64,000 nucleotides of DNA from Oscillospiraceae bacterium (GTDB taxonomy: Bacteria; Bacillota; Clostridia; Oscillospirales; CAG-382). Positions 1-64,000 of this stretch are shown here, piece after piece. A model generated the notes under the pieces. That model was not told the origin of the DNA. It was given only the letters and a program-made list of their open reading frames with translations, and made no database searches. The stretch covers positions 1 through 64,000 of the forward strand of contig SVRW01000009.1 in assembly GCA_015064625.1 (NCBI GenBank). The letters are read 5' to 3'. The position numbers were made by a program, and so were the translations under genes. Positions within the stretch are counted from its first letter, which is position 1, and each line of letters starts with the position of its first letter.

Positions 1-2
1 AC

Positions 3-1394
3 TACGGAAACTGGTACCTTAACTTCGGCACAGGCTCCACGGTTTACGTTCGTAACGTAGCATCGGGAAAACTGATGACTGCAAACCCTTTTGCTTATGA
101 CGTACATTTCAACGATGCAACCTACGGTGACGACCAGAAATGGAGACTCGAACGCAGAGCAGACGGTTCATATGAATTTATCTCCGTATCAAGCGGACTT
201 GCGCTTGACGTATTGAACGGTGCTCTTGATACGGGAACGACAGTAAACCTTTATAATGACACAGGCTTCAGAGCACAGGGCTTCTACATCTTACCTACTG
301 ATACGGAAGATTATTTCATGATTAAACCGTGTTATGCTTCAAACGTTCTTGACGTAAACGGAAGTACCTTTGATTTGCATATTTATCCTCCCAACCTTTC
401 GGATCCAATTCCAAGAGCCGCACAGATGTTTGAAATTGTATTTGAAAATATCTGCGGTAACTGGTTGCCCCCAACGAATATTGGAAACAACTTCACTGCA
501 TATATTACAAACGAAGCAACTGGTCACACCTTCACAGATATGGGTGATGGCTCTGTGAAAGCTTTGGGTACTACAAAAGCAGATAATCAGATTTTCAATT
601 TTGTATATGACGCTTCAACGAAGTCATATCAGATAATCGGCAATAGCGGAAAAGCGTTGGATTGCTTCTGGGGATTCTTTGGCGATGGATGCGAGCTTGT
701 AATGGCAGATAAGAGCAATGCTGCACATCAAAGATTCCGTATTTACGGTGACTTTGACGGTGTTCATTATTACATAAGCCCTGTTCACACAAACAGACTT
801 GTTGACGTTGACGCAGGTACTACTACGAAGGTTCATCTTTTTGGCTCAGGCGGAAACTCAAACAGAAAATTCAAGATTACCAAGTACACAAAACCAACTC
901 CAACCCCAACACCTACACCAACGCCTACACCAACGCCTACACCTACACCAGACCCTGAACCAATTGAAGACAGTATTATTCTTAAAGGTAATTCCTCTTA
1001 CGTTATGGACGGTTCAGACTTATACAAGGTAGTTGCAGGACAGACGGCAAAAGACGTTCTCGCACAGTTTGATAACACAAAAGCGGCAGTTTACGATTTG
1101 AGCGGCAACCTCGTTCCCGCGAATGCTTTGGTTGGAACAGGTTACACTGTACAGCTTATAGTTGATGGCGTTAAATACGATTCTGTTACAATTATTATCA
1201 AAGGTGATTTGAACGGTGACGGCGAAGTAAGCGGTACGGACTATCTCAGAATCAAAGAATATTTCCTTGGCAAGTTCAAGTTGGATGCTTTAGCTCTTAA
1301 AGCTGCTGACATTGATAGCAACGTAGAAATCGAATCTGCTGACTACATGAAAATGAAATCACACTTCCTTGGAATTATCAATATCTTCAAATAA
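3..1394 (+). CDS. Ricin-type lectin protein with C-terminal dockerin (5' end outside window)
   Basis: The reading frame is open to the left edge, so this is the C-terminal part of a larger secreted protein; the ATG at 75 is internal. Two ricin-B-like beta-trefoil regions are recognisable by repeated segments of the form KWRLE..DGSYEF, SGLALDV and AQ.F.I, and by RFRI, RLVDVD and NRKFKI. They are followed by a Pro-Thr repeat linker (about nt 893-955), a roughly 75-residue module ending in TVQLIVDGVKYDSVTIII, and a type I dockerin with two calcium-binding repeats (GDLNGDGEVSGTDYLRIKEYFLG, written here only as landmarks DLNGDGE and DIDSNVE). Ricin-like domains bind sugars, and dockerins attach enzymes to cohesin scaffolds. 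I infer that a catalytic domain lies upstream of the window. The same pre-dockerin module recurs in the protein at 29108-32083, so both probably use the same scaffold. Confidence 0.9.
   Translation, partial: YGNWYLNFGTGSTVYVRNVASGKLMTANPFAYDVHFNDATYGDDQKWRLERRADGSYEFISVSSGLALDVLNGALDTGTTVNLYNDTGFRAQGFYILPTDTEDYFMIKPCYASNVLDVNGSTFDLHIYPPNLSDPIPRAAQMFEIVFENICGNWLPPTNIGNNFTAYITNEATGHTFTDMGDGSVKALGTTKADNQIFNFVYDASTKSYQIIGNSGKALDCFWGFFGDGCELVMADKSNAAHQRFRIYGDFDGVHYYISPVHTNRLVDVDAGTTTKVHLFGSGGNSNRKFKITKYTKPTPTPTPTPTPTPTPTPTPDPEPIEDSIILKGNSSYVMDGSDLYKVVAGQTAKDVLAQFDNTKAAVYDLSGNLVPANALVGTGYTVQLIVDGVKYDSVTIIIKGDLNGDGEVSGTDYLRIKEYFLGKFKLDALALKAADIDSNVEIESADYMKMKSHFLGIINIFK
893..955 (+). repeat. Pro-Thr linker microsatellite (CCAACN/CCTACA hexamers)
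   Basis: Tandem 6-bp units encode alternating Pro-Thr. Such repeats are the usual flexible linker between lectin or catalytic domains and a dockerin. Unit number may vary between strains without changing the reading frame. Confidence 0.85.
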
Positions 1395-1408
1395 ACAATA
1401 AAAACCTT

Positions 1409-1451
1409 GTGGCTTTGTAAATGTATAAACTCATTTACAAAGCCACTTTTT
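1409..1451. terminator. Bidirectional rho-independent terminator
   Basis: A perfect 15-bp stem (GTGGCTTTGTAAATG and its complement) with an 8-nt loop is followed by TTTTTG on the plus strand. It closes the dockerin gene. On the other strand it overlaps the stop codon of the small gene at 1435-1590, so it can serve both converging genes. Confidence 0.9.
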
Positions 1452-1590
1452 GTTTATTACTAAGTAAAGCATTAGCTTTTTCATGTAATTCTCCACTCCT
1501 TTGCGTAAGTTTTCGTTCCTTGTACGTATCAATTACGGCACATTCTTCCAAAAGATATTCATTCCATAGCTTTTCAAGTGTTTCTTTCAT
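1435..1590 (-). CDS. Small conserved clostridial protein (DUF6809-like)
   Basis: A 51-residue acidic helical protein starting MKETLEKLWNEYLLEE and containing ERKLTQRSGELHEKANALL. I chose the internal ATG at 1590 because AAGGAAG lies 8 nt upstream and a consensus promoter precedes it; a longer open frame to 1671 would start inside that promoter. It resembles the small DUF6809-type family I recall from Clostridia, but I could not confirm this and the function is unknown. It is divergent from the XRE regulator at 1737, and an inverted repeat sits in its promoter spacer, so regulation by that regulator is plausible. Confidence 0.7.
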   Translation of the reverse strand: MKETLEKLWNEYLLEECAVIDTYKERKLTQRSGELHEKANALLSNKQKVAL

Positions 1591-1642
1591 AAATGCTTCC
1601 TTATGTATTGTATTTTTTTGACGTATGCCAAATTGCAAATAT

Positions 1643-1671
1643 ATTATAGCGGATTTTCCGCTAAAAGTCAA
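1643..1671 (-). promoter_or_regulatory. Sigma-A promoter with palindromic operator in the spacer
   Basis: On the minus strand TTGACT (1666-1671) and TATAAT (1643-1648) are separated by 17 bp. The spacer contains the perfect inverted repeat TAGCGGATTTTCCGCTA (1647-1663), ideally placed for a repressor to block RNA polymerase. The candidate repressor is the XRE protein encoded divergently at 1737. Confidence 0.75.
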
Positions 1672-1736
1672 TAGTGTATTATCCGTTGATGTATAATAAT
1701 AGCATAAAATATTTGTAAATTTCAGGCGGTAATACT

Positions 1737-1952
1737 ATGTTGTACAATCGAATCAGAGAATTAAGAGAAGATAAAGATATGACGCAAAAGCAGATGGGAG
1801 AAATTTTGTCTTGCAGTCAACGTGTATACAGTAACTACGAAAGAGGCGAATTGGATATCCCCACAGAAATTCTTATAAAGCTAGCAGACTATCATGGCGT
1901 ATCGGTGGATTATATCCTCGAACGGACGGAGAAAAAGGAAACGAATGTGTAA
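1737..1952 (+). CDS. XRE-family HTH regulator
   Basis: A 71-residue single-domain helix-turn-helix protein. Residues about 5-60 match the Cro/C1 fold: IRELREDKDMTQKQMGEIL, then S.RVYSNYERGE, then the DYHGVSVDYIL ending typical of small clostridial repressors. AGGCGG precedes the start and a TATAAT box lies at 1692-1697. A hairpin terminator follows directly. It probably controls the divergent small gene at 1435-1590 and itself; the target is an inference from the palindrome between them. Confidence 0.88.
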   Translation: MLYNRIRELREDKDMTQKQMGEILSCSQRVYSNYERGELDIPTEILIKLADYHGVSVDYILERTEKKETNV

Positions 1953-1960
1953 AAAAAGTA

Positions 1961-1986
1961 AAACGGCACAATTTGTGCCGTTTTAT
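1961..1986. terminator. Rho-independent terminator
   Basis: Stem AAACGGCACA / TGTGCCGTTT followed by TTATTT on the plus strand and AAAA-derived T residues on the minus strand. It lies between the converging XRE gene (1737-1952) and RHH gene (1998-2201). A near-identical hairpin sits at 3415-3443. Confidence 0.85.
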
Positions 1987-1997
1987 TTCATAATTAA

Positions 1998-2201
1998 CTA
2001 TTTCCTTGTAGGTTTAACGTTATATGCTGGGGAAATGCTTTTATCAATAACGCCGTTTTCTTCCTCGAAAGCTTTAATGCTTTGCCTTATCAGGATAAGC
2101 ACTTGACTGTTTACGCTTCTTCCTTCGTAATCTGCAATATAAGAAATTTTATTCAACATTTCTTCTTCTTCAATTCTTATGGATACACTTTTAACTGACA
2201 T
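1998..2201 (-). CDS. Ribbon-helix-helix (Arc-like) DNA-binding protein
   Basis: A 67-residue protein. Residues 1-50 show the short N-terminal strand VKSVSIRI followed by two helices (EEEMLNKISYIADYEGRSVNSQVLILIRQSIKAFEEENG, quoted only in pieces: EMLNKISYIADYEG and SVNSQVLILIR). This is the Arc/TraY/MetJ-like pattern common as a small regulator in clostridial accessory regions. The start follows GAGGGA. It lies 45 nt behind the XRE gene at 2247-2585 in the same orientation, so the two are probably co-transcribed. Target unknown. Confidence 0.8.
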   Translation of the reverse strand: MSVKSVSIRIEEEEMLNKISYIADYEGRSVNSQVLILIRQSIKAFEEENGVIDKSISPAYNVKPTRK

Positions 2202-2246
2202 GTAATTCCCTCGGAATAAATGTATTATGCGTTTATTTTGGATGCG

Positions 2247-2585
2247 TTAATTATTTCGTAAAATGTTTTTTGTTGTTCTAATGATCTGAGCAAGTGCTTT
2301 AAGTTCTTCGGGAGAGCAATCGGATATAATTTCATCAATCATTTTTACAGATATATGAGAACTTTTTGCCAAACTATCGAATACAATTTCATCGATAGTA
2401 ACACCGAGAGCGTTTGCAATATTTATGAGTGTGGGCAAACTGAGTTTTGTTGCCGCACGTTCAATATGTGAAATGTTGGACGGCTCAATTCCTGATTCTT
2501 CAGCAAGCTTGGCTTGTGTCCAGCCTTTTGCAACGCGAAGTTCCTTTATTCTTTTTCCGATGGAAATATAGTTAACAGCAATCAT
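2247..2585 (-). CDS. XRE-family HTH regulator with C-terminal helical domain
   Basis: A 112-residue protein. Residues 8-65 form a Cro/C1 helix-turn-helix (GKRIKELRVAKGWTQAKLAE, SNISHIERA, LPTLINIANALGVTIDEI). The remaining 45 residues (SCSPEELKALAQIIRTTKNIL type) are the usual short helical tail of this clostridial regulator family. It is divergent from the SLOG gene at 2716, and the shared intergenic region holds a perfect palindrome, so autoregulation and control of the SLOG gene are likely. No target can be proved from the sequence. Confidence 0.88.
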   Translation of the reverse strand: MIAVNYISIGKRIKELRVAKGWTQAKLAEESGIEPSNISHIERAATKLSLPTLINIANALGVTIDEIVFDSLAKSSHISVKMIDEIISDCSPEELKALAQIIRTTKNILRNN

Positions 2586-2624
2586 GTTTACTTCCTCTCA
2601 ATTTATAATTTACACAATGTTATT

Positions 2625-2680
2625 GTATATCCGAATCGGATGTGTTAAAATAACGTATATATCCGAATGGTATATATACT
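2625..2680. promoter_or_regulatory. Divergent promoter region with palindromic operators
   Basis: ATCCGAATCGGAT (2629-2641) is a perfect 13-nt palindrome. A second, imperfect copy ATCCGAATGGTAT lies at 2661-2673, 32 bp downstream, next to a TATACT box (2675-2680) facing the SLOG gene. Two operator sites spaced by about three helical turns suggest cooperative binding of the adjacent XRE dimer. Confidence 0.65.
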
Positions 2681-2715
2681 AATATTTTTTGTAAATTATG
2701 TAGGAGACATGAGTA

Positions 2716-3186
2716 ATGGAAAAAAATACCTGTTGTTTCTTCGGAAATAGAACGATAAAGGAAACCGAAGAACTGAAAGAAAAGGTAACTGAAATTGTTG
2801 AAAGGTTAATTGTTGATGAAAAGGTGGAGGCGTTTTTATTTGGAAGCAAAAGTCGATTTGATAGTTTGTGCCTCGAATTAGTGACGAAAACCAAAGAAAA
2901 ATACCCGCACATAAAACGAATTTATGTGCGGGCGGAATATCCATATATAAGCGAACATTACAAAGAGTCTCTGCTGAAAGAGTATGACGAAACTTATTAT
3001 CCCGAAAAATTACTCGACGCGGGGAGAGCTGTATACGTGGAGCGAAATCGTGAAATGATAGATAAAAGTAGATTTTGTGTTGTGTACTTTGATGAGTCTA
3101 CCGTTCCCACAACACGTAAAAGCGGAACAAAAATTGCTTTGGATTACGCCAAAAAGAGAAAAAAAGAGATTGTTTTATTTCCGTAA
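2716..3186 (+). CDS. SLOG-family (YspA/DUF1273-like) protein
   Basis: A 156-residue protein beginning CCFFGNRTI, the first strand of the Rossmann-like SLOG fold, followed by KVEAFLFGSKSRFDS (a glycine turn expected to bind a nucleotide-derived ligand), then IKRIYVRAEYPY and a C-terminal RKSGTKIALDYAKKRKKEIVLF that completes the sheet. SLOG proteins are thought to sense or process nucleotide ligands and often sit in stress or defence loci. Here it is under a divergent XRE regulator. Start chosen at 2716 because the ATG at 2709 is out of frame; TAGGAG lies upstream. Precise role unknown. Confidence 0.75.
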   Translation: MEKNTCCFFGNRTIKETEELKEKVTEIVERLIVDEKVEAFLFGSKSRFDSLCLELVTKTKEKYPHIKRIYVRAEYPYISEHYKESLLKEYDETYYPEKLLDAGRAVYVERNREMIDKSRFCVVYFDESTVPTTRKSGTKIALDYAKKRKKEIVLFP

Positions 3187-3414
3187 AACTGTGGTGAGTC
3201 CGTCGTGGTGAAGAAAATAGATGCATTTTGCACGGTGTGCGCTATTTTATTAGTTAAAGAAAAATGCGAAGCATTTTTTATCTACAAAGCCGAAGGCTTT
3301 GCCTGAACTTTCGATAGGAAAAAATAGTGCAGATTGGAAAAACCGAATCCGAAGCTGTACTGACGTACAGCGAGAGGTGAGGTTTTTTCAAAGCACAAAA
3401 CAAGAAATAAAAAA
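3187..3414. other. Intergenic region with short GAA-loop hairpins, no gene seen
   Basis: Holds two adjacent small hairpins with GAA loops: AAAAATGCGAAGCATTTTT (3260-3278) and CAAAGCCGAAGGCTTTG (3285-3301). They are similar in style to hairpin arrays elsewhere in the window. Nothing with a ribosome binding site and coding character was found. Confidence 0.6.
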
Positions 3415-3443
3415 GCAAAACGGCACAATCGTGCCGTTTTGTT
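3415..3443. terminator. Rho-independent terminator
   Basis: Stem GCAAAACGGCAC / GTGCCGTTTTGT with a short loop and T residues on both sides. It separates the SLOG gene from the converging histidine kinase gene and resembles the terminator at 1961-1986. Confidence 0.8.
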
Positions 3444-3531
3444 ACCTATTATGTGGTGATATGAAGATAAAACATAAGAAAAAATAAAATGGAAGATTAT
3501 TTTATATTGTTTTGTGCGGTCTGTGCATTTT

Positions 3532-5007
3532 TTACATCGAAAGGGGGAGGGTGAATGTGAAAGAGCATCCTTTATTCGTCCCCGACTCAACTGTAATCTT
3601 CTCTTTATGGCTATCGATAACAGTTTTAACGATAAACAGTCCAAGCCCCATACCGCTCTTATCAAGCCCGCGTGAGCGGTCAGATTTATAGAATTTATCG
3701 AAAACGTGGGGTACTTCTTCCTCGGGGATGCCTACTCCGTCGTTTTTGATTGTGACGAAGGCTTTGCCCAAGGCTTCGTCCTTTTTCAAATCAACGATGA
3801 GCATACCGCCTGTGGGGGAGAATTTAACCGCATTGTGAAGAAGATTGTAAAAGACCTGATGAATTGCATCGGGGTCTGCATTTACAATAATAGAATCGTG
3901 GTTTGGAATTTCAACATTCAGATGCTTGTCGTCTATCTGTCCTTCGAAGGTGAAAAGGGTTGATAACGCTTTTTCCGTAATATCGAAGGGCTTTGGATTC
4001 ATTTTCTGATTCTGCATCTTTGTTGTAGTAAGCAAAGTTGAAATGAGTCGGGATAGACGTTTCGTTTCTTCGGAAATAATTCCCAGATAATGCTTTTGCC
4101 TTTCGGGAGGTATTGTTCCGTCGAGAATACCGTCTGCAAAGCCTGAAATGGTTGTCATAGGGGTTCTCAGATCGTGAGCAACGCTGGCGAGGAACGTGTC
4201 TTTATGCTTGTCGTTCCGCTCAATCTTATCCATCATATCGTTGATGGAGTTTGCCAGATCGGCGATTTCGTCATCATAATCCGTTTTGAGTCTTATGCTT
4301 GTATCGCCCTCTGCATATTTGTTTACCGCATGACCTATTTCGTTGAAAGGCTTTGCTATGCGGTTTCCAACAATAACAATGGAGAAAGCCGCACCTAAAA
4401 GAAGCCATATGCAAGCGGTGATTATTGCGCTGAGAAGCTGAGTTCTTGCGGTGTAAATACCGTCGCTCATCGTTGATACAACCACGTACCCCATATTATT
4501 GTAGGTTTTTGTGTCGATTATGGGGAGAATAAATAAGTTGCTTTCTTTCTTGTCTTTTTCGTGGAACGTGTATTTTGCGGAAAAACCGTCATAGTCCTTT
4601 TTCATAATGCGTTTATCCGCTTCCTTTTTCAACTGTTCGGACAAGGATGCTTCTGCTCCGTCGCAAGCACTTGATGCAATGAGAATATTTCCAGCAGAAT
4701 CGTAAATATGAACACCGATGTTATCTTCTTCGTATTTCAATAAGCTGTGTTCAAATTGCTCTCTGTAAAGGTCGCAAACAACTGTTCCGGGCGTGCATTC
4801 GTGGTCGTCGTGGGCATCTTTGGCAAGCTCTGTGTATCCAAGCACCGTTTCTGCAATGCTTTTTGCGGAAAGGGTCATTATTGCCGCATCGGTATTTGAG
4901 GAGAATTTTGTAAAAATACCGTATGTTATAAGAGCAAAGAGAAGAATACCAGCAAGCACTATAAACGAAAAGGTCAGAATAATTCTTGATGAAATATTTT
5001 TAAACAT
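3532..5007 (-). CDS. Membrane sensor histidine kinase (orphan)
   Basis: A 491-residue kinase. One membrane segment lies at residues about 9-33, an extracytoplasmic sensor region at 35-185 (with several Cys, including ECTPGTVVCD), a second membrane helix at about 193-215, then a HAMP linker (NRIAKPFNEIGHAVNKYAEG). The phosphoacceptor motif is SVAHDLRTPMT. The HATPase domain shows the N box (QVFYNLLHNAVKFS), G1 (NDGVGIPEE), F box (VFDKFYKSDRS) and G2 (GMGLGLFIVK). No response regulator gene adjoins it; the only upstream neighbour in the same direction is the peptidase C26-like gene, 18 nt away, so its partner must be encoded elsewhere. AAGGTGA precedes the start. Confidence 0.93.
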   Translation of the reverse strand: MFKNISSRIILTFSFIVLAGILLFALITYGIFTKFSSNTDAAIMTLSAKSIAETVLGYTELAKDAHDDHECTPGTVVCDLYREQFEHSLLKYEEDNIGVHIYDSAGNILIASSACDGAEASLSEQLKKEADKRIMKKDYDGFSAKYTFHEKDKKESNLFILPIIDTKTYNNMGYVVVSTMSDGIYTARTQLLSAIITACIWLLLGAAFSIVIVGNRIAKPFNEIGHAVNKYAEGDTSIRLKTDYDDEIADLANSINDMMDKIERNDKHKDTFLASVAHDLRTPMTTISGFADGILDGTIPPERQKHYLGIISEETKRLSRLISTLLTTTKMQNQKMNPKPFDITEKALSTLFTFEGQIDDKHLNVEIPNHDSIIVNADPDAIHQVFYNLLHNAVKFSPTGGMLIVDLKKDEALGKAFVTIKNDGVGIPEEEVPHVFDKFYKSDRSRGLDKSGMGLGLFIVKTVIDSHKEKITVESGTNKGCSFTFTLPLSM

Positions 5008-5025
5008 AAAATCACCTTAAACTGA

Positions 5026-5727
5026 TTATTTTTGACAAGCCTTTATAAACGTTTCGAAAATACGTCTTGATTTTTCATCTGTGGCGAAAAGATGCTCGGG
5101 ATGCCATTGAAGTCCTAACGCAAAGGAATATCCGTCACGTTCTATCGCTTCAATAGTTCCGTCGGAAGCTTTGGCAGAAATTTTCCAGCCTTCTGCAAGT
5201 TTTTTTATTGATTGGTGATGCATACTGTTTGTACCGTATTCTTTTTCGCCAATAATATCAAAAAGCAATGAATCCTCTGCAACGCTTACAGTGTGGGAAG
5301 GTATGTAGTAAGGAGGCTGTTGACGGTGTGATATCTTTTTGGAATACTCTATGGGGATATCCTGATAAAGACTGCCGCCAAAGGCAACGTTCAAGGTCTG
5401 TATACCTCTGCATATGCCAAGCATGGGTTTTCCCAGCTCAAAAACACGTCTTGCTAAAGGAAGCTCCAGTGTATCACGTTCATGGCAGAAGTCCCCGAAG
5501 CCTTCGTGTACAGTTTCACCGAACAATACGGGGTCAACGTCATCCCCGCCTGTGAAAAGGAATCCGTCCGCAATTTCTGCGTACTTCAGCATAACGTCTT
5601 CGTCATAAGTAAGATTTATAAGTATGGGAATACCACCGCTTTTCTGTATGGCATCCATATATCTGCGATTTATAACTACGGTGGCTTCTCCGTATGAAGG
5701 TGTGAGAGCGATGATGGGTTTTTTCAT
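5026..5727 (-). CDS. Gamma-glutamyl-gamma-aminobutyrate hydrolase-like class I amidotransferase (peptidase C26)
   Basis: A 233-residue protein of the PuuD-like family. The nucleophile elbow is GICRGIQ, preceded by DGFLFTGGDDVDP and followed by SMHHQSIKKLAEGW; the catalytic His-Glu pair is in QWHPEH. Such enzymes hydrolyse gamma-glutamyl amides (GABA, polyamine or other conjugates); the substrate cannot be told from sequence. It is the first gene of a pair with the histidine kinase 18 nt downstream. AAAGGA lies before the ATG. Full length for the family. Confidence 0.92.
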   Translation of the reverse strand: MKKPIIALTPSYGEATVVINRRYMDAIQKSGGIPILINLTYDEDVMLKYAEIADGFLFTGGDDVDPVLFGETVHEGFGDFCHERDTLELPLARRVFELGKPMLGICRGIQTLNVAFGGSLYQDIPIEYSKKISHRQQPPYYIPSHTVSVAEDSLLFDIIGEKEYGTNSMHHQSIKKLAEGWKISAKASDGTIEAIERDGYSFALGLQWHPEHLFATDEKSRRIFETFIKACQK

Positions 5728-5735
5728 AGTGGTCC

Positions 5736-6000
5736 TTTCTGACGAATTCGGAATATGGAATTCGTAATTCGGAATTGAAGGAAATTTTTCTCCCGTAGGT
5801 CGAAACCATAAGGCAAGAGGGAAGAGGCAAGAGGGAAGGAAATTTTTCTCCCGTAGGTCGAAAAATATCGTTCACATACAATTATATAATAATTGCTTTT
5901 CGAACGCAGTGAGAAAAGCTACCTTTATTCCGCATTCCGCATTCATAATTCCGAATTGGCATTCCGCATTCATAATTCCGAATAGAATTTTTTCTCCAAA
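5736..6000. repeat. Modular intergenic repeat: heptamer tails plus hairpin core
   Basis: Core (about 5839-5925) runs from AATTTTTCTCCCGTAGGTCG to GAGAAAAGCTACC and is quasi-palindromic. It is flanked by ATTCCGM heptamers on both sides, a second left half-core at 5779-5808 joined to GGCAAGA-type units, and degenerate heptamers to 5985. No gene is supported here. Confidence 0.85.
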
Positions 6001-6016
6001 AAAATTCTAAAAACTG

Positions 6017-6045
6017 TTGAAATATGGGGAAAATAATTGTATAAT
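6017..6045 (+). promoter_or_regulatory. Sigma-A promoter for the CotH lipoprotein gene
   Basis: TTGAAA (6017-6022), 17-bp spacer, TATAAT (6040-6045), about 80 nt upstream of the start codon at 6123. Confidence 0.75.
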
Positions 6046-6122
6046 ACATTATATATGCAAAAAGATTAAAATTCAAGTGGTTTTAATATTTTTTCTCAAA
6101 ATTTATAGTTTAGGTGATAATT

Positions 6123-8552
6123 ATGAAAGATGGTAAAATAATTATGAGATTTATAATAATGGCTTTGATTTTAGCTCTCCTTTGCTCTTGCGAAGGTATG
6201 AACATAGTTTCGGATATGAGCTTGGAGTCTTCCGAAGCTTTGGGAAGTGGAGAAAGCAAGGAAGAATCAACCTCGGATGACAAATCCGAAAGCACAGATA
6301 CGTCATCCGGGTTCACAGAAGATGACGTTACCATAGGCGGAGCAGATACGCTTAAACTCAGCGAGGCTATGGCGAATAATGATTGCTTTTGGGCGTTGAA
6401 ATTCGAGGATTGGATTGAAATATACAATCCTACCGACAAGGATATATCCTTGAGCGACTACCGCATAAGCGATGATGGTTCGGATATCAGAAAATATGCC
6501 CTCCCTGACGTTACGTTGAAGGCGAAGGAATATCTGGTGCTTACAGAATCAAGTCTTAACTTTTCCTTGAGTAAAGCAGGGGAGAGCGTTTACCTTTATT
6601 GCGTATCACAAAATTGTCTTGCTTCCAAACTTGATTTGGGCGTAAGCGAGAAAAATAAATCGTATACAGAAGACGGTGTTTCCGCCTATCCTTCTCCCGG
6701 TTTTGAAAACACTTACGAGGGATATATTTCCTACAGGGCTTCCGTGAAGGGCGGTCAAAAGCTGATAGTAAACGAAATTATCGCTTCAAACTCTACGGTT
6801 TATGCTATAGGCGGAGAGTATTTTGACCTTATTGAGCTTAAAAATGCATCATCTGAAAGCATAAATCTTTCGGATTATTACATTTCTGACGATAAAAACG
6901 CTCTTATGGCATATAAATTACCTGACGTTACGTTGAAAGCGGGAGGATTTTACGTTATTGCCGCAGACGGTGAAAAGGTTCCCTTCAAGCTTTCAAGCTC
7001 GGGAGACGGAGTTTATCTTACGTATAAGGACGGACTTCCTGCAGATGCGTTATGCTTCGATTCATGTCCTGCGGAAATAAGCTATGGGGTAAGCGGAAAC
7101 GAGCTTGTTTATTTTGCGAAGCCTTCCTTTGGCAGAGAGAATGGCGAAGGAGAAAAAGCGTTGACAAAGGACCCCGTTCCTTCCGTTAAAGCTGGAATTT
7201 ATGAAAATGCGTTTACTCTCACCTTTGAGGGAGAGGGCGATATGTATTATACAACCGACGGCTCTGAGCCTGATAAATCTTCCCTTAAATATTCGGGCGG
7301 TATTACCGTTGATAAAAATATGTCTGTAAGAATAAAGGCGTATGACGGTATTAAAATCCCAAGTAAAACCGTCACCTGCGCATATTTCATCAATGAAACG
7401 TCCACCTTGCCCGTTCTTAAAATCAGTGCAAAGGAAGATGACATATGGAGCACTTCTTCGGGAATTTACGCTAACCCGACTAAATCATGGACAAAAGAAA
7501 TAAACCTTTCCTTCTTTGTGGGCGGGAAAGAGGAATTCAACGTTGACTGCGGACTTGCCATGTTCGGTTCTACAGGCAGATACGAAAGTAAAAAGAGTTT
7601 TAAAGTCAAGTTCAGAGGAAAATACGGGGCTTCCAAGCTTGAATATAAGGTGTTTGAAAACCTTGATATTGATTCCTTTACCGATCTTGTTATAAGAGGC
7701 GGTTCGCAGGATTGGTATTTCTCGGGCGTTCGTGATGAGGTTGCAACTTCACTTGCACTTTCTGCAGAAACGAAATTGCTTGTTCAATCCTACAGACCCG
7801 TCATACTTTATATAAACGGTGAGTATATGGGTATATACTTTATTCGTGAACGTATTAACGAAGATTTCGTTGCAGCTCACCATAATACAAAGCCTGAAGA
7901 CGTTGCAATTGTACGTTACGGTTACCGTCTTGAAAAAGGCACAAGCGAGGATATGGCAGACTGGAACGCACTGGTGAAATTCATAAAAACGAAAGATATG
8001 AAAGACCCCGAAAACTATGCTTACGTTTGCGAACGACTCGACGTTGAAAGTCTGGCGGATTGGTATATTTTCAGAGCGTACGCAGGGGATCTGGATATTG
8101 ACAATATACGTTATTACAGAGAAAACAAGGATGCAAAATGGAAGCTTATATTCTTCGATTTGGATCTTGGATTCTTCGGAACGAAAAATCCGCTTACGAA
8201 AATAACAGGCTCATCAGAAGCTTATGCAAGCTATAACGTTCCTGTCAGATATCTGAAGGTGAATTCCCAGTTCAGAACGCTTTTCCTCACAAGGCTTGAG
8301 CATCATTCGAAAAATACCCTTGCAGACGATTACGTTCTCGCAAGAATCGATATGTTCGAGGATATGCTGGAAGCGGACATTCCTGCTAATAACGAGCGTT
8401 GGGAGGAAGCGTATATCAATGATGGAAAAGGCTCTTATTTCAATTATAAATTCTGGGTTTCACAGATGAATTATCTCAGAAGAATAGTCAAGAACGGAGA
8501 TCATAGCAGAATAGGACTCCTTATTGATGATGCGAAAAATGTATTCGGTTAA
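6123..8552 (+). CDS. CotH-domain lipoprotein with two lamin-tail domains
   Basis: An 809-residue protein starting at the ATG at 6123, which has AGGTGA 7 nt upstream (a GTG at 6114 is less likely). A lipobox-like LALLCSC follows the signal helix, then a Ser/Glu-rich linker. Two lamin-tail-like (LTD) domains follow: DWIEIYNPTDKDISLSDYRI and FDLIELKNASSESINLSDYYI. A chitobiase-C-like segment (MYYTTDGSEPD...YSGGITVDK) leads into the CotH region (FGSTGRYESKKSFKVKF, LRGGSQDW-like IRGGSQDWYFSG, YINGEYMGIYFIRERI, WKLIFFDLDLGF). CotH-family proteins are atypical protein kinases in spore coat; in clostridia such LTD-CotH lipoproteins are surface proteins of unclear role. It is monocistronic between repeat blocks. 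Confidence 0.9.
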   Translation: MKDGKIIMRFIIMALILALLCSCEGMNIVSDMSLESSEALGSGESKEESTSDDKSESTDTSSGFTEDDVTIGGADTLKLSEAMANNDCFWALKFEDWIEIYNPTDKDISLSDYRISDDGSDIRKYALPDVTLKAKEYLVLTESSLNFSLSKAGESVYLYCVSQNCLASKLDLGVSEKNKSYTEDGVSAYPSPGFENTYEGYISYRASVKGGQKLIVNEIIASNSTVYAIGGEYFDLIELKNASSESINLSDYYISDDKNALMAYKLPDVTLKAGGFYVIAADGEKVPFKLSSSGDGVYLTYKDGLPADALCFDSCPAEISYGVSGNELVYFAKPSFGRENGEGEKALTKDPVPSVKAGIYENAFTLTFEGEGDMYYTTDGSEPDKSSLKYSGGITVDKNMSVRIKAYDGIKIPSKTVTCAYFINETSTLPVLKISAKEDDIWSTSSGIYANPTKSWTKEINLSFFVGGKEEFNVDCGLAMFGSTGRYESKKSFKVKFRGKYGASKLEYKVFENLDIDSFTDLVIRGGSQDWYFSGVRDEVATSLALSAETKLLVQSYRPVILYINGEYMGIYFIRERINEDFVAAHHNTKPEDVAIVRYGYRLEKGTSEDMADWNALVKFIKTKDMKDPENYAYVCERLDVESLADWYIFRAYAGDLDIDNIRYYRENKDAKWKLIFFDLDLGFFGTKNPLTKITGSSEAYASYNVPVRYLKVNSQFRTLFLTRLEHHSKNTLADDYVLARIDMFEDMLEADIPANNERWEEAYINDGKGSYFNYKFWVSQMNYLRRIVKNGDHSRIGLLIDDAKNVFG

Positions 8553-8629
8553 TAATTTGTATACAAATATATATTGAATTAACGGCAAAAACGTGGTATC
8601 CTAACAAATTGGAATAATAATCAATTCAG

Positions 8630-8815
8630 AATTCGGAAGTGAATTTAATTCGGAATTCGGAATGCGGAATGCGGAATACAGGTAGCTTTTCTCTCTGCGT
8701 TCGAAAAGCAATTATATAAAATATTTTTCGACCATAGGGAGAAAAATTTCCTTTATTCCGAATTCCGAATTCAGCATTCCGCATTGGAAAAAAGTTCCGC
8801 ATTCCAAATTAGAAA
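8630..8815. repeat. Modular intergenic repeat, core in inverted orientation
   Basis: Core 8681-8752 reads GGTAGCTTTTCTCTCTGCG through GGGAGAAAAATTTCC, the reverse complement of the copy at 5839. ATTCGGA/ATGCGGA heptamers lie to the left, and ATTCCGM heptamers with GGAAAAAAGTTCC spacers lie to the right. Confidence 0.88.
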
Positions 8816-8832
8816 AGAAGGTGTTTTTTAAA

Positions 8833-10194
8833 ATGGTTACAGAAACGGTTACGGAAACGCAGATTGCGCTGACAGCGGCAGGGGCAGGTTCATCAAACCT
8901 GACACAAACTCTGTTCAGCCTGTCGATTGCAATTTTTGCGGGACTTTTGATGTCACGTGTAGTTAAGGTGTTAAAGCTTCCCGCGGTTACGGGATATCTT
9001 ATAGCGGGTATTCTTATCGGCCCTTATTGCTTGGGTCAGCTTAATATACCTGGTATTGGCTTCATAAGTCATGGCGACGTAACTCATTATAATATTTTAA
9101 GTCAGGTAGCTCTTGGATTTATTGCTTTTGCTATCGGCAGCGAATTCAGACTTGCACAGCTCAAACAGACGGGTAAAGCCGCAACGGTTATAGCATTTGT
9201 TCAGGCTCTTATGGCAACGCTTGTAGTTGATGCTGTTCTTATTGCTCTTTATTTTGCATTTGGTAAAGACGTTATTCCTTTGCCTGTAGCAATAACCCTT
9301 GGTGCAATAGCAACGGCAACTGCTCCTGCGGCAACTCTTATGGTTGTTAAGCAGTATAAAGCAAAAGGTCCTGTTACAAGCATACTTTTGCCCATAGTTG
9401 CTCTTGACGATGCTATTGGTCTTGTAGTTTTCGCTGTATCCTTCGGTATTGCAAAAACTCTCAGCTCGGGGAAATTCAGCCTTGTTTCCGTTGTGCTCAA
9501 TCCCATTATTGAGGTTTTAGCTTCTTTGATTGTTGGCGCATTGATGGGATTCTTTTTCACAGCCATGGAAAAATATTTCAAATCCAACTCAAAAAGACTT
9601 TGTCTTTCTGTAACTTTTATAATGCTTACCGTTGGCATAACGGTTCAGAAATTTGAAATTCCAGGAACGGATATACATATCGGCTTTTCTTCACTTCTCA
9701 CTTGTATGGTTTTGGGAACAGTGTTCTGCAATATCTGTGATTTCTCTGAAGAGCTTATGGAAAAAACAGATAAATGGACGCAACCCCTTCTCGTTCTTTT
9801 CTTCGTTCTCAGTGGTGCAGAATTGGAGCTTTCCGTATTCACAAGTGTTGCTATTGTAGGAATCGGTATAGTTTATATAATCGCTCGTTCCTTTGGTAAA
9901 TGCTTTGGTGCATTCCTTGGCGCAAAGATGATGAAATGTGATAAAAACATTGTTAAATATTTGGGTGTAACCCTTCTTCCTCAGGCTGGTGTCGCTTTGG
10001 GAATGTCCTTGCAGGCGGCAAACGAGCTGGGCGAAGCAGGTGAAATAATCAGAAATATTTCCCTTTTCGCAGTTCTTGTATACGAGCTTGTAGGTCCGTT
10101 GCTTACAAAGATTGCTCTTATGAAAGCAGGAGAAATTACGCCTAAGCCCGTTGCGGCAAGAGACCTCCCCAAAAATGAGGATGAGGACGAATAA
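8833..10194 (+). CDS. CPA2-type cation/proton antiporter (membrane component)
   Basis: A 453-residue polytopic membrane protein with about 12-13 hydrophobic segments. Family landmarks: LKLPAVTGYLIAGILIGPYCLG near the N-terminus, IAFAIGSEF, the paired-helix region ATATAPAATLMVV, and LDDAIGLVVFAVSFG, whose acidic pair is typical of sodium-proton exchangers. It ends after the last membrane helix with no TrkA-N or TrkA-C domain, so any nucleotide regulation would need another protein. The ATG at 8833 has AGAAGGTG about 6-13 nt upstream; the in-frame GTG at 8821 lies within that ribosome-binding site. Confidence 0.9.
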   Translation: MVTETVTETQIALTAAGAGSSNLTQTLFSLSIAIFAGLLMSRVVKVLKLPAVTGYLIAGILIGPYCLGQLNIPGIGFISHGDVTHYNILSQVALGFIAFAIGSEFRLAQLKQTGKAATVIAFVQALMATLVVDAVLIALYFAFGKDVIPLPVAITLGAIATATAPAATLMVVKQYKAKGPVTSILLPIVALDDAIGLVVFAVSFGIAKTLSSGKFSLVSVVLNPIIEVLASLIVGALMGFFFTAMEKYFKSNSKRLCLSVTFIMLTVGITVQKFEIPGTDIHIGFSSLLTCMVLGTVFCNICDFSEELMEKTDKWTQPLLVLFFVLSGAELELSVFTSVAIVGIGIVYIIARSFGKCFGAFLGAKMMKCDKNIVKYLGVTLLPQAGVALGMSLQAANELGEAGEIIRNISLFAVLVYELVGPLLTKIALMKAGEITPKPVAARDLPKNEDEDE

Positions 10195-10226
10195 ACAAGT
10201 AGTCGCTTGAGGCATAGAGCGAAACA

Positions 10227-10520
<294 letters not shown>

Positions 10521-10540
10521 AAATAAAAAGGGGTAAAATT

Positions 10541-13171
10541 ATGGAATTTTTATCTTTGAACACAATTCGCGAAAAGTATCTTGCATTTTACGAAACGAAG
10601 GGTCATTTGAGACTTCCTTCATTCTCACTCGTTCCCCAGAACGATAAATCACTTCTTTTAATCAACGCAGGTATGGCTCCTTTGAAGGCATACTTCACAG
10701 GAGAGCTTACGCCTCCAAGAAAGAGAGTAACGACATGTCAGAAATGTATCCGTACTCCCGACATTGACCGTGTTGGTAAGACGGCTCGTCACGGCACTTT
10801 CTTCGAAATGCTTGGCAACTTCTCCTTTGGTGACTATTTTAAATCAGAGGCTATTCCGTGGGCATACGAATTTTTGACAAAGGTTATGGAGATTCCCGAG
10901 GAGCTTCTTTCCGTTTCCGTTTACCTTGATGACGATGAAGCGAGAGATATCTGGATAAAAACAGGTATCCCCGCAGAGCGTATATATAGAATGGGTAAAG
11001 AGGATAACTTCTGGGAAATAGGATCAGGCCCTTGCGGTCCTTGCTCTGAAATCTATTTTGACAGAGGCGAAAAATACGGTTGCGGCAGTCCCGACTGTAA
11101 GCCCGGTTGCGACTGTGACAGATTCCTTGAAATCTGGAACATCGTTTTCACCCAGTTTGACGGCGACGGCAACGGTAACTATGAAAGACTTGAACATCCC
11201 AATATCGATACAGGTATGGGACTTGAGCGTCTTGCTTGCGTTATGCAGGACGTAAATAACCTTTTTGAGGTTGATACAATAAGAAACGTTATGCTTAAGG
11301 TTTGCGAAATGTCGGGTAGAGAATATACCGCTTCTGCAGACGACCACGACGTTTCTCTCCGTGTTATCACAGACCATATCAGAAGCTCAACCTTCCTTAT
11401 CAGTGATGGCGTAATGCCCTCCAACGAAGGCAGAGGCTACGTTCTCAGAAGACTTATCCGCAGAGCCGCAAGACATGGCAGACTTTTGGGTATCAAAGCA
11501 GGATTCCTTACAACTCTTTGCGAAACCGTTATTGAAGAAAGCAAGGGCGCATATCCCGAATTGGAATCAAAACGTGAATTTATCAAGAGCGTTCTTTCCG
11601 CAGAGGAAGAAAGATTTGCCAAAACTATAGATCAGGGAATAAACCTCCTTGAAAAAATAATTGACTCCGTTAAAGCTGAAAACAAAACCGTAATTTCGGG
11701 CGAGGATGCATTCAAGCTTTACGATACCTTCGGATTCCCCATGGATATTACAAAGGAAATCGCAGAAGAAAACGGACTTTCCGTTGACGAAGAAGGTTTC
11801 ACCGCATTCATGAAGGAACAGAAAGAACGTGCAAGAAGCGCAAGAGCCGCACAGACGGGTGATGCAGGCTGGAGCGACGATTCTGCCGCATTGGTTAGCG
11901 GACTTGCGGCTACAAAGTTCCTCGGTTATGAAACAACCTCCGCAGAGGGCGAAATTATTTGCATTATTGCCGATAACGAAGCAGTAGGAGAGGCAAAGGG
12001 CGAGGCTATGATTATTATGAATCAGACTCCCTTCTATGCTGAAAGCGGCGGACAGGTTGGCGATACAGGCTATATAAAGACTAAAGACGGACTTTTCAAG
12101 GTAACGGATACAAAGAAGGTTTGCGGAGATAAATTTGCTCATATAGGCGAAGTTGCAGAAGGCACAGTTTCCCTTGGAAAAGCAGAAGCTGTTGTTGATA
12201 AGACACGCAGAGAAGCTATTATGCGTAACCATTCTGCCGCTCATATGCTTCAGGCTGCACTTAAGAAGGTTCTTGGCGACCACGTTGAACAGTCTGGCTC
12301 ATACGTTGATGATGAACGCGTTCGTTTCGACTTTACCCATAACAAAGGAATGACGAAGGAAGAAATCGCAGAGGTTGAAAATCTCGTTAACGAATTTGTT
12401 CTTTCCGCTTCCACAATCACAATGACGGAAATGCCTATTGAAGAAGCAAAGAAAACGGGTGCAACCGCTTTGTTTGGTGAAAAATACGGTGAATTTGTAA
12501 GAGTCGTTAAAATGGGCGAATTTTCGACAGAGTTCTGCGGAGGTACTCACCTTTCCAATAGTGCAGAAGCAGGACTTTTCAAGATCGTTTCTGAAAGCTC
12601 CGTTGCGGCTGGTATCAGAAGAATTGAAGGTACTACGGGTAAAAATATTATAAATAAGCTTAATGCTACAGAGGACACTATTGCAAAGATAAGAAGCGTT
12701 CTCAAGCTTACGGGAACTGACGACGTTGCAAAGCGTCTTGCAGACCTTTCCGACGAGCTTAAGACTATGAAAAAGGAAATGGACGCTCTCAAAACAAAGC
12801 TTGCTCTTGCAGATGCTCTTGATTCCTTCAAGAACGCAAAAGCAGTTGGTAACTTCAAGGTTTGCACCGCAAAATTTGATGGTGTTGCCGTTGATACTTT
12901 GAGAAACGTTATCGACGAGCTTAAAGCAAGAGATGCTCACGCTGTTGTTGTTTTTGCTTCCGTTATGGGTGAAAAAATCACCTTTGCCGCAGGCTGCGGT
13001 AAGGATGCTGTTGCAAATGGCGCACACGCCGGAAACATCTTGAAGCAGGTTTCCGCAATAACAGGTGGCGGAGGCGGCGGACGTCCCGATTCTGCAACAA
13101 GCGGTGGTAAGGACGTATCCAGGCTTGACGAAGCACTCTCTGCCGTTGAAGCAATTCTCGGAGGAAAATAA
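10541..13171 (+). CDS. alaS: Alanyl-tRNA synthetase
   Basis: An 876-residue full-length enzyme that charges tRNA-Ala. The class II catalytic core is at the N-terminus (REKYLAFYETKGHLRLPSFSLVP, RKRVTTCQKCIRTPDID, RHGTFFEMLGNFSFGDYFK, GMGLERLACV). The editing domain has HSAAHMLQAAL and the zinc ligand motif CGGTHL, and the C-terminal DHHA1-type domain ends with the glycine-rich GGGGGGRPDSATSGG. It heads a same-strand run of five genes; the next start is 1 nt after its stop. The ribosome binding site is AAAGGGG. Confidence 0.98.
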   Translation: MEFLSLNTIREKYLAFYETKGHLRLPSFSLVPQNDKSLLLINAGMAPLKAYFTGELTPPRKRVTTCQKCIRTPDIDRVGKTARHGTFFEMLGNFSFGDYFKSEAIPWAYEFLTKVMEIPEELLSVSVYLDDDEARDIWIKTGIPAERIYRMGKEDNFWEIGSGPCGPCSEIYFDRGEKYGCGSPDCKPGCDCDRFLEIWNIVFTQFDGDGNGNYERLEHPNIDTGMGLERLACVMQDVNNLFEVDTIRNVMLKVCEMSGREYTASADDHDVSLRVITDHIRSSTFLISDGVMPSNEGRGYVLRRLIRRAARHGRLLGIKAGFLTTLCETVIEESKGAYPELESKREFIKSVLSAEEERFAKTIDQGINLLEKIIDSVKAENKTVISGEDAFKLYDTFGFPMDITKEIAEENGLSVDEEGFTAFMKEQKERARSARAAQTGDAGWSDDSAALVSGLAATKFLGYETTSAEGEIICIIADNEAVGEAKGEAMIIMNQTPFYAESGGQVGDTGYIKTKDGLFKVTDTKKVCGDKFAHIGEVAEGTVSLGKAEAVVDKTRREAIMRNHSAAHMLQAALKKVLGDHVEQSGSYVDDERVRFDFTHNKGMTKEEIAEVENLVNEFVLSASTITMTEMPIEEAKKTGATALFGEKYGEFVRVVKMGEFSTEFCGGTHLSNSAEAGLFKIVSESSVAAGIRRIEGTTGKNIINKLNATEDTIAKIRSVLKLTGTDDVAKRLADLSDELKTMKKEMDALKTKLALADALDSFKNAKAVGNFKVCTAKFDGVAVDTLRNVIDELKARDAHAVVVFASVMGEKITFAAGCGKDAVANGAHAGNILKQVSAITGGGGGGRPDSATSGGKDVSRLDEALSAVEAILGGK

Positions 13172-13172
13172 T

Positions 13173-13511
13173 ATGTGTATTTTCTGTAAGATAGCAGCAG
13201 GGGAAATCCCTTCAACAAAGGTTTACGAGGATGAATACTGCTTTGCATTTAAAGACATAAATCCACAAGCTCCCGTCCACGTGCTTCTTATTCCGAAGGA
13301 GCATATAGAATCTGTAAACTCCATAAACGAGGAAAACGCAAATGTGGTTTGCGAGGTTATGAAAGCAATTCCCAAGGTTGCTTCATTGATTCCCGAATTA
13401 AAGGACGGCTACAGAGTTATTTCCAACAGCGGAAAAAATGCAGGACAGACTGTTTTCCATCTCCATTTCCACATTTTAGGCGGAAAAGAAATGAACGAGC
13501 ATATTGTTTAG
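13173..13511 (+). CDS. HIT-family nucleotide hydrolase
   Basis: A 112-residue histidine-triad protein: CIFCKIAAGEIPSTKVYEDE at the N-terminus and HLHFHILGG (HxHxH) at the C-terminal active site. Members hydrolyse nucleoside phosphoramidates, including aminoacyl-adenylate-related compounds, and genomic pairing with an aminoacyl-tRNA synthetase fits this. Its GGAGG lies inside the last codons of alaS, so the two are translationally linked. The cysteines CIFC suggest a bound zinc, as in other bacterial HIT proteins. Confidence 0.96.
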   Translation: MCIFCKIAAGEIPSTKVYEDEYCFAFKDINPQAPVHVLLIPKEHIESVNSINEENANVVCEVMKAIPKVASLIPELKDGYRVISNSGKNAGQTVFHLHFHILGGKEMNEHIV

Positions 13512-13521
13512 GAGGCATGAT

Positions 13522-14757
13522 ATGACAGATATAAGAGATATAAATTTATGGGAAAGCGGTAAGCTTAAAATCGATTGGGTAACAAAGTTCACAAGCCTTC
13601 TCAATTCCATCGAGGAGGATTACAAGGAATCAAAGCCTCTCAAGGGAAAAAGAGTTGCTCTTTCCATTCACCTTGAAGCAAAGACCGCAAGACTTTGTCA
13701 GGTGCTTAAGGCTATGGGTGCAGAAATGTACGTTACGGGCTGTAACCCTCTTTCAACTCAGGACGACGTTGCGGCTGCTCTTGCTCACGAGGGAATGAAC
13801 GTTTTCGGTAAACACGGTGCTACTGCCGAAGAATACGAAAACCACATCTCCGCAGTTATTGCCGCAGAGCCTGACATCATTATCGATGACGGCGGTGACC
13901 TTATCAATTGCATACATTCCAAATACCCTCACCTTATTTCAAAGGTATTAGGCGGTTGCGAGGAAACAACTACGGGTATACACAGACTTGAAAATATGGA
14001 TAGAGACGGTAAGCTCATGTTCCCCATGATTACCGTCAATAACGCAAAATGTAAATACCTTTTTGATAACCGTTACGGAACGGGTCAATCCGTTTGGAAC
14101 GGTATAAACAGAACCACAAACCTTATCGTTGCAGGCAAAAACGTTGTGGTTGCAGGCTACGGCTGGTGCGGAAAAGGCGTTGCTATGAGAGCAAAGGGAC
14201 TTGGTGCTTCTGTAATCGTTACGGAAATCGACCCCATAAAAGCCATTGAAGCTGTTATGGACGGCTTCAAGGTTATGCCTATGGAAAAAGCAGCAGAGAT
14301 TGGTGACGTTTTTGTTACCGTTACGGGTTGCAGAGATATTATAACCGAAAAGAGCTTCCTCAAAATGAAGGATGGCGCAATACTCTGCAACGCAGGACAT
14401 TTTGACGTTGAGGTTGACGTTAAAGGTCTTAAAGAAATTTCAGTGAAATCATTTGAAGCAAGACAGAATATAATGGGATATACCTTGTCAAACGGTAATA
14501 CGCTTTACGTTATCGCAGAAGGCAGACTCGTTAACCTTGCATCAGGCGACGGACATCCTGCGGAAATTATGGATATGAGCTTTGCAATTCAGGCTCTTTC
14601 CGTTCTCTATCTTGCCACGAACAGAGATAAAATAAAGGGCAAGGTTGTTCCGGTTCCCGAAGAAATCGACAACGACGTCGCAATGCGTAAACTCAAATTC
14701 CTTGGCGTTGAGCTTGACGTTCTCACAGATGAACAGAAAAAATATTTGAATATGTAA
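13522..14757 (+). CDS. ahcY: S-adenosylhomocysteine hydrolase
   Basis: A 411-residue protein, starting at the ATG at 13522, with AGGAGG 8 nt upstream and 10 nt after the HIT stop. It cleaves S-adenosylhomocysteine to adenosine and homocysteine. Visible motifs: LSIHLEAKTARLC and CNPLSTQDDVAAAL for substrate binding, DDGGDL, NRYGTGQSVWNGINR, and the NAD-binding GYGWCGKGVAMRAKG. It is of the short bacterial/archaeal type lacking the long insertion. Operon neighbour cysE also belongs to sulfur amino acid metabolism. Confidence 0.96.
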   Translation: MTDIRDINLWESGKLKIDWVTKFTSLLNSIEEDYKESKPLKGKRVALSIHLEAKTARLCQVLKAMGAEMYVTGCNPLSTQDDVAAALAHEGMNVFGKHGATAEEYENHISAVIAAEPDIIIDDGGDLINCIHSKYPHLISKVLGGCEETTTGIHRLENMDRDGKLMFPMITVNNAKCKYLFDNRYGTGQSVWNGINRTTNLIVAGKNVVVAGYGWCGKGVAMRAKGLGASVIVTEIDPIKAIEAVMDGFKVMPMEKAAEIGDVFVTVTGCRDIITEKSFLKMKDGAILCNAGHFDVEVDVKGLKEISVKSFEARQNIMGYTLSNGNTLYVIAEGRLVNLASGDGHPAEIMDMSFAIQALSVLYLATNRDKIKGKVVPVPEEIDNDVAMRKLKFLGVELDVLTDEQKKYLNM

Positions 14758-14766
14758 GAGGGCTTT

Positions 14767-16047
14767 ATGAGAGTTACAGAGATTATTGAAAAAATCAAAG
14801 AAGGCGCATATAAAAACACCTTTTCTATGCTTTACCCTCAGAAAACATACGAGGAATCTGCAGAGAGATACATTTCAATTCTGAATAAGTATATGGATTC
14901 ATACGGTGACGGTGAGGTTTCCCTTTTCTCCGCTCCCGGAAGAACGGAGCTTTCAGGAAACCACACAGACCATAACCACGGAAAAGTTCTTGCCGCAGCA
15001 GTTGACCTTGATATAGTTGCTGTTGCAGGTGAGAGGGACGATAATAAAATACTCCTTCGCTCCGCCGGTTATGATTCCGAAAACGTAGTTAACGTCGATA
15101 AGCTTGACCCTTCCAAAGCAATAAGAGGCTCTTCTGCCGCTCTTATCGAAGGTATTGCTGATTATTTTAAGCAGAATGGATATAAAATAGGCGGATTTAA
15201 CGCTTACTCTGAATCAAAGGTTGCAACAGGAAGCGGACTTTCTTCCTCTGCTGCTTTCGAGGTTGTAGTTGGCGGAATTATGAGCGGTCTTTTCAACGAT
15301 GGCTCAGTTACTCCATACGAGCTTGCAGTAGCAGGAAAATATGCTGAAAACGAATATTTCGGCAAGCCCTGCGGACTTATGGACCAGATGGCGTCTGCTG
15401 TTGGCGGTGTTGTTGCCATCGACTTTGATGAATCCGAAAACGGAAAGGCACATATCGAAAAGCTTGACGTTGATTTCACAGCTCACGGTTATTCCCTCGT
15501 TATCGTTAACGCAGGCGGAAGCCATGCAGACCTTACTCCCGAATATGCGTCAATTCCTGCTGAAATGAAGAGCGTTGCAAAATATTTCGGTAAGGATGCT
15601 TTACGTTACGTAAACAAGGACGAATTTTATAAAAGCATCAGTCTTCTTCGCAAGAAGGTAGGCGACAGAGCAGTTCTTCGTGCAATCCACTTCTTTGATG
15701 AAAACGAACGCGTTGATTCTCAGAGAGAAGCTTTGAAAAAAGGCGATATAGAGGCTTACTTTGAAGGTGTTGAAGGTTCGGGTAACTCCTCTGAATACAA
15801 TCTTCAGAACATCTATCCTTGCTGCAGCGTTAGCGAACGTTCAATTTCACTTGCTCTCACCATGGCTAAAAAATACGGTGCAAAGGTTGTCCGTGTTCAT
15901 GGCGGTGGATTTGCAGGTACTGTACAGGCATACGTTCCCGTGACAGAAAAGAAAGACTTTATTGAAAAAATGGAAAACGTTTTTGGGAAGGGCTGCTGTT
16001 TCGATTTAAGCATCCGTCCTTGCGGATTATTTGCGGTGAACGCATAA
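14767..16047 (+). CDS. galK: Galactokinase
   Basis: A 426-residue GHMP kinase that phosphorylates galactose at C1 in the Leloir pathway. The galactokinase signature GRTELSGNHTDHNHG is at about residue 58, the ATP-binding loop is TGSGLSSSAAFEVVVGG, the catalytic region contains CGLMDQMASAVGG, and the third GHMP motif is HGGGFAGTVQAYV. The substrate motif reads GRTELSGNHTDH rather than GRVNLIGEHTDY, a variant I associate with clostridial GalK-like proteins, so a related sugar cannot be excluded. It is 9 nt after ahcY and overlaps cysE by 1 nt. Confidence 0.9.
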   Translation: MRVTEIIEKIKEGAYKNTFSMLYPQKTYEESAERYISILNKYMDSYGDGEVSLFSAPGRTELSGNHTDHNHGKVLAAAVDLDIVAVAGERDDNKILLRSAGYDSENVVNVDKLDPSKAIRGSSAALIEGIADYFKQNGYKIGGFNAYSESKVATGSGLSSSAAFEVVVGGIMSGLFNDGSVTPYELAVAGKYAENEYFGKPCGLMDQMASAVGGVVAIDFDESENGKAHIEKLDVDFTAHGYSLVIVNAGGSHADLTPEYASIPAEMKSVAKYFGKDALRYVNKDEFYKSISLLRKKVGDRAVLRAIHFFDENERVDSQREALKKGDIEAYFEGVEGSGNSSEYNLQNIYPCCSVSERSISLALTMAKKYGAKVVRVHGGGFAGTVQAYVPVTEKKDFIEKMENVFGKGCCFDLSIRPCGLFAVNA

Positions 16048-16853
16048 TGAATAATTTGAGTTATAAAGAGCTTTTTGCTCTTATGATGGCAGAAACCTTT
16101 GATGACTTGGCGACTGAAGCGAAAGCCGAGGGAGAAAAGTGGAAAAGCTCCATAAAGGAACTGACAGAGCTTCTCTTGAAAACCTTTGACAAGGAGAAAA
16201 AAGCTGTCAAAGGAAAGCTTGCAAAAACCAAGCTTTATGCAGAGGTTGACGATACTCTTGATGCGTACATGAAGCGTGACCCTGCGGCAAAAAGCAAATT
16301 GGAGGTTCTCCTTCTCTATCCTGGTGTTCATGCGATTTTAGCCCATAGATTAGCCCACAAGCTTCACAAAAAAGGGTACACCTTCTCAGCTCGTGCATTA
16401 TCACAGCTTTCCCGTTTCTTTACAGGTGTTGAGATTCACCCCGGCGCTACTATCGGAAAAAGGTTCGTTATTGACCACGGAATGGGCGTTGTTATCGGAG
16501 AAACTGCAATAATAGGGGATGACGTTCTCGTTTATCAGGGCGTAACTCTTGGCGGTTCGGGTAAGGAAAAGAAAAAACGTCACCCAACAATAGGTGACGG
16601 TGTTCTCGTAGGATGCGGAGCAAAGGTTTTAGGATCTTTCAGCGTGGGAAGCGGCTCACGTGTTGCATCAAACGCAGTTGTTCTGAAGGAAATTCCTGAG
16701 GAAGCAACGGCTGTTGGTATACCCGCTAAAGTTGTTCGTATCAAAGGGGAAAAGCCTGAGGAAACGTTGGATCACGTTCATATCCCTGACCCTGTTTCCG
16801 CAGAGCTGGAGAAGCTTAAAAAACGTATTGAAGCGTTGGAGTCCAATTCGTAG
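16047..16853 (+). CDS. cysE: Serine O-acetyltransferase
   Basis: A 268-residue left-handed beta-helix acetyltransferase that makes O-acetylserine for cysteine synthesis. The start codon overlaps the galK stop (TAATG). Residues about 90-125 carry LLLYPGVHAILAHRLAHKLHKKG, then the hexapeptide-repeat helix: HPGATIGKRFVIDHGMGVVIGETA, VYQGVTLGGSGKEKKKRHPTIG, ending with VGIPAKVVRIKG. It is longer at the N-terminus than the usual Firmicute short form. It is the last gene of the alaS operon. Confidence 0.95.
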   Translation: MNNLSYKELFALMMAETFDDLATEAKAEGEKWKSSIKELTELLLKTFDKEKKAVKGKLAKTKLYAEVDDTLDAYMKRDPAAKSKLEVLLLYPGVHAILAHRLAHKLHKKGYTFSARALSQLSRFFTGVEIHPGATIGKRFVIDHGMGVVIGETAIIGDDVLVYQGVTLGGSGKEKKKRHPTIGDGVLVGCGAKVLGSFSVGSGSRVASNAVVLKEIPEEATAVGIPAKVVRIKGEKPEETLDHVHIPDPVSAELEKLKKRIEALESNS

Positions 16854-16931
16854 TTCGGAATGCGAAATGAGAAATTTTTTCTGCCGGTCTGAAAATATTA
16901 TTAAATCTGAAAATATTATTAAATAAAAATC

Positions 16932-16970
16932 AAAAATGCTTTTTCTCATGCGGGAAAAAGCATTTTTTTG
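16932..16970 (+). terminator. Rho-independent terminator of the alaS-cysE operon
   Basis: Stem AAAAATGCTTTTTC / GAAAAAGCATTTTT with a 7-nt loop and a run of T. It lies about 80 nt past the cysE stop, after a few repeat-derived bases. Confidence 0.9.
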
Positions 16971-16992
16971 CCATAATGTTTTGCGAAGAAAA

Positions 16993-17100
16993 ATACATCA
17001 CACGCCGGAAACGTACATCACTTGTCGTAGACAAACATCACACGGAAACAAAACCCTGTACATCACTGCAAAATGCAGTTTTGCTCGACTCCTGCCTCTT
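16993..17100. repeat. Hairpin array with ACATCAC spacers
   Basis: Small inverted repeats (ACGCCGGAAACGT, TTGTCGTAGACAA, ACGGAAACAAAACCCTGT, TGCAAAATGCAGTTTTGC) alternate with the 7-mer ACATCAC (17009, 17030-region and onward; four copies). The reverse-complement spacer GTGATGT occurs in the related array at 56195-56300. Confidence 0.8.
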
Positions 17101-17160
17101 TCACCTTTTTTCGACATTCGAATAATATAAAAATGGAATACTATAAAAAAGGTGAATGAC

Positions 17161-17886
17161 ATGAACGTGAAAATATTATTTCTTGCACTTTTACCGTTTA
17201 TTGGAACTGTTGCAGGAGCGGCGGGAGTCTTTTTCTTTAGAAAAATAGGCTCTAAAACTGAAAAAATTTTGTACGGTTTCGCTTCAGGTGTAATGATGGC
17301 GGCTTCTGTTTGGTCTTTACTTATTCCAGCAGAAGAAATGTCAAAAGACCCGAAATGGCTTCCGTGTTTTATTGGATTTGTGGCGGGAGCTGGTTTTCTT
17401 ATGCTCCTTGATTTCCTTGTGCTTAAATACAGAAATACAAATAAAACTGCAATGTTGACTTTTGCGGTAACGTTACATAATCTGCCCGAGGGAATGGCTG
17501 TAGGCGTTGTACTTGCAGGACTTATGCAGGGAGCAGGAACTGTATCATTTTCTGATGCTTTCGCTCTTTCTCTTGGGATTGCAATACAGAACTTCCCGGA
17601 AGGAGCAATAATTTCCTTGCCCAAACGAAATGAAGGCAGGTTGAAAGCCTTTACTGCGGGAACACTTTCGGGTGTAGTTGAGCCTATAGGCGCAGGGCTT
17701 ACTCTCTTGCTCGTTTCCCACGTTACTGCGTTTTTGCCCTATCTGTTAGCTTTCGCCGCAGGCGCTATGATATACGTGGTGGCGGAGGAGCTTATCCCAG
17801 AGGCACATGACGAGCTGGGAATGGGAACTATAGGTGCAACTACGGGATTTGCAATGATGATGCTTCTTGATATGGCGTTGGGGTGA
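17161..17886 (+). CDS. ZIP-family divalent metal transporter
   Basis: A 241-residue membrane protein with about eight hydrophobic segments. The metal-binding helices are HNLPEGMAVGVV and NFPEGAIISLP, the diagnostic ZIP motifs, and a third acidic segment is VVAEELIPEAHDE. It likely moves zinc or a similar divalent cation into the cytoplasm. The ATG at 17161 has AAAGGTGA at suitable distance; the upstream GTG at 17152 lies within this ribosome binding site and was rejected. Single gene. Confidence 0.93.
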   Translation: MNVKILFLALLPFIGTVAGAAGVFFFRKIGSKTEKILYGFASGVMMAASVWSLLIPAEEMSKDPKWLPCFIGFVAGAGFLMLLDFLVLKYRNTNKTAMLTFAVTLHNLPEGMAVGVVLAGLMQGAGTVSFSDAFALSLGIAIQNFPEGAIISLPKRNEGRLKAFTAGTLSGVVEPIGAGLTLLLVSHVTAFLPYLLAFAAGAMIYVVAEELIPEAHDELGMGTIGATTGFAMMMLLDMALG

Positions 17887-17889
17887 AAT

Positions 17890-18190
17890 AAGGCAGGAGG
17901 CGAGAGGCAGGAGGCAAGAACACGGCGCAGGGGACGGTTCACTTAATTCGGAATGCGGAATGCGGAATTGAGGGAATTTTTCTCCCGTTGGTCGAAACCA
18001 TAAGGCAAGAGGGAAGAGGCAGGAGGCAGGAGGAAAGGAAATTTTTCTCCCGTTGGTCGAAAAATATTTTATATGATTGCTTTTTATATAATTGCTTTTC
18101 GAACGCAGAGAGAAAAGCTACCTTTATTCCGCATTCCGAATTCCGCATTCCGAATTCCGCATTGGAAAAAAGTTCCGCATTCCGCATTAC
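17890..18190. repeat. Modular intergenic repeat with GGCAGGA and ATTCCGM tails
   Basis: Contains GGCAGGA/GGCAAGA heptamers, one GGGGACGGTTC segment (17921-17946), ATGCGGA heptamers, a half-core (17976-18002), a complete core (18037-18122) with a 16-bp internal duplication around ATTGCTTTT, and a right-hand ATTCCGM tail. No gene is supported. Confidence 0.88.
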
Positions 18191-18248
18191 TCTTGCCTAT
18201 TGCTTTGCCGTTATGCCTCGCTACTTGCTTTTACCGGACATAATCCTA

Positions 18249-18277
18249 TTGACAACATGAATAAAATATGATAAAAT
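18249..18277 (+). promoter_or_regulatory. Sigma-A promoter for the SPFH gene
   Basis: TTGACA (18249-18254), 17-bp spacer, TAAAAT (18272-18277), 30 nt upstream of the start at 18307. Confidence 0.82.
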
Positions 18278-18306
18278 AGTTTCAAACCACAAAGGAGGAA
18301 ACTTTT

Positions 18307-19254
18307 ATGAAAGAAATTATTTTAACAGTTTTAGGCGTATTGGTTTTGCTTTTGCTTTTTAACCTTAAAATCGTGCCACACGCAACGGAATACGTTATAG
18401 AACGTTTGGGAAAATTCAAAGGCAGATGGTCTGCGGGTCTTCACTTGCTCATCCCCTTTATTGACCGCATTTCCAATAAAGTAACTCTTAAGGAGCAGGT
18501 TCTCGACTCCCGCCCTCAACCCGTTATCACAAAGGATAACGTTACCATGCAGATTGACACTGTGGTTTATTTCAAGGTTTTCGATCCAAAGCTTTTTACA
18601 TACGGTGCAGTCAGCCCTATCAGCGCGCTTGAAAACCTGACGGCAACAACCTTGCGTAATATCGTTGGTGAATTGGAGCTTGACGATACTCTTACGTCTC
18701 GTGACCTTATCAACGGCAGAATGACTGAGATTCTCGATTCTGCAACAGACCAATGGGGAATCAAGGTGAACCGTGTTGAGCTTAAAAACATTATCCCTCC
18801 TTCTGAAATTCAGAACGCTATGGAAAAGCAGATGAAGGCAGAACGTGACAGACGTGAAACCCTTCTTGAAGCAGAAGGACATAAAGCTGCTGTTATAACC
18901 CGTGCAGAAGGTGATAAACAGGCTATGATTCTTGCCGCAGAAGGTGAAAGAGATGCAAGAATTGCAAGAGCAGAGGGTGAAGCAAAGGCTATTTACCTTG
19001 CCAAAAAAGCAGAAGCTGACGGTCTTGCCGCTCTTAAAGAAGCGGGCGTTGACGAAGCAGTTCTCGAAATCAAAAAATACGAAGCATTGGTTGCTATGTC
19101 AAACGGCAGAGCGTCCAAAATCATCGTTCCTACGGATGCAGTCAACATGACCAAATCAAACGTTATTTTCTCCGAAACAACAGGATTGGGTGACACAACC
19201 GCCCCTGCGGTAGATGCGAAAAAACCCCAGAAACAAGACGTTTGCTGTGATTAA
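18307..19254 (+). CDS. SPFH/band 7 membrane protein (QmcA/stomatin-like)
   Basis: A 315-residue protein with an N-terminal membrane helix (residues about 4-20), then the SPFH domain: EYVIERLGKFKGRWSAGLH, VTLKEQVLDSRPQPVITKDNV, and LDDTLTSRDLINGRM. The second half is a coiled coil rich in AEGE/AEGD repeats, and the protein ends in CCD. Stomatin-like proteins form membrane-bound cages or scaffolds. No NfeD-type partner adjoins it. AAAGGAGG lies 8 nt before the start. Confidence 0.94.
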   Translation: MKEIILTVLGVLVLLLLFNLKIVPHATEYVIERLGKFKGRWSAGLHLLIPFIDRISNKVTLKEQVLDSRPQPVITKDNVTMQIDTVVYFKVFDPKLFTYGAVSPISALENLTATTLRNIVGELELDDTLTSRDLINGRMTEILDSATDQWGIKVNRVELKNIIPPSEIQNAMEKQMKAERDRRETLLEAEGHKAAVITRAEGDKQAMILAAEGERDARIARAEGEAKAIYLAKKAEADGLAALKEAGVDEAVLEIKKYEALVAMSNGRASKIIVPTDAVNMTKSNVIFSETTGLGDTTAPAVDAKKPQKQDVCCD

Positions 19255-19305
19255 GTGAAATTCGGAACTTCGCTCAATGCGAAATTCGTAATTCGGAATA
19301 ATTAT

Positions 19306-19350
19306 GAAAAGTTCAATTCAAAGGTTATCCCTTGAGTTGAACTTTTTTTA
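19306..19350. terminator. Rho-independent terminator
   Basis: Stem AAAAGTTCAATTCAA / TTGAGTTGAACTTTT with one mismatch, followed by a T tract; about 50 nt after the SPFH stop. Confidence 0.9.
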
Positions 19351-19419
19351 TTAGATATCTTTTTAGCAAATGATGGCAAAAAAAGCATTTGTTTAATTTG
19401 TTGATTTTTGTTCAGTAAA

Positions 19420-19527
19420 CCTAATCCTAAACCTAATCCTAAACCTAATCCTAAACCTAATCCTAATCCTAATCCTAATCCTAAACCTAATCCTAAACCT
19501 AAACCTAAACCTAATCCTAATCCTAAT
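19420..19527. repeat. Telomere-like hexamer repeat, 18 units of CCTAAW
   Basis: Eighteen uninterrupted 6-bp units, each CCTAAT or CCTAAA. The order of T and A variants is irregular. Both strands are free of a credible gene; the minus strand translates into a Gly-Leu repeat, which I treat as spurious. Confidence 0.95.
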
Positions 19528-19530
19528 CCA

Positions 19531-19835
19531 AAGCAAAACTTCGTTTTGCAATGAAATCCGAAACTGCGTTTCGGGCTAAATCGCTGACGCAATGAAATGT
19601 TGCTATGCAACGTGAAATTTTTGGCTCAACCAAAAGTTAAGGTGATTTTTCTCCCGTTGGTCGAAAAATATTCATTAAAATGCTTTTCGACAGTATGGAG
19701 GAAAGCTACCATAACTTTTGGCGTAGCCAAAAATTTCATCCATTTTTGTGGATTTCATCCGCTGAAAGCGGATTTCACCCGAAACGCAGTTTCGGATATC
19801 ATTGCAAATGCAAAGCGTTTGCAAAACGTGTGATA
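19531..19835. repeat. Hairpin array with ATGAAAT/ATTTCAT spacers around a repeat core
   Basis: Small hairpins (GCAAAACTTCGTTTTGC, CGAAACTGCGTTTCG, GTTGCTATGCAAC, TTGGCTCAACCAA) are separated by ATGAAAT-type spacers on the left. A divergent core lies at 19641-19710. On its right the spacer appears as its complement ATTTCAT between GGATTTTTGTGGAT-type, CGCTGAAAGCG and CGAAACGCAGTTTCG hairpins. The whole block is therefore a nested inverted repeat. Confidence 0.8.
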
Positions 19836-19911
19836 ACTGATACGCTTTGCATGATATAATATCAAGGAAACAGAAAAAAGCGAAAAGTGAAAGGCGGTAA
19901 AATAAGATAAA

Positions 19912-20925
19912 ATGAAAGACAAATTTTTGGTGTATACAGAGGAATTTGATATGCTTGAAGGGTTTTCCGATACGGAGATAGGTATTCTTTTCAGGGCACT
20001 TTTGAATTTTGTTAAAGCGGGAGAAAAGGTTGTTCTTTCCGAAAAACTTGCTGTAGCATTTATGTTTATGTCTGCACACATAAAAAGAGATCAGGAAAAG
20101 TATCAATGCATTTCTGAAAAAAGACGTGCCGCGGCAAAAAAAAGCGTTGAAAGCAGAGAAGAAAAGCTATCAAAAAGAAATGGTGAGGAAAAGAAAACGG
20201 TTGCAAAAGAGGAAGTAAAAACGGAAGCTGAGGAGAAGACAGAGGCAAATTGTGAAAAGGAAAATGAGCAGGATATTTCTGAATATAAAAAAGAAAACAT
20301 TCGGGCTATTCTTGGAGAAAGAGAGGAAAATGAGAAGATTGTTTCCGAAAACAAAAATGGAAATGAACAGGTTATTCCTGCAGGGGAGAAGGAAAGCGGT
20401 CAAATTGTCCTTGAAGGAAAAAAGGGGAGCAAAATCAAGCATATCATAAAAGACAACACTTTATACGTTGAATTTGAACCTGAAAAAGAGGGAAAATGTG
20501 ATGAAGGTTTATGTGAAACGGATTTTATGTTTTCTGCAAACGACGTGGCTCTCCGTCTGAAGCTGAAAAAGAACTCCACAGTTGAAGAAAAATTCGAGGA
20601 ATTCTATAATGCGTATCCTAAAAAAATGCAAAAGAAGCAGGCGAGAGATGCATTTATAAAATTGAATCCCGATATTGATTTACATAAAAAGATGATACTT
20701 GCCATAGAAAAGCTAAAGGTTACGGAAAATTGGAAAAAGGAAAACGGCAGATATATACCGTTCCCTGCAAAATGGATTGATATGAGAAAATGGGAAGATA
20801 AAATTGTGATGACAAGGGAAGAAAGAATAGATTTGAATCTGAAAAGCTGTGGACTGGCAACAATGGAATCCTTCGACACGAAAGAATTCTATAATGCGGC
20901 GTTGAAAAAGTCTATGCGTGCATAA
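19912..20925 (+). CDS. Phage/plasmid replication-like protein (DUF6291-type N-terminus)
   Basis: A 337-residue protein. The N-terminal 70 residues (FLVYTEEFDMLEGFSDTEIGILFRALLNF) resemble the DUF6291-type domain found in phage and mobile-element replication proteins. Residues about 75-185 are a charged Glu/Lys-rich linker. The C-terminal domain (EEFYNAYPKKMQKKQARDAF, then NWKKENGRYIPFPAKWI) resembles the C-terminal region of phage replisome organisers and DnaD-like loaders. No other phage gene is nearby, so it looks like a solitary relic or domesticated gene. The ribosome binding site is weak (AAGGCGG about 13 nt upstream). Confidence 0.7.
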   Translation: MKDKFLVYTEEFDMLEGFSDTEIGILFRALLNFVKAGEKVVLSEKLAVAFMFMSAHIKRDQEKYQCISEKRRAAAKKSVESREEKLSKRNGEEKKTVAKEEVKTEAEEKTEANCEKENEQDISEYKKENIRAILGEREENEKIVSENKNGNEQVIPAGEKESGQIVLEGKKGSKIKHIIKDNTLYVEFEPEKEGKCDEGLCETDFMFSANDVALRLKLKKNSTVEEKFEEFYNAYPKKMQKKQARDAFIKLNPDIDLHKKMILAIEKLKVTENWKKENGRYIPFPAKWIDMRKWEDKIVMTREERIDLNLKSCGLATMESFDTKEFYNAALKKSMRA

Positions 20926-20962
20926 AAAAGTGCTGTTGCACTAACAACGTTAATGCAACAGC
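20924..20962 (-). terminator. Terminator for the minus-strand Sel1/BspA pair
   Basis: Stem GCTGTTGCA / TGCAACAGC (20932-20961). On the minus strand the stem is followed by CACTTTTTT, so it terminates transcription coming from 21023-24142. It overlaps the end of the plus-strand gene. Confidence 0.7.
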
Positions 20963-21022
20963 TGTGAGGCATAAGACGAGAAGAACTGAACATCGGGGCA
21001 ACTGTCCACAATGTGTCACCTT

Positions 21023-24000
21023 TCACCAAATACTGTCGAATGGGGGGAAGGATTCTGTATCAGGGATAGACTTTGGAGATTCAGGATCGATAATCGAAGA
21101 AGGGCTTTCAGGATCGTATCCTGGCGTGTTTACACGACGTGTAATTTTGTCCCACTCATCCAATTCATCGTGATATTTATGAAATTTTATATAATCAGTG
21201 GAGGTGGAGCTACAAGGGGTAGTGTAAGTATAGCTGTTAGAGGTTGCTCGACGTTCTTCCTCTTCCTCTTTGCGACGTTTGGTAATTTTATCCAGCTCTT
21301 CTTTGGCTAAGGGGTCTCCAAGGGAAGCACCTTGTTTAAACCATTTAAGAGCAATGTCTTCGTTTCGTTCAACTCCCATTCCTGACAAATAAGCTCTTCC
21401 TACTTCATAATTGGCTTTTTCGTATCCAAGCTCGGCAGCACCCTTGTATAGCTCGAGAGCTTTTTGGAAATACTTGTTGTTCTTAACACCTTCTCTGTCT
21501 TTGTAATAGCAAGTTCCACATCCTACCGTATGTTCGCTATATGCTGCTGCGGCAAAGTTTTCTCCGATTCTTTTTAAATCCTTTGAAGCCTTATCGTATC
21601 CGAGGCTTTGAGCTTTTTTGTAAAGCCTTATTGCCTCGTCTATATCTATGTCTGTATCTGCTCCGAATCCTTTTTCGTAAATAAATCCCATATTTCTGAT
21701 GGATTCAACGTGGTCCTTTTTCGAAGTCAGATGATACCAACGTAACGCTTCTGAATAATCCTTTGGCGTTCCTTTCCCTTCAAAACAGCAATTTGCCCAC
21801 ATAACCTGGGAATTAAAAATCCCCTTTTCAGCGGCTTTATGGTAGAATTGGGCGGCTTTTTCCATGTCCTTCGTTGTGCCGTATCCATTGTAATAGCAAG
21901 TAGCCAAAATGTCCGAAACCGTTCCATCGGTATCGGTATCTGCGATTTTTTCAAGGAATTCAACGGCTTTGGCGTAATTCTGTCCGAAATTCTTGCCGTA
22001 ATAATACCCTGAACCAAGTATGTAGCAAGATTCAATGTCACCCTGTTCCGCGGCGGCGCAGAGCCATCTTTCGCCCTCGGCGGCTTGTTTGGGAAGTTTT
22101 ACGCCTTCACGCATAAGTTTTCCGAGAGTCCTTTGAGCTTCTGCGTTTCCTATCTCGGCAGAGAGGGTTAATAAGCGTGAAAATTCATGGCTATTTTTGT
22201 CGGTGTACTTGAGAGCTTCGTTGTATATGCTTTTTCCGATTCTGATAAGGTCGTCCGAAGCTGTTTTGTACCCCGATTCCGAGGCTTTTTGGTAGAACTT
22301 TACCGCTTCAAAAAAGTCTTGCCTTACGCCGTGACCGTATTCGTAATTGAATCCTGTGTTTCTTATGGCATACTCAACGCCTTTAGAGGCGGCAAGGGAC
22401 GTCCATTTGTGTGATTCGTCATAATTTTTATCACAGCCTATACCTTGGTGGAGACAGAATCCCACTTTTCCTTGGGCATATTTATTTCCCGCTTCTGCAC
22501 TTTTCAAGAATAACTGTACAGCTTTTGCCTTGTCTATGCCAACGCCTGATCCATTATAGTAGCATAACCCCAGCAGGTATGACCGTTCTCCTTTTTCGCC
22601 TGTTTCTTCGATGTCGGGGGCTTTTTCAAGAAATTTAACAGCCAACGTGTAGTCTTGTTTAAAGCTGTATCCGTAATAATAGTCGAGTCCAAGTATATGA
22701 CATGCCAACTTGTTTCCCTGCTCTGCTGATGCTAAAAGCCATTTTTCTGCATCTTTTGTGTTTCGGGGAAACTCTTCGCCTGATAACATTGAAAGTCCTA
22801 TGAGGAATTGAGAGTCAGCGTCTCCTTTTTGAGCTTTTTCCAATGTCTCTTGCATGTTTTGGGGCAGACTTGCTTCCCAATTTATCGAGAAACATTTATT
22901 TATCTTTTCCTTGTTGCCCACTTTACGGTAACACTTTGCCGCATTTTTTACGTTTTCTTCTGTGGGATTTTCCAAATAGCAATCTCCCGCTTTTTCAAAT
23001 GCAAGGTTCAAAAATTCCTTTTCGATTGCCGTTTCCATTTTGGGTTCGGCTTCATCGAGCAAGCTGAATGATTTGTTAAGGTCCTTTTTTACGGCTTTGC
23101 CTTCCATATAATACATCGCCAGACGAATTTTTTCTGCAGGAGTTTTGAAGAAGCTTTCGTCCTTTCCTAAATGGGCAAGCTCCACGGATTCGATTTTTTT
23201 GAGTTCTTTAACCGAAAATTCTTTCCACTTGATATCCTCGGATGCTTTTTGGTAGCAAAAATAGGCTTTCCCAAGGTCTTTCGGGATGTTATCCGAACCG
23301 CAACCATATATGCAACCCAGATTGAAACATGCATACGCGTTTTTGTTTTCCGCCGCTTTTAAATACCATTTGTGAGCTTCCCGCATATCTTTATGGTATT
23401 CATTGGAAATGTAGAAATCTCCAACCTTGACTTGAGCCGAAACGTCTCCATTTTCCGCTTTTTTGTAGGTTTCATGACCAATAAGTGCAGGGGCGCATCT
23501 GTGAAAATTTTCCTCGATGCGAAGTCGCCCTTCGGAGATTCCGTTCTTTTCTGCTGTTTTGTAAAGGAAAAAGGCGTCTGATATGGTCAGATTATCCATG
23601 GTGTAAGTGATAAATTCGCTATCGCCAATGTAATTTAAAATCTCGTCGCCAACTTTCATCATCAAAGAAACGTCTCCATGCATTGCCGCCCTTGTAAGAT
23701 AAAGGTGAGAAATTTCGGCGGATTGATATGTGCCTATCCCTTTTTCATTACATTCTGAAACTTTTCTATCAATCCTATGGCAATCGGTAAAAGTGGCGCA
23801 ATCACAAAGGTGAAAAGCCTTTTTTTCGTTCTTGAAAACGCCCTTTCCCTCGAAATAACAAAAGGAAAGAAAGCCTTCTGCTAACTTGTGGTTAGCGATG
23901 CTATAGCGATATTCTTTGCTTTTTGAAAGCCTTTCAAGCTCCCAAGCACCTTTTACGGGATGCTTTTCCATACGGTGCCCTTCAACTTTGCACACGGCAA

Positions 24001-24142
24001 GGTATAGCTTTGCGGGGAAGTCACCTTCTTTGGCTCTTTTCTCTATGTCACACAATGCCATAGAGTCATAAATGCCTTTGTAAAAAGGGCAGTTTACATT
24101 TCCGTCTTTACAAAATTCTGTACATTCCTTGCAAGAAAACAT
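21023..24142 (-). CDS. Large Sel1-repeat protein
   Basis: A 1039-residue cytoplasmic protein made almost entirely of Sel1-like (TPR-related) repeats, seen as recurring A..G...A...LG..Y..G.G....Y..A..W..KAAE units, for example KAENGDVSAQVKVGDFY, AVQLFLKSAEAGNKYAQGKVG and ALELYKGAAELGYEKANYEVG. The N-terminus carries a Cys cluster (SCKECTEFC, then NCPFYKG) that could bind metal. The C-terminal 60 residues are low-complexity Pro/Ser/Asp. Such repeats form protein-binding solenoids; no enzyme domain is present. It lies 78 nt downstream of the BspA-type gene and is probably co-transcribed. AAAGGAG precedes the start. Confidence 0.9.
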   Translation of the reverse strand: MFSCKECTEFCKDGNVNCPFYKGIYDSMALCDIEKRAKEGDFPAKLYLAVCKVEGHRMEKHPVKGAWELERLSKSKEYRYSIANHKLAEGFLSFCYFEGKGVFKNEKKAFHLCDCATFTDCHRIDRKVSECNEKGIGTYQSAEISHLYLTRAAMHGDVSLMMKVGDEILNYIGDSEFITYTMDNLTISDAFFLYKTAEKNGISEGRLRIEENFHRCAPALIGHETYKKAENGDVSAQVKVGDFYISNEYHKDMREAHKWYLKAAENKNAYACFNLGCIYGCGSDNIPKDLGKAYFCYQKASEDIKWKEFSVKELKKIESVELAHLGKDESFFKTPAEKIRLAMYYMEGKAVKKDLNKSFSLLDEAEPKMETAIEKEFLNLAFEKAGDCYLENPTEENVKNAAKCYRKVGNKEKINKCFSINWEASLPQNMQETLEKAQKGDADSQFLIGLSMLSGEEFPRNTKDAEKWLLASAEQGNKLACHILGLDYYYGYSFKQDYTLAVKFLEKAPDIEETGEKGERSYLLGLCYYNGSGVGIDKAKAVQLFLKSAEAGNKYAQGKVGFCLHQGIGCDKNYDESHKWTSLAASKGVEYAIRNTGFNYEYGHGVRQDFFEAVKFYQKASESGYKTASDDLIRIGKSIYNEALKYTDKNSHEFSRLLTLSAEIGNAEAQRTLGKLMREGVKLPKQAAEGERWLCAAAEQGDIESCYILGSGYYYGKNFGQNYAKAVEFLEKIADTDTDGTVSDILATCYYNGYGTTKDMEKAAQFYHKAAEKGIFNSQVMWANCCFEGKGTPKDYSEALRWYHLTSKKDHVESIRNMGFIYEKGFGADTDIDIDEAIRLYKKAQSLGYDKASKDLKRIGENFAAAAYSEHTVGCGTCYYKDREGVKNNKYFQKALELYKGAAELGYEKANYEVGRAYLSGMGVERNEDIALKWFKQGASLGDPLAKEELDKITKRRKEEEEERRATSNSYTYTTPCSSTSTDYIKFHKYHDELDEWDKITRRVNTPGYDPESPSSIIDPESPKSIPDTESFPPFDSIW

Positions 24143-24220
24143 AGCTTGAACTCCTTTTATGAAAAATAGTTTTAATTTTGTGTTTGCTTAAGGAGGTTGG
24201 CTGCAGTATGTGTTTTTTTA

Positions 24221-24997
24221 TCAGCTTTGGGAATAATAAACTTTAAGCTTCGTTGAGTTTCCGTTCCAGAATTCGCCTTTTTTGACTTTATCCCATTCGG
24301 AAGAAGTGCCTACATAATATATGGTTTCCAGATTTTCGCAAAGCTCAAAGGCACATATGCCGATGGAATTTATGGACGATGGAATAGTTATTTCTTTAAG
24401 TTCTTCGCAAAGGAAAAAGGTGTATTGTTCAATGGAGGTAATTCCTTCTGGAAGCTCTATTTTTTCAAGAGAAGAACACATGGAGAATGCGTATTCTCCT
24501 ATGTGGGAAATATTTTCGGGTATTTTGATCTCTTTTATATGGTCACATCCACCGAATGCATTTGCTCCGATAACAATAAGACTTTCGGGAAGCTTTATGC
24601 TCTCCAATCCGTCACATTCATAGAAAGCTTTTTCACCTATATGTGTAACTCCTTCAGGCATATAAATTTCCTTAATCGTATTCATTGCGCTGAAAGCAAA
24701 GTTTCCAACAGACGTTATTCCGTCGTAAAGGACAACGGTTTTAACGCTGTTTCTGTTCTTGTACCAAGGTGTTGCCGTAAAGGATTCGTAATCGGGCATA
24801 CCCCCTTCTCCAATAATTTCAAGGGTTCCGTTGTTTATTTTCCACTCAAAATTTTCAGCCACAGCGGGGGCTGGGGGAGCGGGATTTTTTGACTCTTGAC
24901 CGTTTTGATTCGTTTTTTTATTTTCACCACATGACGAGGTTACAATTATTGAAAAAATCAAAGCAAGGCAAAGAAAAATCTTTTTTGTAATGTTCAT
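24221..24997 (-). CDS. BspA-type leucine-rich-repeat lipoprotein
   Basis: A 258-residue protein, start set at 24997 because AAGGAG lies 9 nt upstream; a longer frame to 25048 would cover the promoter. The signal peptide ends in the lipobox VTSSC. After a short linker come five or six LRR_5/BspA repeats: VTHIGEKAFYECDGLESIKLPE, ISHIGEYAFSMCSSLEKIELPE and ITSIEQYTFFLCEELKEITIPS are three of them (quoted as landmarks THIGEKAFYEC, SHIGEYAFSMC, TSIEQYTFFLC). BspA repeats in gut bacteria often mediate adhesion. It precedes the Sel1 gene. Confidence 0.92.
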   Translation of the reverse strand: MNITKKIFLCLALIFSIIVTSSCGENKKTNQNGQESKNPAPPAPAVAENFEWKINNGTLEIIGEGGMPDYESFTATPWYKNRNSVKTVVLYDGITSVGNFAFSAMNTIKEIYMPEGVTHIGEKAFYECDGLESIKLPESLIVIGANAFGGCDHIKEIKIPENISHIGEYAFSMCSSLEKIELPEGITSIEQYTFFLCEELKEITIPSSINSIGICAFELCENLETIYYVGTSSEWDKVKKGEFWNGNSTKLKVYYSQS

Positions 24998-25038
24998 ATT
25001 AACGCTCCTTGTAATTTTGGGTGAATATTTACATATTG

Positions 25039-25067
25039 ATTTTAACATAAGAAAGGCCGTTTGTCAA
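25039..25067 (-). promoter_or_regulatory. Sigma-A promoter for the BspA/Sel1 pair
   Basis: Minus-strand TTGACA (25062-25067), 17-bp spacer and TAAAAT (25039-25044), about 42 nt upstream of the start at 24997. Confidence 0.82.
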
Positions 25068-25129
25068 CTGAAAAGGTAGGTGTGATACGATAGCCTATGA
25101 AAAAACGCTTTCGGCTGTTGTGTGTCTTA

Positions 25130-25616
25130 CTACGGATTCTCGCATCTTTTAGTGAAATCGTTGGCGTTCGCTCACAGCGGAATCCCAAACAAGTTCTGGA
25201 TGAAATATTTTGCCTTTCGGCAAAACGTGAAATTGAATCCACCTACTCGCCGCCCATGAGGATTTCGCATATCGAAGCAATATTTCACCATCCCGATAGG
25301 GCGTATTTAGTTGAAAAACCGACAAGTAAAAACTTGTCGGTTTCTCTGTCTATGGGCTACAAAAAAGATATTTTTGCCGTTTTCGCGTATGACTTCGAAC
25401 TCTTGCAAAAATGAAATCCTTGCTGATGCAAGGATGAAATCAGCTAACGCTGATGAAATCTTCGGTTTTGTCTCAGATGAAATTAAATCCACCCACTCGC
25501 CGTAGAGGCGAATTTCATCCAACGAAGTTGGATTTCATCGTCGAAGACGATTTCACCCACACGCAAGGGTGGATTTAGTTGAAAACGACAAGTTTCTGTC
25601 GAAACTTGTCGTTTTC
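25130..25616. repeat. Two related ATGAAAT hairpin arrays ending in CGACAAGT hairpins
   Basis: Small inverted repeats alternate with ATGAAAT (left) or ATTTCAT/ATTTCAC (right): for example CCTTGCTGATGCAAGG, CAGCTAACGCTG, CCAACGAAGTTGG, GTCGAAGACG. Two sub-blocks each end with ATTTAGTTGAAAA and a strong hairpin: CGACAAGTAAAAACTTGTCG (about 25320-25340) and CGACAAGT...ACTTGTCG (25586-25611). No real gene was found; open frames here translate the repeats. Confidence 0.78.
25582..25615 (-). terminator. Likely terminator of the tRNA-Thr/tRNA-Tyr transcript
   Basis: A 15-bp stem (GAAAACGACAAGTTT and its complement) starts 2 nt after the tRNA-Tyr CCA end on the minus strand. It also forms the last hairpin of the neighbouring array; there is no long T tract after it. 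Confidence 0.6.
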
Positions 25617-25701
25617 TGGTGGGGGAAGGTGGATTCGGACCACCGAAGTCAGTGACAACAGATTTACAGTCTGCCCCCTTTGGCCGCTCGGGAATTCCCC
25701 C
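25617..25701 (-). tRNA. tRNA-Tyr (anticodon GTA)
   Basis: An 85-nt class II tRNA on the minus strand with acceptor stem GGGGGAA/TTCCCCC, encoded CCA, long variable arm and anticodon GTA at 25665-25667 inside the loop of GCAGACTGTAAATCTG. It follows tRNA-Thr with a 16-nt gap and is probably co-transcribed. Confidence 0.97.
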
Positions 25702-25717
25702 ATATTTTATTTGATTT

Positions 25718-25792
25718 TGGAGCTGGTGAAGGGAGTCGAACCCCCAACCTGCTGATTACAAATCAGCTGCTCTACCATTGAGCTACACCAGC
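25718..25792 (-). tRNA. tRNA-Thr (anticodon TGT)
   Basis: A 75-nt tRNA on the minus strand with acceptor stem GCTGGTG/CACCAGC, D-arm TAGCTCAATGGTAGAGC, anticodon stem-loop GCTGATTTGTAATCAGC (anticodon TGT, 25758-25760), T-loop GGTTCGACTCC and encoded CCA. Confidence 0.97.
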
Positions 25793-25865
25793 ATCGGTCA
25801 ATCAGCGAGATAGATTATATCATACGTTTTCCTAAATGTCAATACCTTTTGCAAAAAAAAATTAT

Positions 25866-26222
25866 TTTTTTGAGGAAATTTTTCTCCGTTGGTCGAAACC
25901 ATAAGGCGATAGGGAATAGGCAAGAGGCAAGAGTAAAAATTTTCTTTCCTATTGCCTATCACGGCACAGGGGACGGTTCATTTAATGCGGAATGCGGAAT
26001 TCGTAATTCGGAATTGAGGAATTTTTCTCCCGTTGGTCGAAACCGTAAGGCAAGAGGCAAGAGGCAAGAGGGAAGGAAGTTTTTCTCCCGTTGGTCGAAA
26101 AATATTTTATATAAATGCTTTTCGACCGTAGAGAGAAAAGCTACCTGTATTCCGCATTCCGCATTGAAAAAAAGTTCCGAATTCCGAATTCCGAATTGGA
26201 AAAAAGTTCCGCATTCCGCATT
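25866..26222. repeat. Modular intergenic repeat downstream of the glycosidase array
   Basis: Half-core (25873-25901) joined to GGCAAGA heptamers, a GGGGACGGTTC segment (25960-25986), ATGCGGA/ATTCGGA heptamers, another half-core with GGCAAGA units, then a complete core (26075-26144) with ATTCCGM tail and GGAAAAAAGTTCC spacers up to the stop of the first glycosidase gene. Confidence 0.9.
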
Positions 26223-26224
26223 GT

Positions 26225-28885
26225 TTAATAGTTTCTATAAACGTAATTAAGTCTGCCAAGAGGGGCGGCGTCGCCTAATTCGTAAAAGGCTTCCATATTG
26301 GAAATCTTCACTACTGAATCAACCCATTTAAATGAAACGTTGATTTTGCTGTAATCGGAAATTTCCAACATTTCAAGGGGAACAGCAATCATCATTTTAT
26401 TGTCCTTTACTCTGTAGGAAACCTCGCCAACTGTCTTGAATATATATGACGTTGAGTTTTCGCCTTTTGCAACCTTTGCGACGGTTGTTGTGAACTGATT
26501 TTTTGCTTCGTGGTTGATAACGTAATCGTATCCGTACCAGCCGTCAAGATTTTTTCCGTCGGTATTGATAAATAGTTGCATCCATGCGGAATCCGTATCG
26601 TACATTGAGATATCTTCCGCAGTTTCAACGTAGAAATACAGATTTTTCGTGTCAGACGTTACTTTTGCGGAAACTATATCGTTTCTGCCTGTCTGGTTTA
26701 CGTATTTTTTTTCGTCCCATCCTGATTCGCATCTGTCGTTGCAATCGTTTTGTGGGTCTGTGTAGGTTACTTTAACGCTGTCCCACTGGGAAAATTCGCC
26801 TGTAACGTTGATTGGCTTTCTGCTGTCCTGAATTATAACGGGAGCAGAACCTTTAAGTTTTGAAACGTTTTCCATGAGTTGGAGGTAATAGTTATCGAAA
26901 TAGAAGCCTCTTGTCATTTCAATATCACGGCTGTATTCGGAACTGAACGTATCGATGAACACTATTTCTTGCTCATCACCCTCCCCCGGCACTTGTCTTT
27001 GCGCGATCCATTCGTTCCAGCCTGTAATGAGAACGTATTTTATGCTTTGGGATGGGTTATTTGCGGAATTTTTTATACATTCAAATACTCTGTCCCACTG
27101 GGCTTGGAAATTATATCCGTATTTGTAGGAATCCTCGGTGACTTCCTTTTCGCTTACCGCTTCGGATTTACCAACGGTTGATCTTCCTCTGTTGGATTTA
27201 TCCCCATAAAGTCCTGAACTTGAAAAAACTGTGTTTCCGCTATGTTGAGCAACGGAAACGCTTATAGCTTCTCCAACGCCTTCCTTATTTTTGTATACGT
27301 ATTGAGGCCATTTGAAATCGATCCAGGGCCATGCGTTTCTCTTGTTATTTTCAGTGGGCCATTGAGGAAGTCTTATTGTGAAAAAATCATCAATATTGTC
27401 GCTTTCCTGCGCTACAATAACGGGTTTGCCGTCAATCATGAACCATGTGTCAGGGTAATAGTTTGGCATGTATATGTCGTTGTAAAGTTGACTTACGACG
27501 CTTGCAGAATCAGAGTTTGTATAGAAAACAACTTGCGGTGCATCAAATCCTTGTTCGTTGAGTTCGTGGCATACTTTCATAACCGTTTTCGCGACGTGAG
27601 TATACGTCCATCCGTTTGTAACGTCAAAATAAAGAAAATCTATATTTGCATTTGATAGAAGTTCCATATGTTTTCTTATTACCCATTCGTCACGGGAAAA
27701 GTAATATCCGTAAAAGGGTTCTCCCCAGAAATGCCAACCGTATTCTCCGCCCCATGCACCGCACGCCAAACTTTGTGCCGCTGTGCCGTATTCAGCGATT
27801 ATCTTATTTATATCGTAAACTTTTCCACCCCAATAATCTTCAAGCCACATAAAATAGAAAATTCCAACGTAGTATTCACCGTTTTCACCGTAGATACCGA
27901 CTTTGTCGGAGTTGGGAAGGGTTCTTTTTAAATCATCTGTTGCCGCATATCCGCCAAACAGATATTTTTTGTCGTTGGGAACGGTATATGAAACGTTTTC
28001 ACCCTCTTTTACGTAGAAAATAGTAACTGTTCCGTCACCGTTGTCCTTGATGTCAAGAGTGCCCTCGTAGTTATCAAGGTCGGATACTACTTGTTCCACG
28101 TATTCGGGGTCGTCCCACTCAACTTGTCCTGCTTCGTTTATTCTGCTTTCGTTGTAATCATAAGCGTTGAATTTCTCTGCATTTTCCAAAGTTTCAAAAC
28201 CCGCTATGTATTTTATATCAACCGTAACGCCTTCTATTGTACTGGGGTCAATTCTGAGTGACGTGATATATACGTCTTTCACGCAAAGTGAACCGATGTC
28301 TAATATTAAAGTTTTAAATTCATCAGTTTTTTCCAAATTATATTCAAAATACGAACCAGTCTGTCCCATAAACATTCCGTCGGAACGATCGACAAACAAC
28401 TGAGCAGGTGTGCTTTCGCTTGATTTGTATAAAATGTAGAGGTACTTCATTTTATAGGAGGTGCAGGTTGGTGTTTGAATTCGTACATACGGGTCATGCG
28501 ACAACGCCTTGAAACTAACGTACCCTTCTTGATTGAAGGTATATTCTATTGCATTTGGCCAATAAAATTGTGAAAGACATTCTTCTTTTGTGAAATCGAC
28601 GAAATAGTTAACACCTTTTCCATCAAACTCAGTTCCGTTTTTTGTTGCTCCCCACTCGTCTACGTAGGCGTTGACGTTGGTGTATTCTTCAAAGCCCGTT
28701 GTGTCCTCGGACTCCTCTTCCTCGAAATATTCTTCGGAAACGTCCTTCGATTCATCCACGGAACTTTCAAAGGACACTTGCGGTTCACTTGAAACGTTAC
28801 TTTCGTTGCCGTTTGTGCATCCTGCGATGGAGGAAGTCAGCAACGCTATAATAATCATTGTACTTAAAAGTTTTAGTTTTTTCAT
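26225..28885 (-). CDS. GH71/GH99-like glycosidase lipoprotein, paralogue 1
   Basis: An 886-residue surface lipoprotein; start at 28885 because CTGGAGC precedes this ATG and upstream codons only translate the repeat. The lipobox is SIAGC (Cys23), followed by a Glu/Ser linker to about residue 68 and a beta-sandwich-like domain (70-260, with TVDIKYIAGFETLE). The likely (beta/alpha)8 catalytic region runs about 300-690: WHFWGEPFYGYYFSRDEWVIRKHMELL, NIDFLYFDVTNGWTY, VIVAQESDNIDDFF and TGWNEW. The C-terminal domain (NLYFYVETAEDISM, WMQLFINTDG, YGYDYVINHE) resembles CBM9/DOMON modules. The family cuts alpha-glycans (mannan or glucan types); the substrate is not determinable. Last gene of the five-gene array. 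Confidence 0.85.
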   Translation of the reverse strand: MKKLKLLSTMIIIALLTSSIAGCTNGNESNVSSEPQVSFESSVDESKDVSEEYFEEEESEDTTGFEEYTNVNAYVDEWGATKNGTEFDGKGVNYFVDFTKEECLSQFYWPNAIEYTFNQEGYVSFKALSHDPYVRIQTPTCTSYKMKYLYILYKSSESTPAQLFVDRSDGMFMGQTGSYFEYNLEKTDEFKTLILDIGSLCVKDVYITSLRIDPSTIEGVTVDIKYIAGFETLENAEKFNAYDYNESRINEAGQVEWDDPEYVEQVVSDLDNYEGTLDIKDNGDGTVTIFYVKEGENVSYTVPNDKKYLFGGYAATDDLKRTLPNSDKVGIYGENGEYYVGIFYFMWLEDYWGGKVYDINKIIAEYGTAAQSLACGAWGGEYGWHFWGEPFYGYYFSRDEWVIRKHMELLSNANIDFLYFDVTNGWTYTHVAKTVMKVCHELNEQGFDAPQVVFYTNSDSASVVSQLYNDIYMPNYYPDTWFMIDGKPVIVAQESDNIDDFFTIRLPQWPTENNKRNAWPWIDFKWPQYVYKNKEGVGEAISVSVAQHSGNTVFSSSGLYGDKSNRGRSTVGKSEAVSEKEVTEDSYKYGYNFQAQWDRVFECIKNSANNPSQSIKYVLITGWNEWIAQRQVPGEGDEQEIVFIDTFSSEYSRDIEMTRGFYFDNYYLQLMENVSKLKGSAPVIIQDSRKPINVTGEFSQWDSVKVTYTDPQNDCNDRCESGWDEKKYVNQTGRNDIVSAKVTSDTKNLYFYVETAEDISMYDTDSAWMQLFINTDGKNLDGWYGYDYVINHEAKNQFTTTVAKVAKGENSTSYIFKTVGEVSYRVKDNKMMIAVPLEMLEISDYSKINVSFKWVDSVVKISNMEAFYELGDAAPLGRLNYVYRNY

Positions 28886-28904
28886 GTTTGCTCCAGAAAA
28901 TAGG

Positions 28905-29104
28905 GAATTAATTCGTAATTCGTAATTCGTAATTCGTAATTCGGAATTGAGGAAGTTTTTCTCCCGTTGGTCGAAAAATATTTTATATAATTGCTTTTCG
29001 AACGCAGAGAGAAAAGCTACCTTTATTCCGCATTCCGCATTCCGCATTCCGCATTGGAAAAAAGTTCCGAATTACGAATTGGAAAAAAGTTCCGCATTCC
29101 GCAT
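28905..29104. repeat. Modular repeat between paralogues 1 and 2
   Basis: GTAATTC/ATTCGGA heptamers, core 28951-29021, then ATTCCGC heptamers and two GGAAAAAAGTTCC spacers ending 4 nt before the stop codon of paralogue 2. Confidence 0.92.
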
Positions 29105-29107
29105 TGT

Positions 29108-32083
29108 TTAATAGTTTCTATAAACGTAATTAAGTCTGCCAAGAGGGGCGGCGTCGCCTAATTCGTAAAAGGCTTCCATATTGGAGATCTTTACTACGGA
29201 ATCAGCCCATTTGAATGAAACGTTGATTTTGCTGTAATCGGAAATTTCCAACATTTCAAGGGGAACAGCAATCATCATTTTATTATCCTTTACTCTGTAG
29301 GAAACCTCGCCCACGGTTTTGTAGCTGTAGGTGTTTGAATTTTTAGAAACCTTTGCAACGGTTGTTTTAAATTGGCTTAAAGCTTCATGGTTGATAATGT
29401 AATCGTAGCCATACCAGCCGTTTGTACCTTTTTCATCTGTGTTGATGAAAAGCTGCATCCACGAAGAATCCGTATCGTACATGGAGATATCTTCCGCAGT
29501 TTCAACGTAGAAATACAGATTTTTTGTATCAGACGTTACTCTTGCGGAAACTATATCGTTTCTTCCTGTCTGATTTACGTATTCTGTCTTTCCAAATCCC
29601 AATTCGCCTCTGTCGTTGCAATCGTTTTTGGGGTCTGTATACGTAACCTTAACGCTGTCCCACTGGTCGAATTCGCCTGTTACGTTAATAGGCTTTCTGC
29701 TGTCCTGAATAATTACGGGAGCGGCACCCTTGAGCTTTGAAACGTTTTGTATCAGTTGGAGGTAATAATTATCAAAATACAAACCTCTTGTCATTTCCAA
29801 ATCACGGCTGTATTCAGCATTGAACGTATCGACAAAGTATATGGGGAAGGCAGGGCTGATGTCGGGGCTTAGTCTTGTTGCAACCCATTCGTTCCAACCT
29901 GTAACGAGAACGTATTTTATGCTTTGTGATGGGTTATTTGCGGAATTTTTTATACATTCAAATACTCTGTTCCATTGAGCTTGGAAATTATATCCGTATT
30001 TGTAGGAATCCTTTGTAACCTTTTGGGAGCTTACTGCTTCGGAGCTACCAACGGTTGATCTTCCTCTGTTGGATTTATCACCATAAAGTCCTGAGCTTGA
30101 GAAACAAACATTTCCACTATGCTGGGCAACTGAAACGCTTATTGCTTCTCCAACTCCGCTTTTGTTGGTATAAACACGCTGAGGCCATTTGAAATCCATC
30201 CAGGGCCATGAGTTTGTCTTATCGGCTTCGGTTGGCCATTGTGGAAGTCTTATTGTGAAGAAATTGTCTATATTGTCGCTTTCCTGCGCTACGATAACAG
30301 GCTTACCGTCAACGTAAAACCACGTATCAGGATAAAGATTTGGTTTGTATATTTCATCGTAAACGTTGCGAACTGCACTATCTGAAAGTGAGTTAGTATA
30401 GAAAACAATCTGAGGCGCATCGTAACCTTGTTCATTCAGTTCATGACATACCTTCATAATAGTCTTTGCAACGCGAATATAGGTAAAGCCGTTTGTAACG
30501 TCCAAATAAAGGAAATCTATATTTGCATTGGAAAGAAGCTCCATATGCTTTCTTATTACCCATTCGTCACGGGAATAGTAATAGCCGTAAAGAGGTTCGC
30601 CCCAGTGATGCCATGCTCCTTCGGGACCCCAACCTTCGCAATACAAGTTCTTGGCGGCAGGACCGTATTTTGCGATTATCTTATTTATGTCGTAAACGTC
30701 AAAATCTCCATGTTCTCCTAAAAGCATAAAATAGAACATTCCAACGTAAAATTCACCGTTATCACCGTAAACACCGACCATGTTGGAATCAGGAAGACTT
30801 CTTTGCAAATCATCCGTTGCCGCGTATCCACCCGATATGTAATTTGCATTATTTGGCACAGTATATGTAACCTTTTCACCGTTTTTAACGTAGGAAATAG
30901 TAACTGTTCCGTCACTATTGTCCTTCATTTCTAACGTACCCTCGTAGTTATCAAGGTCTGATACTACTTGCTCCACGTATTCAGGAGTGCTCCATTCTGC
31001 GTCAACGGCATAATTCACTCTTTCGCCTTTGAAATTTTTGGCGTCGAAGCTTTGCGCATCTTCTAAAGTATCAAAGCCTGCAATGTATTTTATATCAATG
31101 GTAAGGTTAGGTTCTACCATAGGGTCTATTCTGAATTCTGTGAAATACACCTTGTCGGCACAAAGTATATCCGCATCAACTATTATAAAGCCAAAATCTT
31201 CTTGCTTTTTAAATTCAAAGGGGCGTACTGAACCGTGCAAACCCATCCATATTCCGTCTGATCTGTTGACGACCAATTCAGCGTACATATCCTGATTTGC
31301 TCTGTATTCGATACGTACGTATCTCATGCTTTTTGAAAAAAGCTTTGGCGTTCTTATGCTGAGATGAGGATCATTGTCCAAGGATTTGAAGCGAACGTAT
31401 CCTTCCTTTTGGAAGGAATACTCTATTCCGTAAACGTTGAAAAACTCTTTCGTACATTCTTCTTTTGTAAAATCAAAGAAATACGAAGGAGCCTCTTCGT
31501 TTGGAACGGTTTCGTTGTGTATAGCTCCGAATTCGTCAACGGAAACGTTTGGATTTAAATACGGTTCCGGCATAAAAAGATCATATAATCCAAGAAAATA
31601 TGCTTTAATTTGCATATAGTCCGTTCCGCTAATAGAGTCGTCAGCGTCTGTGTCTGCAGCAATAAATTGTATCTTATCGAAATTGTACTTACCAAGAAAA
31701 TAGCTCTTTATCTGCATATAGTCAGTAGACGTTATTAAACCGTCTCCATTGGTATCACCACTAATTATAACATACGCAGAATCTTTGCCTATAGTAATCA
31801 ATGTTCCTGTTCCGACCAAATCATTTTTTGCAAGTGTTTTACCGTTTTTGGTCACGCTTATAGAGCTGGAAGATTCAAAGTTTGACAAAAGCGTATCAAC
31901 TGTCTTTTTTTCTGAAAAATTTATAATGAACTTTGTATCTTCGATAACACTAATTGAAAGTATGCTGTTTGCTTTAAGAGTGAGTGTATCTTCTGCGTAA
32001 ACAGTTATAAATGTAAACAGGGAAAGAAGCATACACAATGTCAAAAATTGAGATAAAAATTTTAATGCTTTGTTTTTTTTCAT
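29108..32083 (-). CDS. GH71/GH99-like glycosidase with N-terminal dockerin, paralogue 2
   Basis: A 991-residue secreted enzyme. Unlike its four neighbours it has a type I signal peptide (ending ITVYA, about residue 30), not a lipobox. Residues 31-105 form the same pre-dockerin module as in the gene at the left edge (LVGTGTLITIG...AYVIIS), and residues about 108-168 are a dockerin (SGDTNGDGLITSTDYMQIKSY, DTDADDSISGTDYMQIKAY). From about residue 178 the protein follows the array consensus: sandwich domain, catalytic region with YGYYYSRDEWVIRKHMELL and TGWNEW, and a CBM9-like C-terminus. It is nearly identical to paralogue 4 across the sandwich domain. It would join a cohesin scaffold rather than the membrane. 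ATGGAG precedes the start. Confidence 0.88.
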   Translation of the reverse strand: MKKNKALKFLSQFLTLCMLLSLFTFITVYAEDTLTLKANSILSISVIEDTKFIINFSEKKTVDTLLSNFESSSSISVTKNGKTLAKNDLVGTGTLITIGKDSAYVIISGDTNGDGLITSTDYMQIKSYFLGKYNFDKIQFIAADTDADDSISGTDYMQIKAYFLGLYDLFMPEPYLNPNVSVDEFGAIHNETVPNEEAPSYFFDFTKEECTKEFFNVYGIEYSFQKEGYVRFKSLDNDPHLSIRTPKLFSKSMRYVRIEYRANQDMYAELVVNRSDGIWMGLHGSVRPFEFKKQEDFGFIIVDADILCADKVYFTEFRIDPMVEPNLTIDIKYIAGFDTLEDAQSFDAKNFKGERVNYAVDAEWSTPEYVEQVVSDLDNYEGTLEMKDNSDGTVTISYVKNGEKVTYTVPNNANYISGGYAATDDLQRSLPDSNMVGVYGDNGEFYVGMFYFMLLGEHGDFDVYDINKIIAKYGPAAKNLYCEGWGPEGAWHHWGEPLYGYYYSRDEWVIRKHMELLSNANIDFLYLDVTNGFTYIRVAKTIMKVCHELNEQGYDAPQIVFYTNSLSDSAVRNVYDEIYKPNLYPDTWFYVDGKPVIVAQESDNIDNFFTIRLPQWPTEADKTNSWPWMDFKWPQRVYTNKSGVGEAISVSVAQHSGNVCFSSSGLYGDKSNRGRSTVGSSEAVSSQKVTKDSYKYGYNFQAQWNRVFECIKNSANNPSQSIKYVLVTGWNEWVATRLSPDISPAFPIYFVDTFNAEYSRDLEMTRGLYFDNYYLQLIQNVSKLKGAAPVIIQDSRKPINVTGEFDQWDSVKVTYTDPKNDCNDRGELGFGKTEYVNQTGRNDIVSARVTSDTKNLYFYVETAEDISMYDTDSSWMQLFINTDEKGTNGWYGYDYIINHEALSQFKTTVAKVSKNSNTYSYKTVGEVSYRVKDNKMMIAVPLEMLEISDYSKINVSFKWADSVVKISNMEAFYELGDAAPLGRLNYVYRNY

Positions 32084-32099
32084 AATTTACTCCATAAAA

Positions 32100-32402
32100 T
32101 AGTGGTTAGGCAGGAGGAAAGAGGCATTTAATTCGGAATTCGGAATTCGTAATTCGGAATTGAGGAAATTTTTCTCCCGCCCGTCGAAAAATATTTTATA
32201 TAATTGCTTTTCGAACGCAGAGAGAAAAGCTACCTTTATTCCGCATTCCGCATTCCGCATTCCGCATTCCGCATTCCGCATTTCGCATTCCGCATTTCGC
32301 ATTCCGCATTTCGCATTCCGCATTTCGCATTCCGCATTCCGCATTCCGCATTGGAAAAAAGTTCCGAATTACGAATTGGAAAAAAGTTCCGCATTCCGCA
32401 TT
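32100..32402. repeat. Modular repeat between paralogues 2 and 3, longest heptamer tail
   Basis: ATTCGGA heptamers, core 32164-32234, then about 17 consecutive heptamers of ATTCCGC with alternating ATTTCGC variants (32237-32352), two GGAAAAAAGTTCC spacers, and ATTCCGC units up to the next stop codon. Confidence 0.94.
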
Positions 32403-32404
32403 GT

Positions 32405-35035
32405 TTAATAATTTCTATAAATAAAGTTAAGTCTTCCCAAAGGGGCGGCGTCGCCCACTTCGTAGAAAGCTTCCATATTGGAAATCTTTACTACTGAATC
32501 AGCCCATTTGAATGAAACGTTGATTTTGCTGTAATCGGTAATTCCAAGCATTTCAAGGGGAACAGCAATCATCATTTTGTTATCCTTTACTCTGTAGGAA
32601 ACCTCGCCTACGGTTTTGTACTCGTAAGAAATTGATTTTCTCTTTTCTTCAACCTTAGAGACGGTTGTTGTGAACTGGCTTTTTGCTTCGTGATTTATAA
32701 TGTAATCATAGCCGTACCAGCCGTTTAACCCTTCCCCGTCTGTGTTTACAAAAAGCTGCATCCATGCGGAGTCGGTATCGTACATGGAGATATCTTCTGC
32801 GGTTTCAACGTAGAAGTAAAGGTTTTTCGTGTCGGACGTAACCTTTGCGGAAACTATATCGTTTCTTCCTGTCTGATTTATATATTGGCTGTTTCCGAAG
32901 CCTCTTTCGTATCTGTCGTTGCAATCGTTTTTGGGGTCTGTGTACGTAACTTTTACGCTATCCCATTGGTCGAACTCGCCTGTTACGTTAATAGGCTTTC
33001 TGCTGTCTTGAATTATAACGGGAGCGGCACCCTTAAGCTTATAAACGTTTGAGATAAGCTGGAGGTAATAGTTATCAAAATATTCGCCTCTCGTCATTTC
33101 TAAATCACGGCTGTATTCGGAATTGAAGGTATCACAGAAGAAAATTTCCTGATCCTCTCTCAACGGGTCTCCTATTCTTCCTGCCGTCCATTCGTTCCAG
33201 CCTGTAACGAGAACGTATTTTATGCTGTCCGCAGGGTTAGTTGCGGAAGATTCTATACATTCAAACACTCTGTCCCATTGTGCCTGAAAATTATATCCGA
33301 ATTTGTAAGATTGCTTCGTAATTGCTTTTGAGCTTTCTGCTTGTGATTTACCAACGGTGGATCTGCCTCGATCCTCTGTTCCGCCGTAAAGCCCTGCTGT
33401 GGAGAAAAGGATGGTTCCGCTATGCTGGGCTACGGAAACACTTATGGCTTCGCCAACGCCTTCCTTGTTTTTGTATACGGTTTGAGGCCATTTGAAATCG
33501 ATCCAGGGCCATGCGTTTGTTCTGTCTGCGTCCGTTGGCCATTGTGGAAGTCTTATTGTAAAGAAATCATCAATATTGTCTTCTTCTTCAGCTACGATAA
33601 CGGGTTTGCCGTCAACGTAGAACCATGTGTCGGGATAATAATTTTGTCTGTATATTTCATCGTAAAGGACGCGTACAACTGCATTGGAATACGATTTCGT
33701 ATAGAAGACAATCTGAGGAGCATCAAAGCCCTGCTCGTTTAACTCGTGACAAATTCTCATAACGAGTTTTGCGTTGTAAGTGTACGTAAATGCATTGGAA
33801 ACGTCTAAATAAAGGAAATCTATATTTGCATTGGAGAGGAGCTCCATATGCTTTCTTATTAACCATTCATCTCTTGAATAGTAATATCCGTAAAGGGGTT
33901 CGCCCCAAAAATGCGTATCACCCACATCTCCCCATCCGCCGCAGGCTAAGTATTGTGCGGCAGGGCCGTACGTTTCAATTATCTTGTTTATATCGAAAAT
34001 GCCTGAGTCGTTATGCTCACCCATACACAAAAAGTAGAACATACCAACGTAGTATTCTCCGTTTTCGCCATAGATTCCAACTGTGTTTGAATCGGGAAGC
34101 GTTCTTCTTAAATCATCCGTTGCCGCATATCCGCCCGATAAATAGTTTTCGTTGTTGGGAACTGTATGTGAAACGTTTTGACCGTCCTTCACGTAGGAAA
34201 TAGTAACTGTTCCGTCACCGTTGTCCTTCATTTCTAACGTGCCGTCGAAGTTATCCAAATCGGATACCACTTGCTCTACGTATTCGGGAGTATCCCATTC
34301 AACCTCGCCTGCAGAATGGATTTTGTCACTGTTGAAGCCTTCAGCATCAAAGCTTTCTGCCGCTTCTTTTGTTTCAAAGGCTGCAATGTATTTTATATCA
34401 ACGGTAACATCAGGAATTATACCGGGGTCAATTCTTAATTCGGTGAAATACACGTTTTCCACACAAATTGAGCTGATATCCAATATCAAAGCTTCGAAAT
34501 CGTCAACCTTTTTAAGCTCAAAGTACATGTGTGAGCCTTCTTGCCCCATGAATATTCCGTCTGATCTGTTTACGAACAGCTCACCGTGTGTGTTTTCACT
34601 TGAGCGGTATTCAATGCGAAGGTACTTCATTTTTTCAGAAAGTGTTTTAGGCTTTTCAAAACATACGAAAGGGTCATTGCTTGTGGACTTGAAGCTTACG
34701 TATCCTTCTTCATTGTGGGTTATTTCCACGCCATTGATGCCGTAAAGGTACCCCATGGTGTCTTTGCTTGAGAAATCTATAAAATACGTTGGAATTTCTT
34801 CGTTCAGTAACGTTTTGTTATGCGTATTGCCCCAACTGTCAACGTATGCGTTAGGGTTTATATATTCATTAAATGATACTTCTGAAGATTCTTCAGAAGT
34901 ATTTCCAGCGGAAACGTATGAAGCTTCGCTGTCCGAAGAACTGTTTATGCTCTCGTTACCGTCGGTACATCCTGCAAAAGAGGAAGCCAACATAGCTATA
35001 ATTAGCATTGTGCTTAAAAGTTTTAATTTTTTCAT
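32405..35035 (-). CDS. GH71/GH99-like glycosidase lipoprotein, paralogue 3
   Basis: An 876-residue lipoprotein; start at 35035 (MKKLKLLSTM) where TGGAGTACATT gives a ribosome binding site. The lipobox is SFAGC. The linker is shorter than in paralogues 1 and 4. Catalytic landmarks are kept: WGEPLYGYYYSRDEWLIRKHMELL, NIDFLYLDVSNAFTY, VIVAEEEDNIDDFF and TGWNEW. The C-terminal CBM9-like domain is present. Distinct residues near the catalytic DVTNG position (DVSNA here) suggest slightly different specificity. Same strand as the other four, with only repeat sequence between. Confidence 0.85.
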   Translation of the reverse strand: MKKLKLLSTMLIIAMLASSFAGCTDGNESINSSSDSEASYVSAGNTSEESSEVSFNEYINPNAYVDSWGNTHNKTLLNEEIPTYFIDFSSKDTMGYLYGINGVEITHNEEGYVSFKSTSNDPFVCFEKPKTLSEKMKYLRIEYRSSENTHGELFVNRSDGIFMGQEGSHMYFELKKVDDFEALILDISSICVENVYFTELRIDPGIIPDVTVDIKYIAAFETKEAAESFDAEGFNSDKIHSAGEVEWDTPEYVEQVVSDLDNFDGTLEMKDNGDGTVTISYVKDGQNVSHTVPNNENYLSGGYAATDDLRRTLPDSNTVGIYGENGEYYVGMFYFLCMGEHNDSGIFDINKIIETYGPAAQYLACGGWGDVGDTHFWGEPLYGYYYSRDEWLIRKHMELLSNANIDFLYLDVSNAFTYTYNAKLVMRICHELNEQGFDAPQIVFYTKSYSNAVVRVLYDEIYRQNYYPDTWFYVDGKPVIVAEEEDNIDDFFTIRLPQWPTDADRTNAWPWIDFKWPQTVYKNKEGVGEAISVSVAQHSGTILFSTAGLYGGTEDRGRSTVGKSQAESSKAITKQSYKFGYNFQAQWDRVFECIESSATNPADSIKYVLVTGWNEWTAGRIGDPLREDQEIFFCDTFNSEYSRDLEMTRGEYFDNYYLQLISNVYKLKGAAPVIIQDSRKPINVTGEFDQWDSVKVTYTDPKNDCNDRYERGFGNSQYINQTGRNDIVSAKVTSDTKNLYFYVETAEDISMYDTDSAWMQLFVNTDGEGLNGWYGYDYIINHEAKSQFTTTVSKVEEKRKSISYEYKTVGEVSYRVKDNKMMIAVPLEMLGITDYSKINVSFKWADSVVKISNMEAFYEVGDAAPLGRLNFIYRNY

Positions 35036-35078
35036 AATGTACTCCAGAAAATAGTGGTTATGTAAGGGGGGATAGAAC

Positions 35079-35311
35079 ACGGCACAGGGGACGGTTCATT
35101 TAATGCGGAATTCGTAATTCGTAATTCGGAATTGAGGAAATTTTTCTCCCGCCGGTCGAAAAATATTTTATTTAAATGCTTTTCGAACGCAGAGAGAAAA
35201 GCTACCTTTATTCCGCATTCCGCATTCCGCATTCCGCATTCCGAATTGGAAAAAAGTTCCGCATTCCGAATTCCGCATTCCGAATTGGAAAAAAGTTCCG
35301 CATTCCGCATT
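35079..35311. repeat. Modular repeat between paralogues 3 and 4
   Basis: GGGGACGGTTC segment (35079-35104), GTAATTC heptamers, core 35136-35206, ATTCCGC heptamers and two GGAAAAAAGTTCC spacers. It ends 3 nt before the stop codon of paralogue 4. Confidence 0.93.
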
Positions 35312-35313
35312 GT

Positions 35314-38022
35314 TTAATAATTTCTATAAATATAATTAAGTCTTCCCAGAGGTGCGGCGTCGCCTAATTCGTAGAAAGCTTCCATATTGGAAATCTTTAC
35401 TACTGAATCAGCCCATTTGAATGAAACGTTGATTTTGCTGTAATCGGTAATGCCGAGCATTTCAAGGGGAACAGCGATCATCATCTTGTTGCCTTTTACT
35501 CTGTAGGAAACCTCGCCTACGGTTTTGTAGTTGTAGGAATTTGTTTCTTTGTTCTTATAAAGCTTAGAGACTGTTGTTTTAAATTGGCTCAATGCTTCGT
35601 GATTTATAACGTAATCGTAGCCGTACCAGCCGTTTGTACCTTTTTCATCTGTGTTGATGAAAAGCTGCATCCATGAGGAATCAGTATCGTACATTGAAAT
35701 GTTTTCTGCAGTTTCAACGTAGAAATACAGATTTTTCGTATCAGACGTAACCTTTGCAGAAACTATATCGTTTCTTCCCGTCTGGTTTACGTATTCTGTT
35801 TTTCCAACTCCTAATTCTGCTCTGTCGTTGCAATCGTTTTTTGGGTCTGTATAAGTAACTTTAACGCTGTCCCATTGGTCGAATTCGCCCGTTACGTTAA
35901 TAGGCTTTCTGCTGTCCTGAATAATTACGGGAGCGGCACCTTTGAGCTTTGAAACGTTTGAAATCAACTGCATATAATAATTATCAAAATACAAGCCTCT
36001 TGTCATTTCAATATCACGGCTGTATTCGGAGTTGAAGGTATCGCAGAAGAATATTGGGACAGCAGGACTGATATCGGGGCTTAGTCTTGATGCAACCCAT
36101 TCGTTCCAACCTGTAACGAGAACGTATTTTATGCTTTGGGATGGGTTATTTGCGGAATTTTTTATACATTCAAATACTCTGTCCCATTGGGCTTGGAAAT
36201 TATATCCGTATTTGTAGGAATCCTCGGTGACTTCCTTTTTGCTTACCGCTTCGGATTTACCAACGGTTGATCTTCCTCTGTTGGATTTATCCCCATAGAG
36301 TCCTGAGCTTGAGAAACAAATGCTTCCACTATGCTGGGCAACTGAAACGCTTATGGCTTCTCCAACGCCTTCCTTGTTTTTGTATACGGTTTGAGGCCAT
36401 TTAAAATCTATCCAGGGCCATGAGTTTTTCTTGTCAGCTTCTGTTGGCCATTGTGGAAGTCTTATTGTGAAGAAATCGTCAATATTGTTTTCTTCCTGCG
36501 TTACGATAACAGGTTTACCGTCAACGTAAAACCACGTATCGGGATAAAGATTTGGCTTGTATATTTCATCGTAAATCTGACGGACGGCGTTTTCTGAGAG
36601 GGAATTCGTATAGAAAACAATCTGAGGTGCGTCAAAGCCTTGTTCGTTCAGCTCGTGACATACCTTCATAACAGTTTTTGCTACGCGAGTATACGTCCAT
36701 CCGTTTGTAACGTCAAAATAAAGGAAATCTATATTTGCATTGGAAAAAAGCTCCATATGCTTTCTTATTACCCATTCGTCACGGTAATAATAATAACCGT
36801 AAAGAGGTTCGCCCCAGAAATGCCAAGCTCCTTCGGGACCCCAACCTTCACAGTTTAAGTTCTTGGCGGCAGGACCGTATTTTGCGATTATCTTATTTAT
36901 ATCGTAAACGTCAAAGTCTCCATGTTCTCCGCACAACAGAAAATAAAACATTCCAACGTAGTATTCACCATTTTCACCGTAGATACCAACTTTGTTGGAG
37001 TTGGGAAGGGTTCTTTTTAAATCATCTGTTGCCGCATAACCACCTGATATGTAATTTGCATTATTTGGCACAGTATATGAAACTTTTTCGCCGTTTTTAA
37101 CGTAGGAAATAGTTACTGTTCCGTCTTTATTCTCTTTAAAATCAAGAGTGCCTTCAAAGTTGTCAAGGTCTGATACTACTTGTTCCACGTATTCAGGAGT
37201 GTCCCATTCAGCGTCAACGGCATAATTCACTCTTTCGCCTTTGAAGTTTTTGGCGTCGAAGCTTTGCGCGTCTTCTAAAGTATCAAAGCCTGCAATGTAT
37301 TTTATATCAATGGTAAGGTCAGGCATTGCCATAGGGTCTATTCTGAATTCTGTGAAATACACCTTGTCGGCACAAAGTACATCCGCATCCACTATTATAA
37401 AGCCAAAATCTTCTTGCTTTTTAAATTCGAAGGGGCGTACTGAACCGTGCAGTCCCATCCATATTCCGTCTGATCTGTTGACAACCAATTCAGCGTACAT
37501 ATCCTGACTTGCTCTGTATTCGATACGTACGTATCTCATGCTTTTTGAAAAAAGCTTTGGCGTTCTTATGCTGAGATGAGGATCATTATCTAAAGATTTG
37601 AAGCGAACGTATCCTTCCTTTTGGAAGGAATACTCTATTCCGTAAACGTTGAAAAACTCTTTCGTACATTCTTCTTTTGTAAAATCAAAGAAATACGAAG
37701 GAGCTTTTTCGTCGGGAACGGTTTCGTTATATATAGACCCGAATTCGTCAACGGAAACGTCTTGGTTCACGTATTCTTCAAAGCCTGTTGTATCCTCGGA
37801 CTCCTCTTCTTCTTCTTCGGATTCATCTTCGGACGATTCCTCTGATGATTCTTCTGATGATTCTTCTGATTTGTCTTTTGATTCATCCGCAACGCTTTCA
37901 ACAGATACTTGCGACGTTTCTGCGGAACTGTTTTCGCTGACGTCGCCCTCTGTACATCCTGCAAAAGAGGAAGTCAGCATTGATATAATTAGCATTGTGC
38001 TTAAGATTTTTAGTTTTTTCAT
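35314..38022 (-). CDS. GH71/GH99-like glycosidase lipoprotein, paralogue 4
   Basis: A 902-residue lipoprotein starting at 38022 (MKKLKILSTM), with TTGGAGTAAAT before the ATG. Lipobox SFAGC; the linker is the longest of the family, a run of SSEE units encoded by a 15-bp tandem repeat (about 37800-37880). The sandwich domain (SYFFDFTKEECTKEFFNVYG onwards) is almost identical to paralogue 2, as is most of the catalytic region (YGYYYYRDEWVIRKHMELF, FDVTNGWTY, TGWNEW). The C-terminal CBM9-like domain is complete. A lipoprotein twin of the dockerin-bearing paralogue 2. Confidence 0.86.
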   Translation of the reverse strand: MKKLKILSTMLIISMLTSSFAGCTEGDVSENSSAETSQVSVESVADESKDKSEESSEESSEESSEDESEEEEEESEDTTGFEEYVNQDVSVDEFGSIYNETVPDEKAPSYFFDFTKEECTKEFFNVYGIEYSFQKEGYVRFKSLDNDPHLSIRTPKLFSKSMRYVRIEYRASQDMYAELVVNRSDGIWMGLHGSVRPFEFKKQEDFGFIIVDADVLCADKVYFTEFRIDPMAMPDLTIDIKYIAGFDTLEDAQSFDAKNFKGERVNYAVDAEWDTPEYVEQVVSDLDNFEGTLDFKENKDGTVTISYVKNGEKVSYTVPNNANYISGGYAATDDLKRTLPNSNKVGIYGENGEYYVGMFYFLLCGEHGDFDVYDINKIIAKYGPAAKNLNCEGWGPEGAWHFWGEPLYGYYYYRDEWVIRKHMELFSNANIDFLYFDVTNGWTYTRVAKTVMKVCHELNEQGFDAPQIVFYTNSLSENAVRQIYDEIYKPNLYPDTWFYVDGKPVIVTQEENNIDDFFTIRLPQWPTEADKKNSWPWIDFKWPQTVYKNKEGVGEAISVSVAQHSGSICFSSSGLYGDKSNRGRSTVGKSEAVSKKEVTEDSYKYGYNFQAQWDRVFECIKNSANNPSQSIKYVLVTGWNEWVASRLSPDISPAVPIFFCDTFNSEYSRDIEMTRGLYFDNYYMQLISNVSKLKGAAPVIIQDSRKPINVTGEFDQWDSVKVTYTDPKNDCNDRAELGVGKTEYVNQTGRNDIVSAKVTSDTKNLYFYVETAENISMYDTDSSWMQLFINTDEKGTNGWYGYDYVINHEALSQFKTTVSKLYKNKETNSYNYKTVGEVSYRVKGNKMMIAVPLEMLGITDYSKINVSFKWADSVVKISNMEAFYELGDAAPLGRLNYIYRNY

Positions 38023-38059
38023 ATTTACTCCAAAAAATAGGTAATAGGTAAGGGGGGAT

Positions 38060-38251
38060 AGAACACGGCATAGGGGACGGTTCATTTAATGCGGAATGCG
38101 GAATGCGGAATGCGGAATAAAGGTAGCTTTTCTCTCTGCGTTCGAAAAGCAATTATATAAAATATTTTTCGACGGGTGGGAGAAAAATTTCCTCAATTCC
38201 GAATTCCGAATTCCGAATTACGAATTGGAAAAAAGTTCCGCATTCCGCATT
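38060..38251. repeat. Modular repeat between paralogues 4 and 5, core inverted
   Basis: GGGGACGGTTC segment (38064-38090), ATGCGGA heptamers, core 38122-38192 in the reverse orientation compared with the three junctions to its left, and ATTCCGA heptamers ending at the stop codon of paralogue 5. Confidence 0.92.
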
Positions 38252-38253
38252 GT

Positions 38254-40899
38254 TTAATAATTTCTATAAATATAATTAAGTCTTCCCAAAGGTGCGGCGT
38301 CGCCCAATTCGTAGAAAGCTTCCATGTTGGAAATCTTTACTACTGAATCTGCCCATTTGAAGCTGATATTGATTTCGCTGTAATCCCTGATTCCAAGCAT
38401 TGCGAGGGGAACAGCAATCATCATTTTGTTGTCTTTTACTCTATATGAAACTTCGCCCATGGTTTTGTAGTTGTAGGAATTTGCTTCTTTGCTTTTAGAA
38501 ACCTTAGAGACGGTTGTTGTAAACTGACTTTTCGCTTCGTGATTTATAATATAATCGTAGCCATACCAACCGTTTGACCCTTTACCGTCCGTGTTTATAA
38601 AGAGTTGCATCCATGCGGAATCCGTATCGTACATGGAGATATCTTCTGCTGTTTCAACGTAGAAATAAAGGTTTTTCGTGTCGGACGTTACTTTTGCGGA
38701 AACTATATCGTTTCTTCCTGTCTGATTTATATATTGGCTGTTTCCGAAGCCCGTTTCGAATCTGTCGTCGCAATCGCTTTTTGGGTCTGTATAAGTAACT
38801 TTAACGCTGTCCCATTGGTCAAAATCGCCTGTTACGTTAATAGCTTTTCTGCTATCCTGAATAATAACAGGAGCTGTGCCTTTGAGTTCTGAAATATTTG
38901 AAATGAGCTGGAGATAATAATTATCAAAATACAAACCTCTTGTCATTTCAAGATCACGGCTGTATTCAGTATTAAAGGCATCAATGAATGATATTTCCTG
39001 TCCCTCAAACATTCCCGGCTGCTGTCTTTGTGCAACCCATTCGTTCCAGCCTGTAACGAGAACGTATTTTATGTTTTTGGTGTGGTCGTTCACAGATTCT
39101 TCCAAGCAGGAAAAAACTCTGTCCCATTGGGCTTGGAAATTATATCCGTATTTGTAGGAATCCGCTGTTACGGGTTTTGTGCTTTCTGCCTGAGTTATTC
39201 CAACGGTTGATCTGCCCCTGTTGGATTCATTACCGTAAAGACCTGAGCTTGAAAAAATTATGTTTCCACTATGCTGTGCGACGGAAACGCTTATTGCCTC
39301 TCCAACGCCTTCTTCATTTTGGTATACGCCTTGAGGCCATTTGAAATCGATCCATGGCCAGCCGTCTGGACGATCTGCTTCCGTTGGCCATTGGGAGATT
39401 TTCACCGTAAAGAAATCATCAATATTGAAATTTTTATCATCAGCTATGATAACGGGTTTTCCGTCAACCATAAACCATGTATCAGGATAATAGTTCTTTT
39501 GGTATATTTCATCGTAATAGGTGCGTACGGACAGTTCTGAGTTTGCTTTTGTAAAGAAAACGATTTGAGGAGCATCGTAGCCTTGCTCGTTCATTTCGTG
39601 ACATACCTTCATAACTTTTTTTGCGTTCTCGACGTATGTGAAACCGTTTCCTATATCAAAATAGAGGAAGTCTATATTTGCATTGGAAAGAAGCTCCATA
39701 TGCTTACGTATGATCCATTCGTCTCTTGAATGGTAATATCCGTAAAGGGGCTCGCCCCAGAAATGCCACTCGCCTACGTTTCCCCAAGCACCGCAAGACA
39801 AGCTCTGTGCCGCTGTGCCGTATTTGGCGATTATCTTGTTTATATCGTAAACCCCTGGGTCGCCATGCTCTCCCAACCAGAGAAAATAGAAAATTCCAAC
39901 GTAGAATTCTCCATTGCTACCGTAAAAACCAACTTCTCTTGAATCGGGAAGATATCTCTTTAAATCATCCGTTGCCGCATAGCCGCCTTGTGTGTAATTT
40001 ACGTTATTTGGCACGGTGTATGAAATAGGTGAACCGTTATTCTTGTATGAAATAGTAACTGTTCCGTCGCCGTTATCCTTTATATCGAGAGTGCCGTCAA
40101 AGTTATCCAAATCGGATACAACTTGCTCTACGTATTCGGGCGTGTCCCATTCAACGTCGCCTGGTTTATTGAGTCGTTCTACCTTGGATTTTTGCAAGTC
40201 AAAGCTTTCTGCTTTTTCCAACGTTTCAAAGCCCGCTATATATTTTATATCCACAGTAATGCCTTCTGCTATGGTAGGGTCAATTCTGAACTCTGTGAAA
40301 GAAACGTCTTTTGCACACATTGGGCTGATATCCAATATCAAAGTTTTGAATTCTTCGGTTTTTTCAATTTCGTAGATAAAATACGCACCGTTCTGTCCCA
40401 TCATTGTGCCGTCTGATCTGCTTACGTGCAGTTCGGCGTTGGTGTTTTCGCTTGATCTGTATACAATGCGGAGATACTTCATTTTTTCAGAAAGGATGTT
40501 AGGTCTTTTAAGGCATAAGAATGGGTCGAACGTTAAAGCCTTGAAGCTTACGTATCCTTCTTCTTGGTAGGAATATTCCACGCCGTTGATCCAATAAAAC
40601 TGGTCCATGGTTTCTTTGCTTGAAAAGTCAACGAAATAATTGGGGAAGTCTTCGCTGAGCATGGTTTTATTATGTATTGCTCCATATTCATCCGTCCAGA
40701 CGTTTTCGTTGATATATTCTACGGGATCTCCTTCGGGTTCAGGATATTCTTCTCTTGACGTATCCGTTGAAACCTCGGAAGATACTTGCGACGTTTCTGT
40801 GGAACTGTTTTCGCTGACATTCCCGTTTGTACATCCTGCAAAAGAGGAAGTTAACGAGGCAATAATTAACATGATGCTTAATAATTTTAATTTTTTCAT
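38254..40899 (-). CDS. GH71/GH99-like glycosidase lipoprotein, paralogue 5 (first of the array)
   Basis: An 881-residue lipoprotein starting at 40899 (MKKLKLLSIM) with GAGGTTGAA upstream. Lipobox SFAGC. It is the most divergent of the five: HSRDEWIIRKHMELL, FDIGNGFTY, VKISQWPTEADRPD and TGWNEW mark the catalytic region. The C-terminal CBM9-like domain is retained. It is the only member with a clear sigma-A promoter directly upstream, so it probably leads transcription of the whole minus-strand array, possibly with readthrough across the repeat junctions. Confidence 0.86.
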   Translation of the reverse strand: MKKLKLLSIMLIIASLTSSFAGCTNGNVSENSSTETSQVSSEVSTDTSREEYPEPEGDPVEYINENVWTDEYGAIHNKTMLSEDFPNYFVDFSSKETMDQFYWINGVEYSYQEEGYVSFKALTFDPFLCLKRPNILSEKMKYLRIVYRSSENTNAELHVSRSDGTMMGQNGAYFIYEIEKTEEFKTLILDISPMCAKDVSFTEFRIDPTIAEGITVDIKYIAGFETLEKAESFDLQKSKVERLNKPGDVEWDTPEYVEQVVSDLDNFDGTLDIKDNGDGTVTISYKNNGSPISYTVPNNVNYTQGGYAATDDLKRYLPDSREVGFYGSNGEFYVGIFYFLWLGEHGDPGVYDINKIIAKYGTAAQSLSCGAWGNVGEWHFWGEPLYGYYHSRDEWIIRKHMELLSNANIDFLYFDIGNGFTYVENAKKVMKVCHEMNEQGYDAPQIVFFTKANSELSVRTYYDEIYQKNYYPDTWFMVDGKPVIIADDKNFNIDDFFTVKISQWPTEADRPDGWPWIDFKWPQGVYQNEEGVGEAISVSVAQHSGNIIFSSSGLYGNESNRGRSTVGITQAESTKPVTADSYKYGYNFQAQWDRVFSCLEESVNDHTKNIKYVLVTGWNEWVAQRQQPGMFEGQEISFIDAFNTEYSRDLEMTRGLYFDNYYLQLISNISELKGTAPVIIQDSRKAINVTGDFDQWDSVKVTYTDPKSDCDDRFETGFGNSQYINQTGRNDIVSAKVTSDTKNLYFYVETAEDISMYDTDSAWMQLFINTDGKGSNGWYGYDYIINHEAKSQFTTTVSKVSKSKEANSYNYKTMGEVSYRVKDNKMMIAVPLAMLGIRDYSEINISFKWADSVVKISNMEAFYELGDAAPLGRLNYIYRNY

Positions 40900-40935
40900 T
40901 TCAACCTCAATATTCACTTTAGATAATTTGCTTAA

Positions 40936-40964
40936 ATTGTACAATAAAAATCCCCGATTGTCAA
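40936..40964 (-). promoter_or_regulatory. Sigma-A promoter for the glycosidase array
   Basis: Minus-strand TTGACA (40959-40964), 17-bp spacer and TACAAT (40936-40941), 37 nt upstream of the start at 40899. No comparable promoter was seen before the other four paralogues. Confidence 0.85.
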
Positions 40965-41069
40965 TAGAATTTGTGTAATTATAATTAAATATGTAAGTAA
41001 ATTTAAAAAGAGATATTGCATTGTGGAAAAAAATATGTTACAATATGGAAAAGTAGGCTGACGACAAAG

Positions 41070-41350
41070 TAGGAGGCAAGAGTAAAAATTTTCTTTCCTA
41101 CTGCCTATCACGGCACAGGTGACGGTTCATTTAATTCGGAATTCGGAATGCGGAATAAAGGTAGCTTTTCTCTCTACGGTCGAAAAGCAATTATATAAAA
41201 TATTTTTCGACCAACGGGAGAAAAATTCCCTTCCCTCCTGCCTCTTGCCTCTTGCCTTATGGTTTCGACCAACGGGAGAAAAATTTCCTCAATTCCGAAT
41301 TCCGCATTCCGCATTCCGAATTGGAAAAAAGTTCCGCATTCCGCATTGCG
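41070..41350. repeat. Modular repeat between the glycosidase array and the transporter operon
   Basis: GGGACGGTTC-like segment with one change (41110-41135), ATTCGGA heptamers, inverted core (41160-41230), GGCAAGA heptamers in reverse, a half-core, ATTCCGC heptamers and a GGAAAAAAGTTCC spacer. Confidence 0.9.
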
Positions 41351-41376
41351 CATTAACCTTAAAGAAAGGATTCAAC

Positions 41377-42774
41377 ATGAAGCTTAATTACAAACGAACG
41401 GTGCTTGTGGGAATGGCATTCTTTCTCATAACGTGCTTCTGGCAGGCGTATGATGCCATTGTTCCCCTTATCCTTACAAACCATTTCGGACTTCCTCAAA
41501 CCTTTTCGGGCGCGGTTATGTCCATTGACAACGTGTTGGCGGTTTTCCTGCTCCCGCTTTTCGGAACGATTTCCGATAAGGTAAACACGAAATACGGAAA
41601 AAGAACGCCGTTTATATTCTTCGGCACGATTGTTTCCGTCATTTCTTTCGTATGCCTGACTTTTATTGACAACTATCAGCTTTCAAAGGTTATAGCGGCA
41701 GGCATCCCACAGCTTTCACAGGGCGGAATGTCCGACGAAGCGTATACGGAATTCGTGAGAAAAACAGCTTACGAGCTAACGTTGGAAAATCCCCTTCCTC
41801 TCGTTGGATTTATCGCAACCCTTTTGGTTGTCCTCGTTGCAATGGCAGTTTTCCGTTCTCCTGCAGTAGCTCTTATGCCCGACGTAACCGTAAAGCCCTT
41901 GCGTTCAAAGGCTAACGCCATAATTAACCTTACGGGAACAGTCGGCGGAATAATAGTTCTCGCGCTTGGTATGGTTTTTGCAACGTCCAAAAATCAGTAT
42001 ATGGAATATACGCCTTACGTTATTGCGGTTTGTTCCGTAATGCTTGTTGGATTTGTGATTTTCATGCTCACGGTCAAAGAAAACAAATGGGCGAAGGAAA
42101 TGGAAGAAGAATCCCTAAATCTTGATTTATCAAGCAATGCAGAGGAAGGTTCTTCAGGTAAGATTTCCAAGGCTGAATTTAAATCACTTTTGCTCATCCT
42201 TGCTTCCGTTGCTCTTTGGTATATCGGATATAACTCCATAACAAGTAAATATACGGTTTATGCAACCAATATCCTTAAATTCGATTTCAACTTCACACTT
42301 ATCGTAGCACAAGGTGCTGCCATAATCTCATACATACCTGTTGGAATAATATCAACGAAGATAGGCAGAAAAAAGACAATTCTTGCAGGCGTTACAATGC
42401 TTGCTGCCGCTTTCACCATAGGTATTTTCATAACCCCCGAAACGCCTGAGGTAATAATGTATCCCATTTTTGCTCTTGCGGGAATCGGCTGGGCAACAAT
42501 AAACGTAAACTCCTTCCCAATGGCAGTTGAGCTGGCTAAAAAAGGTGACGTAGGCAAATATACAGGTTATTATTATACCGCCTCCATGGCGGCGCAAATT
42601 GCCGCTCCGATTCTTTCGGGTATGCTTTACGATGCCTTGGGAATGAGATATACCTTCTTCACCTTCGGTGCAATATTCGTAGTATTTTCTTTCATAACTA
42701 TGCTTTTCGTAAAGCATGGAGATTCGAAGCCTGCAGCGAATAAATCCGCGCTGGAGCATCTTGATGTAGATTAA
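41377..42774 (+). CDS. GPH/MFS-type sugar transporter
   Basis: A 465-residue membrane protein with about 12 hydrophobic segments, starting at 41377 (MKLNYKRTVL) with AGAAAGGA upstream; the frame is open through the preceding repeat but has no start signal there. Features of the glycoside-pentoside-hexuronide/SLC45-like branch of the major facilitator superfamily: FWQAYDAIVPLILTNHFGLP, the first cytoplasmic loop DKVNTKYGKRTPFI, RSPAVALMPDVT and IGWATINVNSFPMAVELA. It probably imports a di- or oligosaccharide with a cation. It starts a three-gene operon and faces away from the glycosidase array. Confidence 0.9.
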   Translation: MKLNYKRTVLVGMAFFLITCFWQAYDAIVPLILTNHFGLPQTFSGAVMSIDNVLAVFLLPLFGTISDKVNTKYGKRTPFIFFGTIVSVISFVCLTFIDNYQLSKVIAAGIPQLSQGGMSDEAYTEFVRKTAYELTLENPLPLVGFIATLLVVLVAMAVFRSPAVALMPDVTVKPLRSKANAIINLTGTVGGIIVLALGMVFATSKNQYMEYTPYVIAVCSVMLVGFVIFMLTVKENKWAKEMEEESLNLDLSSNAEEGSSGKISKAEFKSLLLILASVALWYIGYNSITSKYTVYATNILKFDFNFTLIVAQGAAIISYIPVGIISTKIGRKKTILAGVTMLAAAFTIGIFITPETPEVIMYPIFALAGIGWATINVNSFPMAVELAKKGDVGKYTGYYYTASMAAQIAAPILSGMLYDALGMRYTFFTFGAIFVVFSFITMLFVKHGDSKPAANKSALEHLDVD

Positions 42775-42778
42775 AAAA

Positions 42779-43582
42779 ATGATTTTTCTTGTAATTTTTA
42801 TAGCTTTGGCGGGAATTCTTTCCGTTCTTTGTGTTTCACTTATGATTTGTCCGAAATGCAAAAAAATGAGTGATTCTTTATTGAAGGATTATGCTCACCG
42901 TGGACTTCACGGTGGAGACGTTCCCGAAAATTCCCTTTCCGCTTTTGAAAAGGCAGTGGAGGAAGGCTTTGGAATTGAGCTTGACGTTCAGCTGTCTGCG
43001 GATGGGGTAGCTTGTGTATTTCACGATTATTCCCTTTTGCGTATGACTGGAGTGGACAAAAAGCTTTCCGACGTTGAATACAAGGAGCTTTCGACTCTCT
43101 CCCTTGGCGGAACGAATGAAAAAATACCAACGCTTTCAGAGGTGCTGGAGCTGGTTGACGGTAAAGTTCCTTTGCTCGTTGAGCTGAAAGGGGAGAGCTT
43201 TGATACGTCCATTTGCGGAAAAACCGCTTCCTTGCTGAAGGAATATGGCGGTAAATACTGCATAGAATCCTTTAACCCTTTGCTTGTCAGAGGTATAAAA
43301 AAATACCTGCCCGATGCTTTTTGCGGTCAGCTTTATACAGACTTATACAGAGATAAGAAAATAAAATCAAAATTGAATTATATTCTTGTAATAATGGCGG
43401 TTAAATTTATTTCAAAGCCTTGCTTTATTGCTTACGACAAGGAGGACAGAAATGCCTTCCCTGTACGGTTTGTAAAGAAATTCTACAAGTTATCTCCTTT
43501 CGTCTGGACGGTTAAGGGGGATAAAGAGATAGAAAAGGCGAAAAGCCTTGGAGAATATGCTATTTTCGAGAGGAATATATGA
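42779..43582 (+). CDS. Glycerophosphodiester phosphodiesterase
   Basis: A 267-residue protein with an N-terminal membrane helix (residues 1-22), then a GDPD domain: AHRGLHGGDVPENSLSAFEKA with the catalytic His-Arg, GIELDVQLSADG with metal-binding Glu and Asp, VFHDYSLLRMTG with the second His, and LLVELKGE. It hydrolyses glycerophosphodiesters to glycerol-3-phosphate and an alcohol. It starts 4 nt after the transporter stop and overlaps the PHP gene by 4 nt (ATGA), so the three genes form one operon. Confidence 0.95.
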   Translation: MIFLVIFIALAGILSVLCVSLMICPKCKKMSDSLLKDYAHRGLHGGDVPENSLSAFEKAVEEGFGIELDVQLSADGVACVFHDYSLLRMTGVDKKLSDVEYKELSTLSLGGTNEKIPTLSEVLELVDGKVPLLVELKGESFDTSICGKTASLLKEYGGKYCIESFNPLLVRGIKKYLPDAFCGQLYTDLYRDKKIKSKLNYILVIMAVKFISKPCFIAYDKEDRNAFPVRFVKKFYKLSPFVWTVKGDKEIEKAKSLGEYAIFERNI

Positions 43583-44433
43583 TAACTGGTTGCGATTTAC
43601 ACATACATTCAAATAATTCCGATGGCTCTTTTTCGCCCGAATGGATAATTCTTGAAGCAAAACGCCTTGGACTTATAGTTGCACTTACGGACCATAATAC
43701 AACAATGGGTCTTGAAAGCTTCATGGCTGAGGCAGAAAAACAGGGTGTTACGGCAGTACCTGGGGTTGAGCTTTCAACCGTGTGGGACGAGAAGGAACTT
43801 CATCTTCTTGGGCTATTTATAGACCGTGAGCATTACGAAAAGGTTGAAAATCTTGTTAAGGATTTTCATATTCTCAAAGAGAAAAGCAACGTTGATCTTA
43901 TGCAACGTCTGAACGAGGGCGGATACAAAATAGACTACGCAAAGGTCAAAAAAAGGAACGTAAACGGACATGTAAACCGCGCCCACATTGCATCCGAGCT
44001 TGTGGAGTTGGGATACGTCAGCACCCCGAAGGAAGCCTTCGACAAGTTGCTCAAGGTCGGTAAAGGATTTTACTTCCCGCCCGAAAGATTAAAAATTGAA
44101 GACGCTATAAGGTTTGTACGTAGCATAAATGCTGTTCCTGTCCTTGCACATCCACTGCTTGACTTGGACGTGGAGCGTCTTTTGGAGATTCTCCCTGCTC
44201 TTTGCGAGGCAGGACTTATGGGGCTTGAAACAAGACATTCAACCTATACCGAGGAAAAAGAAAAAATTGCTTCCGAAATCGCTAAACAGTTTGGACTTTT
44301 AGAAAGCGGAGGAAGCGACTTCCACGGTGAAGCAAAGCCGGATATAAGCATAGGAAAAGGCAAGGGAAATATGTCTGTCCCCGAAAGCTTTTATTATAAG
44401 CTGCTTGATGCAAAAAGCTTACTTGATAAATAA
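43579..44433 (+). CDS. PHP-domain phosphoesterase (RNase AM/YciV-like)
   Basis: A 284-residue polymerase-and-histidinol-phosphatase-fold enzyme. Metal-binding motifs are in order: CDLHIHSNNSDGS, LTDHNTTMG, VPGVELS, the mid-domain NGHVNRAHIA, LAHPLLD, ETRHS and GSDFHGEAKPD. Family members act on nucleoside 3',5'-bisphosphates or RNA 5' ends. Start codon overlaps the GDPD stop. Last gene of the transporter operon; no strong terminator was seen before the promoter at 44472. Confidence 0.93.
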   Translation: MITGCDLHIHSNNSDGSFSPEWIILEAKRLGLIVALTDHNTTMGLESFMAEAEKQGVTAVPGVELSTVWDEKELHLLGLFIDREHYEKVENLVKDFHILKEKSNVDLMQRLNEGGYKIDYAKVKKRNVNGHVNRAHIASELVELGYVSTPKEAFDKLLKVGKGFYFPPERLKIEDAIRFVRSINAVPVLAHPLLDLDVERLLEILPALCEAGLMGLETRHSTYTEEKEKIASEIAKQFGLLESGGSDFHGEAKPDISIGKGKGNMSVPESFYYKLLDAKSLLDK

Positions 44434-44471
44434 AAATCATTTATCATATCCATTATTTTTTTAGAAATGTA

Positions 44472-44499
44472 TTGACAAACTCGCCAAAAAGGATATAAT
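44472..44499 (+). promoter_or_regulatory. Promoter of the type III toxin-antitoxin locus
   Basis: TTGACA (44472-44477), 16-bp spacer, TATAAT (44494-44499). It fires directly into the tandem-repeat RNA at 44531. Confidence 0.85.
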
Positions 44500-44505
44500 A
44501 TAATT

Positions 44506-44650
44506 GAGGGTGTATCTCAGCCCTGAATGAGAAACTTAATAAGTGAACTTCTCTTGGTTCGTTCAAGAAAGTTAAAAGTGAGTGTTTCGCTGCTCGAAAA
44601 GCGAAAGTTATATGATGAGGGCAAGGCATACTTGCCCTCATTTGCTTTTT
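44506..44650 (+). ncRNA. ToxI-like antitoxin RNA with 36-nt tandem repeats
   Basis: Three repeat starts, GAAACTTAATAAGTGA (44531), GAAAGTTAAAAGTGA (44567) and GAAAGTTATATGATGA (44603), are spaced exactly 36 nt apart. Each is preceded or followed by a hairpin (CTTCTCTTG/CAAGAAAG; TTTCGCT/AGCGAAA). The array runs into the terminator at 44617 and then toxN. Promoter, 2-3 repeats of 35-36 nt, terminator and toxin is the layout of ToxIN/AbiQ systems, in which the toxin cuts the repeat RNA into units that inhibit it. The repeat cores are only moderately conserved beyond the GAAASTTA box, and the last repeat merges with the terminator. The 5' end is inferred from the promoter. Confidence 0.75.
44617..44650 (+). 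terminator. Attenuating terminator between antitoxin RNA and toxN
   Basis: Stem GAGGGCAAG/CTTGCCCTC with a 5-nt loop, then ATTTGCTTTTT. The toxN ribosome binding site CGGAGG starts at the next base, so toxin is made only by readthrough. Confidence 0.88.
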
Positions 44651-44661
44651 CGGAGGATACT

Positions 44662-45150
44662 ATGGACAATATAAAATTTTACGAAATTAACAAAAAATAT
44701 ATTACATATCTTTCTGCGTATGCACCGCATATGTTTCAGAATAAGAAAGATTCACAAAAAAATGAGAGAAAATATATTGGTATCGTTTTTCGGATTAACG
44801 ATTTTGATTATTTTGCTCCACTTTCTTCATTCAAGGACAAGCATAGGATGATGAAAGAAGGGATTGATTTTATTAAAGTAAAAGATTACGCCGTCATCAA
44901 TTTGAATAATATGTTTCCTGTTCCGCTTGGTGAAAGCAAATACGTCGATATCAGAAACGAACGAGATCCGCATTACCGTGCTTTACTGCTATCGGAATAT
45001 CGTTATATTAAGTCAATACAGGAGAAAATTTGGAAGAACGCGCAGAACTTATATAAAATTAAAACCAAGGACGGAGAAAATTCGCCTCTCACCAAGAGAT
45101 GTAACGATTTTATTTTGTTGGAAAAGGCTTGTGCTGATTATATAAAATAA
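44662..45150 (+). CDS. toxN: Type III toxin, ToxN/AbiQ-family endoribonuclease
   Basis: A 162-residue protein close to the family's usual 165-180. Start set at 44662 with CGGAGG 6 nt upstream; an open frame back to 44527 only translates the antitoxin RNA. Family landmarks: FYEINKKYITYLSAYAPHMF, RKYIGIVFRINDFDYFAPLSS (the conserved beta strand), KHRMM, IDFIKVKDYAVINLNNMFPVP, and a C-terminal SIQEKIWKNAQNLY helix. ToxN is an RNase held inactive by its repeat RNA and commonly gives phage resistance by abortive infection. Base composition is more AT-rich than the operon upstream, which supports transfer. Confidence 0.9.
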   Translation: MDNIKFYEINKKYITYLSAYAPHMFQNKKDSQKNERKYIGIVFRINDFDYFAPLSSFKDKHRMMKEGIDFIKVKDYAVINLNNMFPVPLGESKYVDIRNERDPHYRALLLSEYRYIKSIQEKIWKNAQNLYKIKTKDGENSPLTKRCNDFILLEKACADYIK

Positions 45151-45437
45151 AGAATACAAGCAAAAGTAAATTGTTTAATGCCGAATGTTTGCTTGACAAA
45201 TAACGATAAATGAAGTTTAATAAAGCTGCGAGACGGATTTGCAGAGGGGGTTACAGTACGAAAATACCCTTACGCTAATAAAAGCGAGCTTTTGAATTTC
45301 GGAAAAAACGTCAGACGAAGTAAGTTTCATTGGGAATCCCTTTTTCTTTTTCACATATAGAGGAAAAAATAGAAATAAGGGAAAAAATATATCGGACTTT
45401 CTTTGAAAATGAGAAAACCCGATTTTTCTTTAAAAAC
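45151..45437. other. Non-coding gap after toxN, no gene seen
   Basis: AT-rich with no credible ribosome binding site and open frame. It includes an isolated TTGACA (45193-45198) without a good downstream -10 box, and degraded-looking sequence; possibly remains of a former insertion. Confidence 0.4.
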
Positions 45438-45484
45438 ATGGCTAATCCAAAGCATAACTTTGGATTAGCCATAATTTATGCGGT
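45438..45484. repeat. Left copy of a 47-bp hairpin direct repeat
   Basis: ATGGCTAATCCAAAG ... CTTTGGATTAGCCATAATTTATGCGGT. It matches the copy at 49218-49264 at 44 of 47 positions, with all three differences in the hairpin loop. The pair encloses the XRE to RiPP module. On the minus strand it can also end transcription from the plus strand or XRE gene, but it lacks a T tract. Confidence 0.9.
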
Positions 45485-45522
45485 TTATACGTTTTCATTA
45501 CGTTTTTTGAAGATTTTATTAT

Positions 45523-45792
45523 TTACGAATGTTTTTCAATAAGAATTTTTATGTCATGTAAAAGCTCCATGTCTTTTTGAGATATGGTTTCAAATTCGTC
45601 AAGTTCTAATAAATATCGAGGATCCAAGTTGAGAATTTGACAAATTCGCCTTAACTGCTCCATGCTTGGCTCTTGGATATCACGTTCGATTTTTGAATAA
45701 TTGGATTGATTCATGGGAATAAGCCTCGCCATGTCGCTTTGTAAAAGGTCCATATCTTCCCGCTTGTTGCGTATTTTCGTTCCAATGTTCAT
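45523..45792 (-). CDS. XRE-family HTH regulator of the RiPP-like module
   Basis: An 89-residue repressor-type protein: GTKIRNKREDMDLLQSDMARLI, NQSNYSKIERDIQEPSMEQL and CQILNLDPRYLLEL form the Cro/C1 domain; a short helical tail follows. It is divergent from the five plus-strand genes at 46058-49063. Repeated TAGTTA/TAACTA half-sites occupy the intergenic region, so it likely represses both its own and the operon promoter. It lacks the TPR domain of Rgg-type peptide sensors. Confidence 0.9.
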   Translation of the reverse strand: MNIGTKIRNKREDMDLLQSDMARLIPMNQSNYSKIERDIQEPSMEQLRRICQILNLDPRYLLELDEFETISQKDMELLHDIKILIEKHS

Positions 45793-45812
45793 ATTTGTAA
45801 TCCCCTTTTTTA

Positions 45813-45907
45813 GTTATCCTTTGAAAATATTATATTATTTTTAACTAAAAGCCTTGACAAAATGTGCAAAATGCGATATAATACAAATCGTAGTTAAAAT
45901 TCAACTA
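45813..45907. promoter_or_regulatory. Divergent control region: consensus promoter and TAGTTA operators
   Basis: Plus strand: TTGACA (45854-45859), 17-bp spacer, TATAAT (45877-45882), a perfect consensus. Flanking half-sites: TAGTTA near 45819, TAACTA (45842-45847), and the inverted repeat TAGTTAAAATTCAACTA (45891-45907) just past the -10 box. An untranslated leader of about 165 nt follows. Confidence 0.8.
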
Positions 45908-46057
45908 TAAAAGCAATTGTAGTATATATTGCATTTAGTGTTTTTGAAAACATGGCTTTTTGCGTTGATGAAATATGCAATGGTTAAAAGATGTAGTGCT
46001 TCTTTATAAATTTATTGAATTTTTTATTATGATTGAGGTTTTATAGGAGGAAACAGT

Positions 46058-46282
46058 ATGCCAAGATGGAAACGCGATCATTATATGGACGCTTCTGGAG
46101 AATGGCGTAGCCCGAATGAAGATTATATTGATTATTCTGGCTCGTGGCGGTCACCAGATGATGATTATGTGGATTTTTCAGGAGAATGGCGCGGTGCTAA
46201 CGATATGTACATTGATGAAACGGGCTATTGGAGGAGGCCAGGTGAACGGTATATGGATCATTCAGGTTATTGGCGATGGTAA
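46058..46282 (+). CDS. Small protein of five 14-residue Trp-Arg repeats
   Basis: A 74-residue protein with AGGAGG 8 nt before the start. After a basic MPRWKRD start it consists of five repeats of the pattern Y-[MIV]-D-x-[ST]-G-x-W-R-x-[PA]-x-[DE]: YMDASGEWRSPNE, YIDYSGSWRSPDD, YVDFSGEWRGAND, YIDETGYWRRPGE, YMDHSGYWRW. There is no signal peptide and no Cys. I do not recognise a characterised family; the regular Gly and aromatic spacing suggests a repeating beta hairpin. As first gene of the operon it could be a structural protein, a binding partner or, less likely, a repeat-type substrate for the radical SAM enzyme. Confidence 0.85.
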   Translation: MPRWKRDHYMDASGEWRSPNEDYIDYSGSWRSPDDDYVDFSGEWRGANDMYIDETGYWRRPGERYMDHSGYWRW

Positions 46283-46404
46283 TTCAAGCATCCGAATTTA
46301 CAACAATTCTACAAAATCTGCAAAAGGCATAACGATAATACAAGAATTCAGCTCAAAAATATGTTTCTTTATTAAAAAGCATACTGAAAGGAAAATGTAT
46401 TAAT

Positions 46405-46857
46405 ATGTGGTTTGTTATTATTTTGATAGTTATTTCCGCAATTGTGGCGTGGTGGTTGAAGAAGAAAAGGTGGCGAAGGGAAGAAGCGGAAAAAATTCAG
46501 CGCAAATCCGAGGAAGATAGAAAAAGGCAAGAATACCAAAAGAAATCAGACCGAGTTTATGCTGAGAATTTCCCAAGATTATATGACCATCGTTCAACGT
46601 CAGAGTTGAGAAATATTCATAATCTACTAGAGATAATGCATTATAACCAATCGGATTTCAGAGTTCGGATAACGCTTGGGCCTGCAGCTGCTGGCGCATA
46701 TTGCAAGGCGCGGGATGAATTGTTGAAAGTGATGGGATATCCAACGTGGAGGCATTTGCTTATGAATGGCAAGATTGAATATATAGGATGGCCTGTACGT
46801 CCAACCTTGGATATGAACTATGTCTATGATGTGCTGAACTCTCGTGGAATATGGTAA
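46405..46857 (+). CDS. Membrane-anchored protein of unknown function
   Basis: A 150-residue protein with an N-terminal membrane helix (MWFVIILIVISAIVAWWL), a charged coiled-coil segment (residues about 20-48) and a C-terminal globular part containing RVRITLGPAAAGAYCKARDELLKVMGYPTW and LLMNGKIEYIGWP. I do not recognise the family. GAAAGGAAAA lies upstream. Its first 50 coding and leader bases are almost the same as those of the next gene at 46979, so the two share a duplicated 5' end. It is the second gene of the RiPP-like operon. Confidence 0.8.
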   Translation: MWFVIILIVISAIVAWWLKKKRWRREEAEKIQRKSEEDRKRQEYQKKSDRVYAENFPRLYDHRSTSELRNIHNLLEIMHYNQSDFRVRITLGPAAAGAYCKARDELLKVMGYPTWRHLLMNGKIEYIGWPVRPTLDMNYVYDVLNSRGIW

Positions 46858-46978
46858 ATTGTTTTTTGTGGATAGAAAAAATATGTTAAATTTATTCAAA
46901 CTAATTATTTATGTAGAAACAGCCGATTAGGATTTCAAGGATACGTTTAAAAGTATACTGAAAGGAAAATATATTAAT

Positions 46979-47500
46979 ATGTGGTTTATTATTATTTTGA
47001 TAGTTGTTGTTATTGTAGTTAAAGTGAAAAAAACAGTTGATAAAGCTAAGAATGAACAGCTCGACCGTGAAAGAATCGAAAAGAAGAAAAAGGCTCAAAC
47101 AGAAGCTAAAGCAAGATTTGAAGTGATAACTGATGCTGAGAAACAAAAACTGCTTGCTTGCGGCGAAGATGTCCTCTCTACCACGCTTAACGCGTTCAAT
47201 AAGGCGATTAAAGGTGATGCAGATGCAATGCTGTTTATGGCAATTACATATCAAGCAAAAATTCAAAACGCCAAGAAATCAGCTTATTGGATGCAAAAAT
47301 CGTCTGATGCAGGTAGTTCAGATTCGAAGTACTGGCTTGGTGAATTTTATGTGAGTGGCTACGGAGTACCGCAAGACAGAGTTAAAGGCGTATCTTTGAT
47401 TATGGACGCTGCAAGGGAAGGCAATAAAAAAGCCATACAATCGCTTAAGGAAAATGGCATGTCTGTTGCCGAGATGCGTTCGGTTGGTATTCCTGTATGA
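46979..47500 (+). CDS. Membrane-anchored Sel1-like repeat protein
   Basis: A 173-residue protein: membrane helix MWFIIILIVVVIVV, basic coiled coil (residues about 18-50), then two or three Sel1-type repeats (AIKGDADAMLFMAITYQ, NAKKSAYWMQKSSDAGSSDSKYWLGEFYVSGYGV, RVKGVSLIMDAAREGN). Sel1 repeats bind other proteins, so this could be a scaffold that keeps partners at the membrane. Its leader and start codons match those at 46405. Third gene of the operon, 128 nt before the radical SAM gene. Confidence 0.85.
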   Translation: MWFIIILIVVVIVVKVKKTVDKAKNEQLDRERIEKKKKAQTEAKARFEVITDAEKQKLLACGEDVLSTTLNAFNKAIKGDADAMLFMAITYQAKIQNAKKSAYWMQKSSDAGSSDSKYWLGEFYVSGYGVPQDRVKGVSLIMDAAREGNKKAIQSLKENGMSVAEMRSVGIPV

Positions 47501-47628
47501 GCCTCGGTTATTATGATTAACTAATTAAAATGCACTCGAGAGACAACGTACTTTTTAAAGCGTTAATGGATATGTTTACCAGGTGCGACATTGTTAATGC
47601 GATTAAGAAAATATAAGGAGAAAGAAAA

Positions 47629-48954
47629 ATGAAGTTATCGCAATTTAATATTCTCGCGCAGGCAGAGAATGATGAGAATACATATTTAATTTATAATACG
47701 CATACAACAGCGTTTGTAACGTTTGATAAACCTAAGTATGAGGAAATATTTATAAACAAGGTATTTTCAGATACAGATACCATTCAGCAATTAAAGAAAA
47801 TGGGGATTGTAGTTGAAGACGATGTTGATGAGTTACTTTTGTTAGAGAGAATCAGAGAAAACGGTATGAATGATCCTGTTCAGAACGTAACAATACTTAC
47901 AACAACAGAATGTAATGCAAGATGTTATTACTGCTTTGAAAATGGAATAAGACAGTACCCTATGACAAAGGAAGTAGCAGATGCAACAGTTGAGTATATT
48001 AAAAAGAATTATCCTGATCCTCTCTTTGCCATTAACTGGTTTGGCGGTGAACCTTTGATGAACTTTGACATAATGAAATACATAACAAAAAAATTGAAAG
48101 AAAACGGTTATGAAATAATTTCTCATATTACGACAAATGGTTCTTTATTAAATCAAGAAATAATTGATTATTTGAAAACTGAATACAGCGATTTATCATT
48201 CCAAATTACCATTGATGAGATTGGGGATGCTTACGGAGAAATAAAAGATTATATTGATATTGATAAAAAAGATGCGTTTAACCGAGTAATGAATAATATT
48301 GGACAACTGTTGGACAACGGGATTACAACTAACGTTAGACTTAATTTCGCAGCAAGCCAAATTAATAGGGCTAAAGAAATATATGTTGAAATAAAGAATA
48401 TTTTAAAAGACCACAATCAATCAACCTTATACATATACTTCGCTCCGTTGACCTTGGACGATGATAATGAAATTATCAGCAATTTTCACGGTGACTTTGA
48501 ACATCCTTTTCTGCAGGCTGTTAAAACACAGTTTGATTCTGGTTTTCCGTTATATAAACCAAGATATGATGGTGAAATGGGATTAATTGGTGCATTTGGG
48601 CTTATGCCTAATGCTTTTTCTTGCGGAATGACAACGAAGAACAGAATATCTATAGATGCAGACGGTAGGTTATATAAATGTCACAGATTATCAGGAAAAG
48701 AAAAATATTCGTGCGGTTCTGTTTTTGATGGAATTGATGAAAACAACGCAATATATAAAATGTTTAGGAATACAAAGATTCACGATAAAGATTGTAAAAA
48801 ATGCAACATTCTTCCTATTTGTCAGGGAGGATGTAAGTCTCAACGGATATTATACGGCAATAAGCAGAAATGCCATAGAATAAGACAAATACAAAGTGAG
48901 TTAGTAAATCTTTATTATAAAGAGGTATCAAAAACTCAGAATGGAGGTGAATAA
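47629..48954 (+). CDS. Radical SAM/SPASM peptide maturase
   Basis: A 441-residue enzyme. Residues 1-85 form an N-terminal domain typical of peptide-modifying members (probable precursor recognition). The radical SAM cluster motif is CNARCYYC (Cys95, 99, 102), with FGGEPLMN at 138-145. The C-terminal SPASM domain carries Cys332, GRLYKC ending at Cys351, Cys362, then C-x2-C-x5-C-x3-C (389, 392, 398, 402) and Cys415, enough for two auxiliary 4Fe-4S clusters. Such enzymes install thioether or carbon-carbon crosslinks in ribosomal peptides. AAGGAG precedes the start, and the next gene begins 1 nt after the stop and encodes a Cys-rich peptide, the likely substrate. Confidence 0.95.
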   Translation: MKLSQFNILAQAENDENTYLIYNTHTTAFVTFDKPKYEEIFINKVFSDTDTIQQLKKMGIVVEDDVDELLLLERIRENGMNDPVQNVTILTTTECNARCYYCFENGIRQYPMTKEVADATVEYIKKNYPDPLFAINWFGGEPLMNFDIMKYITKKLKENGYEIISHITTNGSLLNQEIIDYLKTEYSDLSFQITIDEIGDAYGEIKDYIDIDKKDAFNRVMNNIGQLLDNGITTNVRLNFAASQINRAKEIYVEIKNILKDHNQSTLYIYFAPLTLDDDNEIISNFHGDFEHPFLQAVKTQFDSGFPLYKPRYDGEMGLIGAFGLMPNAFSCGMTTKNRISIDADGRLYKCHRLSGKEKYSCGSVFDGIDENNAIYKMFRNTKIHDKDCKKCNILPICQGGCKSQRILYGNKQKCHRIRQIQSELVNLYYKEVSKTQNGGE

Positions 48955-48955
48955 G

Positions 48956-49063
48956 ATGAAGGTTATCAGAGACGGTTATTCAGAAGAAATGCTGAAAAAG
49001 GTTTTTGAACACGTAGCATCAGGCTCGTGCACAACTTGCTGTGATACTTGTTCTAATGACTAA
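48956..49063 (+). CDS. Candidate RiPP precursor peptide with CxxCCxxC core
   Basis: A 35-residue peptide that starts 1 nt after the radical SAM stop, with GGAGGTG 8 nt upstream inside the maturase gene, so translation is coupled. The sequence reads MKVIRDGYSEEMLKKVFEHV then ASGSCTTCCDTCSND. The first 21 residues look like an amphipathic leader; a Gly at 23 may mark the cleavage region, and the core contains Cys25, 28, 29 and 32 spaced C-x2-C-C-x2-C, with Thr, Asp, Ser and Asn as possible partners for thioether bridges (sactipeptide or ranthipeptide type). This is inference from position and composition; no protease or exporter gene is adjacent. I do not recognise the family. Confidence 0.8.
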   Translation: MKVIRDGYSEEMLKKVFEHVASGSCTTCCDTCSND

Positions 49064-49069
49064 AAACGG

Positions 49070-49105
49070 TTGGGCTGTGTCATTTTTCGGAGTGATACAG
49101 CTCTA
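49070..49105 (+). terminator. Hairpin after the precursor gene
   Basis: GGGCTGTGTCA and TGATACAGCTC pair with a G-U or mismatch, loop TTTTTCGGAG. There is no strong T tract, so it may stabilise the mRNA 3' end rather than terminate. Confidence 0.5.
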
Positions 49106-49217
49106 ATCGTAATTATCAAAGCACATTTTATAAGGTCTGCTTCTTTTATTCAGCCCATCATTGGTGTGGGCATGAAATTGTAAAAAAAGGCTTCAGAAAT
49201 CCTTGACAACATAAATT

Positions 49218-49264
49218 ATGGCTAATCCAAAGTACACCTTTGGATTAGCCATAATTTATGCGGT
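49218..49264. repeat. Right copy of the 47-bp hairpin direct repeat
   Basis: Direct-repeat partner of 45438-45484. Here the inverted repeat extends further: 23-bp perfect arms from CATAAATTATGGC (49210) to GCCATAATTTATG (49260). Confidence 0.9.
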
Positions 49265-49307
49265 ATGTCTTAATAGTTTAACGCATAGCGATTAAAGTTT
49301 TTGGGGG

Positions 49308-49335
49308 TTGGGGTATTTTTTCAAAAATACCCCAA
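49308..49335. terminator. Hairpin downstream of the GH106-like gene
   Basis: TTGGGGTATTTTT and AAAAATACCCCAA form a perfect stem with a CA loop, 18 nt after the minus-strand stop at 49353. It probably separates this gene from the RiPP-like module. Confidence 0.7.
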
Positions 49336-49352
49336 TTTCAAAAATGCCCAAA

Positions 49353-52300
49353 TCAATTTTTGCTAAAGAATTCCACCTTGCCGATTTTGGCTTCGATGAA
49401 TGAATAGTTATCGCTCCAGGCTTTGCCTGACGTGAGGAAATCATCCGGCCCATACGAACCGCGAAGCGTTGGAACGATGTGGAGCGGTCCGAATGAGTTG
49501 CGACGTGAATTAACAAGGGTTATACGGATAGGAAGCTTTGCTTTAACCGCTTCTGTAACGTCTGCCGTGTATGGCTCCCACGCAATCGTGAGCTTCTTGT
49601 CTGCATATTCAACTGCAACGTTAGTGCCTGTGAATTCGGGAATTTTGATAAATATTTCTTTTGCTGTGGCATCAATAAGGGGGAGATAATCATCGGGCTT
49701 AAGCTCAATTGTTGCTCTGCCACTGAAGAAGGGCAAGCTGCGTTCTGCCATGTTATCGATGGAAAGAGTCTTTGGAAGACTTTTTATGGTTGAACCTGCA
49801 GCCTTGGGAGCTACACCGAAGCTACCAAGGAGATAAACAGCTTCAACGTTTACTGTGCGCTTGAAATCAACAATTGCAGTTATCTCGTTTGCTCCAACCT
49901 TTAAAGCATCAGAAGGAATCTGCATTTTTATAAATGAGTTGTCAACCCACCAATCATCCAATGACTTGTACTCAAGTTTAACACCGTTGCAGTAGTAATC
50001 TGTGTATTCGGGGCGTTCTGCCGCAAGGTAAATGTCCCCTTGGGGAATAACTTCCACGTTAAAAGGATATACAATGTAAACACGACCGTAGCTTTCCGTA
50101 TATTTGGATTTTGCAAACCAAGGCTGGAGCATTTCACCGCCACGATGCTCTATTCCAACGCGGTCACGAATCTGTCTGTCAATTTTGAGAACTTCTCCAA
50201 GGTCGCTGTATTGCTCGTCGCCTTCAAATTTGAATTTGCTGTAGTCAAGAACGCAAACGTTAGGTTCATCCAAAGAATATTCAAATTCACCGCTTTCAAG
50301 AACACCTGTGGATTTGAGAGGCTCTGCGGAATACGTATCAATTTCGTCCTTGCTTTCCGTGAATACGATAATAATCATTTGAGCGGGAGCTAAATCAAGA
50401 TTTAGCGATATTTTACCGTCTTTGCAAACGGCTGGATAAATTTCTCTCGTGCCGTTTTCGGGAGACCATATTTCCGCTCTGTATGAGCCTTCAAGGTCTG
50501 CTGTAAGCTCGAATTCTCCTGATTTTTCGTTTCTTTCTCTGTTGAGAAGAACGCATATATAATCGTTTCCGTCTTTTCTCGTCTGCATAAATACGCTTTC
50601 GGAAGCGGTTGCGGTGATGGGATTTTCTTCTGAAACTACTTTATCGAGTTCATCAAGAGAAACGTTAATTGCATTTTCGAATTCTTCAACAAGCTTCAAG
50701 CAAGCGTCGGAACGAACCGCATCAACGTATTTTGGAATATCCCCTGCGAAAACAACCTTTCCTCCGTTTTCAAGGAATTTATAGAGTAAATCATAGGTTG
50801 TTTTTCTTATTGTAAGCGCCCCTGAAACAACTACTGTTTTGTAAGTACCGTTTTCAATTGTCAAGGTGTTTCCTTTGACCTTGGCGTAATTCGCCATTAT
50901 AAATTCTTCACCGTAGTCAAAATCAATCCTTGCACAAGCAAGCTTCATGAAGGTTTTTTGGTATATTCCTTCAAGAACGTGGGTTTCCTTGTCCGCACCG
51001 AATATCCAACTTGCCCATGAAAGATGCGCTGTTGTCCAAACGCTTTCAATTGGGTTAAGTACAAGAACGTCGCAGACAGGTTTGCCTTCGGAAAGCATAA
51101 GTCCGATACGTGCAAAATAGGTTTCAACGAAATTGTAATCCTTATAGTAAGGGGATTGGAAGGAAACGCTGGCAGGGTAGTCACGTTTACATTCTCCCTC
51201 CATCGTGTACCATGAAAGATGAGGACAGCGAACGTTTACACCGAACAATGCCTGCCAATCACCCAAGGTTTTGTGGGAGCGGAGATTGAATTCCCAGCCT
51301 GAACATCCGTAAAGCTCCGAAAGCATCCATTTTTTGTCGAACTGACGGCAAACGGATTGACACTGTTTTGCCACCCAGTAGCTACGGTTGTCGTTACCGA
51401 GAATGTCAATACCAGGGTTTCCCATGTTGAGATAGAAACGCATGAGTGAGCCGTTGGGGGCTGTCTGGGTTGAAAGCAGGTCTTCGTGGAGAACGTGACC
51501 TGTCAAAATCATGTTGTTGTCTTCGCACCATTTGTTTACGGGAACGGCAAAACGTTCGTTAAATAGATTACAGCCCAAATCTATGTAGTCAATTTTAGGC
51601 TTGGATACAAGCTCGCCCTCGAGTCTGTAGAAGATTTCGGGGAGTATCATTGAAATATCGTAGCCGTAACGTTTTTCGAATTCTTCGAATATATCGTCTG
51701 TGTAGAAAATTGCAGAGCTTCTCAAACCGTTTTCGGTTTTGCAGTTGCCCATGCATTTTCCTCTGTGTGGTTCGTCGGTAAATATGCCCTTTATGGAAGT
51801 ACCGATTCTGTCCCCGCAACGCTTTTTGTATTCATCGTGAGTAACTTCAATAAACTTGTTGACAGCTTCATAGCTCATTGTGTCAATATAGGTGTTTCCG
51901 TTGTAGTTGCTGTTTGGCTCGTCGGGAATAATTTTGAAGGACAAAACCTTCTTTTTTCCTTCGCCTAAAGCTTTAAAAGCAGCATCCACGTCCGCTTCGG
52001 ATTTTATTTCCTTGTATCCGCCTATGGATATGCCGTCATCAAGCAATGTTGCCACAAAAGCACGTATTATCTCGTCATCCCATTTGAAATCCTTCGCGTC
52101 AGCTTCAAAAAGATAAAGGGATTTCATTCTGTATTTTGGGTTTTCTGAAACCTTACCCCCTGCGCTTCCACTTGGCCAACGGTCTTCATCGTAAAGCCAG
52201 GCTTCAAGTCCAAGCTTTTCGCTTTCGTCTGATACAGCGCTTGTAATATCAAACCATTCGTCGCCTAAATACTCAGTAATAAGTCCGCAACGGGAATGCA

Positions 52301-52451
52301 TAAAATATCCGCCAAAACCCATTTCACCAAGGATTTTTGCTTGTCTTACTGCTTCTTTCGTTTTCAATTCACCGTTCCATGACCAGAAGGGCTTTCCACG
52401 GTATTCATTTCCTGGGTTTATAAATTTTGAAAAAACGTCTTTTTTGCTCAT
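49353..52451 (-). CDS. GH106-like (alpha-L-rhamnosidase-related) glycosyl hydrolase
   Basis: A 1032-residue protein without signal peptide, hence probably cytoplasmic; start at 52451 with TTGGAG upstream. The N-terminal barrel has the family opening GKPFWSWNGELKTKEAVRQ, MGFGGYFMHSRCGL, YLGDEWFDI and AWLYDEDRWPSGSAGG; later GIFTDEPHRG, TGHVLHEDLLSTQ and MLSELYGCSGW supply candidate catalytic acids. The C-terminal third is beta-rich (GEFELTADLEGSYRAEIW, then a sandwich domain). The family removes rhamnose or related sugars from plant and microbial glycans; the exact substrate is open. Together with the GH78 gene at the right edge it suggests rhamnose-containing glycan use. Confidence 0.82.
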   Translation of the reverse strand: MSKKDVFSKFINPGNEYRGKPFWSWNGELKTKEAVRQAKILGEMGFGGYFMHSRCGLITEYLGDEWFDITSAVSDESEKLGLEAWLYDEDRWPSGSAGGKVSENPKYRMKSLYLFEADAKDFKWDDEIIRAFVATLLDDGISIGGYKEIKSEADVDAAFKALGEGKKKVLSFKIIPDEPNSNYNGNTYIDTMSYEAVNKFIEVTHDEYKKRCGDRIGTSIKGIFTDEPHRGKCMGNCKTENGLRSSAIFYTDDIFEEFEKRYGYDISMILPEIFYRLEGELVSKPKIDYIDLGCNLFNERFAVPVNKWCEDNNMILTGHVLHEDLLSTQTAPNGSLMRFYLNMGNPGIDILGNDNRSYWVAKQCQSVCRQFDKKWMLSELYGCSGWEFNLRSHKTLGDWQALFGVNVRCPHLSWYTMEGECKRDYPASVSFQSPYYKDYNFVETYFARIGLMLSEGKPVCDVLVLNPIESVWTTAHLSWASWIFGADKETHVLEGIYQKTFMKLACARIDFDYGEEFIMANYAKVKGNTLTIENGTYKTVVVSGALTIRKTTYDLLYKFLENGGKVVFAGDIPKYVDAVRSDACLKLVEEFENAINVSLDELDKVVSEENPITATASESVFMQTRKDGNDYICVLLNRERNEKSGEFELTADLEGSYRAEIWSPENGTREIYPAVCKDGKISLNLDLAPAQMIIIVFTESKDEIDTYSAEPLKSTGVLESGEFEYSLDEPNVCVLDYSKFKFEGDEQYSDLGEVLKIDRQIRDRVGIEHRGGEMLQPWFAKSKYTESYGRVYIVYPFNVEVIPQGDIYLAAERPEYTDYYCNGVKLEYKSLDDWWVDNSFIKMQIPSDALKVGANEITAIVDFKRTVNVEAVYLLGSFGVAPKAAGSTIKSLPKTLSIDNMAERSLPFFSGRATIELKPDDYLPLIDATAKEIFIKIPEFTGTNVAVEYADKKLTIAWEPYTADVTEAVKAKLPIRITLVNSRRNSFGPLHIVPTLRGSYGPDDFLTSGKAWSDNYSFIEAKIGKVEFFSKN

Positions 52452-52494
52452 AATGTTCTCCAAATATGATTTTTTGGTTTTCATATATATCTAT

Positions 52495-52523
52495 AATATA
52501 CCAAAAATTATCTGCTTTGTAAA
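52495..52523 (-). promoter_or_regulatory. Promoter for the GH106-like gene
   Basis: Minus-strand TTTACA (52518-52523), 17-bp spacer, TATATT (52495-52500), 44 nt before the start codon. Confidence 0.6.
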
Positions 52524-52556
52524 GTCTTATTTAAAAAAACAAAATATGAAAAAATC

Positions 52557-52585
52557 TTGACTTTTTCTTGAATTTGTGCTAAAAT
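52557..52585 (+). promoter_or_regulatory. Sigma-A promoter for the lipoprotein at 52637
   Basis: TTGACT (52557-52562), 17-bp spacer, TAAAAT (52580-52585), about 50 nt before the start codon. Confidence 0.78.
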
Positions 52586-52636
52586 ATCAAAAAAGATTAT
52601 TTCTAAATCATATATTAAATAAAAGGAAAAAATGAT

Positions 52637-54097
52637 ATGAAAAAAATAACTGCTTTAGTGATTGCTTTATTGCTCTCCCTCCCGTTCTTAACCGCTTGCG
52701 GAGATGAAACCTCTAAGGAAGAATCGAAGGATAATTCCGTAATTTCTGAAAACGTTTCTGAAGTAACCTCGGAAGAATCAGAAGACGTTTCTGAAACAAT
52801 CTCGGAAGAACCCTCGGAAGAGATATCCGAAGAAACGTCTGAAGATGTGAAAAAGCTGGATTTGAAAGAAATGCTTGAGCTTCCCGAGGTTTACAAGGGA
52901 CATCTTCTTGGAAAATATATGGAAAGCGTAATTGACATCGAAAACGGATTTGGCGTAATTTATGGAACTGATGCTACGGAAGAAACGGGTGCAGTGGAAG
53001 CGAAAATGTACGTTAAAGACCCTTGTCTGTCCATAGGGTTCATAACGAATGACGCGGAAATGAGCTTTTCCGTTACTGTGATTTACAAAGACGGAGAATT
53101 TTTCTTATTGAATGACGAGGAAAAAATATACGAAAAGGCAGATGAGACTGCCATTGATATGATTGGCGTAGGCTTGTTTTCTGATGATGGTAGCGTTACA
53201 GAGTACGTAGGTGCGTATGAAGAAGAAATAAAAGGTGTAAAATATGCGGTTGAAGAGTATAGAATCTCATATCCTGAAGAGGACGGAATAATATCCGCTG
53301 AAGACGTAATTACCGAGCGTTACTATTTCGAAAACGAAAAATTGGCGTTTCTGGTTTCTGATGGAGAGCGTGTCAACGTTGAATTTACAAACGTTATTCC
53401 CGATGAAGCTTTTGAAATCCCTGCAGATTATACGGAAAAACTCCCTGCAACTGCTGACGATATTTTCAAAGCTCCGGAAGAATATAAAGATATTGAGGCG
53501 GTCAAGGCTGTTTCCAAATATAATGCAGAAGATGGTTTTGGAATCTATTTGGAGACGGAATATGAAGATGTAGAGACAAAAAACAACGTGGAAGAAACAT
53601 TCCTTACAAAAGGTGGAAACGCATATCACAAAACCGTTTATACAATTAGTGAAATTGTTGACAACACTGCATGGACAATAGAAACGTTCACCTTGCTTAA
53701 AGATGGAAAAGCGTACGATTTTGATACATCGTCAATGACATACTACGATTGGGAATGGGATTATGAAATTGAAGTGGGAACGCTCTTCTTCTTCAAAGGG
53801 TTGACATACGTAAAAACATTTGAAGCTGAAATTGATGGTGTTACTTATACTGTTGACGAATTCGAAAATGAGCTTTTGTCGGAGATTGATATTTCCACGG
53901 GTGAAGAAGGTGAGGAATACAACTTCACAAGACGTTTTTATACCTTGGATGGTGAATTAAAATTTATTGAAGAAGGCGGTATGATGTCAGAAATTAAGTT
54001 TTTTGAAGAGAATGAAATAACTGATGACCTTTTTGATATTCCCTTTGGATATGAATACGTAGAAGATACTGAAAACGACGATATTATTGATTTCTAA
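52637..54097 (+). CDS. Lipoprotein with duplicated beta-rich domain
   Basis: A 486-residue lipoprotein: signal peptide with lipobox FLTAC, then a Ser/Glu/Val linker (residues about 24-72, repeated SEEPSEE-like units). The rest is two related halves of about 190 residues. Each begins with a proline/glutamate-kinked ELPEVYKG or KAPEEYKD, continues with GFGIYLETE / GFGVIYGTD, and ends with a short A(F)EIPADYTE / LFDIPFGYEY motif. I do not recognise a named family; LolA-like lipoprotein-binding folds are one possibility. Acidic overall. AAAAGGA lies before the start. Single gene. Confidence 0.85.
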   Translation: MKKITALVIALLLSLPFLTACGDETSKEESKDNSVISENVSEVTSEESEDVSETISEEPSEEISEETSEDVKKLDLKEMLELPEVYKGHLLGKYMESVIDIENGFGVIYGTDATEETGAVEAKMYVKDPCLSIGFITNDAEMSFSVTVIYKDGEFFLLNDEEKIYEKADETAIDMIGVGLFSDDGSVTEYVGAYEEEIKGVKYAVEEYRISYPEEDGIISAEDVITERYYFENEKLAFLVSDGERVNVEFTNVIPDEAFEIPADYTEKLPATADDIFKAPEEYKDIEAVKAVSKYNAEDGFGIYLETEYEDVETKNNVEETFLTKGGNAYHKTVYTISEIVDNTAWTIETFTLLKDGKAYDFDTSSMTYYDWEWDYEIEVGTLFFFKGLTYVKTFEAEIDGVTYTVDEFENELLSEIDISTGEEGEEYNFTRRFYTLDGELKFIEEGGMMSEIKFFEENEITDDLFDIPFGYEYVEDTENDDIIDF

Positions 54098-54119
54098 TTT
54101 AAAAGGGAGAATGAAAAAT

Positions 54120-54330
54120 TAAGGCAATTAAGGAAATTGGGAACGCCTTCCAATGCGTAATTCGGAATAATACAATAGGCTGACAATAGTTAATAGGCAT
54201 AGGCATTAGTAAATAGGCGTTAGTAAATAAAAATTCCTTAATTGTCAAATACACACTTTCAATTGTCAATTAAACTTTTTTCACGGGGTCGAAACCATAA
54301 GGCAAGAGGGAAGAGGGAAGGAAATTTTAT
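54120..54330. repeat. Degenerate modular repeat after the lipoprotein gene
   Basis: ATTCGGA remnants, AATAGGC/AGTAAAT-type 6-7-bp repeats, and a half-core (GGTCGAAACCATAAGGCAAG, about 54283-54305) with GGCAAGA-derived units. No gene is supported. Confidence 0.65.
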
Positions 54331-54355
54331 TATATTATCCAATTTAAGAATAGAC

Positions 54356-54393
54356 AAAGCACGGTTTTGAGATTCTCAAGACCGTGCTTTTAA
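54356..54393. terminator. Terminator hairpin, duplicated at 56582
   Basis: AAAGCACGGTTTTGAG and CTCAAGACCGTGCTTTT pair with one mismatch, followed by TTTAAATT. An almost identical hairpin lies at 56582-56618, in both cases after a modular repeat tail. Confidence 0.8.
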
Positions 54394-54458
54394 ATTATTC
54401 CGCATTACGAATTACTCTTGCCTCCTGCCTCTTATGTTCCGAATTTTCAAAAAAACTC

Positions 54459-54487
54459 TTGATTTTTGTCTTTTTTTGTATTATAAT
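54459..54487 (+). promoter_or_regulatory. Sigma-A promoter for the ATPase gene
   Basis: TTGATT (54459-54464), 17-bp T-rich spacer, TATAAT (54482-54487), about 53 nt before the start codon. Confidence 0.8.
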
Positions 54488-54539
54488 GGTAAAAACAATT
54501 CTAAATTTAGTAAATCCTAATTTAAAATGAGGTAAAAAC

Positions 54540-56036
54540 ATGTTTATAGGAAGGAAAGCGGAGCTTGATTTTCTTGAAAGTAAGTACGTTGAAGCTGAAA
54601 GCCAGCTCGTTTTATTGTACGGAAGAAGACGAATTGGAAAAACAGAAACGCTGAAAGAATTTTGCAAAGACAAAAAACATATTTTCTATTCTTGTACCCA
54701 AACCTCTGCAATAGGTCAGCTTTCCAAATTCTCAAAACAAATATTGATTGAGAATCATCCTGCAAAGCGATATACAAATGAATTTCCCGATTGGAAGGGG
54801 GCGTTTTCAGCTTTGAAGGAGCTTCCTTTTGATAAAGAACGAAAGCTTTTGGTTATTGATGAATTTCCCACTTTATGCAAAGGGAATGAAAGCTTCCTTT
54901 GGGATTTAAAGGAAGTGTGGGAAAAGGAGCTGAAAAACGAGAATATTATAATAATTCTTTGCGGAAGCGCAACTTCTTATATTGAAAAAGAAATATTGAC
55001 GGAAAACAATCCCTTTTATAGCGACCTTACGGGCGTTTACAAAATGGAAAGCATGGGATTCTTTGATGCTTGCAGTTTCTTCCCTTATTATACAAGCGAG
55101 GAAAAGGTTTTGGCTTATTCCGTTTTAGGAGGTATTCCAAGGTATCTGAAACAGTTTGAGCCAACAGCTCCGCTTTTTGAAAACATAAAAAAGAAGATAT
55201 TGACAAAGGGTTCTGTCCTTTACAGTGAGGCGGATTTTGCTTTACATAAGGAATTGCGTGAGGTTGCGGTTTACAATTCAATAATGGAAACTATTGCTGA
55301 CGGTTCTTCAAGGCTGGGTGACATAACAAAAGGGGCGTATATAAACGATACAGCAAAAACAAGCGTTTATATAAAGAATTTGTCCGAGCTTGGAATTGTT
55401 GAACGTGTTTTACCTGTTGATGCTAAATCCAAATTTAGCGTAAGCAGTGGGGTTTACCGTTTGACAGATAACTTTTTTAAGTTCTGGTATTCCTTCGGGC
55501 TTGCTAATTTCTCACAGCTTGAAGATGGCGACGTTGAAGGTGTTTTCAAGTACAACGTTGAGCCTTTAATAAATGAATATGCCTCATTCGCATTTGTAGA
55601 CGTATGCGTTGAATATATAAAAAAATTGCAGAAGGAAGAAAAGCTTCCTTTTCGATATTCGTCCATAGGGTATTGGTGCGGAAAAACTTTTGCAAAGGAT
55701 GGAGCAAAGAAGAAGGGCGACGTGAAAGAATGTAACGTTGATATACTTTGCATGAATCAGGATAAAACGGAATATTTGATAGGGGATTGTAATTTCAGTA
55801 AGGAGCGATATTCGTATTCAAGGTATGAGGAGTTTCGAAATTCACTTCCGCCTTTCGATGAAGATGAAAAGGTTTATTTTGCATTTTTCTCCCGAAGCGG
55901 ATTCGATGATAAACTGAGATTGGAAGCAAGAAGAAACGATAATTTGTTGCTTTTTGATATTGATGAAATAGTTAGCTCTAAAAAAACGCCTCAAAGCTTT
56001 ACGAGAAAAACTTCTATGGAATCGTTCCTTTTGTAA
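54540..56036 (+). CDS. Archaeal-type ATPase with C-terminal DUF234-like domain
   Basis: A 498-residue protein of the ATP-binding family common in archaea and gut anaerobes. It opens FIGRKAELDFLE; Walker A is YGRRRIGKTETLK and Walker B is RKLLVIDEFPTL, with sensor ILCGSATSYIE. A winged-helix region follows (GDITKGAYINDTAKTSVYIKNLSELGIVERVLPV). The C-terminal DUF234-like domain is of the PD-(D/E)XK nuclease kind (ECNVDIL and then LIGDCNFSKE). Usually the last motif reads GECKW; here it is GDCNF, so the catalytic Lys is absent and nuclease activity is doubtful. Role unknown; often single genes scattered in genomes. Confidence 0.88.
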   Translation: MFIGRKAELDFLESKYVEAESQLVLLYGRRRIGKTETLKEFCKDKKHIFYSCTQTSAIGQLSKFSKQILIENHPAKRYTNEFPDWKGAFSALKELPFDKERKLLVIDEFPTLCKGNESFLWDLKEVWEKELKNENIIIILCGSATSYIEKEILTENNPFYSDLTGVYKMESMGFFDACSFFPYYTSEEKVLAYSVLGGIPRYLKQFEPTAPLFENIKKKILTKGSVLYSEADFALHKELREVAVYNSIMETIADGSSRLGDITKGAYINDTAKTSVYIKNLSELGIVERVLPVDAKSKFSVSSGVYRLTDNFFKFWYSFGLANFSQLEDGDVEGVFKYNVEPLINEYASFAFVDVCVEYIKKLQKEEKLPFRYSSIGYWCGKTFAKDGAKKKGDVKECNVDILCMNQDKTEYLIGDCNFSKERYSYSRYEEFRNSLPPFDEDEKVYFAFFSRSGFDDKLRLEARRNDNLLLFDIDEIVSSKKTPQSFTRKTSMESFLL

Positions 56037-56039
56037 TAG

Positions 56040-56741
56040 GCTTCGCCAAGGCATTAGGCGTTAGTAAATAAGAATTTATTTTTCGACTAACAGGAGAAAA
56101 ATTACCTTAATTGCCAATTTTCCATTTTCAATTTTCAATTAAACTTTTCTCCCGAAGGTCGAAGCCATAAGGCAAGAGGCAAGAGGCAGGAGACAAGCAA
56201 AACTTCGTTTTGCAGTGATGTACGGAAACATTGTTTCCGTGTGATGTTTGTCTCCGACAAGTGATGTTCACTTTCAGCGAGTGAGGTATTTTGCTTCGCA
56301 AAAAGTTAAGGTAATTTTCTCACTGCGTTCGAAAAATAAATTATTATATAGTTTAATAAGATGTTTTTCGACCTTCGGGAGAAAAATTTCCTCAATTCCG
56401 AATTCCGAATTCCGAATTAAATGAACCGTCCCCTGTGCCGCGAGAGGCTGACGCCAAGGCAAGAGGCAAGAGGGAAGGAAACTTTTCTCCCGAAGGTCGA
56501 AACCATAAGGCAAGAGGCAAGAGGCAAGAGGCAAGAGGCAAGAGGGAAAAAGATTTTATTATATTATCAAATTGAATAGACAAAGCACGGTCTTGAGATA
56601 CTCAAAACCGTGCTTTTAAATTATTTCGCATTACGCATTTGAAGGCATTACGCATTTGAAGACATTACGCATTTGAAGGCATTACGAATTCCGCATTACG
56701 AATTACTCTTGCCTCCTGCCTCTTGCCTTTTGCCTAAGCAT
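56040..56741. repeat. Composite repeat block: GTGATGT hairpin array, core, heptamers
   Basis: Contains half-cores (56069-56103 and 56146-56170), GGCAAGA heptamers, then hairpins GCAAAACTTCGTTTTGC, ACGGAAACATTGTTTCCGT and TTGTCTCCGACAA separated by GTGATGT (56214-56275), a complete divergent core (56310-56391), ATTCCGA heptamers, the GGGACGGTTC segment in reverse (56417-56442), more GGCAAGA units, the duplicated terminator (56582-56618) and a direct repeat of GAAGGCATTACGCATTT (56640-56690). No gene is supported in this 700-bp gap. Confidence 0.85.
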
Positions 56742-56745
56742 CTGC

Positions 56746-57735
56746 CTACTGCATAGTTTCAACTGTCAATTGAAATTTGACTCCTTCATATACGATTTCT
56801 GCGGAGGCACTTTTTATTTTACCGTTTTCCGTAGTTATCGAGCCTTTTGCTTTATAAAAGCTTTTAACCGTGGATTTTGCATCTTTCAGTGTTTGGTTTA
56901 TCTTGTCATAGTCGCTTTGATTTTTAAATGATTTCTTTAATCTGCTTAATGCTTCATTTTGAAGATTATAGGATGAAAAATCAAAGGGTATTTCCGCGTT
57001 TTCTACGTCGCCTTTCAGCTTGATTCCCATAAAGGCTTCAAGGTCAGGGTCGTTGTCAAGTATCATCAATACCGAACCTATGGCAGAAACGAAGTTTTCT
57101 TCAATGAAGGTTTTATTGAAATCGTCTCCTAAAGCGTTTTTGATTGGAGGTAAAAAGGTGTTTTTAATATCCGACGTGTCAAAGTCTAAAACGTTTTTCT
57201 CGGATTCTGAAGCGTTCTTTAACGTTGCGTACGCAATTTGAAGCTTATAAAGCTCCATGTCTTTTGTCACTTCAAGGGTCTTTTTGTCATCCACGCGGTC
57301 ACGTTCAAGAATCATAGCGTCTTTCGAAATGAACATTGAATCGTATTCACAGCCCGAAAGCATTACAATAACGTGGTCTTCTTTAAAGCTTGCTGTGAAG
57401 GCGATGTCTATGCTTGCACCTTTAAGCGTTCCTGAAATCTGCGAATCGCTTTTTACGCTGTCCGTTATCATTCCGACAAGCTTTGAGTTTTTGCTTTCTC
57501 CGTTTCCCGAAAACACAAGGGCAAGGAGCAACGCAAGGTTGCAAACTACAAGAGATATAACAACTCCAGCAATAATTTTGCTGTTTTTTGCTTTTTTCTT
57601 TTCGGCGGTTTCGTTGTGAACGTAGTTTGATTTTTTTATTTCATTAACTTTCGTTTCGGGCAATAACGCTTCGCAAAAGTTACATTGTTTTGCAAAGTCA
57701 TCGTTTTTTGTTCCACAGTTTTGACATTTTTTCAT
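56746..57735 (-). CDS. Zinc-ribbon membrane protein of unknown function
   Basis: A 329-residue protein. The N-terminus is a zinc ribbon (CQNCGTKNDDFAKQCNFC, two C-x2-C pairs), followed by a charged linker and one membrane helix at about residues 52-74 (IIAGVVISLVVCNLALLLALVF). The extracytoplasmic part (residues 75-329) is alpha-beta with no familiar motif (SQISGTLKGASIDIAFTASF, SSYNLQNEALSRLKKSF). Such zinc-ribbon/membrane proteins are common orphan genes in Clostridia. Its upstream region is a tandem repeat, so its own promoter is unclear. Confidence 0.85.
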   Translation of the reverse strand: MKKCQNCGTKNDDFAKQCNFCEALLPETKVNEIKKSNYVHNETAEKKKAKNSKIIAGVVISLVVCNLALLLALVFSGNGESKNSKLVGMITDSVKSDSQISGTLKGASIDIAFTASFKEDHVIVMLSGCEYDSMFISKDAMILERDRVDDKKTLEVTKDMELYKLQIAYATLKNASESEKNVLDFDTSDIKNTFLPPIKNALGDDFNKTFIEENFVSAIGSVLMILDNDPDLEAFMGIKLKGDVENAEIPFDFSSYNLQNEALSRLKKSFKNQSDYDKINQTLKDAKSTVKSFYKAKGSITTENGKIKSASAEIVYEGVKFQLTVETMQ

Positions 57736-57750
57736 ACTTCACGCTCCTTC

Positions 57751-57960
57751 TTTGCTTCAGTTTGTTTCGCGGGGAAATCTTAAATTTGGGATAATGAAAA
57801 GTGTTTGCTTTCTCTTTTGCTTCAGTTTGTTTCGCGGGGAATCTTAAATTTGAGCAATAAAGAAATGATTGCTTTCTCTTTTGCTTTGTTCGTTTTGCGG
57901 GAAATCTTTAAATTTAGCTAATAAAAAAATGTTTGCTTTCTCTTTTGCTACTTTTCTCTT
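57751..57960. repeat. 64/65-bp tandem repeat, three and a half copies
   Basis: Units start TTTGCTTCAGTTTGTTTCGC at 57751, 57816, 57880 and 57944 (periods 65, 64, 64). Each contains CGGGGAAATCTTAAATTTG and GCTTTCTCTT. The third copy is diverged (GTTCGTTTTGCGGG). No function is evident. Confidence 0.9.
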
Positions 57961-58020
57961 TCACTGAAAGAGAAAAGTAGTCACTGAAAGAGAAAAGAAG
58001 TCACTGAAAGAGAAAAGTAG
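57961..58020. repeat. Three tandem 20-bp copies of the ABC gene's 3' end
   Basis: TCACTGAAAGAGAAAAGTAG occurs three times without gaps (one base differs in the middle copy). The rightmost copy contains the stop codon of the ABC transporter gene (58001-58003). Confidence 0.95.
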
Positions 58021-59707
58021 CCATTTTTGCGTATTCGCCATTTTGTTGGATAAGTGAGTCGTGCGTTCCTCGTTCAGCGATGCAGCCGTCATTTATAACC
58101 AGAATCTCGTCGGAATTCTGTATGGTGGTGAGACGGTGAGCCACGGTTATGGTGGTTCTGCCTTTGCTCAATTCTTCGAGGGATTTTTGAATAAGCCTTT
58201 CGGAAACGTTGTCAAGAGCGGACGTGGCTTCGTCAAGAATAAGTATTTTAGGATTTTTCAAAAACGCTCTTGCTATACTTATTCTTTGTTTCTGCCCACC
58301 TGATAGACGAACACCTCGTTCGCCAACCTGTGTATCAAATCCGTTTTCAAGCGTTTCTACAAACTCAAGAATGTTGGCTTTTCTCGCCGCTTCTCTTATT
58401 TCTTCTATGGAAGCCCCAGGCTTGCCGTATTCTATGTTGTCCTTTACAGTACCCGAAAAGAGAAATACGTCTTGTTGAACAATGCCGATGCATTTACGCA
58501 ACGAATGAAGTGTCAGATCGTTTGTAGATTTGCCATCAATAAGTATTTCGCCCGACGTAGTAGGATAAAAACGGGGGATAAGCTGGCAAATCGTTGTTTT
58601 GCCCCCACCGCTTGAACCTGCGAGAGCAATGCTTTTTCCTGCTTCAACCTTGAAGGAAACGTTTTTCAGAACCTCACCGTTTCCGTAATCAAAGGAAACG
58701 TTTCTGAACTCTATCTCGCCCTTTACGTTTTCAAGATTAAAAGCGGTTTCTTTTTCAGCTTCCGGGGGCGTTTCCATAATTTCCATGAAACGCTTGAAGC
58801 CTGTCATTCCGTTTTGATATTGTTCCGTGAAGTTGACGAGGGAACGTAAGGGGTTAACAAATATGTTTACAAGTATAATAAATGAAGCAAAATCCGCTTC
58901 GTTTATTAGTTTTTTGCTTATGCAGATACCGCCCGACACGAGAACAGCCACGTTAAGCATACTGAGAATAAATCCCGTTCCGCTGAAAAACATGCCCATG
59001 GCCTTGTATGCCTGTTTTCTTGCAGAAACAAATTCTTCGTTTCCTTTTTGGAACTTTTCCTTTTCAGTCCCTTCGCTGTTGAATGCTCTTGTTACACGAA
59101 CACCCGATATGCTGTTTTCCGCAACGGCATTGACTTTTCCTATCTTTTTCCTGCTTTCCATAAATGCTTTGCTCATGTTTCTGCGAAGCTTAATGGAGAA
59201 TAAAAGCAAAATCGGAATAAATGCGAAAATAACCAAGGTCATCTGCCAATTTATAGTGCAAAGATAGATAAATGAAGCAACTAACGTTACTATGGAGATG
59301 AACAAATCTTCAGGACCGTGGTGTGCAAGCTCGCAAACGTCCATAAGATCGTTTGTTAGACGGGAAAGAAGCTCACCTGTTTCGTGCTTGTCAAAATATG
59401 AAAAGGGAAGCTTCTGATAATGCGAAAATAGGTCACGGCGCATATCAGATTGCATATAAACACCAACCAGATGCCCGTAATAATTTATAAAATAGTAAAA
59501 TGCAAGCCTTACCAAATACACTCCCGCAAGAATACATCCACAGATAATAACTGCTTTAACGTTACCGCTTGGGATATAGTCGTTCATCATTTCTCTTGTG
59601 ATTATGGGATAAACTAAATCTATAAGAGCAACGAGAAATGCCGCCGTTAAATCGAGGGAGAAAAGGAGCTTATAAGGTTTATAGTATTTAACGAACTTTT
59701 TAAGCAT
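58001..59707 (-). CDS. ABC-type multidrug/lipid exporter half-transporter
   Basis: A 568-residue fused membrane-ATPase protein; start at 59707 (MLKKFVKYYKPYK) with GAGGA upstream. Six membrane helices precede the nucleotide-binding domain: Walker A GSSGGGKTT, Q-loop VQQDVFLFSG, signature LSGGQKQRISIARAF, Walker B ILILDEATSALD, H-loop VAHRL. It works as a homodimer or with an unlinked partner. It lies 10 nt behind the UPF0210 gene and may be co-transcribed with it. The 3' end is repeated three times in tandem downstream. Confidence 0.94.
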   Translation of the reverse strand: MLKKFVKYYKPYKLLFSLDLTAAFLVALIDLVYPIITREMMNDYIPSGNVKAVIICGCILAGVYLVRLAFYYFINYYGHLVGVYMQSDMRRDLFSHYQKLPFSYFDKHETGELLSRLTNDLMDVCELAHHGPEDLFISIVTLVASFIYLCTINWQMTLVIFAFIPILLLFSIKLRRNMSKAFMESRKKIGKVNAVAENSISGVRVTRAFNSEGTEKEKFQKGNEEFVSARKQAYKAMGMFFSGTGFILSMLNVAVLVSGGICISKKLINEADFASFIILVNIFVNPLRSLVNFTEQYQNGMTGFKRFMEIMETPPEAEKETAFNLENVKGEIEFRNVSFDYGNGEVLKNVSFKVEAGKSIALAGSSGGGKTTICQLIPRFYPTTSGEILIDGKSTNDLTLHSLRKCIGIVQQDVFLFSGTVKDNIEYGKPGASIEEIREAARKANILEFVETLENGFDTQVGERGVRLSGGQKQRISIARAFLKNPKILILDEATSALDNVSERLIQKSLEELSKGRTTITVAHRLTTIQNSDEILVINDGCIAERGTHDSLIQQNGEYAKMATFLFQ

Positions 59708-59717
59708 TTTCAAATCC

Positions 59718-61076
59718 TCAGTTTTTAAGGGAATGCATGGGAGCGGGAATTCTTCCGCCTCTGTGAATAAAATCAGCAGGGGAAGCCGTGTTAACTGGCA
59801 TAATGGGTGCTTCGCCCAAAAGACCTCCAAATACAACCTTTTCACCTGCTTTTTTACCGTATGCAGGGATAACTCTCACAGCCGTAGTCTTGCAGTTAAC
59901 AACACCTATTGCCATTTCGTCAGCAATAATTCCTGAAATAGTTTCAGCAGACGTGTCCCCCGGAATCGCTATCATATCAAGCCCAACGGAGCAAACAGCC
60001 GTCATCGCTTCGAGCTTTTCAAGTTTGAGACAACCGCTTTCTGCCGCCGCTATCATTCCTTCGTCCTCGGAAACGGGAATAAATGCGCCCGAAAGACCGC
60101 CAACGGAGGATGAAGCCATTACGCCTCCTTTTTTAACCGCATCGTTAAGCATGGCGAGAGCCGCAGTTGTACCCGGGCAACCGCAGGTTTCAAGACCCAT
60201 TTCTTCAAGGATTCTCGCAACGGAGTCACCAACTGCGGGGGTGGGAGCGAGGGAGAGGTCAACTATACCGAAGGGAACACCAAGCATTTTGCTTGCCTCA
60301 GAGGCAACCAAACCGCCAACTCTTGTTATTTTGAAGGCTGTCTTCTTGATAACTTCTGCAACCTCTGAAAGCGGTTTGCCCTTTATGGATTCCAATGCAC
60401 TCTTGACAACGCCGGGTCCGCTTACACCTACGTTTATAACAGCGTCACCTTCACCAACACCGTGGAATGCACCTGCCATGAAGGGATTATCGTCGGGAGC
60501 GTTTGCGAAAACAACAAGCTTTGCGCATCCGATGGAATCCGCATCCTTTGTGATGTAAGCCAGCTCCTTTATTGTTTTACCCATCTTTGCAACCGCATCC
60601 ATATTTATTCCTGCTTTTGTTGAAGCGACGTTTATGGAACTGCAAACTATGGACGTTTTTGAAAGGGCTTCGGGAATTGAATTGATAAGAGCGATATCGG
60701 AAGGTGTCATTCCCTTCTGAACCAATGCGGAAAAACCGCCTATAAAGTTGATTCCAACAGTGCTTGCCGCTCTTTGCAACGCTTCTGCTGCCATAACGAA
60801 GCCGTCCTCCTTGAGTCCGCCGCCTGCTATAGCTATTGGAGTTACGGAAACACGCTTGTTTATAATTGGAATACCGTATTTTTTCTCAATGGAGTTACAT
60901 ACGGAAACAAGGTCCTTCGCGTTTCTTGTTATTTTATCGTAAATTCTGTCTGCAAAAACTTTTTTATCGTCTGATGCACAGTCAAGTAAGGATATACCCA
61001 TGGTAACTGTTCTTATATCCAGATGCTGTGTTTCTATCATTCTTATAGTTTCAAGAATATCATTTGTATTTAACAT
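59718..61076 (-). CDS. UPF0210/DUF711 (PFL-family) protein
   Basis: A 452-residue protein highly typical of UPF0210: [103 protein letters not shown] and a C-terminal [18 protein letters not shown]. The family is widespread, related to pyruvate-formate-lyase-like folds, and almost always sits next to a UPF0237 ACT protein, as here; the biochemical function is unproven. Unusually, a 265-bp repeat block separates it from that partner. ACTTCCTT-complement AAGGAAG precedes the start. Confidence 0.95.
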
Positions 61077-61094
61077 GGAGCTAACTTCCTTAAA

Positions 61095-61340
61095 TTTGTA
61101 TTTGTATTATTATAATTCGAAATTCGAAATTCGAAATTCGAAATTCGGAATTCGAAATTCGGAATAAAGGTAGCTTCCCTCGCTTTGCTCGAAAAGCATT
61201 TTAATAAAAATTTTTTTAAATGCATTGAAGAAAAAAACTCATTTTTGCATTCCGCATTGAAAGGCGGACACGGAGATGGTGACGTACATTCAATTTTTAA
61301 TCTTTTTATTCCGCATTCCGCATTCCGCATTCCGAATTGA
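61095..61340. repeat. Modular repeat inserted between UPF0237 and UPF0210 genes
   Basis: ATTCGAA heptamers on the left (about 61113-61165), a truncated core beginning GGTAGCTTCCCTCGC (61167-61235) and ATTCCGC heptamers on the right. The heptamer sequence here is ATTCGAA rather than ATTCCGA, so this copy has diverged or expanded separately. Confidence 0.85.
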
Positions 61341-61341
61341 T

Positions 61342-61611
61342 TTATATTCTGTGCATAGAATTGAAAATATCCTCGTGCATAGTATGAATGTCCAATGAAT
61401 TATCAACGCCTAATTGCTTTAAAATGTCGGAAAACGCTCCGAATTCTACAGTAAGCTCCTTTATATCAACAAGCATTATCATGGCAAAGTAGTCGGAAAG
61501 AACCGTTTGCGAGATATCGGAAATATTTGCTCCGTATTCTGAACAAACTGCGGAAACCTTTGCGATAATTCCCACGTTGTCTTTTCCTGTAACTGTTATA
61601 ACTGCTTTCAT
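61342..61611 (-). CDS. ACT-domain protein UPF0237
   Basis: An 89-residue single ACT domain: AVITVTGKDNVGIIAKVSAVCSE, NISDISQTVLSDYFAMIMLVD and a C-terminal helix. ACT domains bind amino acids or small ligands, and this family is the standard partner of UPF0210. AAAGAAAGGAAT lies upstream. It is probably the first gene of the UPF0237-UPF0210-ABC transcript, if the repeat between allows readthrough. Confidence 0.95.
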   Translation of the reverse strand: MKAVITVTGKDNVGIIAKVSAVCSEYGANISDISQTVLSDYFAMIMLVDIKELTVEFGAFSDILKQLGVDNSLDIHTMHEDIFNSMHRI

Positions 61612-61645
61612 TTTTTATTCCTTTCTTTTTTGTTTCAAATATAAA

Positions 61646-61680
61646 GAGGACGGCTTATTCCAACCGTCCTCCATAGTTAT
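61646..61680 (-). terminator. Hairpin terminator after the surface-protein gene
   Basis: GAGGACGG/CCGTCCTC stem with a 10-nt loop; on the minus strand it is followed by TTTATATTT. It lies between the gene at 61695 and the ACT gene. Confidence 0.65.
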
Positions 61681-61694
61681 TTACTTTTTGTAGT

Positions 61695-62615
61695 TTATTT
61701 CTTTTTCTTTACAACGATTACTACTACTGCAGCAACTGCAACAACAGCAACGATGATAACGATGATAACTACAGGGTCGATTCCTTCATTATCGCCACCG
61801 TTGGCTTGGGAGGAATTTTCTGTGGAAGCTTCTGTTTTGGATTCTTCCTTGGAAGCTTCTATTTTGGATTCTTCAGTAGAAGCATCTGTGGATTCAGCAT
61901 CAGATGATGCAGGAGCCTCTGTAGATTCAGGTTCAACGGAAACATCTTCGCTGGGTTCTTCTTCGGATTCTACTGAAATATCTTCGCTGGATTCTTCTTC
62001 GGAGGAGGGTTCTTCAACAGTTGTACCTACACCGCTTGCAGAAATAACTTCGATTTCACCGAGAGAAAGAATGTAAACAGGGGAGTAGAATGTAAGTTCA
62101 ATGTATCTTGCGGTAACGTTTTTGAAAGCAAAGTTGAAGTTGTAGTAGCTTTCTGCGCTATCGGGATCCATTTTAACTCTTTCCATTTCAAAATCTTTGT
62201 TACGGGTGAAGGTATCACCGTCTTCAGAAAATCTGAAGTTTGTTTTTTTACCCGAAAAGCTTCTGTTTGCACCGCTTGTCTTATCGGTATATGAGTCACA
62301 AACACAAAGGAAGTTGATGGATGTGATATCTTTGTAAAGAGCGCCAAGGTCGATTACTATAGTAACAACTCTGTTTGTGCCCTGAATGCCAACCGTTTCG
62401 AATGGTTCTTCCATTTCAGGTACGACACCGTTATTAAGCAATTCAGCGTTTTCGTCCTTGCAGCTTCCGTACCAATATTCAGTCATGTCTTCCATGTAAG
62501 AATAAGTTGCGCCTTTATCAGCAGCAAAAACGTTTACGCCTTCTGCGGATACGCTGAATGCGAAGCAGGAAAGGAGCATAAGTATAGAAAGTGCGATTGA
62601 AAATAACTTTTTCAT
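61695..62615 (-). CDS. Surface protein with discoidin-like domain and C-terminal anchor
   Basis: A 306-residue protein: signal peptide (cleavage after FSVSA), an F5/8 type C (discoidin)-like domain over residues about 27-195 (VVTIVIDLGALYKDITSINFL, ARYIELTFYSPVYILSLGEIEV), an acidic Ser/Glu repeat linker (200-270) and a single C-terminal membrane helix (VVIIVIIVAVVAVAAVVVIVV) with KKKK. This order places the discoidin domain outside the membrane; such domains often bind carbohydrate. The linker style matches the lipoproteins of this window. Confidence 0.88.
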   Translation of the reverse strand: MKKLFSIALSILMLLSCFAFSVSAEGVNVFAADKGATYSYMEDMTEYWYGSCKDENAELLNNGVVPEMEEPFETVGIQGTNRVVTIVIDLGALYKDITSINFLCVCDSYTDKTSGANRSFSGKKTNFRFSEDGDTFTRNKDFEMERVKMDPDSAESYYNFNFAFKNVTARYIELTFYSPVYILSLGEIEVISASGVGTTVEEPSSEEESSEDISVESEEEPSEDVSVEPESTEAPASSDAESTDASTEESKIEASKEESKTEASTENSSQANGGDNEGIDPVVIIVIIVAVVAVAAVVVIVVKKKK

Positions 62616-62650
62616 ATCAAAAAATCCTTTCGTTATGTTTTTGTACTTTG

Positions 62651-62679
62651 ATTATACAATATGATTTAATGTTTGTCAA
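62651..62679 (-). promoter_or_regulatory. Sigma-A promoter for the discoidin-like gene
   Basis: Minus-strand TTGACA (62674-62679), 17-bp spacer, TATAAT (62651-62656): full consensus, 36 nt before the start at 62615. Confidence 0.9.
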
Positions 62680-62720
62680 GGCGTATTTTTCAAAACGAGA
62701 AAAGCAAATTATGTAAGCGG

Positions 62721-64000
62721 TTATATAACCTTTATTTCGTATTTGCCTGCGCCAAGCTCAAATACTATCTTGCCGCACTTTTCACATTTTTTACCGCCTA
62801 ATTCTTCTGCGGTGAATTCCACACCGTTTACGAGAATCTTGTCATTTGCAATAAGCTTAACCGTTGCAGAAGTTCCTTCTGGAATGGAGAAGCTGTATTC
62901 ATATTTTCCGTCAACGTTATTCCAGCCTGATTCTATAAGACCGCTTTGGCTCTTGTACGTTGCTTTTGCGGAGTTGATTTTCTTCTGACCTTCGGGAAGG
63001 GTTTCTCTCATATCGGGAGAGGGAGCGAGGAAGAAATGGGAGAATCCAGGGGCGTTTTCATCGGGAAGAATACCGCAAACACCTGAATAGAGCCATTCAG
63101 CAACCGCACCGTAGGAATAATGATTGAAGGAGTTCATGGAAACGTCGCCGAAGCCTGTTTTCAACGTGTAGGAATTCCATCTTTCCCAAATCGTCGTAGC
63201 ACCCTGCTTTACGGAATAGAGCCAGCTTGGGTCAGCGGTCTGGAGAAGGAGAGAATAAGCGATGTGAGAAAGTCCCACCTTTTCGAGCGTCTGCGCAAGA
63301 ACGCCTGTTCCTACGAAGCCTGTTGACAGTGTGTAATTATTATCAACGATTTTCTTTTCAAGGTCTTTTATGAACTTTTCTCTTGTTTCCCCTGAAACGA
63401 GGTCGAAAGCCAAAGCGAGAAGGTAACCCGTTTGGGTGTTTACCGTGAGTTCACCGTCTTTAACGTAACGGTCTGTCCAGAATTTTACAATGTCCTCTCT
63501 CAGCTTTTCATAATGCTCTGCTCCGTCCTCTTTACCTAAAATTCTTGAGAATTTTGCCATAAGGTATGCATCATACGCATAATAGGAAACGGCAATATAA
63601 CGGTTGTCCGTAACGTCGTAGTTGAGCCAGTCGCCGTAGGTTGTACGAGGACCTTCCAAGCCGTATTGTGACAGATATTTCATATACCATTCCATAGAAT
63701 CATACTGGCGTTCAACGATTTCCTTATCGTTATACATCAGCCATATTCTATGGGGAACAACGAGACCTGCATCGCCCCATGCAGCGTTACCCACCCAAGG
63801 CATAACGAGGGGAGCAAAGTCACCGTATGCACCGTCAAATCCAATCTGGGTATCGCTCATATCGTAAAGCCATTTATGCATAAAGGGCTGAATATTTCCA
63901 AGATACGAAGCCGCTCCGCAGAAAATCTGTGTATCACCTGTCCAGCCAAGGCGTTCGTCACGCTGAGGGCAGTCTGTAGGAATAGAAAGATAGTTTCCTC
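62721..64000 (-). CDS. GH78-type alpha-L-rhamnosidase, C-terminal part (cut by window end)
   Basis: The frame stays open past the ATG at 63881 to the right edge, so the gene extends beyond the window. The codons next to the edge read NYLSIPTDCPQRDERLGWTGD, where DCPQRDERLGW is the GH78 hallmark. The six-hairpin (alpha/alpha)6 barrel follows: YGDFAPLVMPWVGNAAWGDAG with candidate acid, YGDWLNYD, STGFVGTGVL, GATTIWERWNSY and NSFNHYSYGAVAEWLY. A C-terminal beta-sheet domain closes the protein and includes CEKCGKIVFELG. The enzyme releases L-rhamnose from glycosides. A second rhamnosidase-like protein (49353-52451) lies 10 kb away. Confidence 0.93.
   Translation of the reverse strand, partial: GNYLSIPTDCPQRDERLGWTGDTQIFCGAASYLGNIQPFMHKWLYDMSDTQIGFDGAYGDFAPLVMPWVGNAAWGDAGLVVPHRIWLMYNDKEIVERQYDSMEWYMKYLSQYGLEGPRTTYGDWLNYDVTDNRYIAVSYYAYDAYLMAKFSRILGKEDGAEHYEKLREDIVKFWTDRYVKDGELTVNTQTGYLLALAFDLVSGETREKFIKDLEKKIVDNNYTLSTGFVGTGVLAQTLEKVGLSHIAYSLLLQTADPSWLYSVKQGATTIWERWNSYTLKTGFGDVSMNSFNHYSYGAVAEWLYSGVCGILPDENAPGFSHFFLAPSPDMRETLPEGQKKINSAKATYKSQSGLIESGWNNVDGKYEYSFSIPEGTSATVKLIANDKILVNGVEFTAEELGGKKCEKCGKIVFELGAGKYEIKVI

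Follow-up and report, generated by a model that had tools for sequence, protein, structure and literature searches.

The proteins described here are most readily compared with the glycoside hydrolase families GH99 and GH71. GH99 holds endo-alpha-1,2-mannosidases and mannanases (BtGH99, BxGH99 and human MANEA), for which a catalytic motif EW[H/G]E is described (PMC11025385) together with an unusual 1,2-anhydro-sugar route (PMC12394665). The alpha-1,3-glucanases of GH71, such as AnGH71C and Agn1p, are described in the latter source with a D-x-x-E dyad, as in the sequence DYGE. For GH195, an endo C6-sulfated alpha-1,3-mannanase of Polaribacter, a distant relationship to GH99 has been described (PMC13063451). 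Furthermore, the structure of a marine GH99-related protein was solved that is reported, by the title of the paper, as 'lacking catalytic machinery' (Robb 2017), and we infer that PDB entry 5ngw ('Glycoside hydrolase-like protein') is this protein.

The window analysed here, a stretch of 64,000 nucleotides to which all coordinates refer unless a contig is named, is part of contig C38 in the 2.07-Mb draft genome of a gut-type bacterium. The first-pass annotation had reported five consecutive genes of 876-991 codons on one strand, and these were confirmed as minus-strand open reading frames at the same coordinates: W1 (26225-28885, 886 aa), W2 (29108-32083, 991 aa), W3 (32405-35035, 876 aa), W4 (35314-38022, 902 aa) and W5 (38254-40899, 881 aa). 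The starts were placed at an ATG behind a TGGAG-type ribosome site, which is clear in W1-W4; the W1 start listed with its open reading frame (29047) is an in-frame extension that reaches into a dispersed repeat. All five frames are uninterrupted. The other array proteins share 66-71% identity with W1 over an alignment of 1016 columns, and the genes were observed to repeat in register with a spacing of 2.9-3.3 kb at 60-92% nucleotide identity. Because of this register, and because W1-W5 form a single clade beside a copy on contig C19, the pattern is not a product of chance.

The three-part layout that had been proposed for all five proteins was also found to hold, and consists of an N-terminal beta-sandwich, a GH99/GH71-like catalytic barrel and a conserved C-terminal domain of about 200 residues. 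W1, W3, W4 and W5 are lipoproteins, with IAGC or FAGC as the lipobox at about residue 23, whereas W2 has an ordinary signal-like start followed by a type I dockerin (PF00404, E 1.7e-11) ahead of the same layout, in agreement with the four lipoproteins and one dockerin protein that had been annotated. Five cohesin-like matches were found in the same genome, three of them above the curated cut-off, and a docking partner for the W2 dockerin is therefore possible. The segment behind FLYFD does vary among the copies as had been noted, but the FLYFD motif itself is not shared by all, since W2 and W3 carry FLYLD.

The N-terminal part of W5 (residues 82-234 of a model of the whole protein) resembles CBM29-type sandwiches, with 1w8u at Z 13.2; this likeness is by fold only, with an rmsd of 2.9 over 137 residues and 15% identity. 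The C-terminal 200 or so residues form the best-conserved region among W1-W5 (83-93% amino-acid identity) and exceed the N-terminal domain in conservation. No relative of this domain alone was found by sequence in the PDB; by eye, we take it to resemble a CBM9/DOMON-type sandwich. Variants of these parts were noticed elsewhere. For example, a 1778-aa relative (L001, 9809-15145) appears by eye to place several CBM-like repeats ahead of one family core, and another protein (L018, 1-2652), which lacks a catalytic core, has some three domain copies that are similar to the array N-terminal domain, and a C-terminal part that by eye looks like S-layer homology repeats.

The family placement was addressed with 64 core sequences, obtained by reducing 105 aligned segments to the 62 that were unique and covered 450 or more match columns, and by adding the loci L092 and L093. 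As these loci were the ones that scored best in the searches, every count over this set gives too little weight to distant members. The cores of W1-W5 matched no Pfam or NCBIfam model, even at E <= 1, and this includes PF16317 (GH99), whose cut-off they do not reach, and PF03659 (GH71), for which their own genome and the control genomes gave no match either. Weak matches to PF16317 were observed in 11 of the 64 cores (best E 6.5e-7), and to PF14307 (WbsX) in two, where the best match (E 0.0079) does not reach the cut-off; the NCBIfam scan returned none among the 64. Sequence searches of the PDB with W1-W5 alone, or with 11 sequences, gave nothing relevant. The profile of all 64 cores (hmmsearch) retrieved BtGH99 (4acy, E 6.1e-8), BxGH99 (4ad1, E 4.6e-7) and human MANEA (6zdc, E 2.7e-4). 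In addition, hhalign of the family profile against two true GH99s gave a probability of 96.5% and an E of 8.4e-10 over 249 columns, with TGWNEWVA of the family paired with TSFNEWHE. Homology to solved GH99 enzymes was thus detected by sequence in both comparisons.

The fold was examined with two models of W5. A model of the whole protein was poor (pLDDT 59.7), and its residues 331-674 were nearest to MANEA (Z 14.7) and BtGH99 (Z 14.6); 5ngw scored Z 14.0 and the GH71 structure 9fnh Z 13.3. The catalytic domain modelled alone reached a pLDDT of 71.1 and a pTM of 0.76. With Foldseek, its top match was a GH99 structure (4ad2_C, E 1.3e-5, prob 1.00), and the rows at E <= 0.001 numbered 36, of which 35 were GH99 and one was GH71 (9fnf_A, E 4.5e-4, prob 1.00). 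The nearest fold is therefore the (beta/alpha)8 barrel of GH99, although the TM-scores of this model to GH99 are moderate (about 0.3-0.5) and so support the fold class and not its detail. Identity in the fold match is about 12-14%, and the array proteins differ from GH99 further in the missing Pfam match of their cores and in their extra N- and C-terminal domains. The entry 5ngw is not among the PDB matches of the family profile, so that it is at most a putative close relative. By its description, GH195 differs in its marine origin and in its link to a sulfatase, which either forms one protein with it or is encoded alongside (PMC13063451).

A further difference from the known families lies in the catalytic dyad. 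The family motif is N-E-W-x-A, where the first Glu was found to be conserved in all 64 cores. The second dyad position is occupied by Ala in 55, Met in five, Val in two, Ser in one and Thr in one, and by an acid in none, which indicates a loss throughout the sampled family and not in this array alone. Accordingly, every core reads E-[WYF]-x-[AMVST], and neither the two-Glu GH99 motif EW[H/G]E nor the D-x-x-E dyad described for GH71 (PMC12394665) occurs in any of them. The full E-x-x-E is present in two reference GH99 genes and in a WbsX protein encoded next to a Bacteroidales relative. The latter has a complete NEWSE dyad, and the family profile compared against it gave a probability of 5%, which sets WbsX apart from the family in spite of the two weak matches. 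A G-Y-x-S-x-D stretch ahead of a helix in GH99 was also observed to align; the GH99 H[I/L]EPY region pairs with FYTN in the one hhalign comparison made, where the alignment is weak.

In W5, with residues counted from the one after the start Met, the retained acid is Glu619 (codon 39040-39042, minus strand) within WNEWVAQR, and the second position is Ala622. As to the loss of catalytic acids that the first-pass annotation had raised against its own assignment, half of it is seen, since all 64 sequences retain the first Glu and have lost the second acid. Four further acids were found to be invariant in these rows, namely Asp111, Asp335, Asp344 and Glu346 of the W4 core, which correspond to Asp414, Asp639, Asp648 and Glu650 of W5. 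The counterparts of W5 Asp392 and of Ser646-Arg647-Asp648 are invariant as well, as are Arg343, Lys177 and Asn114 (W4 core numbering). Barrel enzymes keep their active-site residues at strand ends, and in the model of the catalytic domain one strand (model residues 108-112) ends with Asp414, and the strand at 309-313 is followed by Glu619. The stretch with Asp648 and Glu650 has a pLDDT under 50 in that model, so that a relocated acid has no structural support and is offered as a hypothesis.

W1-W5 are therefore distant relatives of GH99 and GH71 and members of neither family. The first-pass label 'GH71/GH99-like' is borne out at the superfamily level by the profile, Foldseek and PDB matches, and fails at the level of the catalytic motif, which is that of neither family. 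Filing the proteins as a GH71 or GH99 enzyme was rejected for the same reason. The family itself was not found under a name in the open-licence papers to which the literature search was confined, where GH195 and the protein of Robb 2017 came nearest. The CDD label 'GH99_GH71_like' may already cover such proteins.

The family was found in 25 of 391 genomes of the class, counting the genome studied here, which holds seven family genes (W1-W5 and one copy each on contigs C19 and C18). Eight carriers were fully scored and gave 46, 47, 46, 28, 33, 25, 20 and 4 matches, so that the present genome has fewer genes than seven of these eight have matches. In addition, 36 match rows were observed in a Clostridia MAG from roe-deer rectum and 16 in Oscillospiraceae SIG684, as well as five in a Bacteroidales, three in a Verrucomicrobia and two in a Prolixibacteraceae genome. 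In both sets of counts a match is not always a whole gene, and some genes give two rows. The family occurs in three of 395 Bacteroidota genomes, and on viral contigs two relatives were seen. Among 60 relatives, the present genome included, five have a core match (the genome itself, G001, G023, G031 and G055); a looser tally of 18 of 60 also counts short N-terminal matches outside the core. The earlier view that such a run is unusual needs correction, and a reading of the five-gene run as exceptional was rejected, since arrays of two to four copies recur at seven other loci (L002, L118, L119, L121, L122, L123 and L127) and up to 46-47 matches per Clostridia genome stand against seven genes here. 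A family of this size without a Pfam or NCBIfam model represents a large gap in carbohydrate annotation, and automatic pipelines built on those models would miss it.

In a maximum-likelihood tree of the 64 cores, W1-W5 form one clade (100/99) whose sister is the C19 copy of the same genome (100/99), and the duplications are therefore specific to this lineage; the C18 copy sits on a distant branch. The dS values between pairs of W1-W5 are 0.23-1.9 and often near saturation, and the array duplications are not very recent. For all ten pairs and in three regions, dN/dS was 0.06-0.28, which identifies purifying selection; the specialisation among paralogues suggested in the first-pass annotation is a possibility. 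The N-domains of W2 and W4 are 93% identical, while the sequence ahead of them agrees at about 34-38% in nucleotides. W2 thus has the appearance of a W4-type gene that was given a new front of signal and dockerin.

An element of about 140 bp between heptamer arrays (AATTCGG/ATTCCGC) was found in all six gaps around the genes. Its copies lie downstream of W1 (25984-26165), in the W1/W2 gap (28899-29055), in the W2/W3 gap (32130-32352, with about 16 copies of ATTCCGC), in the W3/W4 gap (35102-35240), in the W4/W5 gap (38088-38244, inverted relative to the other copies) and between W5 and a divergent transporter gene (41133-41322). An open frame in the repeat lengthens the ORF calls upstream of W1 and of the transporter. 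Genome-wide, 78 match rows were obtained, some of which are both strands of one copy, and these are spread over contigs C38, C10, C13, C17, C26, C34, C35 and C42. Such a dispersed repeat could serve recombination.

Hints to the substrate were looked for in the gene neighbourhoods. A Bacteroidales relative (L003) has the order GH78, GH78, GH106, WbsX, family gene, GH20 and a GH88-type gene, and a Prolixibacteraceae relative (L005) the order SusD, GH106, GH106 and family gene, while a second Bacteroidales cluster holds GH127. GH88 enzymes act on unsaturated uronides. Among the matches listed, a family gene has GH106 at a distance of up to about 1-3 kb in genomes G448, G450, G362 and G101; with 46 family and eight GH106 matches in G101, one such pair is by our estimate about what chance would give. 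In G362, a contig with four family genes (L118, G362:C48) has a GH106-like and a 3-keto-disaccharide-hydrolase-like gene among them. At E 1e-5, GH106 gave no match in G447 or in the present genome. The window itself encodes a 1043-aa GH106-like protein (49353-52484) that scores 28.8 against 29 bits, just under the Pfam cut-off, with a GLMA second-domain match, and also a GH78 alpha-L-rhamnosidase gene (62721-63881) that runs on to C38:65195 and has a full length of 824 aa (L128). A SASA-type esterase gene follows the C19 copy, and no other glycosidase was found in the gene neighbourhood of L092. As weak hints, the glycosidase neighbours point to rhamnose- or arabinose-bearing plant-type glycans, possibly pectic ones, as a candidate substrate.

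From these observations, W1-W5 probably belong to an extracellular, catalytically active branch within the GH99/GH71 superfamily, one without the second dyad acid, and were duplicated locally. As in-lineage tandem duplicates from a large unprofiled family, the proteins would be exported and then anchored at the surface, by lipid in W1, W3, W4 and W5 and by the dockerin in W2. The CBM-like N-terminal sandwich and the C-terminal domain would hold the (beta/alpha)8-type domain against a complex glycan, and this domain would most likely cleave the glycan as a glycosidase with Glu619 as one catalytic residue. As the usual partner three residues after Glu619 is gone, the second acid would come from elsewhere, with Asp414 at a barrel strand end, or Asp639, Asp648 or Glu650 in the segment behind the last strand, as candidates. 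The additional copies may serve as variants that differ in their binding and in the loops of the pocket. Judged from sequence and models, the proteins most likely act outside the cell as glycosidases, on a complex glycan in which rhamnose is perhaps present, and we somewhat favour a GH99/GH71-type barrel with a relocated second acid for it. A more specific proposal is more tentative and falls a little short of an even chance: that this is an unnamed CAZy-level family where the dyad acid is replaced from elsewhere in the barrel (Asp414, or an SRD-x-E with Asp648/Glu650), amplified to 20-47 diverged copies in some gut Clostridia as a glycan toolkit. Since GH99 and GH71 share the dyad and differ in mechanism, a branch that retains the first acid alone would make the catalytic evolution of this barrel directly testable.

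The absence of the second dyad acid from all 64 cores would also suit proteins that do no chemistry, and these are the main alternative: a dead GH99-type barrel would serve as a surface glycan binder that captures oligosaccharides for true enzymes. The lipoprotein anchor, the CBM29-like N-terminal fold and the further C-terminal domain agree with capture, as does the fold match of 5ngw. The protein of Robb 2017, which by its title likewise misses the GH99 machinery, is a warning that a barrel of this type may have no activity. We nevertheless regard binding without catalysis as rather unlikely, because the invariance of the kept Glu, the four other acids and Arg343, Lys177 and Asn114 would be difficult to account for if these residues did no chemistry, and because 5ngw is missing from the PDB matches of the profile. 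Should the proteins be binders after all, they would represent a large expansion of a pseudo-enzyme. One invariant Glu without its usual partner could also be read as a catalyst that is not an ordinary hydrolase, with a one-acid reaction such as lyase-type elimination, transglycosylation or substrate-assisted cleavage, for which a general acid where GH99 has its own would be unnecessary. The 1,2-anhydro-sugar route described for GH99 (PMC12394665) offers a precedent, and a GH88-type gene lies near one Bacteroidales relative. That neighbour is a single case, however, and any of the four other invariant acids could act as the second catalytic residue, which makes this chemistry very unlikely in our view.

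A different question is whether the array arose by neutral amplification through repeat recombination, without selection for dosage or specialisation. The repeat in every gap and its many other copies in the genome would allow for this, as would the 93% identical N-domains of W2 and W4 behind differing first parts. The low dN/dS of all ten pairs, the five intact frames and the inverted orientation of one repeat copy argue against it, and we consider it unlikely. Since neutral amplification concerns the origin of the array and not its function, it may be compatible with the glycosidase explanation.

The immediate surroundings of the array were also inspected. An MFS/GPH-type sugar transporter gene (41378-42774, plus strand), whose start was put at the ATG after the repeat, is divergent from the array and is a possible candidate partner of it. 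On the other side, a Sel1-repeat protein (21023-24142) and a BspA-type leucine-rich-repeat protein (24221-25048) adjoin the array. A ToxN-type toxin gene, the toxin of a type III toxin-antitoxin system, was observed at 44527-45150 (PF13958, E 1.9e-45).

Follow-up and report, generated by a model that had tools for sequence, protein, structure and literature searches.

The 64,000-nt stretch of DNA analysed here (the window) contains a two-gene system in which a radical SAM/SPASM peptide maturase is directly followed by a 35-residue Cys-rich peptide. We regard this pair as a thioether-forming RiPP system of the ranthipeptide or sactipeptide kind with a probability of roughly 0.75, and we are highly confident that it represents a maturase with its substrate, whatever the chemistry. 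The first-pass annotation had proposed a candidate new radical SAM RiPP pair, which is now supported by homologous peptides downstream of related maturases in two other genomes (loci L032 and L034) and by the predicted RRE/rSAM/SPASM fold of the enzyme.

The maturase gene (47629..48954, plus strand) encodes 441 aa and ends with a TAA at 48952–48954. After a gap of one base the precursor gene starts with an ATG at 48956 (48956..49063, plus strand, 35 aa, MKVIRDGYSEEMLKKVFEHVASGSCTTCCDTCSND). Its Shine-Dalgarno sequence GGAGGTG (48943..48949, plus strand) lies inside the maturase gene, close to its 3’ end and six bases ahead of the ATG. An alternative in-frame ATG is present 15 nt further upstream (48941) but overlaps the Shine-Dalgarno site. 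Coordinates, strand and sequence of the earlier observation are correct, as is its description of a 35-codon gene coupled by GGAGGTG across a single base. The peptide comprises a leader of about residues 1–24 and the Cys core CTTCCDTCSND. The C-x2-C-C-x2-C pattern previously seen in the last 12 residues is formed by C25, C28, C29 and C32; the residues between these cysteines are Thr, Thr, Asp and Thr instead of Thr, Asp, Ser and Asn, with Ser33 and Asn34 coming after the last Cys. The precursor ORF matches no family in NCBIfam or Pfam, and a paralogous precursor was not found elsewhere in the host genome.

The Radical_SAM family of Pfam (57 bits) and the SPASM model TIGR04085 (55.2 bits, cut-off 27) place the maturase in the radical SAM/SPASM superfamily. 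Both the CxxxCxxC motif and the SPASM cysteine set are complete, as had been stated before. The former, C95, C99 and C102 (47911..47934, plus strand), binds the SAM [4Fe-4S] cluster; the latter, C332, C351, C389, C392, C398, C402 and C415 (48622..48873, plus strand), are predicted ligands of two auxiliary [4Fe-4S] clusters, and their spacing (C332-x13-G346-x4-C351, C389-x2-C392-x5-C398-x3-C402, C415) agrees with the SPASM consensus. All of them except C415 are invariant in a 25-row maturase alignment from which the precursor rows, scattered when added, were left out. The AlphaFold2 model of the enzyme has a pLDDT of 90.3, and among PDB structures its fold is closest to that of the SCIFF maturase CteB (5wgg, Z 26.2, residues 4–433, 20% identity), which is also the best sequence match there. 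Next are anSME (Z 24.8), ChlB (24.2) and TigE (22.7), with SuiB and EpeE also among the structural matches. The N-terminal region (about residues 1–80, 47629..47877, plus strand) is a predicted RiPP precursor recognition (RRE, PqqD-like) domain, recognised by fold ranking and not by a sequence model. When the first 83 residues were predicted alone (pLDDT 89), the top 14 VIA-align rows consisted exclusively of RiPP enzymes and leader-binding proteins, a number of which had been solved together with a leader peptide: TigE reached a Z of 7.5, TbiB1-leader complexes 6.1 and 5.8 and lasso B1 5.4, with SuiB and CteB also listed. Because these Z values are modest and Foldseek with this domain alone returned no match under E 0.001, the RRE assignment draws on the consistency of the ranking. 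PADLOC gave a generic radical SAM overlap with viperin as its sole result.

None of the NCBIfam maturase models reaches its own cut-off with the window maturase, and its three close relatives (L032, L033 and L034) likewise fit none. The highest score was obtained with the CefB family NF038107 (141.3 bits, cut-off 600), followed by the PapB family NF047865 (135.9 bits, cut-off 340), geopeptide TIGR04280 (124 bits, cut-off 400), TIGR04463 (124 bits, cut-off 525), Clo7bot TIGR04334 (117 bits, cut-off 600) and SCIFF TIGR03974 (98.6 bits, cut-off 425). As a control we used the canonical SCIFF pair ScfA/ScfB of the host, located on contig 13 of its genome (L002 1390–2999, minus strand), which passes TIGR03974 with 760 bits and the precursor model TIGR03973 with 76.5 bits; the failure of the window maturase is therefore not a fault of the method. 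Like SCIFF systems (ScfA/ScfB, e.g. CteA/CteB, ranthipeptides), the window pair combines an RRE, radical SAM and SPASM enzyme with one short Cys-rich precursor. However, the window precursor has 4 Cys in 35 residues and lies downstream of the maturase, shows no significant similarity to the host ScfA and does not match TIGR03973 (six Cys in 45 residues), and the host carries its canonical SCIFF pair separately on another contig. The similarity to PapB of the freyrasin ranthipeptides (136 bits) covers the rSAM-SPASM part, but the precursor is without the Cys-X3-Asp/Glu motif (PMC9413430). CefB (Cys-every-fifth peptide) is similar over the full length, whereas the window precursor departs from that pattern with a Cys spacing of 3-1-3. 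Clo7bot, geopeptide and TIGR04463 Cys-rich peptide maturases show full-length or N-terminal similarity and share the layout of a maturase with small Cys peptides, yet they have other precursors, and the window enzyme and its relatives stand apart from them on a supported branch.

A scan of 84,980 species genomes yielded three close relatives of the maturase: a Clostridia MAG (L032, 53% identity), a Bacteroidales MAG (L033, 40%) and Enorma phocaeensis (L034, 35%). As it relied on six short patterns, this search may have overlooked more distant or variant members. Including the window, the family as found comprises four genomes from three bacterial phyla. In the maximum-likelihood tree the window maturase groups with L032 and L033 (support 99), joined by L034 (93), apart from all other sequences. 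No further member of this clade was identified in 197 host relatives, 391 genomes of the class and 398 of the phylum, where the best other profile match scored about 200 bits compared to 763 for the window enzyme itself, the first query being also among the rows of the model. Nothing closer was found in the taxonomic families of L034 and L032. Likewise, tblastn in phages and plasmids gave no close relative (with the exception of one short piece, the best matches stayed under 30% identity), and a viral scan with the L032 maturase gave no match. Presence in three phyla and absence in near kin suggests horizontal spread, and the family is best read as a rare, sporadic RiPP family that no current catalogue model names.

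Related maturases consistently without a downstream Cys-rich ORF had been named as evidence against the pair; two of the three close relatives carry a homologous Cys peptide directly downstream. In L032 it starts 48 nt downstream of the maturase (MEVVKTGCTTEEIVALLENAADHSTMCSHCSCD), in L034 it overlaps the maturase stop by 16 nt (MKVLNKVSTKEAIKKLRSRPVSCDPHTMCPKCLVRKG), and precursor length across the three loci is 33–37 aa. In global alignments against 6,059–6,723 short ORFs from all loci, with alternative starts of the same ORFs set aside, the window, L032 and L034 peptides each rank one another highest among the ORFs of other loci. Positions M1, V3, E11, T27, C29 and C32 are invariant in the alignment of these three short sequences, which is gapped; common to them are a leader and a T-x-C-x-x-C motif, with two Cys and one Thr in the core. 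The proposed leader is conserved, while the symmetrical C-x2-C-C-x2-C emphasised in the first-pass annotation is not, and in this small sample it is a feature of the window peptide alone. The precursors contain 4, 4 and 3 core Cys at differing spacing, so the cross-link pattern is not predictable. In L033 nothing suitable is located downstream of the maturase. An upstream candidate (3765–3875, MIILKGVTDSEQLVSMYLTSYTSKTSLMGDCTYWCE) is similar by eye and weakly supported: out of about 6,000 short ORFs it comes 20th and 8th, and its precursor HMM score is below zero. Further upstream L033 also contains several Cys/Asp-rich short ORFs of MQNEYVS type (2640–3414), and its maturase has additional radical SAM genes next to it; these peptides may be substrates of the L033 maturase or of a neighbouring radical SAM gene.

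Short Cys peptides were also observed next to more distant maturases, directly downstream in L040, L041, L043 (four in tandem), L084 and L125, and upstream in L003, L035, L042, L075, L081, L107, L121 and others. They often start with MK-[VI/F]-[IV]-K. At some distant loci no Cys peptide was found within the stretch searched. Among ORFs of at least 200 aa from all fetched loci and the window, a Cys-rich short ORF with a ribosome site is located downstream of 9 of 114 maturase-like ORFs as opposed to 0 of 231 other ORFs, the window pair itself being excluded from both counts. The window enzyme is part of a wide radiation of maturases associated with Cys peptides. L043 and L041 lie on IMGVR_UViG_3300021431_002946, a sequence of 467 kb classed as viral which carries two radical SAM maturases, one of them followed by the four tandem peptides, here starting MK-x-IK; it represents either a giant phage carrying RiPP genes or bacterial DNA that was classed wrongly. 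L036 (PQ520162.1), labelled Enterococcus phage IME_EF3, has a radical SAM/SPASM maturase and by appearance an IS200-type transposase, and is probably bacterial DNA in an unverified record.

Around the gene pair the GC content is about 32–38% compared to about 40–44% in the flanks. This low-GC segment of 3.8 kb is bounded by two copies of a 52-bp palindromic direct repeat (45433..45484 and 49213..49264), which are 90% identical and 3.78 kb apart; in the right copy the inner arms of 23 bp are 100% complementary. The repeat core occurs only at these two sites in the 2.07-Mb assembly and is absent from all 69 relatives searched. The repeats look like the boundary of an acquired segment, which may be mobile and holds no transposase or integrase; alternatively, they are two duplicated terminator-like elements. 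Besides the gene pair, the segment contains a divergent XRE-family HTH regulator (45523..45792, minus strand, Pfam HTH_3 40.9 bits), a promoter-like site and genes for a 74-aa repeat peptide and two small membrane-anchored proteins. Judging from its position, the XRE-family protein possibly regulates the segment. The promoter-like site is a perfect sigma-70 match (TTGACA-17-TATAAT, 45854..45882, plus strand, 12/12) facing the rightward genes, and no terminator-like site was detected from there to 47700; it is possibly the operon promoter. The 74-aa peptide (46058–46282, plus strand) has its own ribosome site and consists of roughly five YxDxSGxWRxP-like repeats; neither Pfam nor NCBIfam matched it above noise. 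A 63-nt repeat (92%) at 46372–46434 and 46946–47008 covers the starts of the two membrane-anchored genes (46405 and 46979) and is a recent partial duplication; the gene at 46979 shows weak Sel1-like repeats. Directly after the precursor stop a strong RNA hairpin is predicted (49066..49110, plus strand, -26.1 kcal/mol, z -8.0), probably the 3’ end of the transcript or a processing element. No clear T run follows it; the L032 precursor is also followed by a hairpin, there with a T run. Rfam gave no credible RNA. To the left of the segment lies a gene for a ToxN-family toxin of a type III toxin-antitoxin system (44527–45150, plus strand, Pfam PF13958, 155 bits), near which TRF called no tandem-repeat RNA antitoxin. 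As noted earlier, no protease or exporter is linked to the gene pair; the nearest ABC exporter-like gene within the window is 9 kb off on the other strand, and a search of the assembly for Peptidase_C39 genes gave none. Taken alone, the lack of an adjacent exporter or protease is no oddity, as the host’s own 4.2-kb SCIFF locus shows neither exporter nor protease, a further likeness to SCIFF systems.

With just 35 codons and no database family match, the precursor could be a chance reading frame. In the 64-kb window, however, no other ORF of 25–60 codons combines a ribosome site with four or more Cys among its last 12 residues, and first-order random sequence of equal composition would hold 0.017 such ORFs per window. 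Its Shine-Dalgarno sequence is well spaced, and its homologues in two other genomes are mutual best among about 6,000 short ORFs, so that coincidence is practically negligible. Quite improbable, too, is a real short ORF that is no substrate, namely a co-transcribed small Cys peptide for metal binding or redox next to a maturase acting on another protein. CxxC pairs are metal binders in many small proteins, but here the peptide follows the maturase in another phylum and in another genome while the other neighbours differ, the peptides share a leader-like start, and the enzyme has a predicted RRE, a domain for binding precursor leaders.

The chemistry is a separate matter. The enzyme could form a C-C bond or catalyse epimerisation, oxidation or decarboxylation, with the cysteines serving as disulfides, metal ligands or later substrates. 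Several such reactions are known in the SPASM superfamily, ChlB, SuiB, EpeE and anSME are among the structural matches, and the core spacing varies as if the Cys positions had no strict geometry. We nevertheless consider this unlikely, since the enzyme in the PDB that matches best in full-length structure and in sequence forms thioethers, the conserved core residues are two Cys and one Thr only, and many of the distant relatives also adjoin Cys-rich peptides.

For the thioether-forming system that we favour, the RRE of the maturase would bind the precursor leader (MKVIRDG...), probably as an extra beta-strand, similar to the known binding mode in which the precursor inserts between helix 3 and strand 3 as a fourth strand (PMC7470986). 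The radical SAM cluster would cleave SAM to a 5’-deoxyadenosyl radical, which would abstract a hydrogen from a Thr, Asp, Ser or Asn acceptor within the final 11 residues. The thiolate of a core Cys, probably bound at one of the auxiliary SPASM clusters, would then form the thioether, leaving the peptide 2 Da lighter per bond. Precedent is given by SCIFF and PapB, where one RRE-bearing rSAM enzyme makes Cys-Thr or Cys-Asp thioethers (PMC8326336, PMC9413430). C29 and C32 with T27 nearby would be the likeliest minimal site, because T-x-C-x-x-C occurs in all three confirmed precursors; additional bonds may involve C25 and C28. Linkage to the beta- or gamma-carbon (ranthipeptide-type) appears somewhat likelier than to the alpha-carbon (sactipeptide-type), as the best-matching characterised relatives (SCIFF/CteB, PapB) are ranthipeptide enzymes. 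Unlinked proteins would either release the product or retain it. For SCIFF ranthipeptides, a connection with quorum sensing has been reported in solventogenic Clostridia (Chen et al. 2020, as cited in PMC8326336); for the product of the window pair an antimicrobial role is equally possible. We see a limited chance that the pair represents a new RiPP class with a minimal precursor of 33–37 residues, a new cross-link topology at T-x-C-x-x-C (for example nested Thr-Cys bridges, or bonds via both adjacent cysteines C28 and C29) and spread as a mobile cassette between phyla.

The pathway type is already known, while the maturase-precursor family itself is unnamed. The single-enzyme, two-gene layout is easy to express and, if working, would provide a compact tool for stapling peptides and a means of testing which of the T-x-C-x-x-C residues direct thioether formation. 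Many orphan radical SAM RiPP families exist, with which the radiation of distant maturases described here agrees. To these the present pair adds a maturase family missed by curated models, in which an RRE-bearing radical SAM enzyme is paired with a short precursor, and it illustrates that curated cut-offs leave whole maturase-precursor clades without a name.
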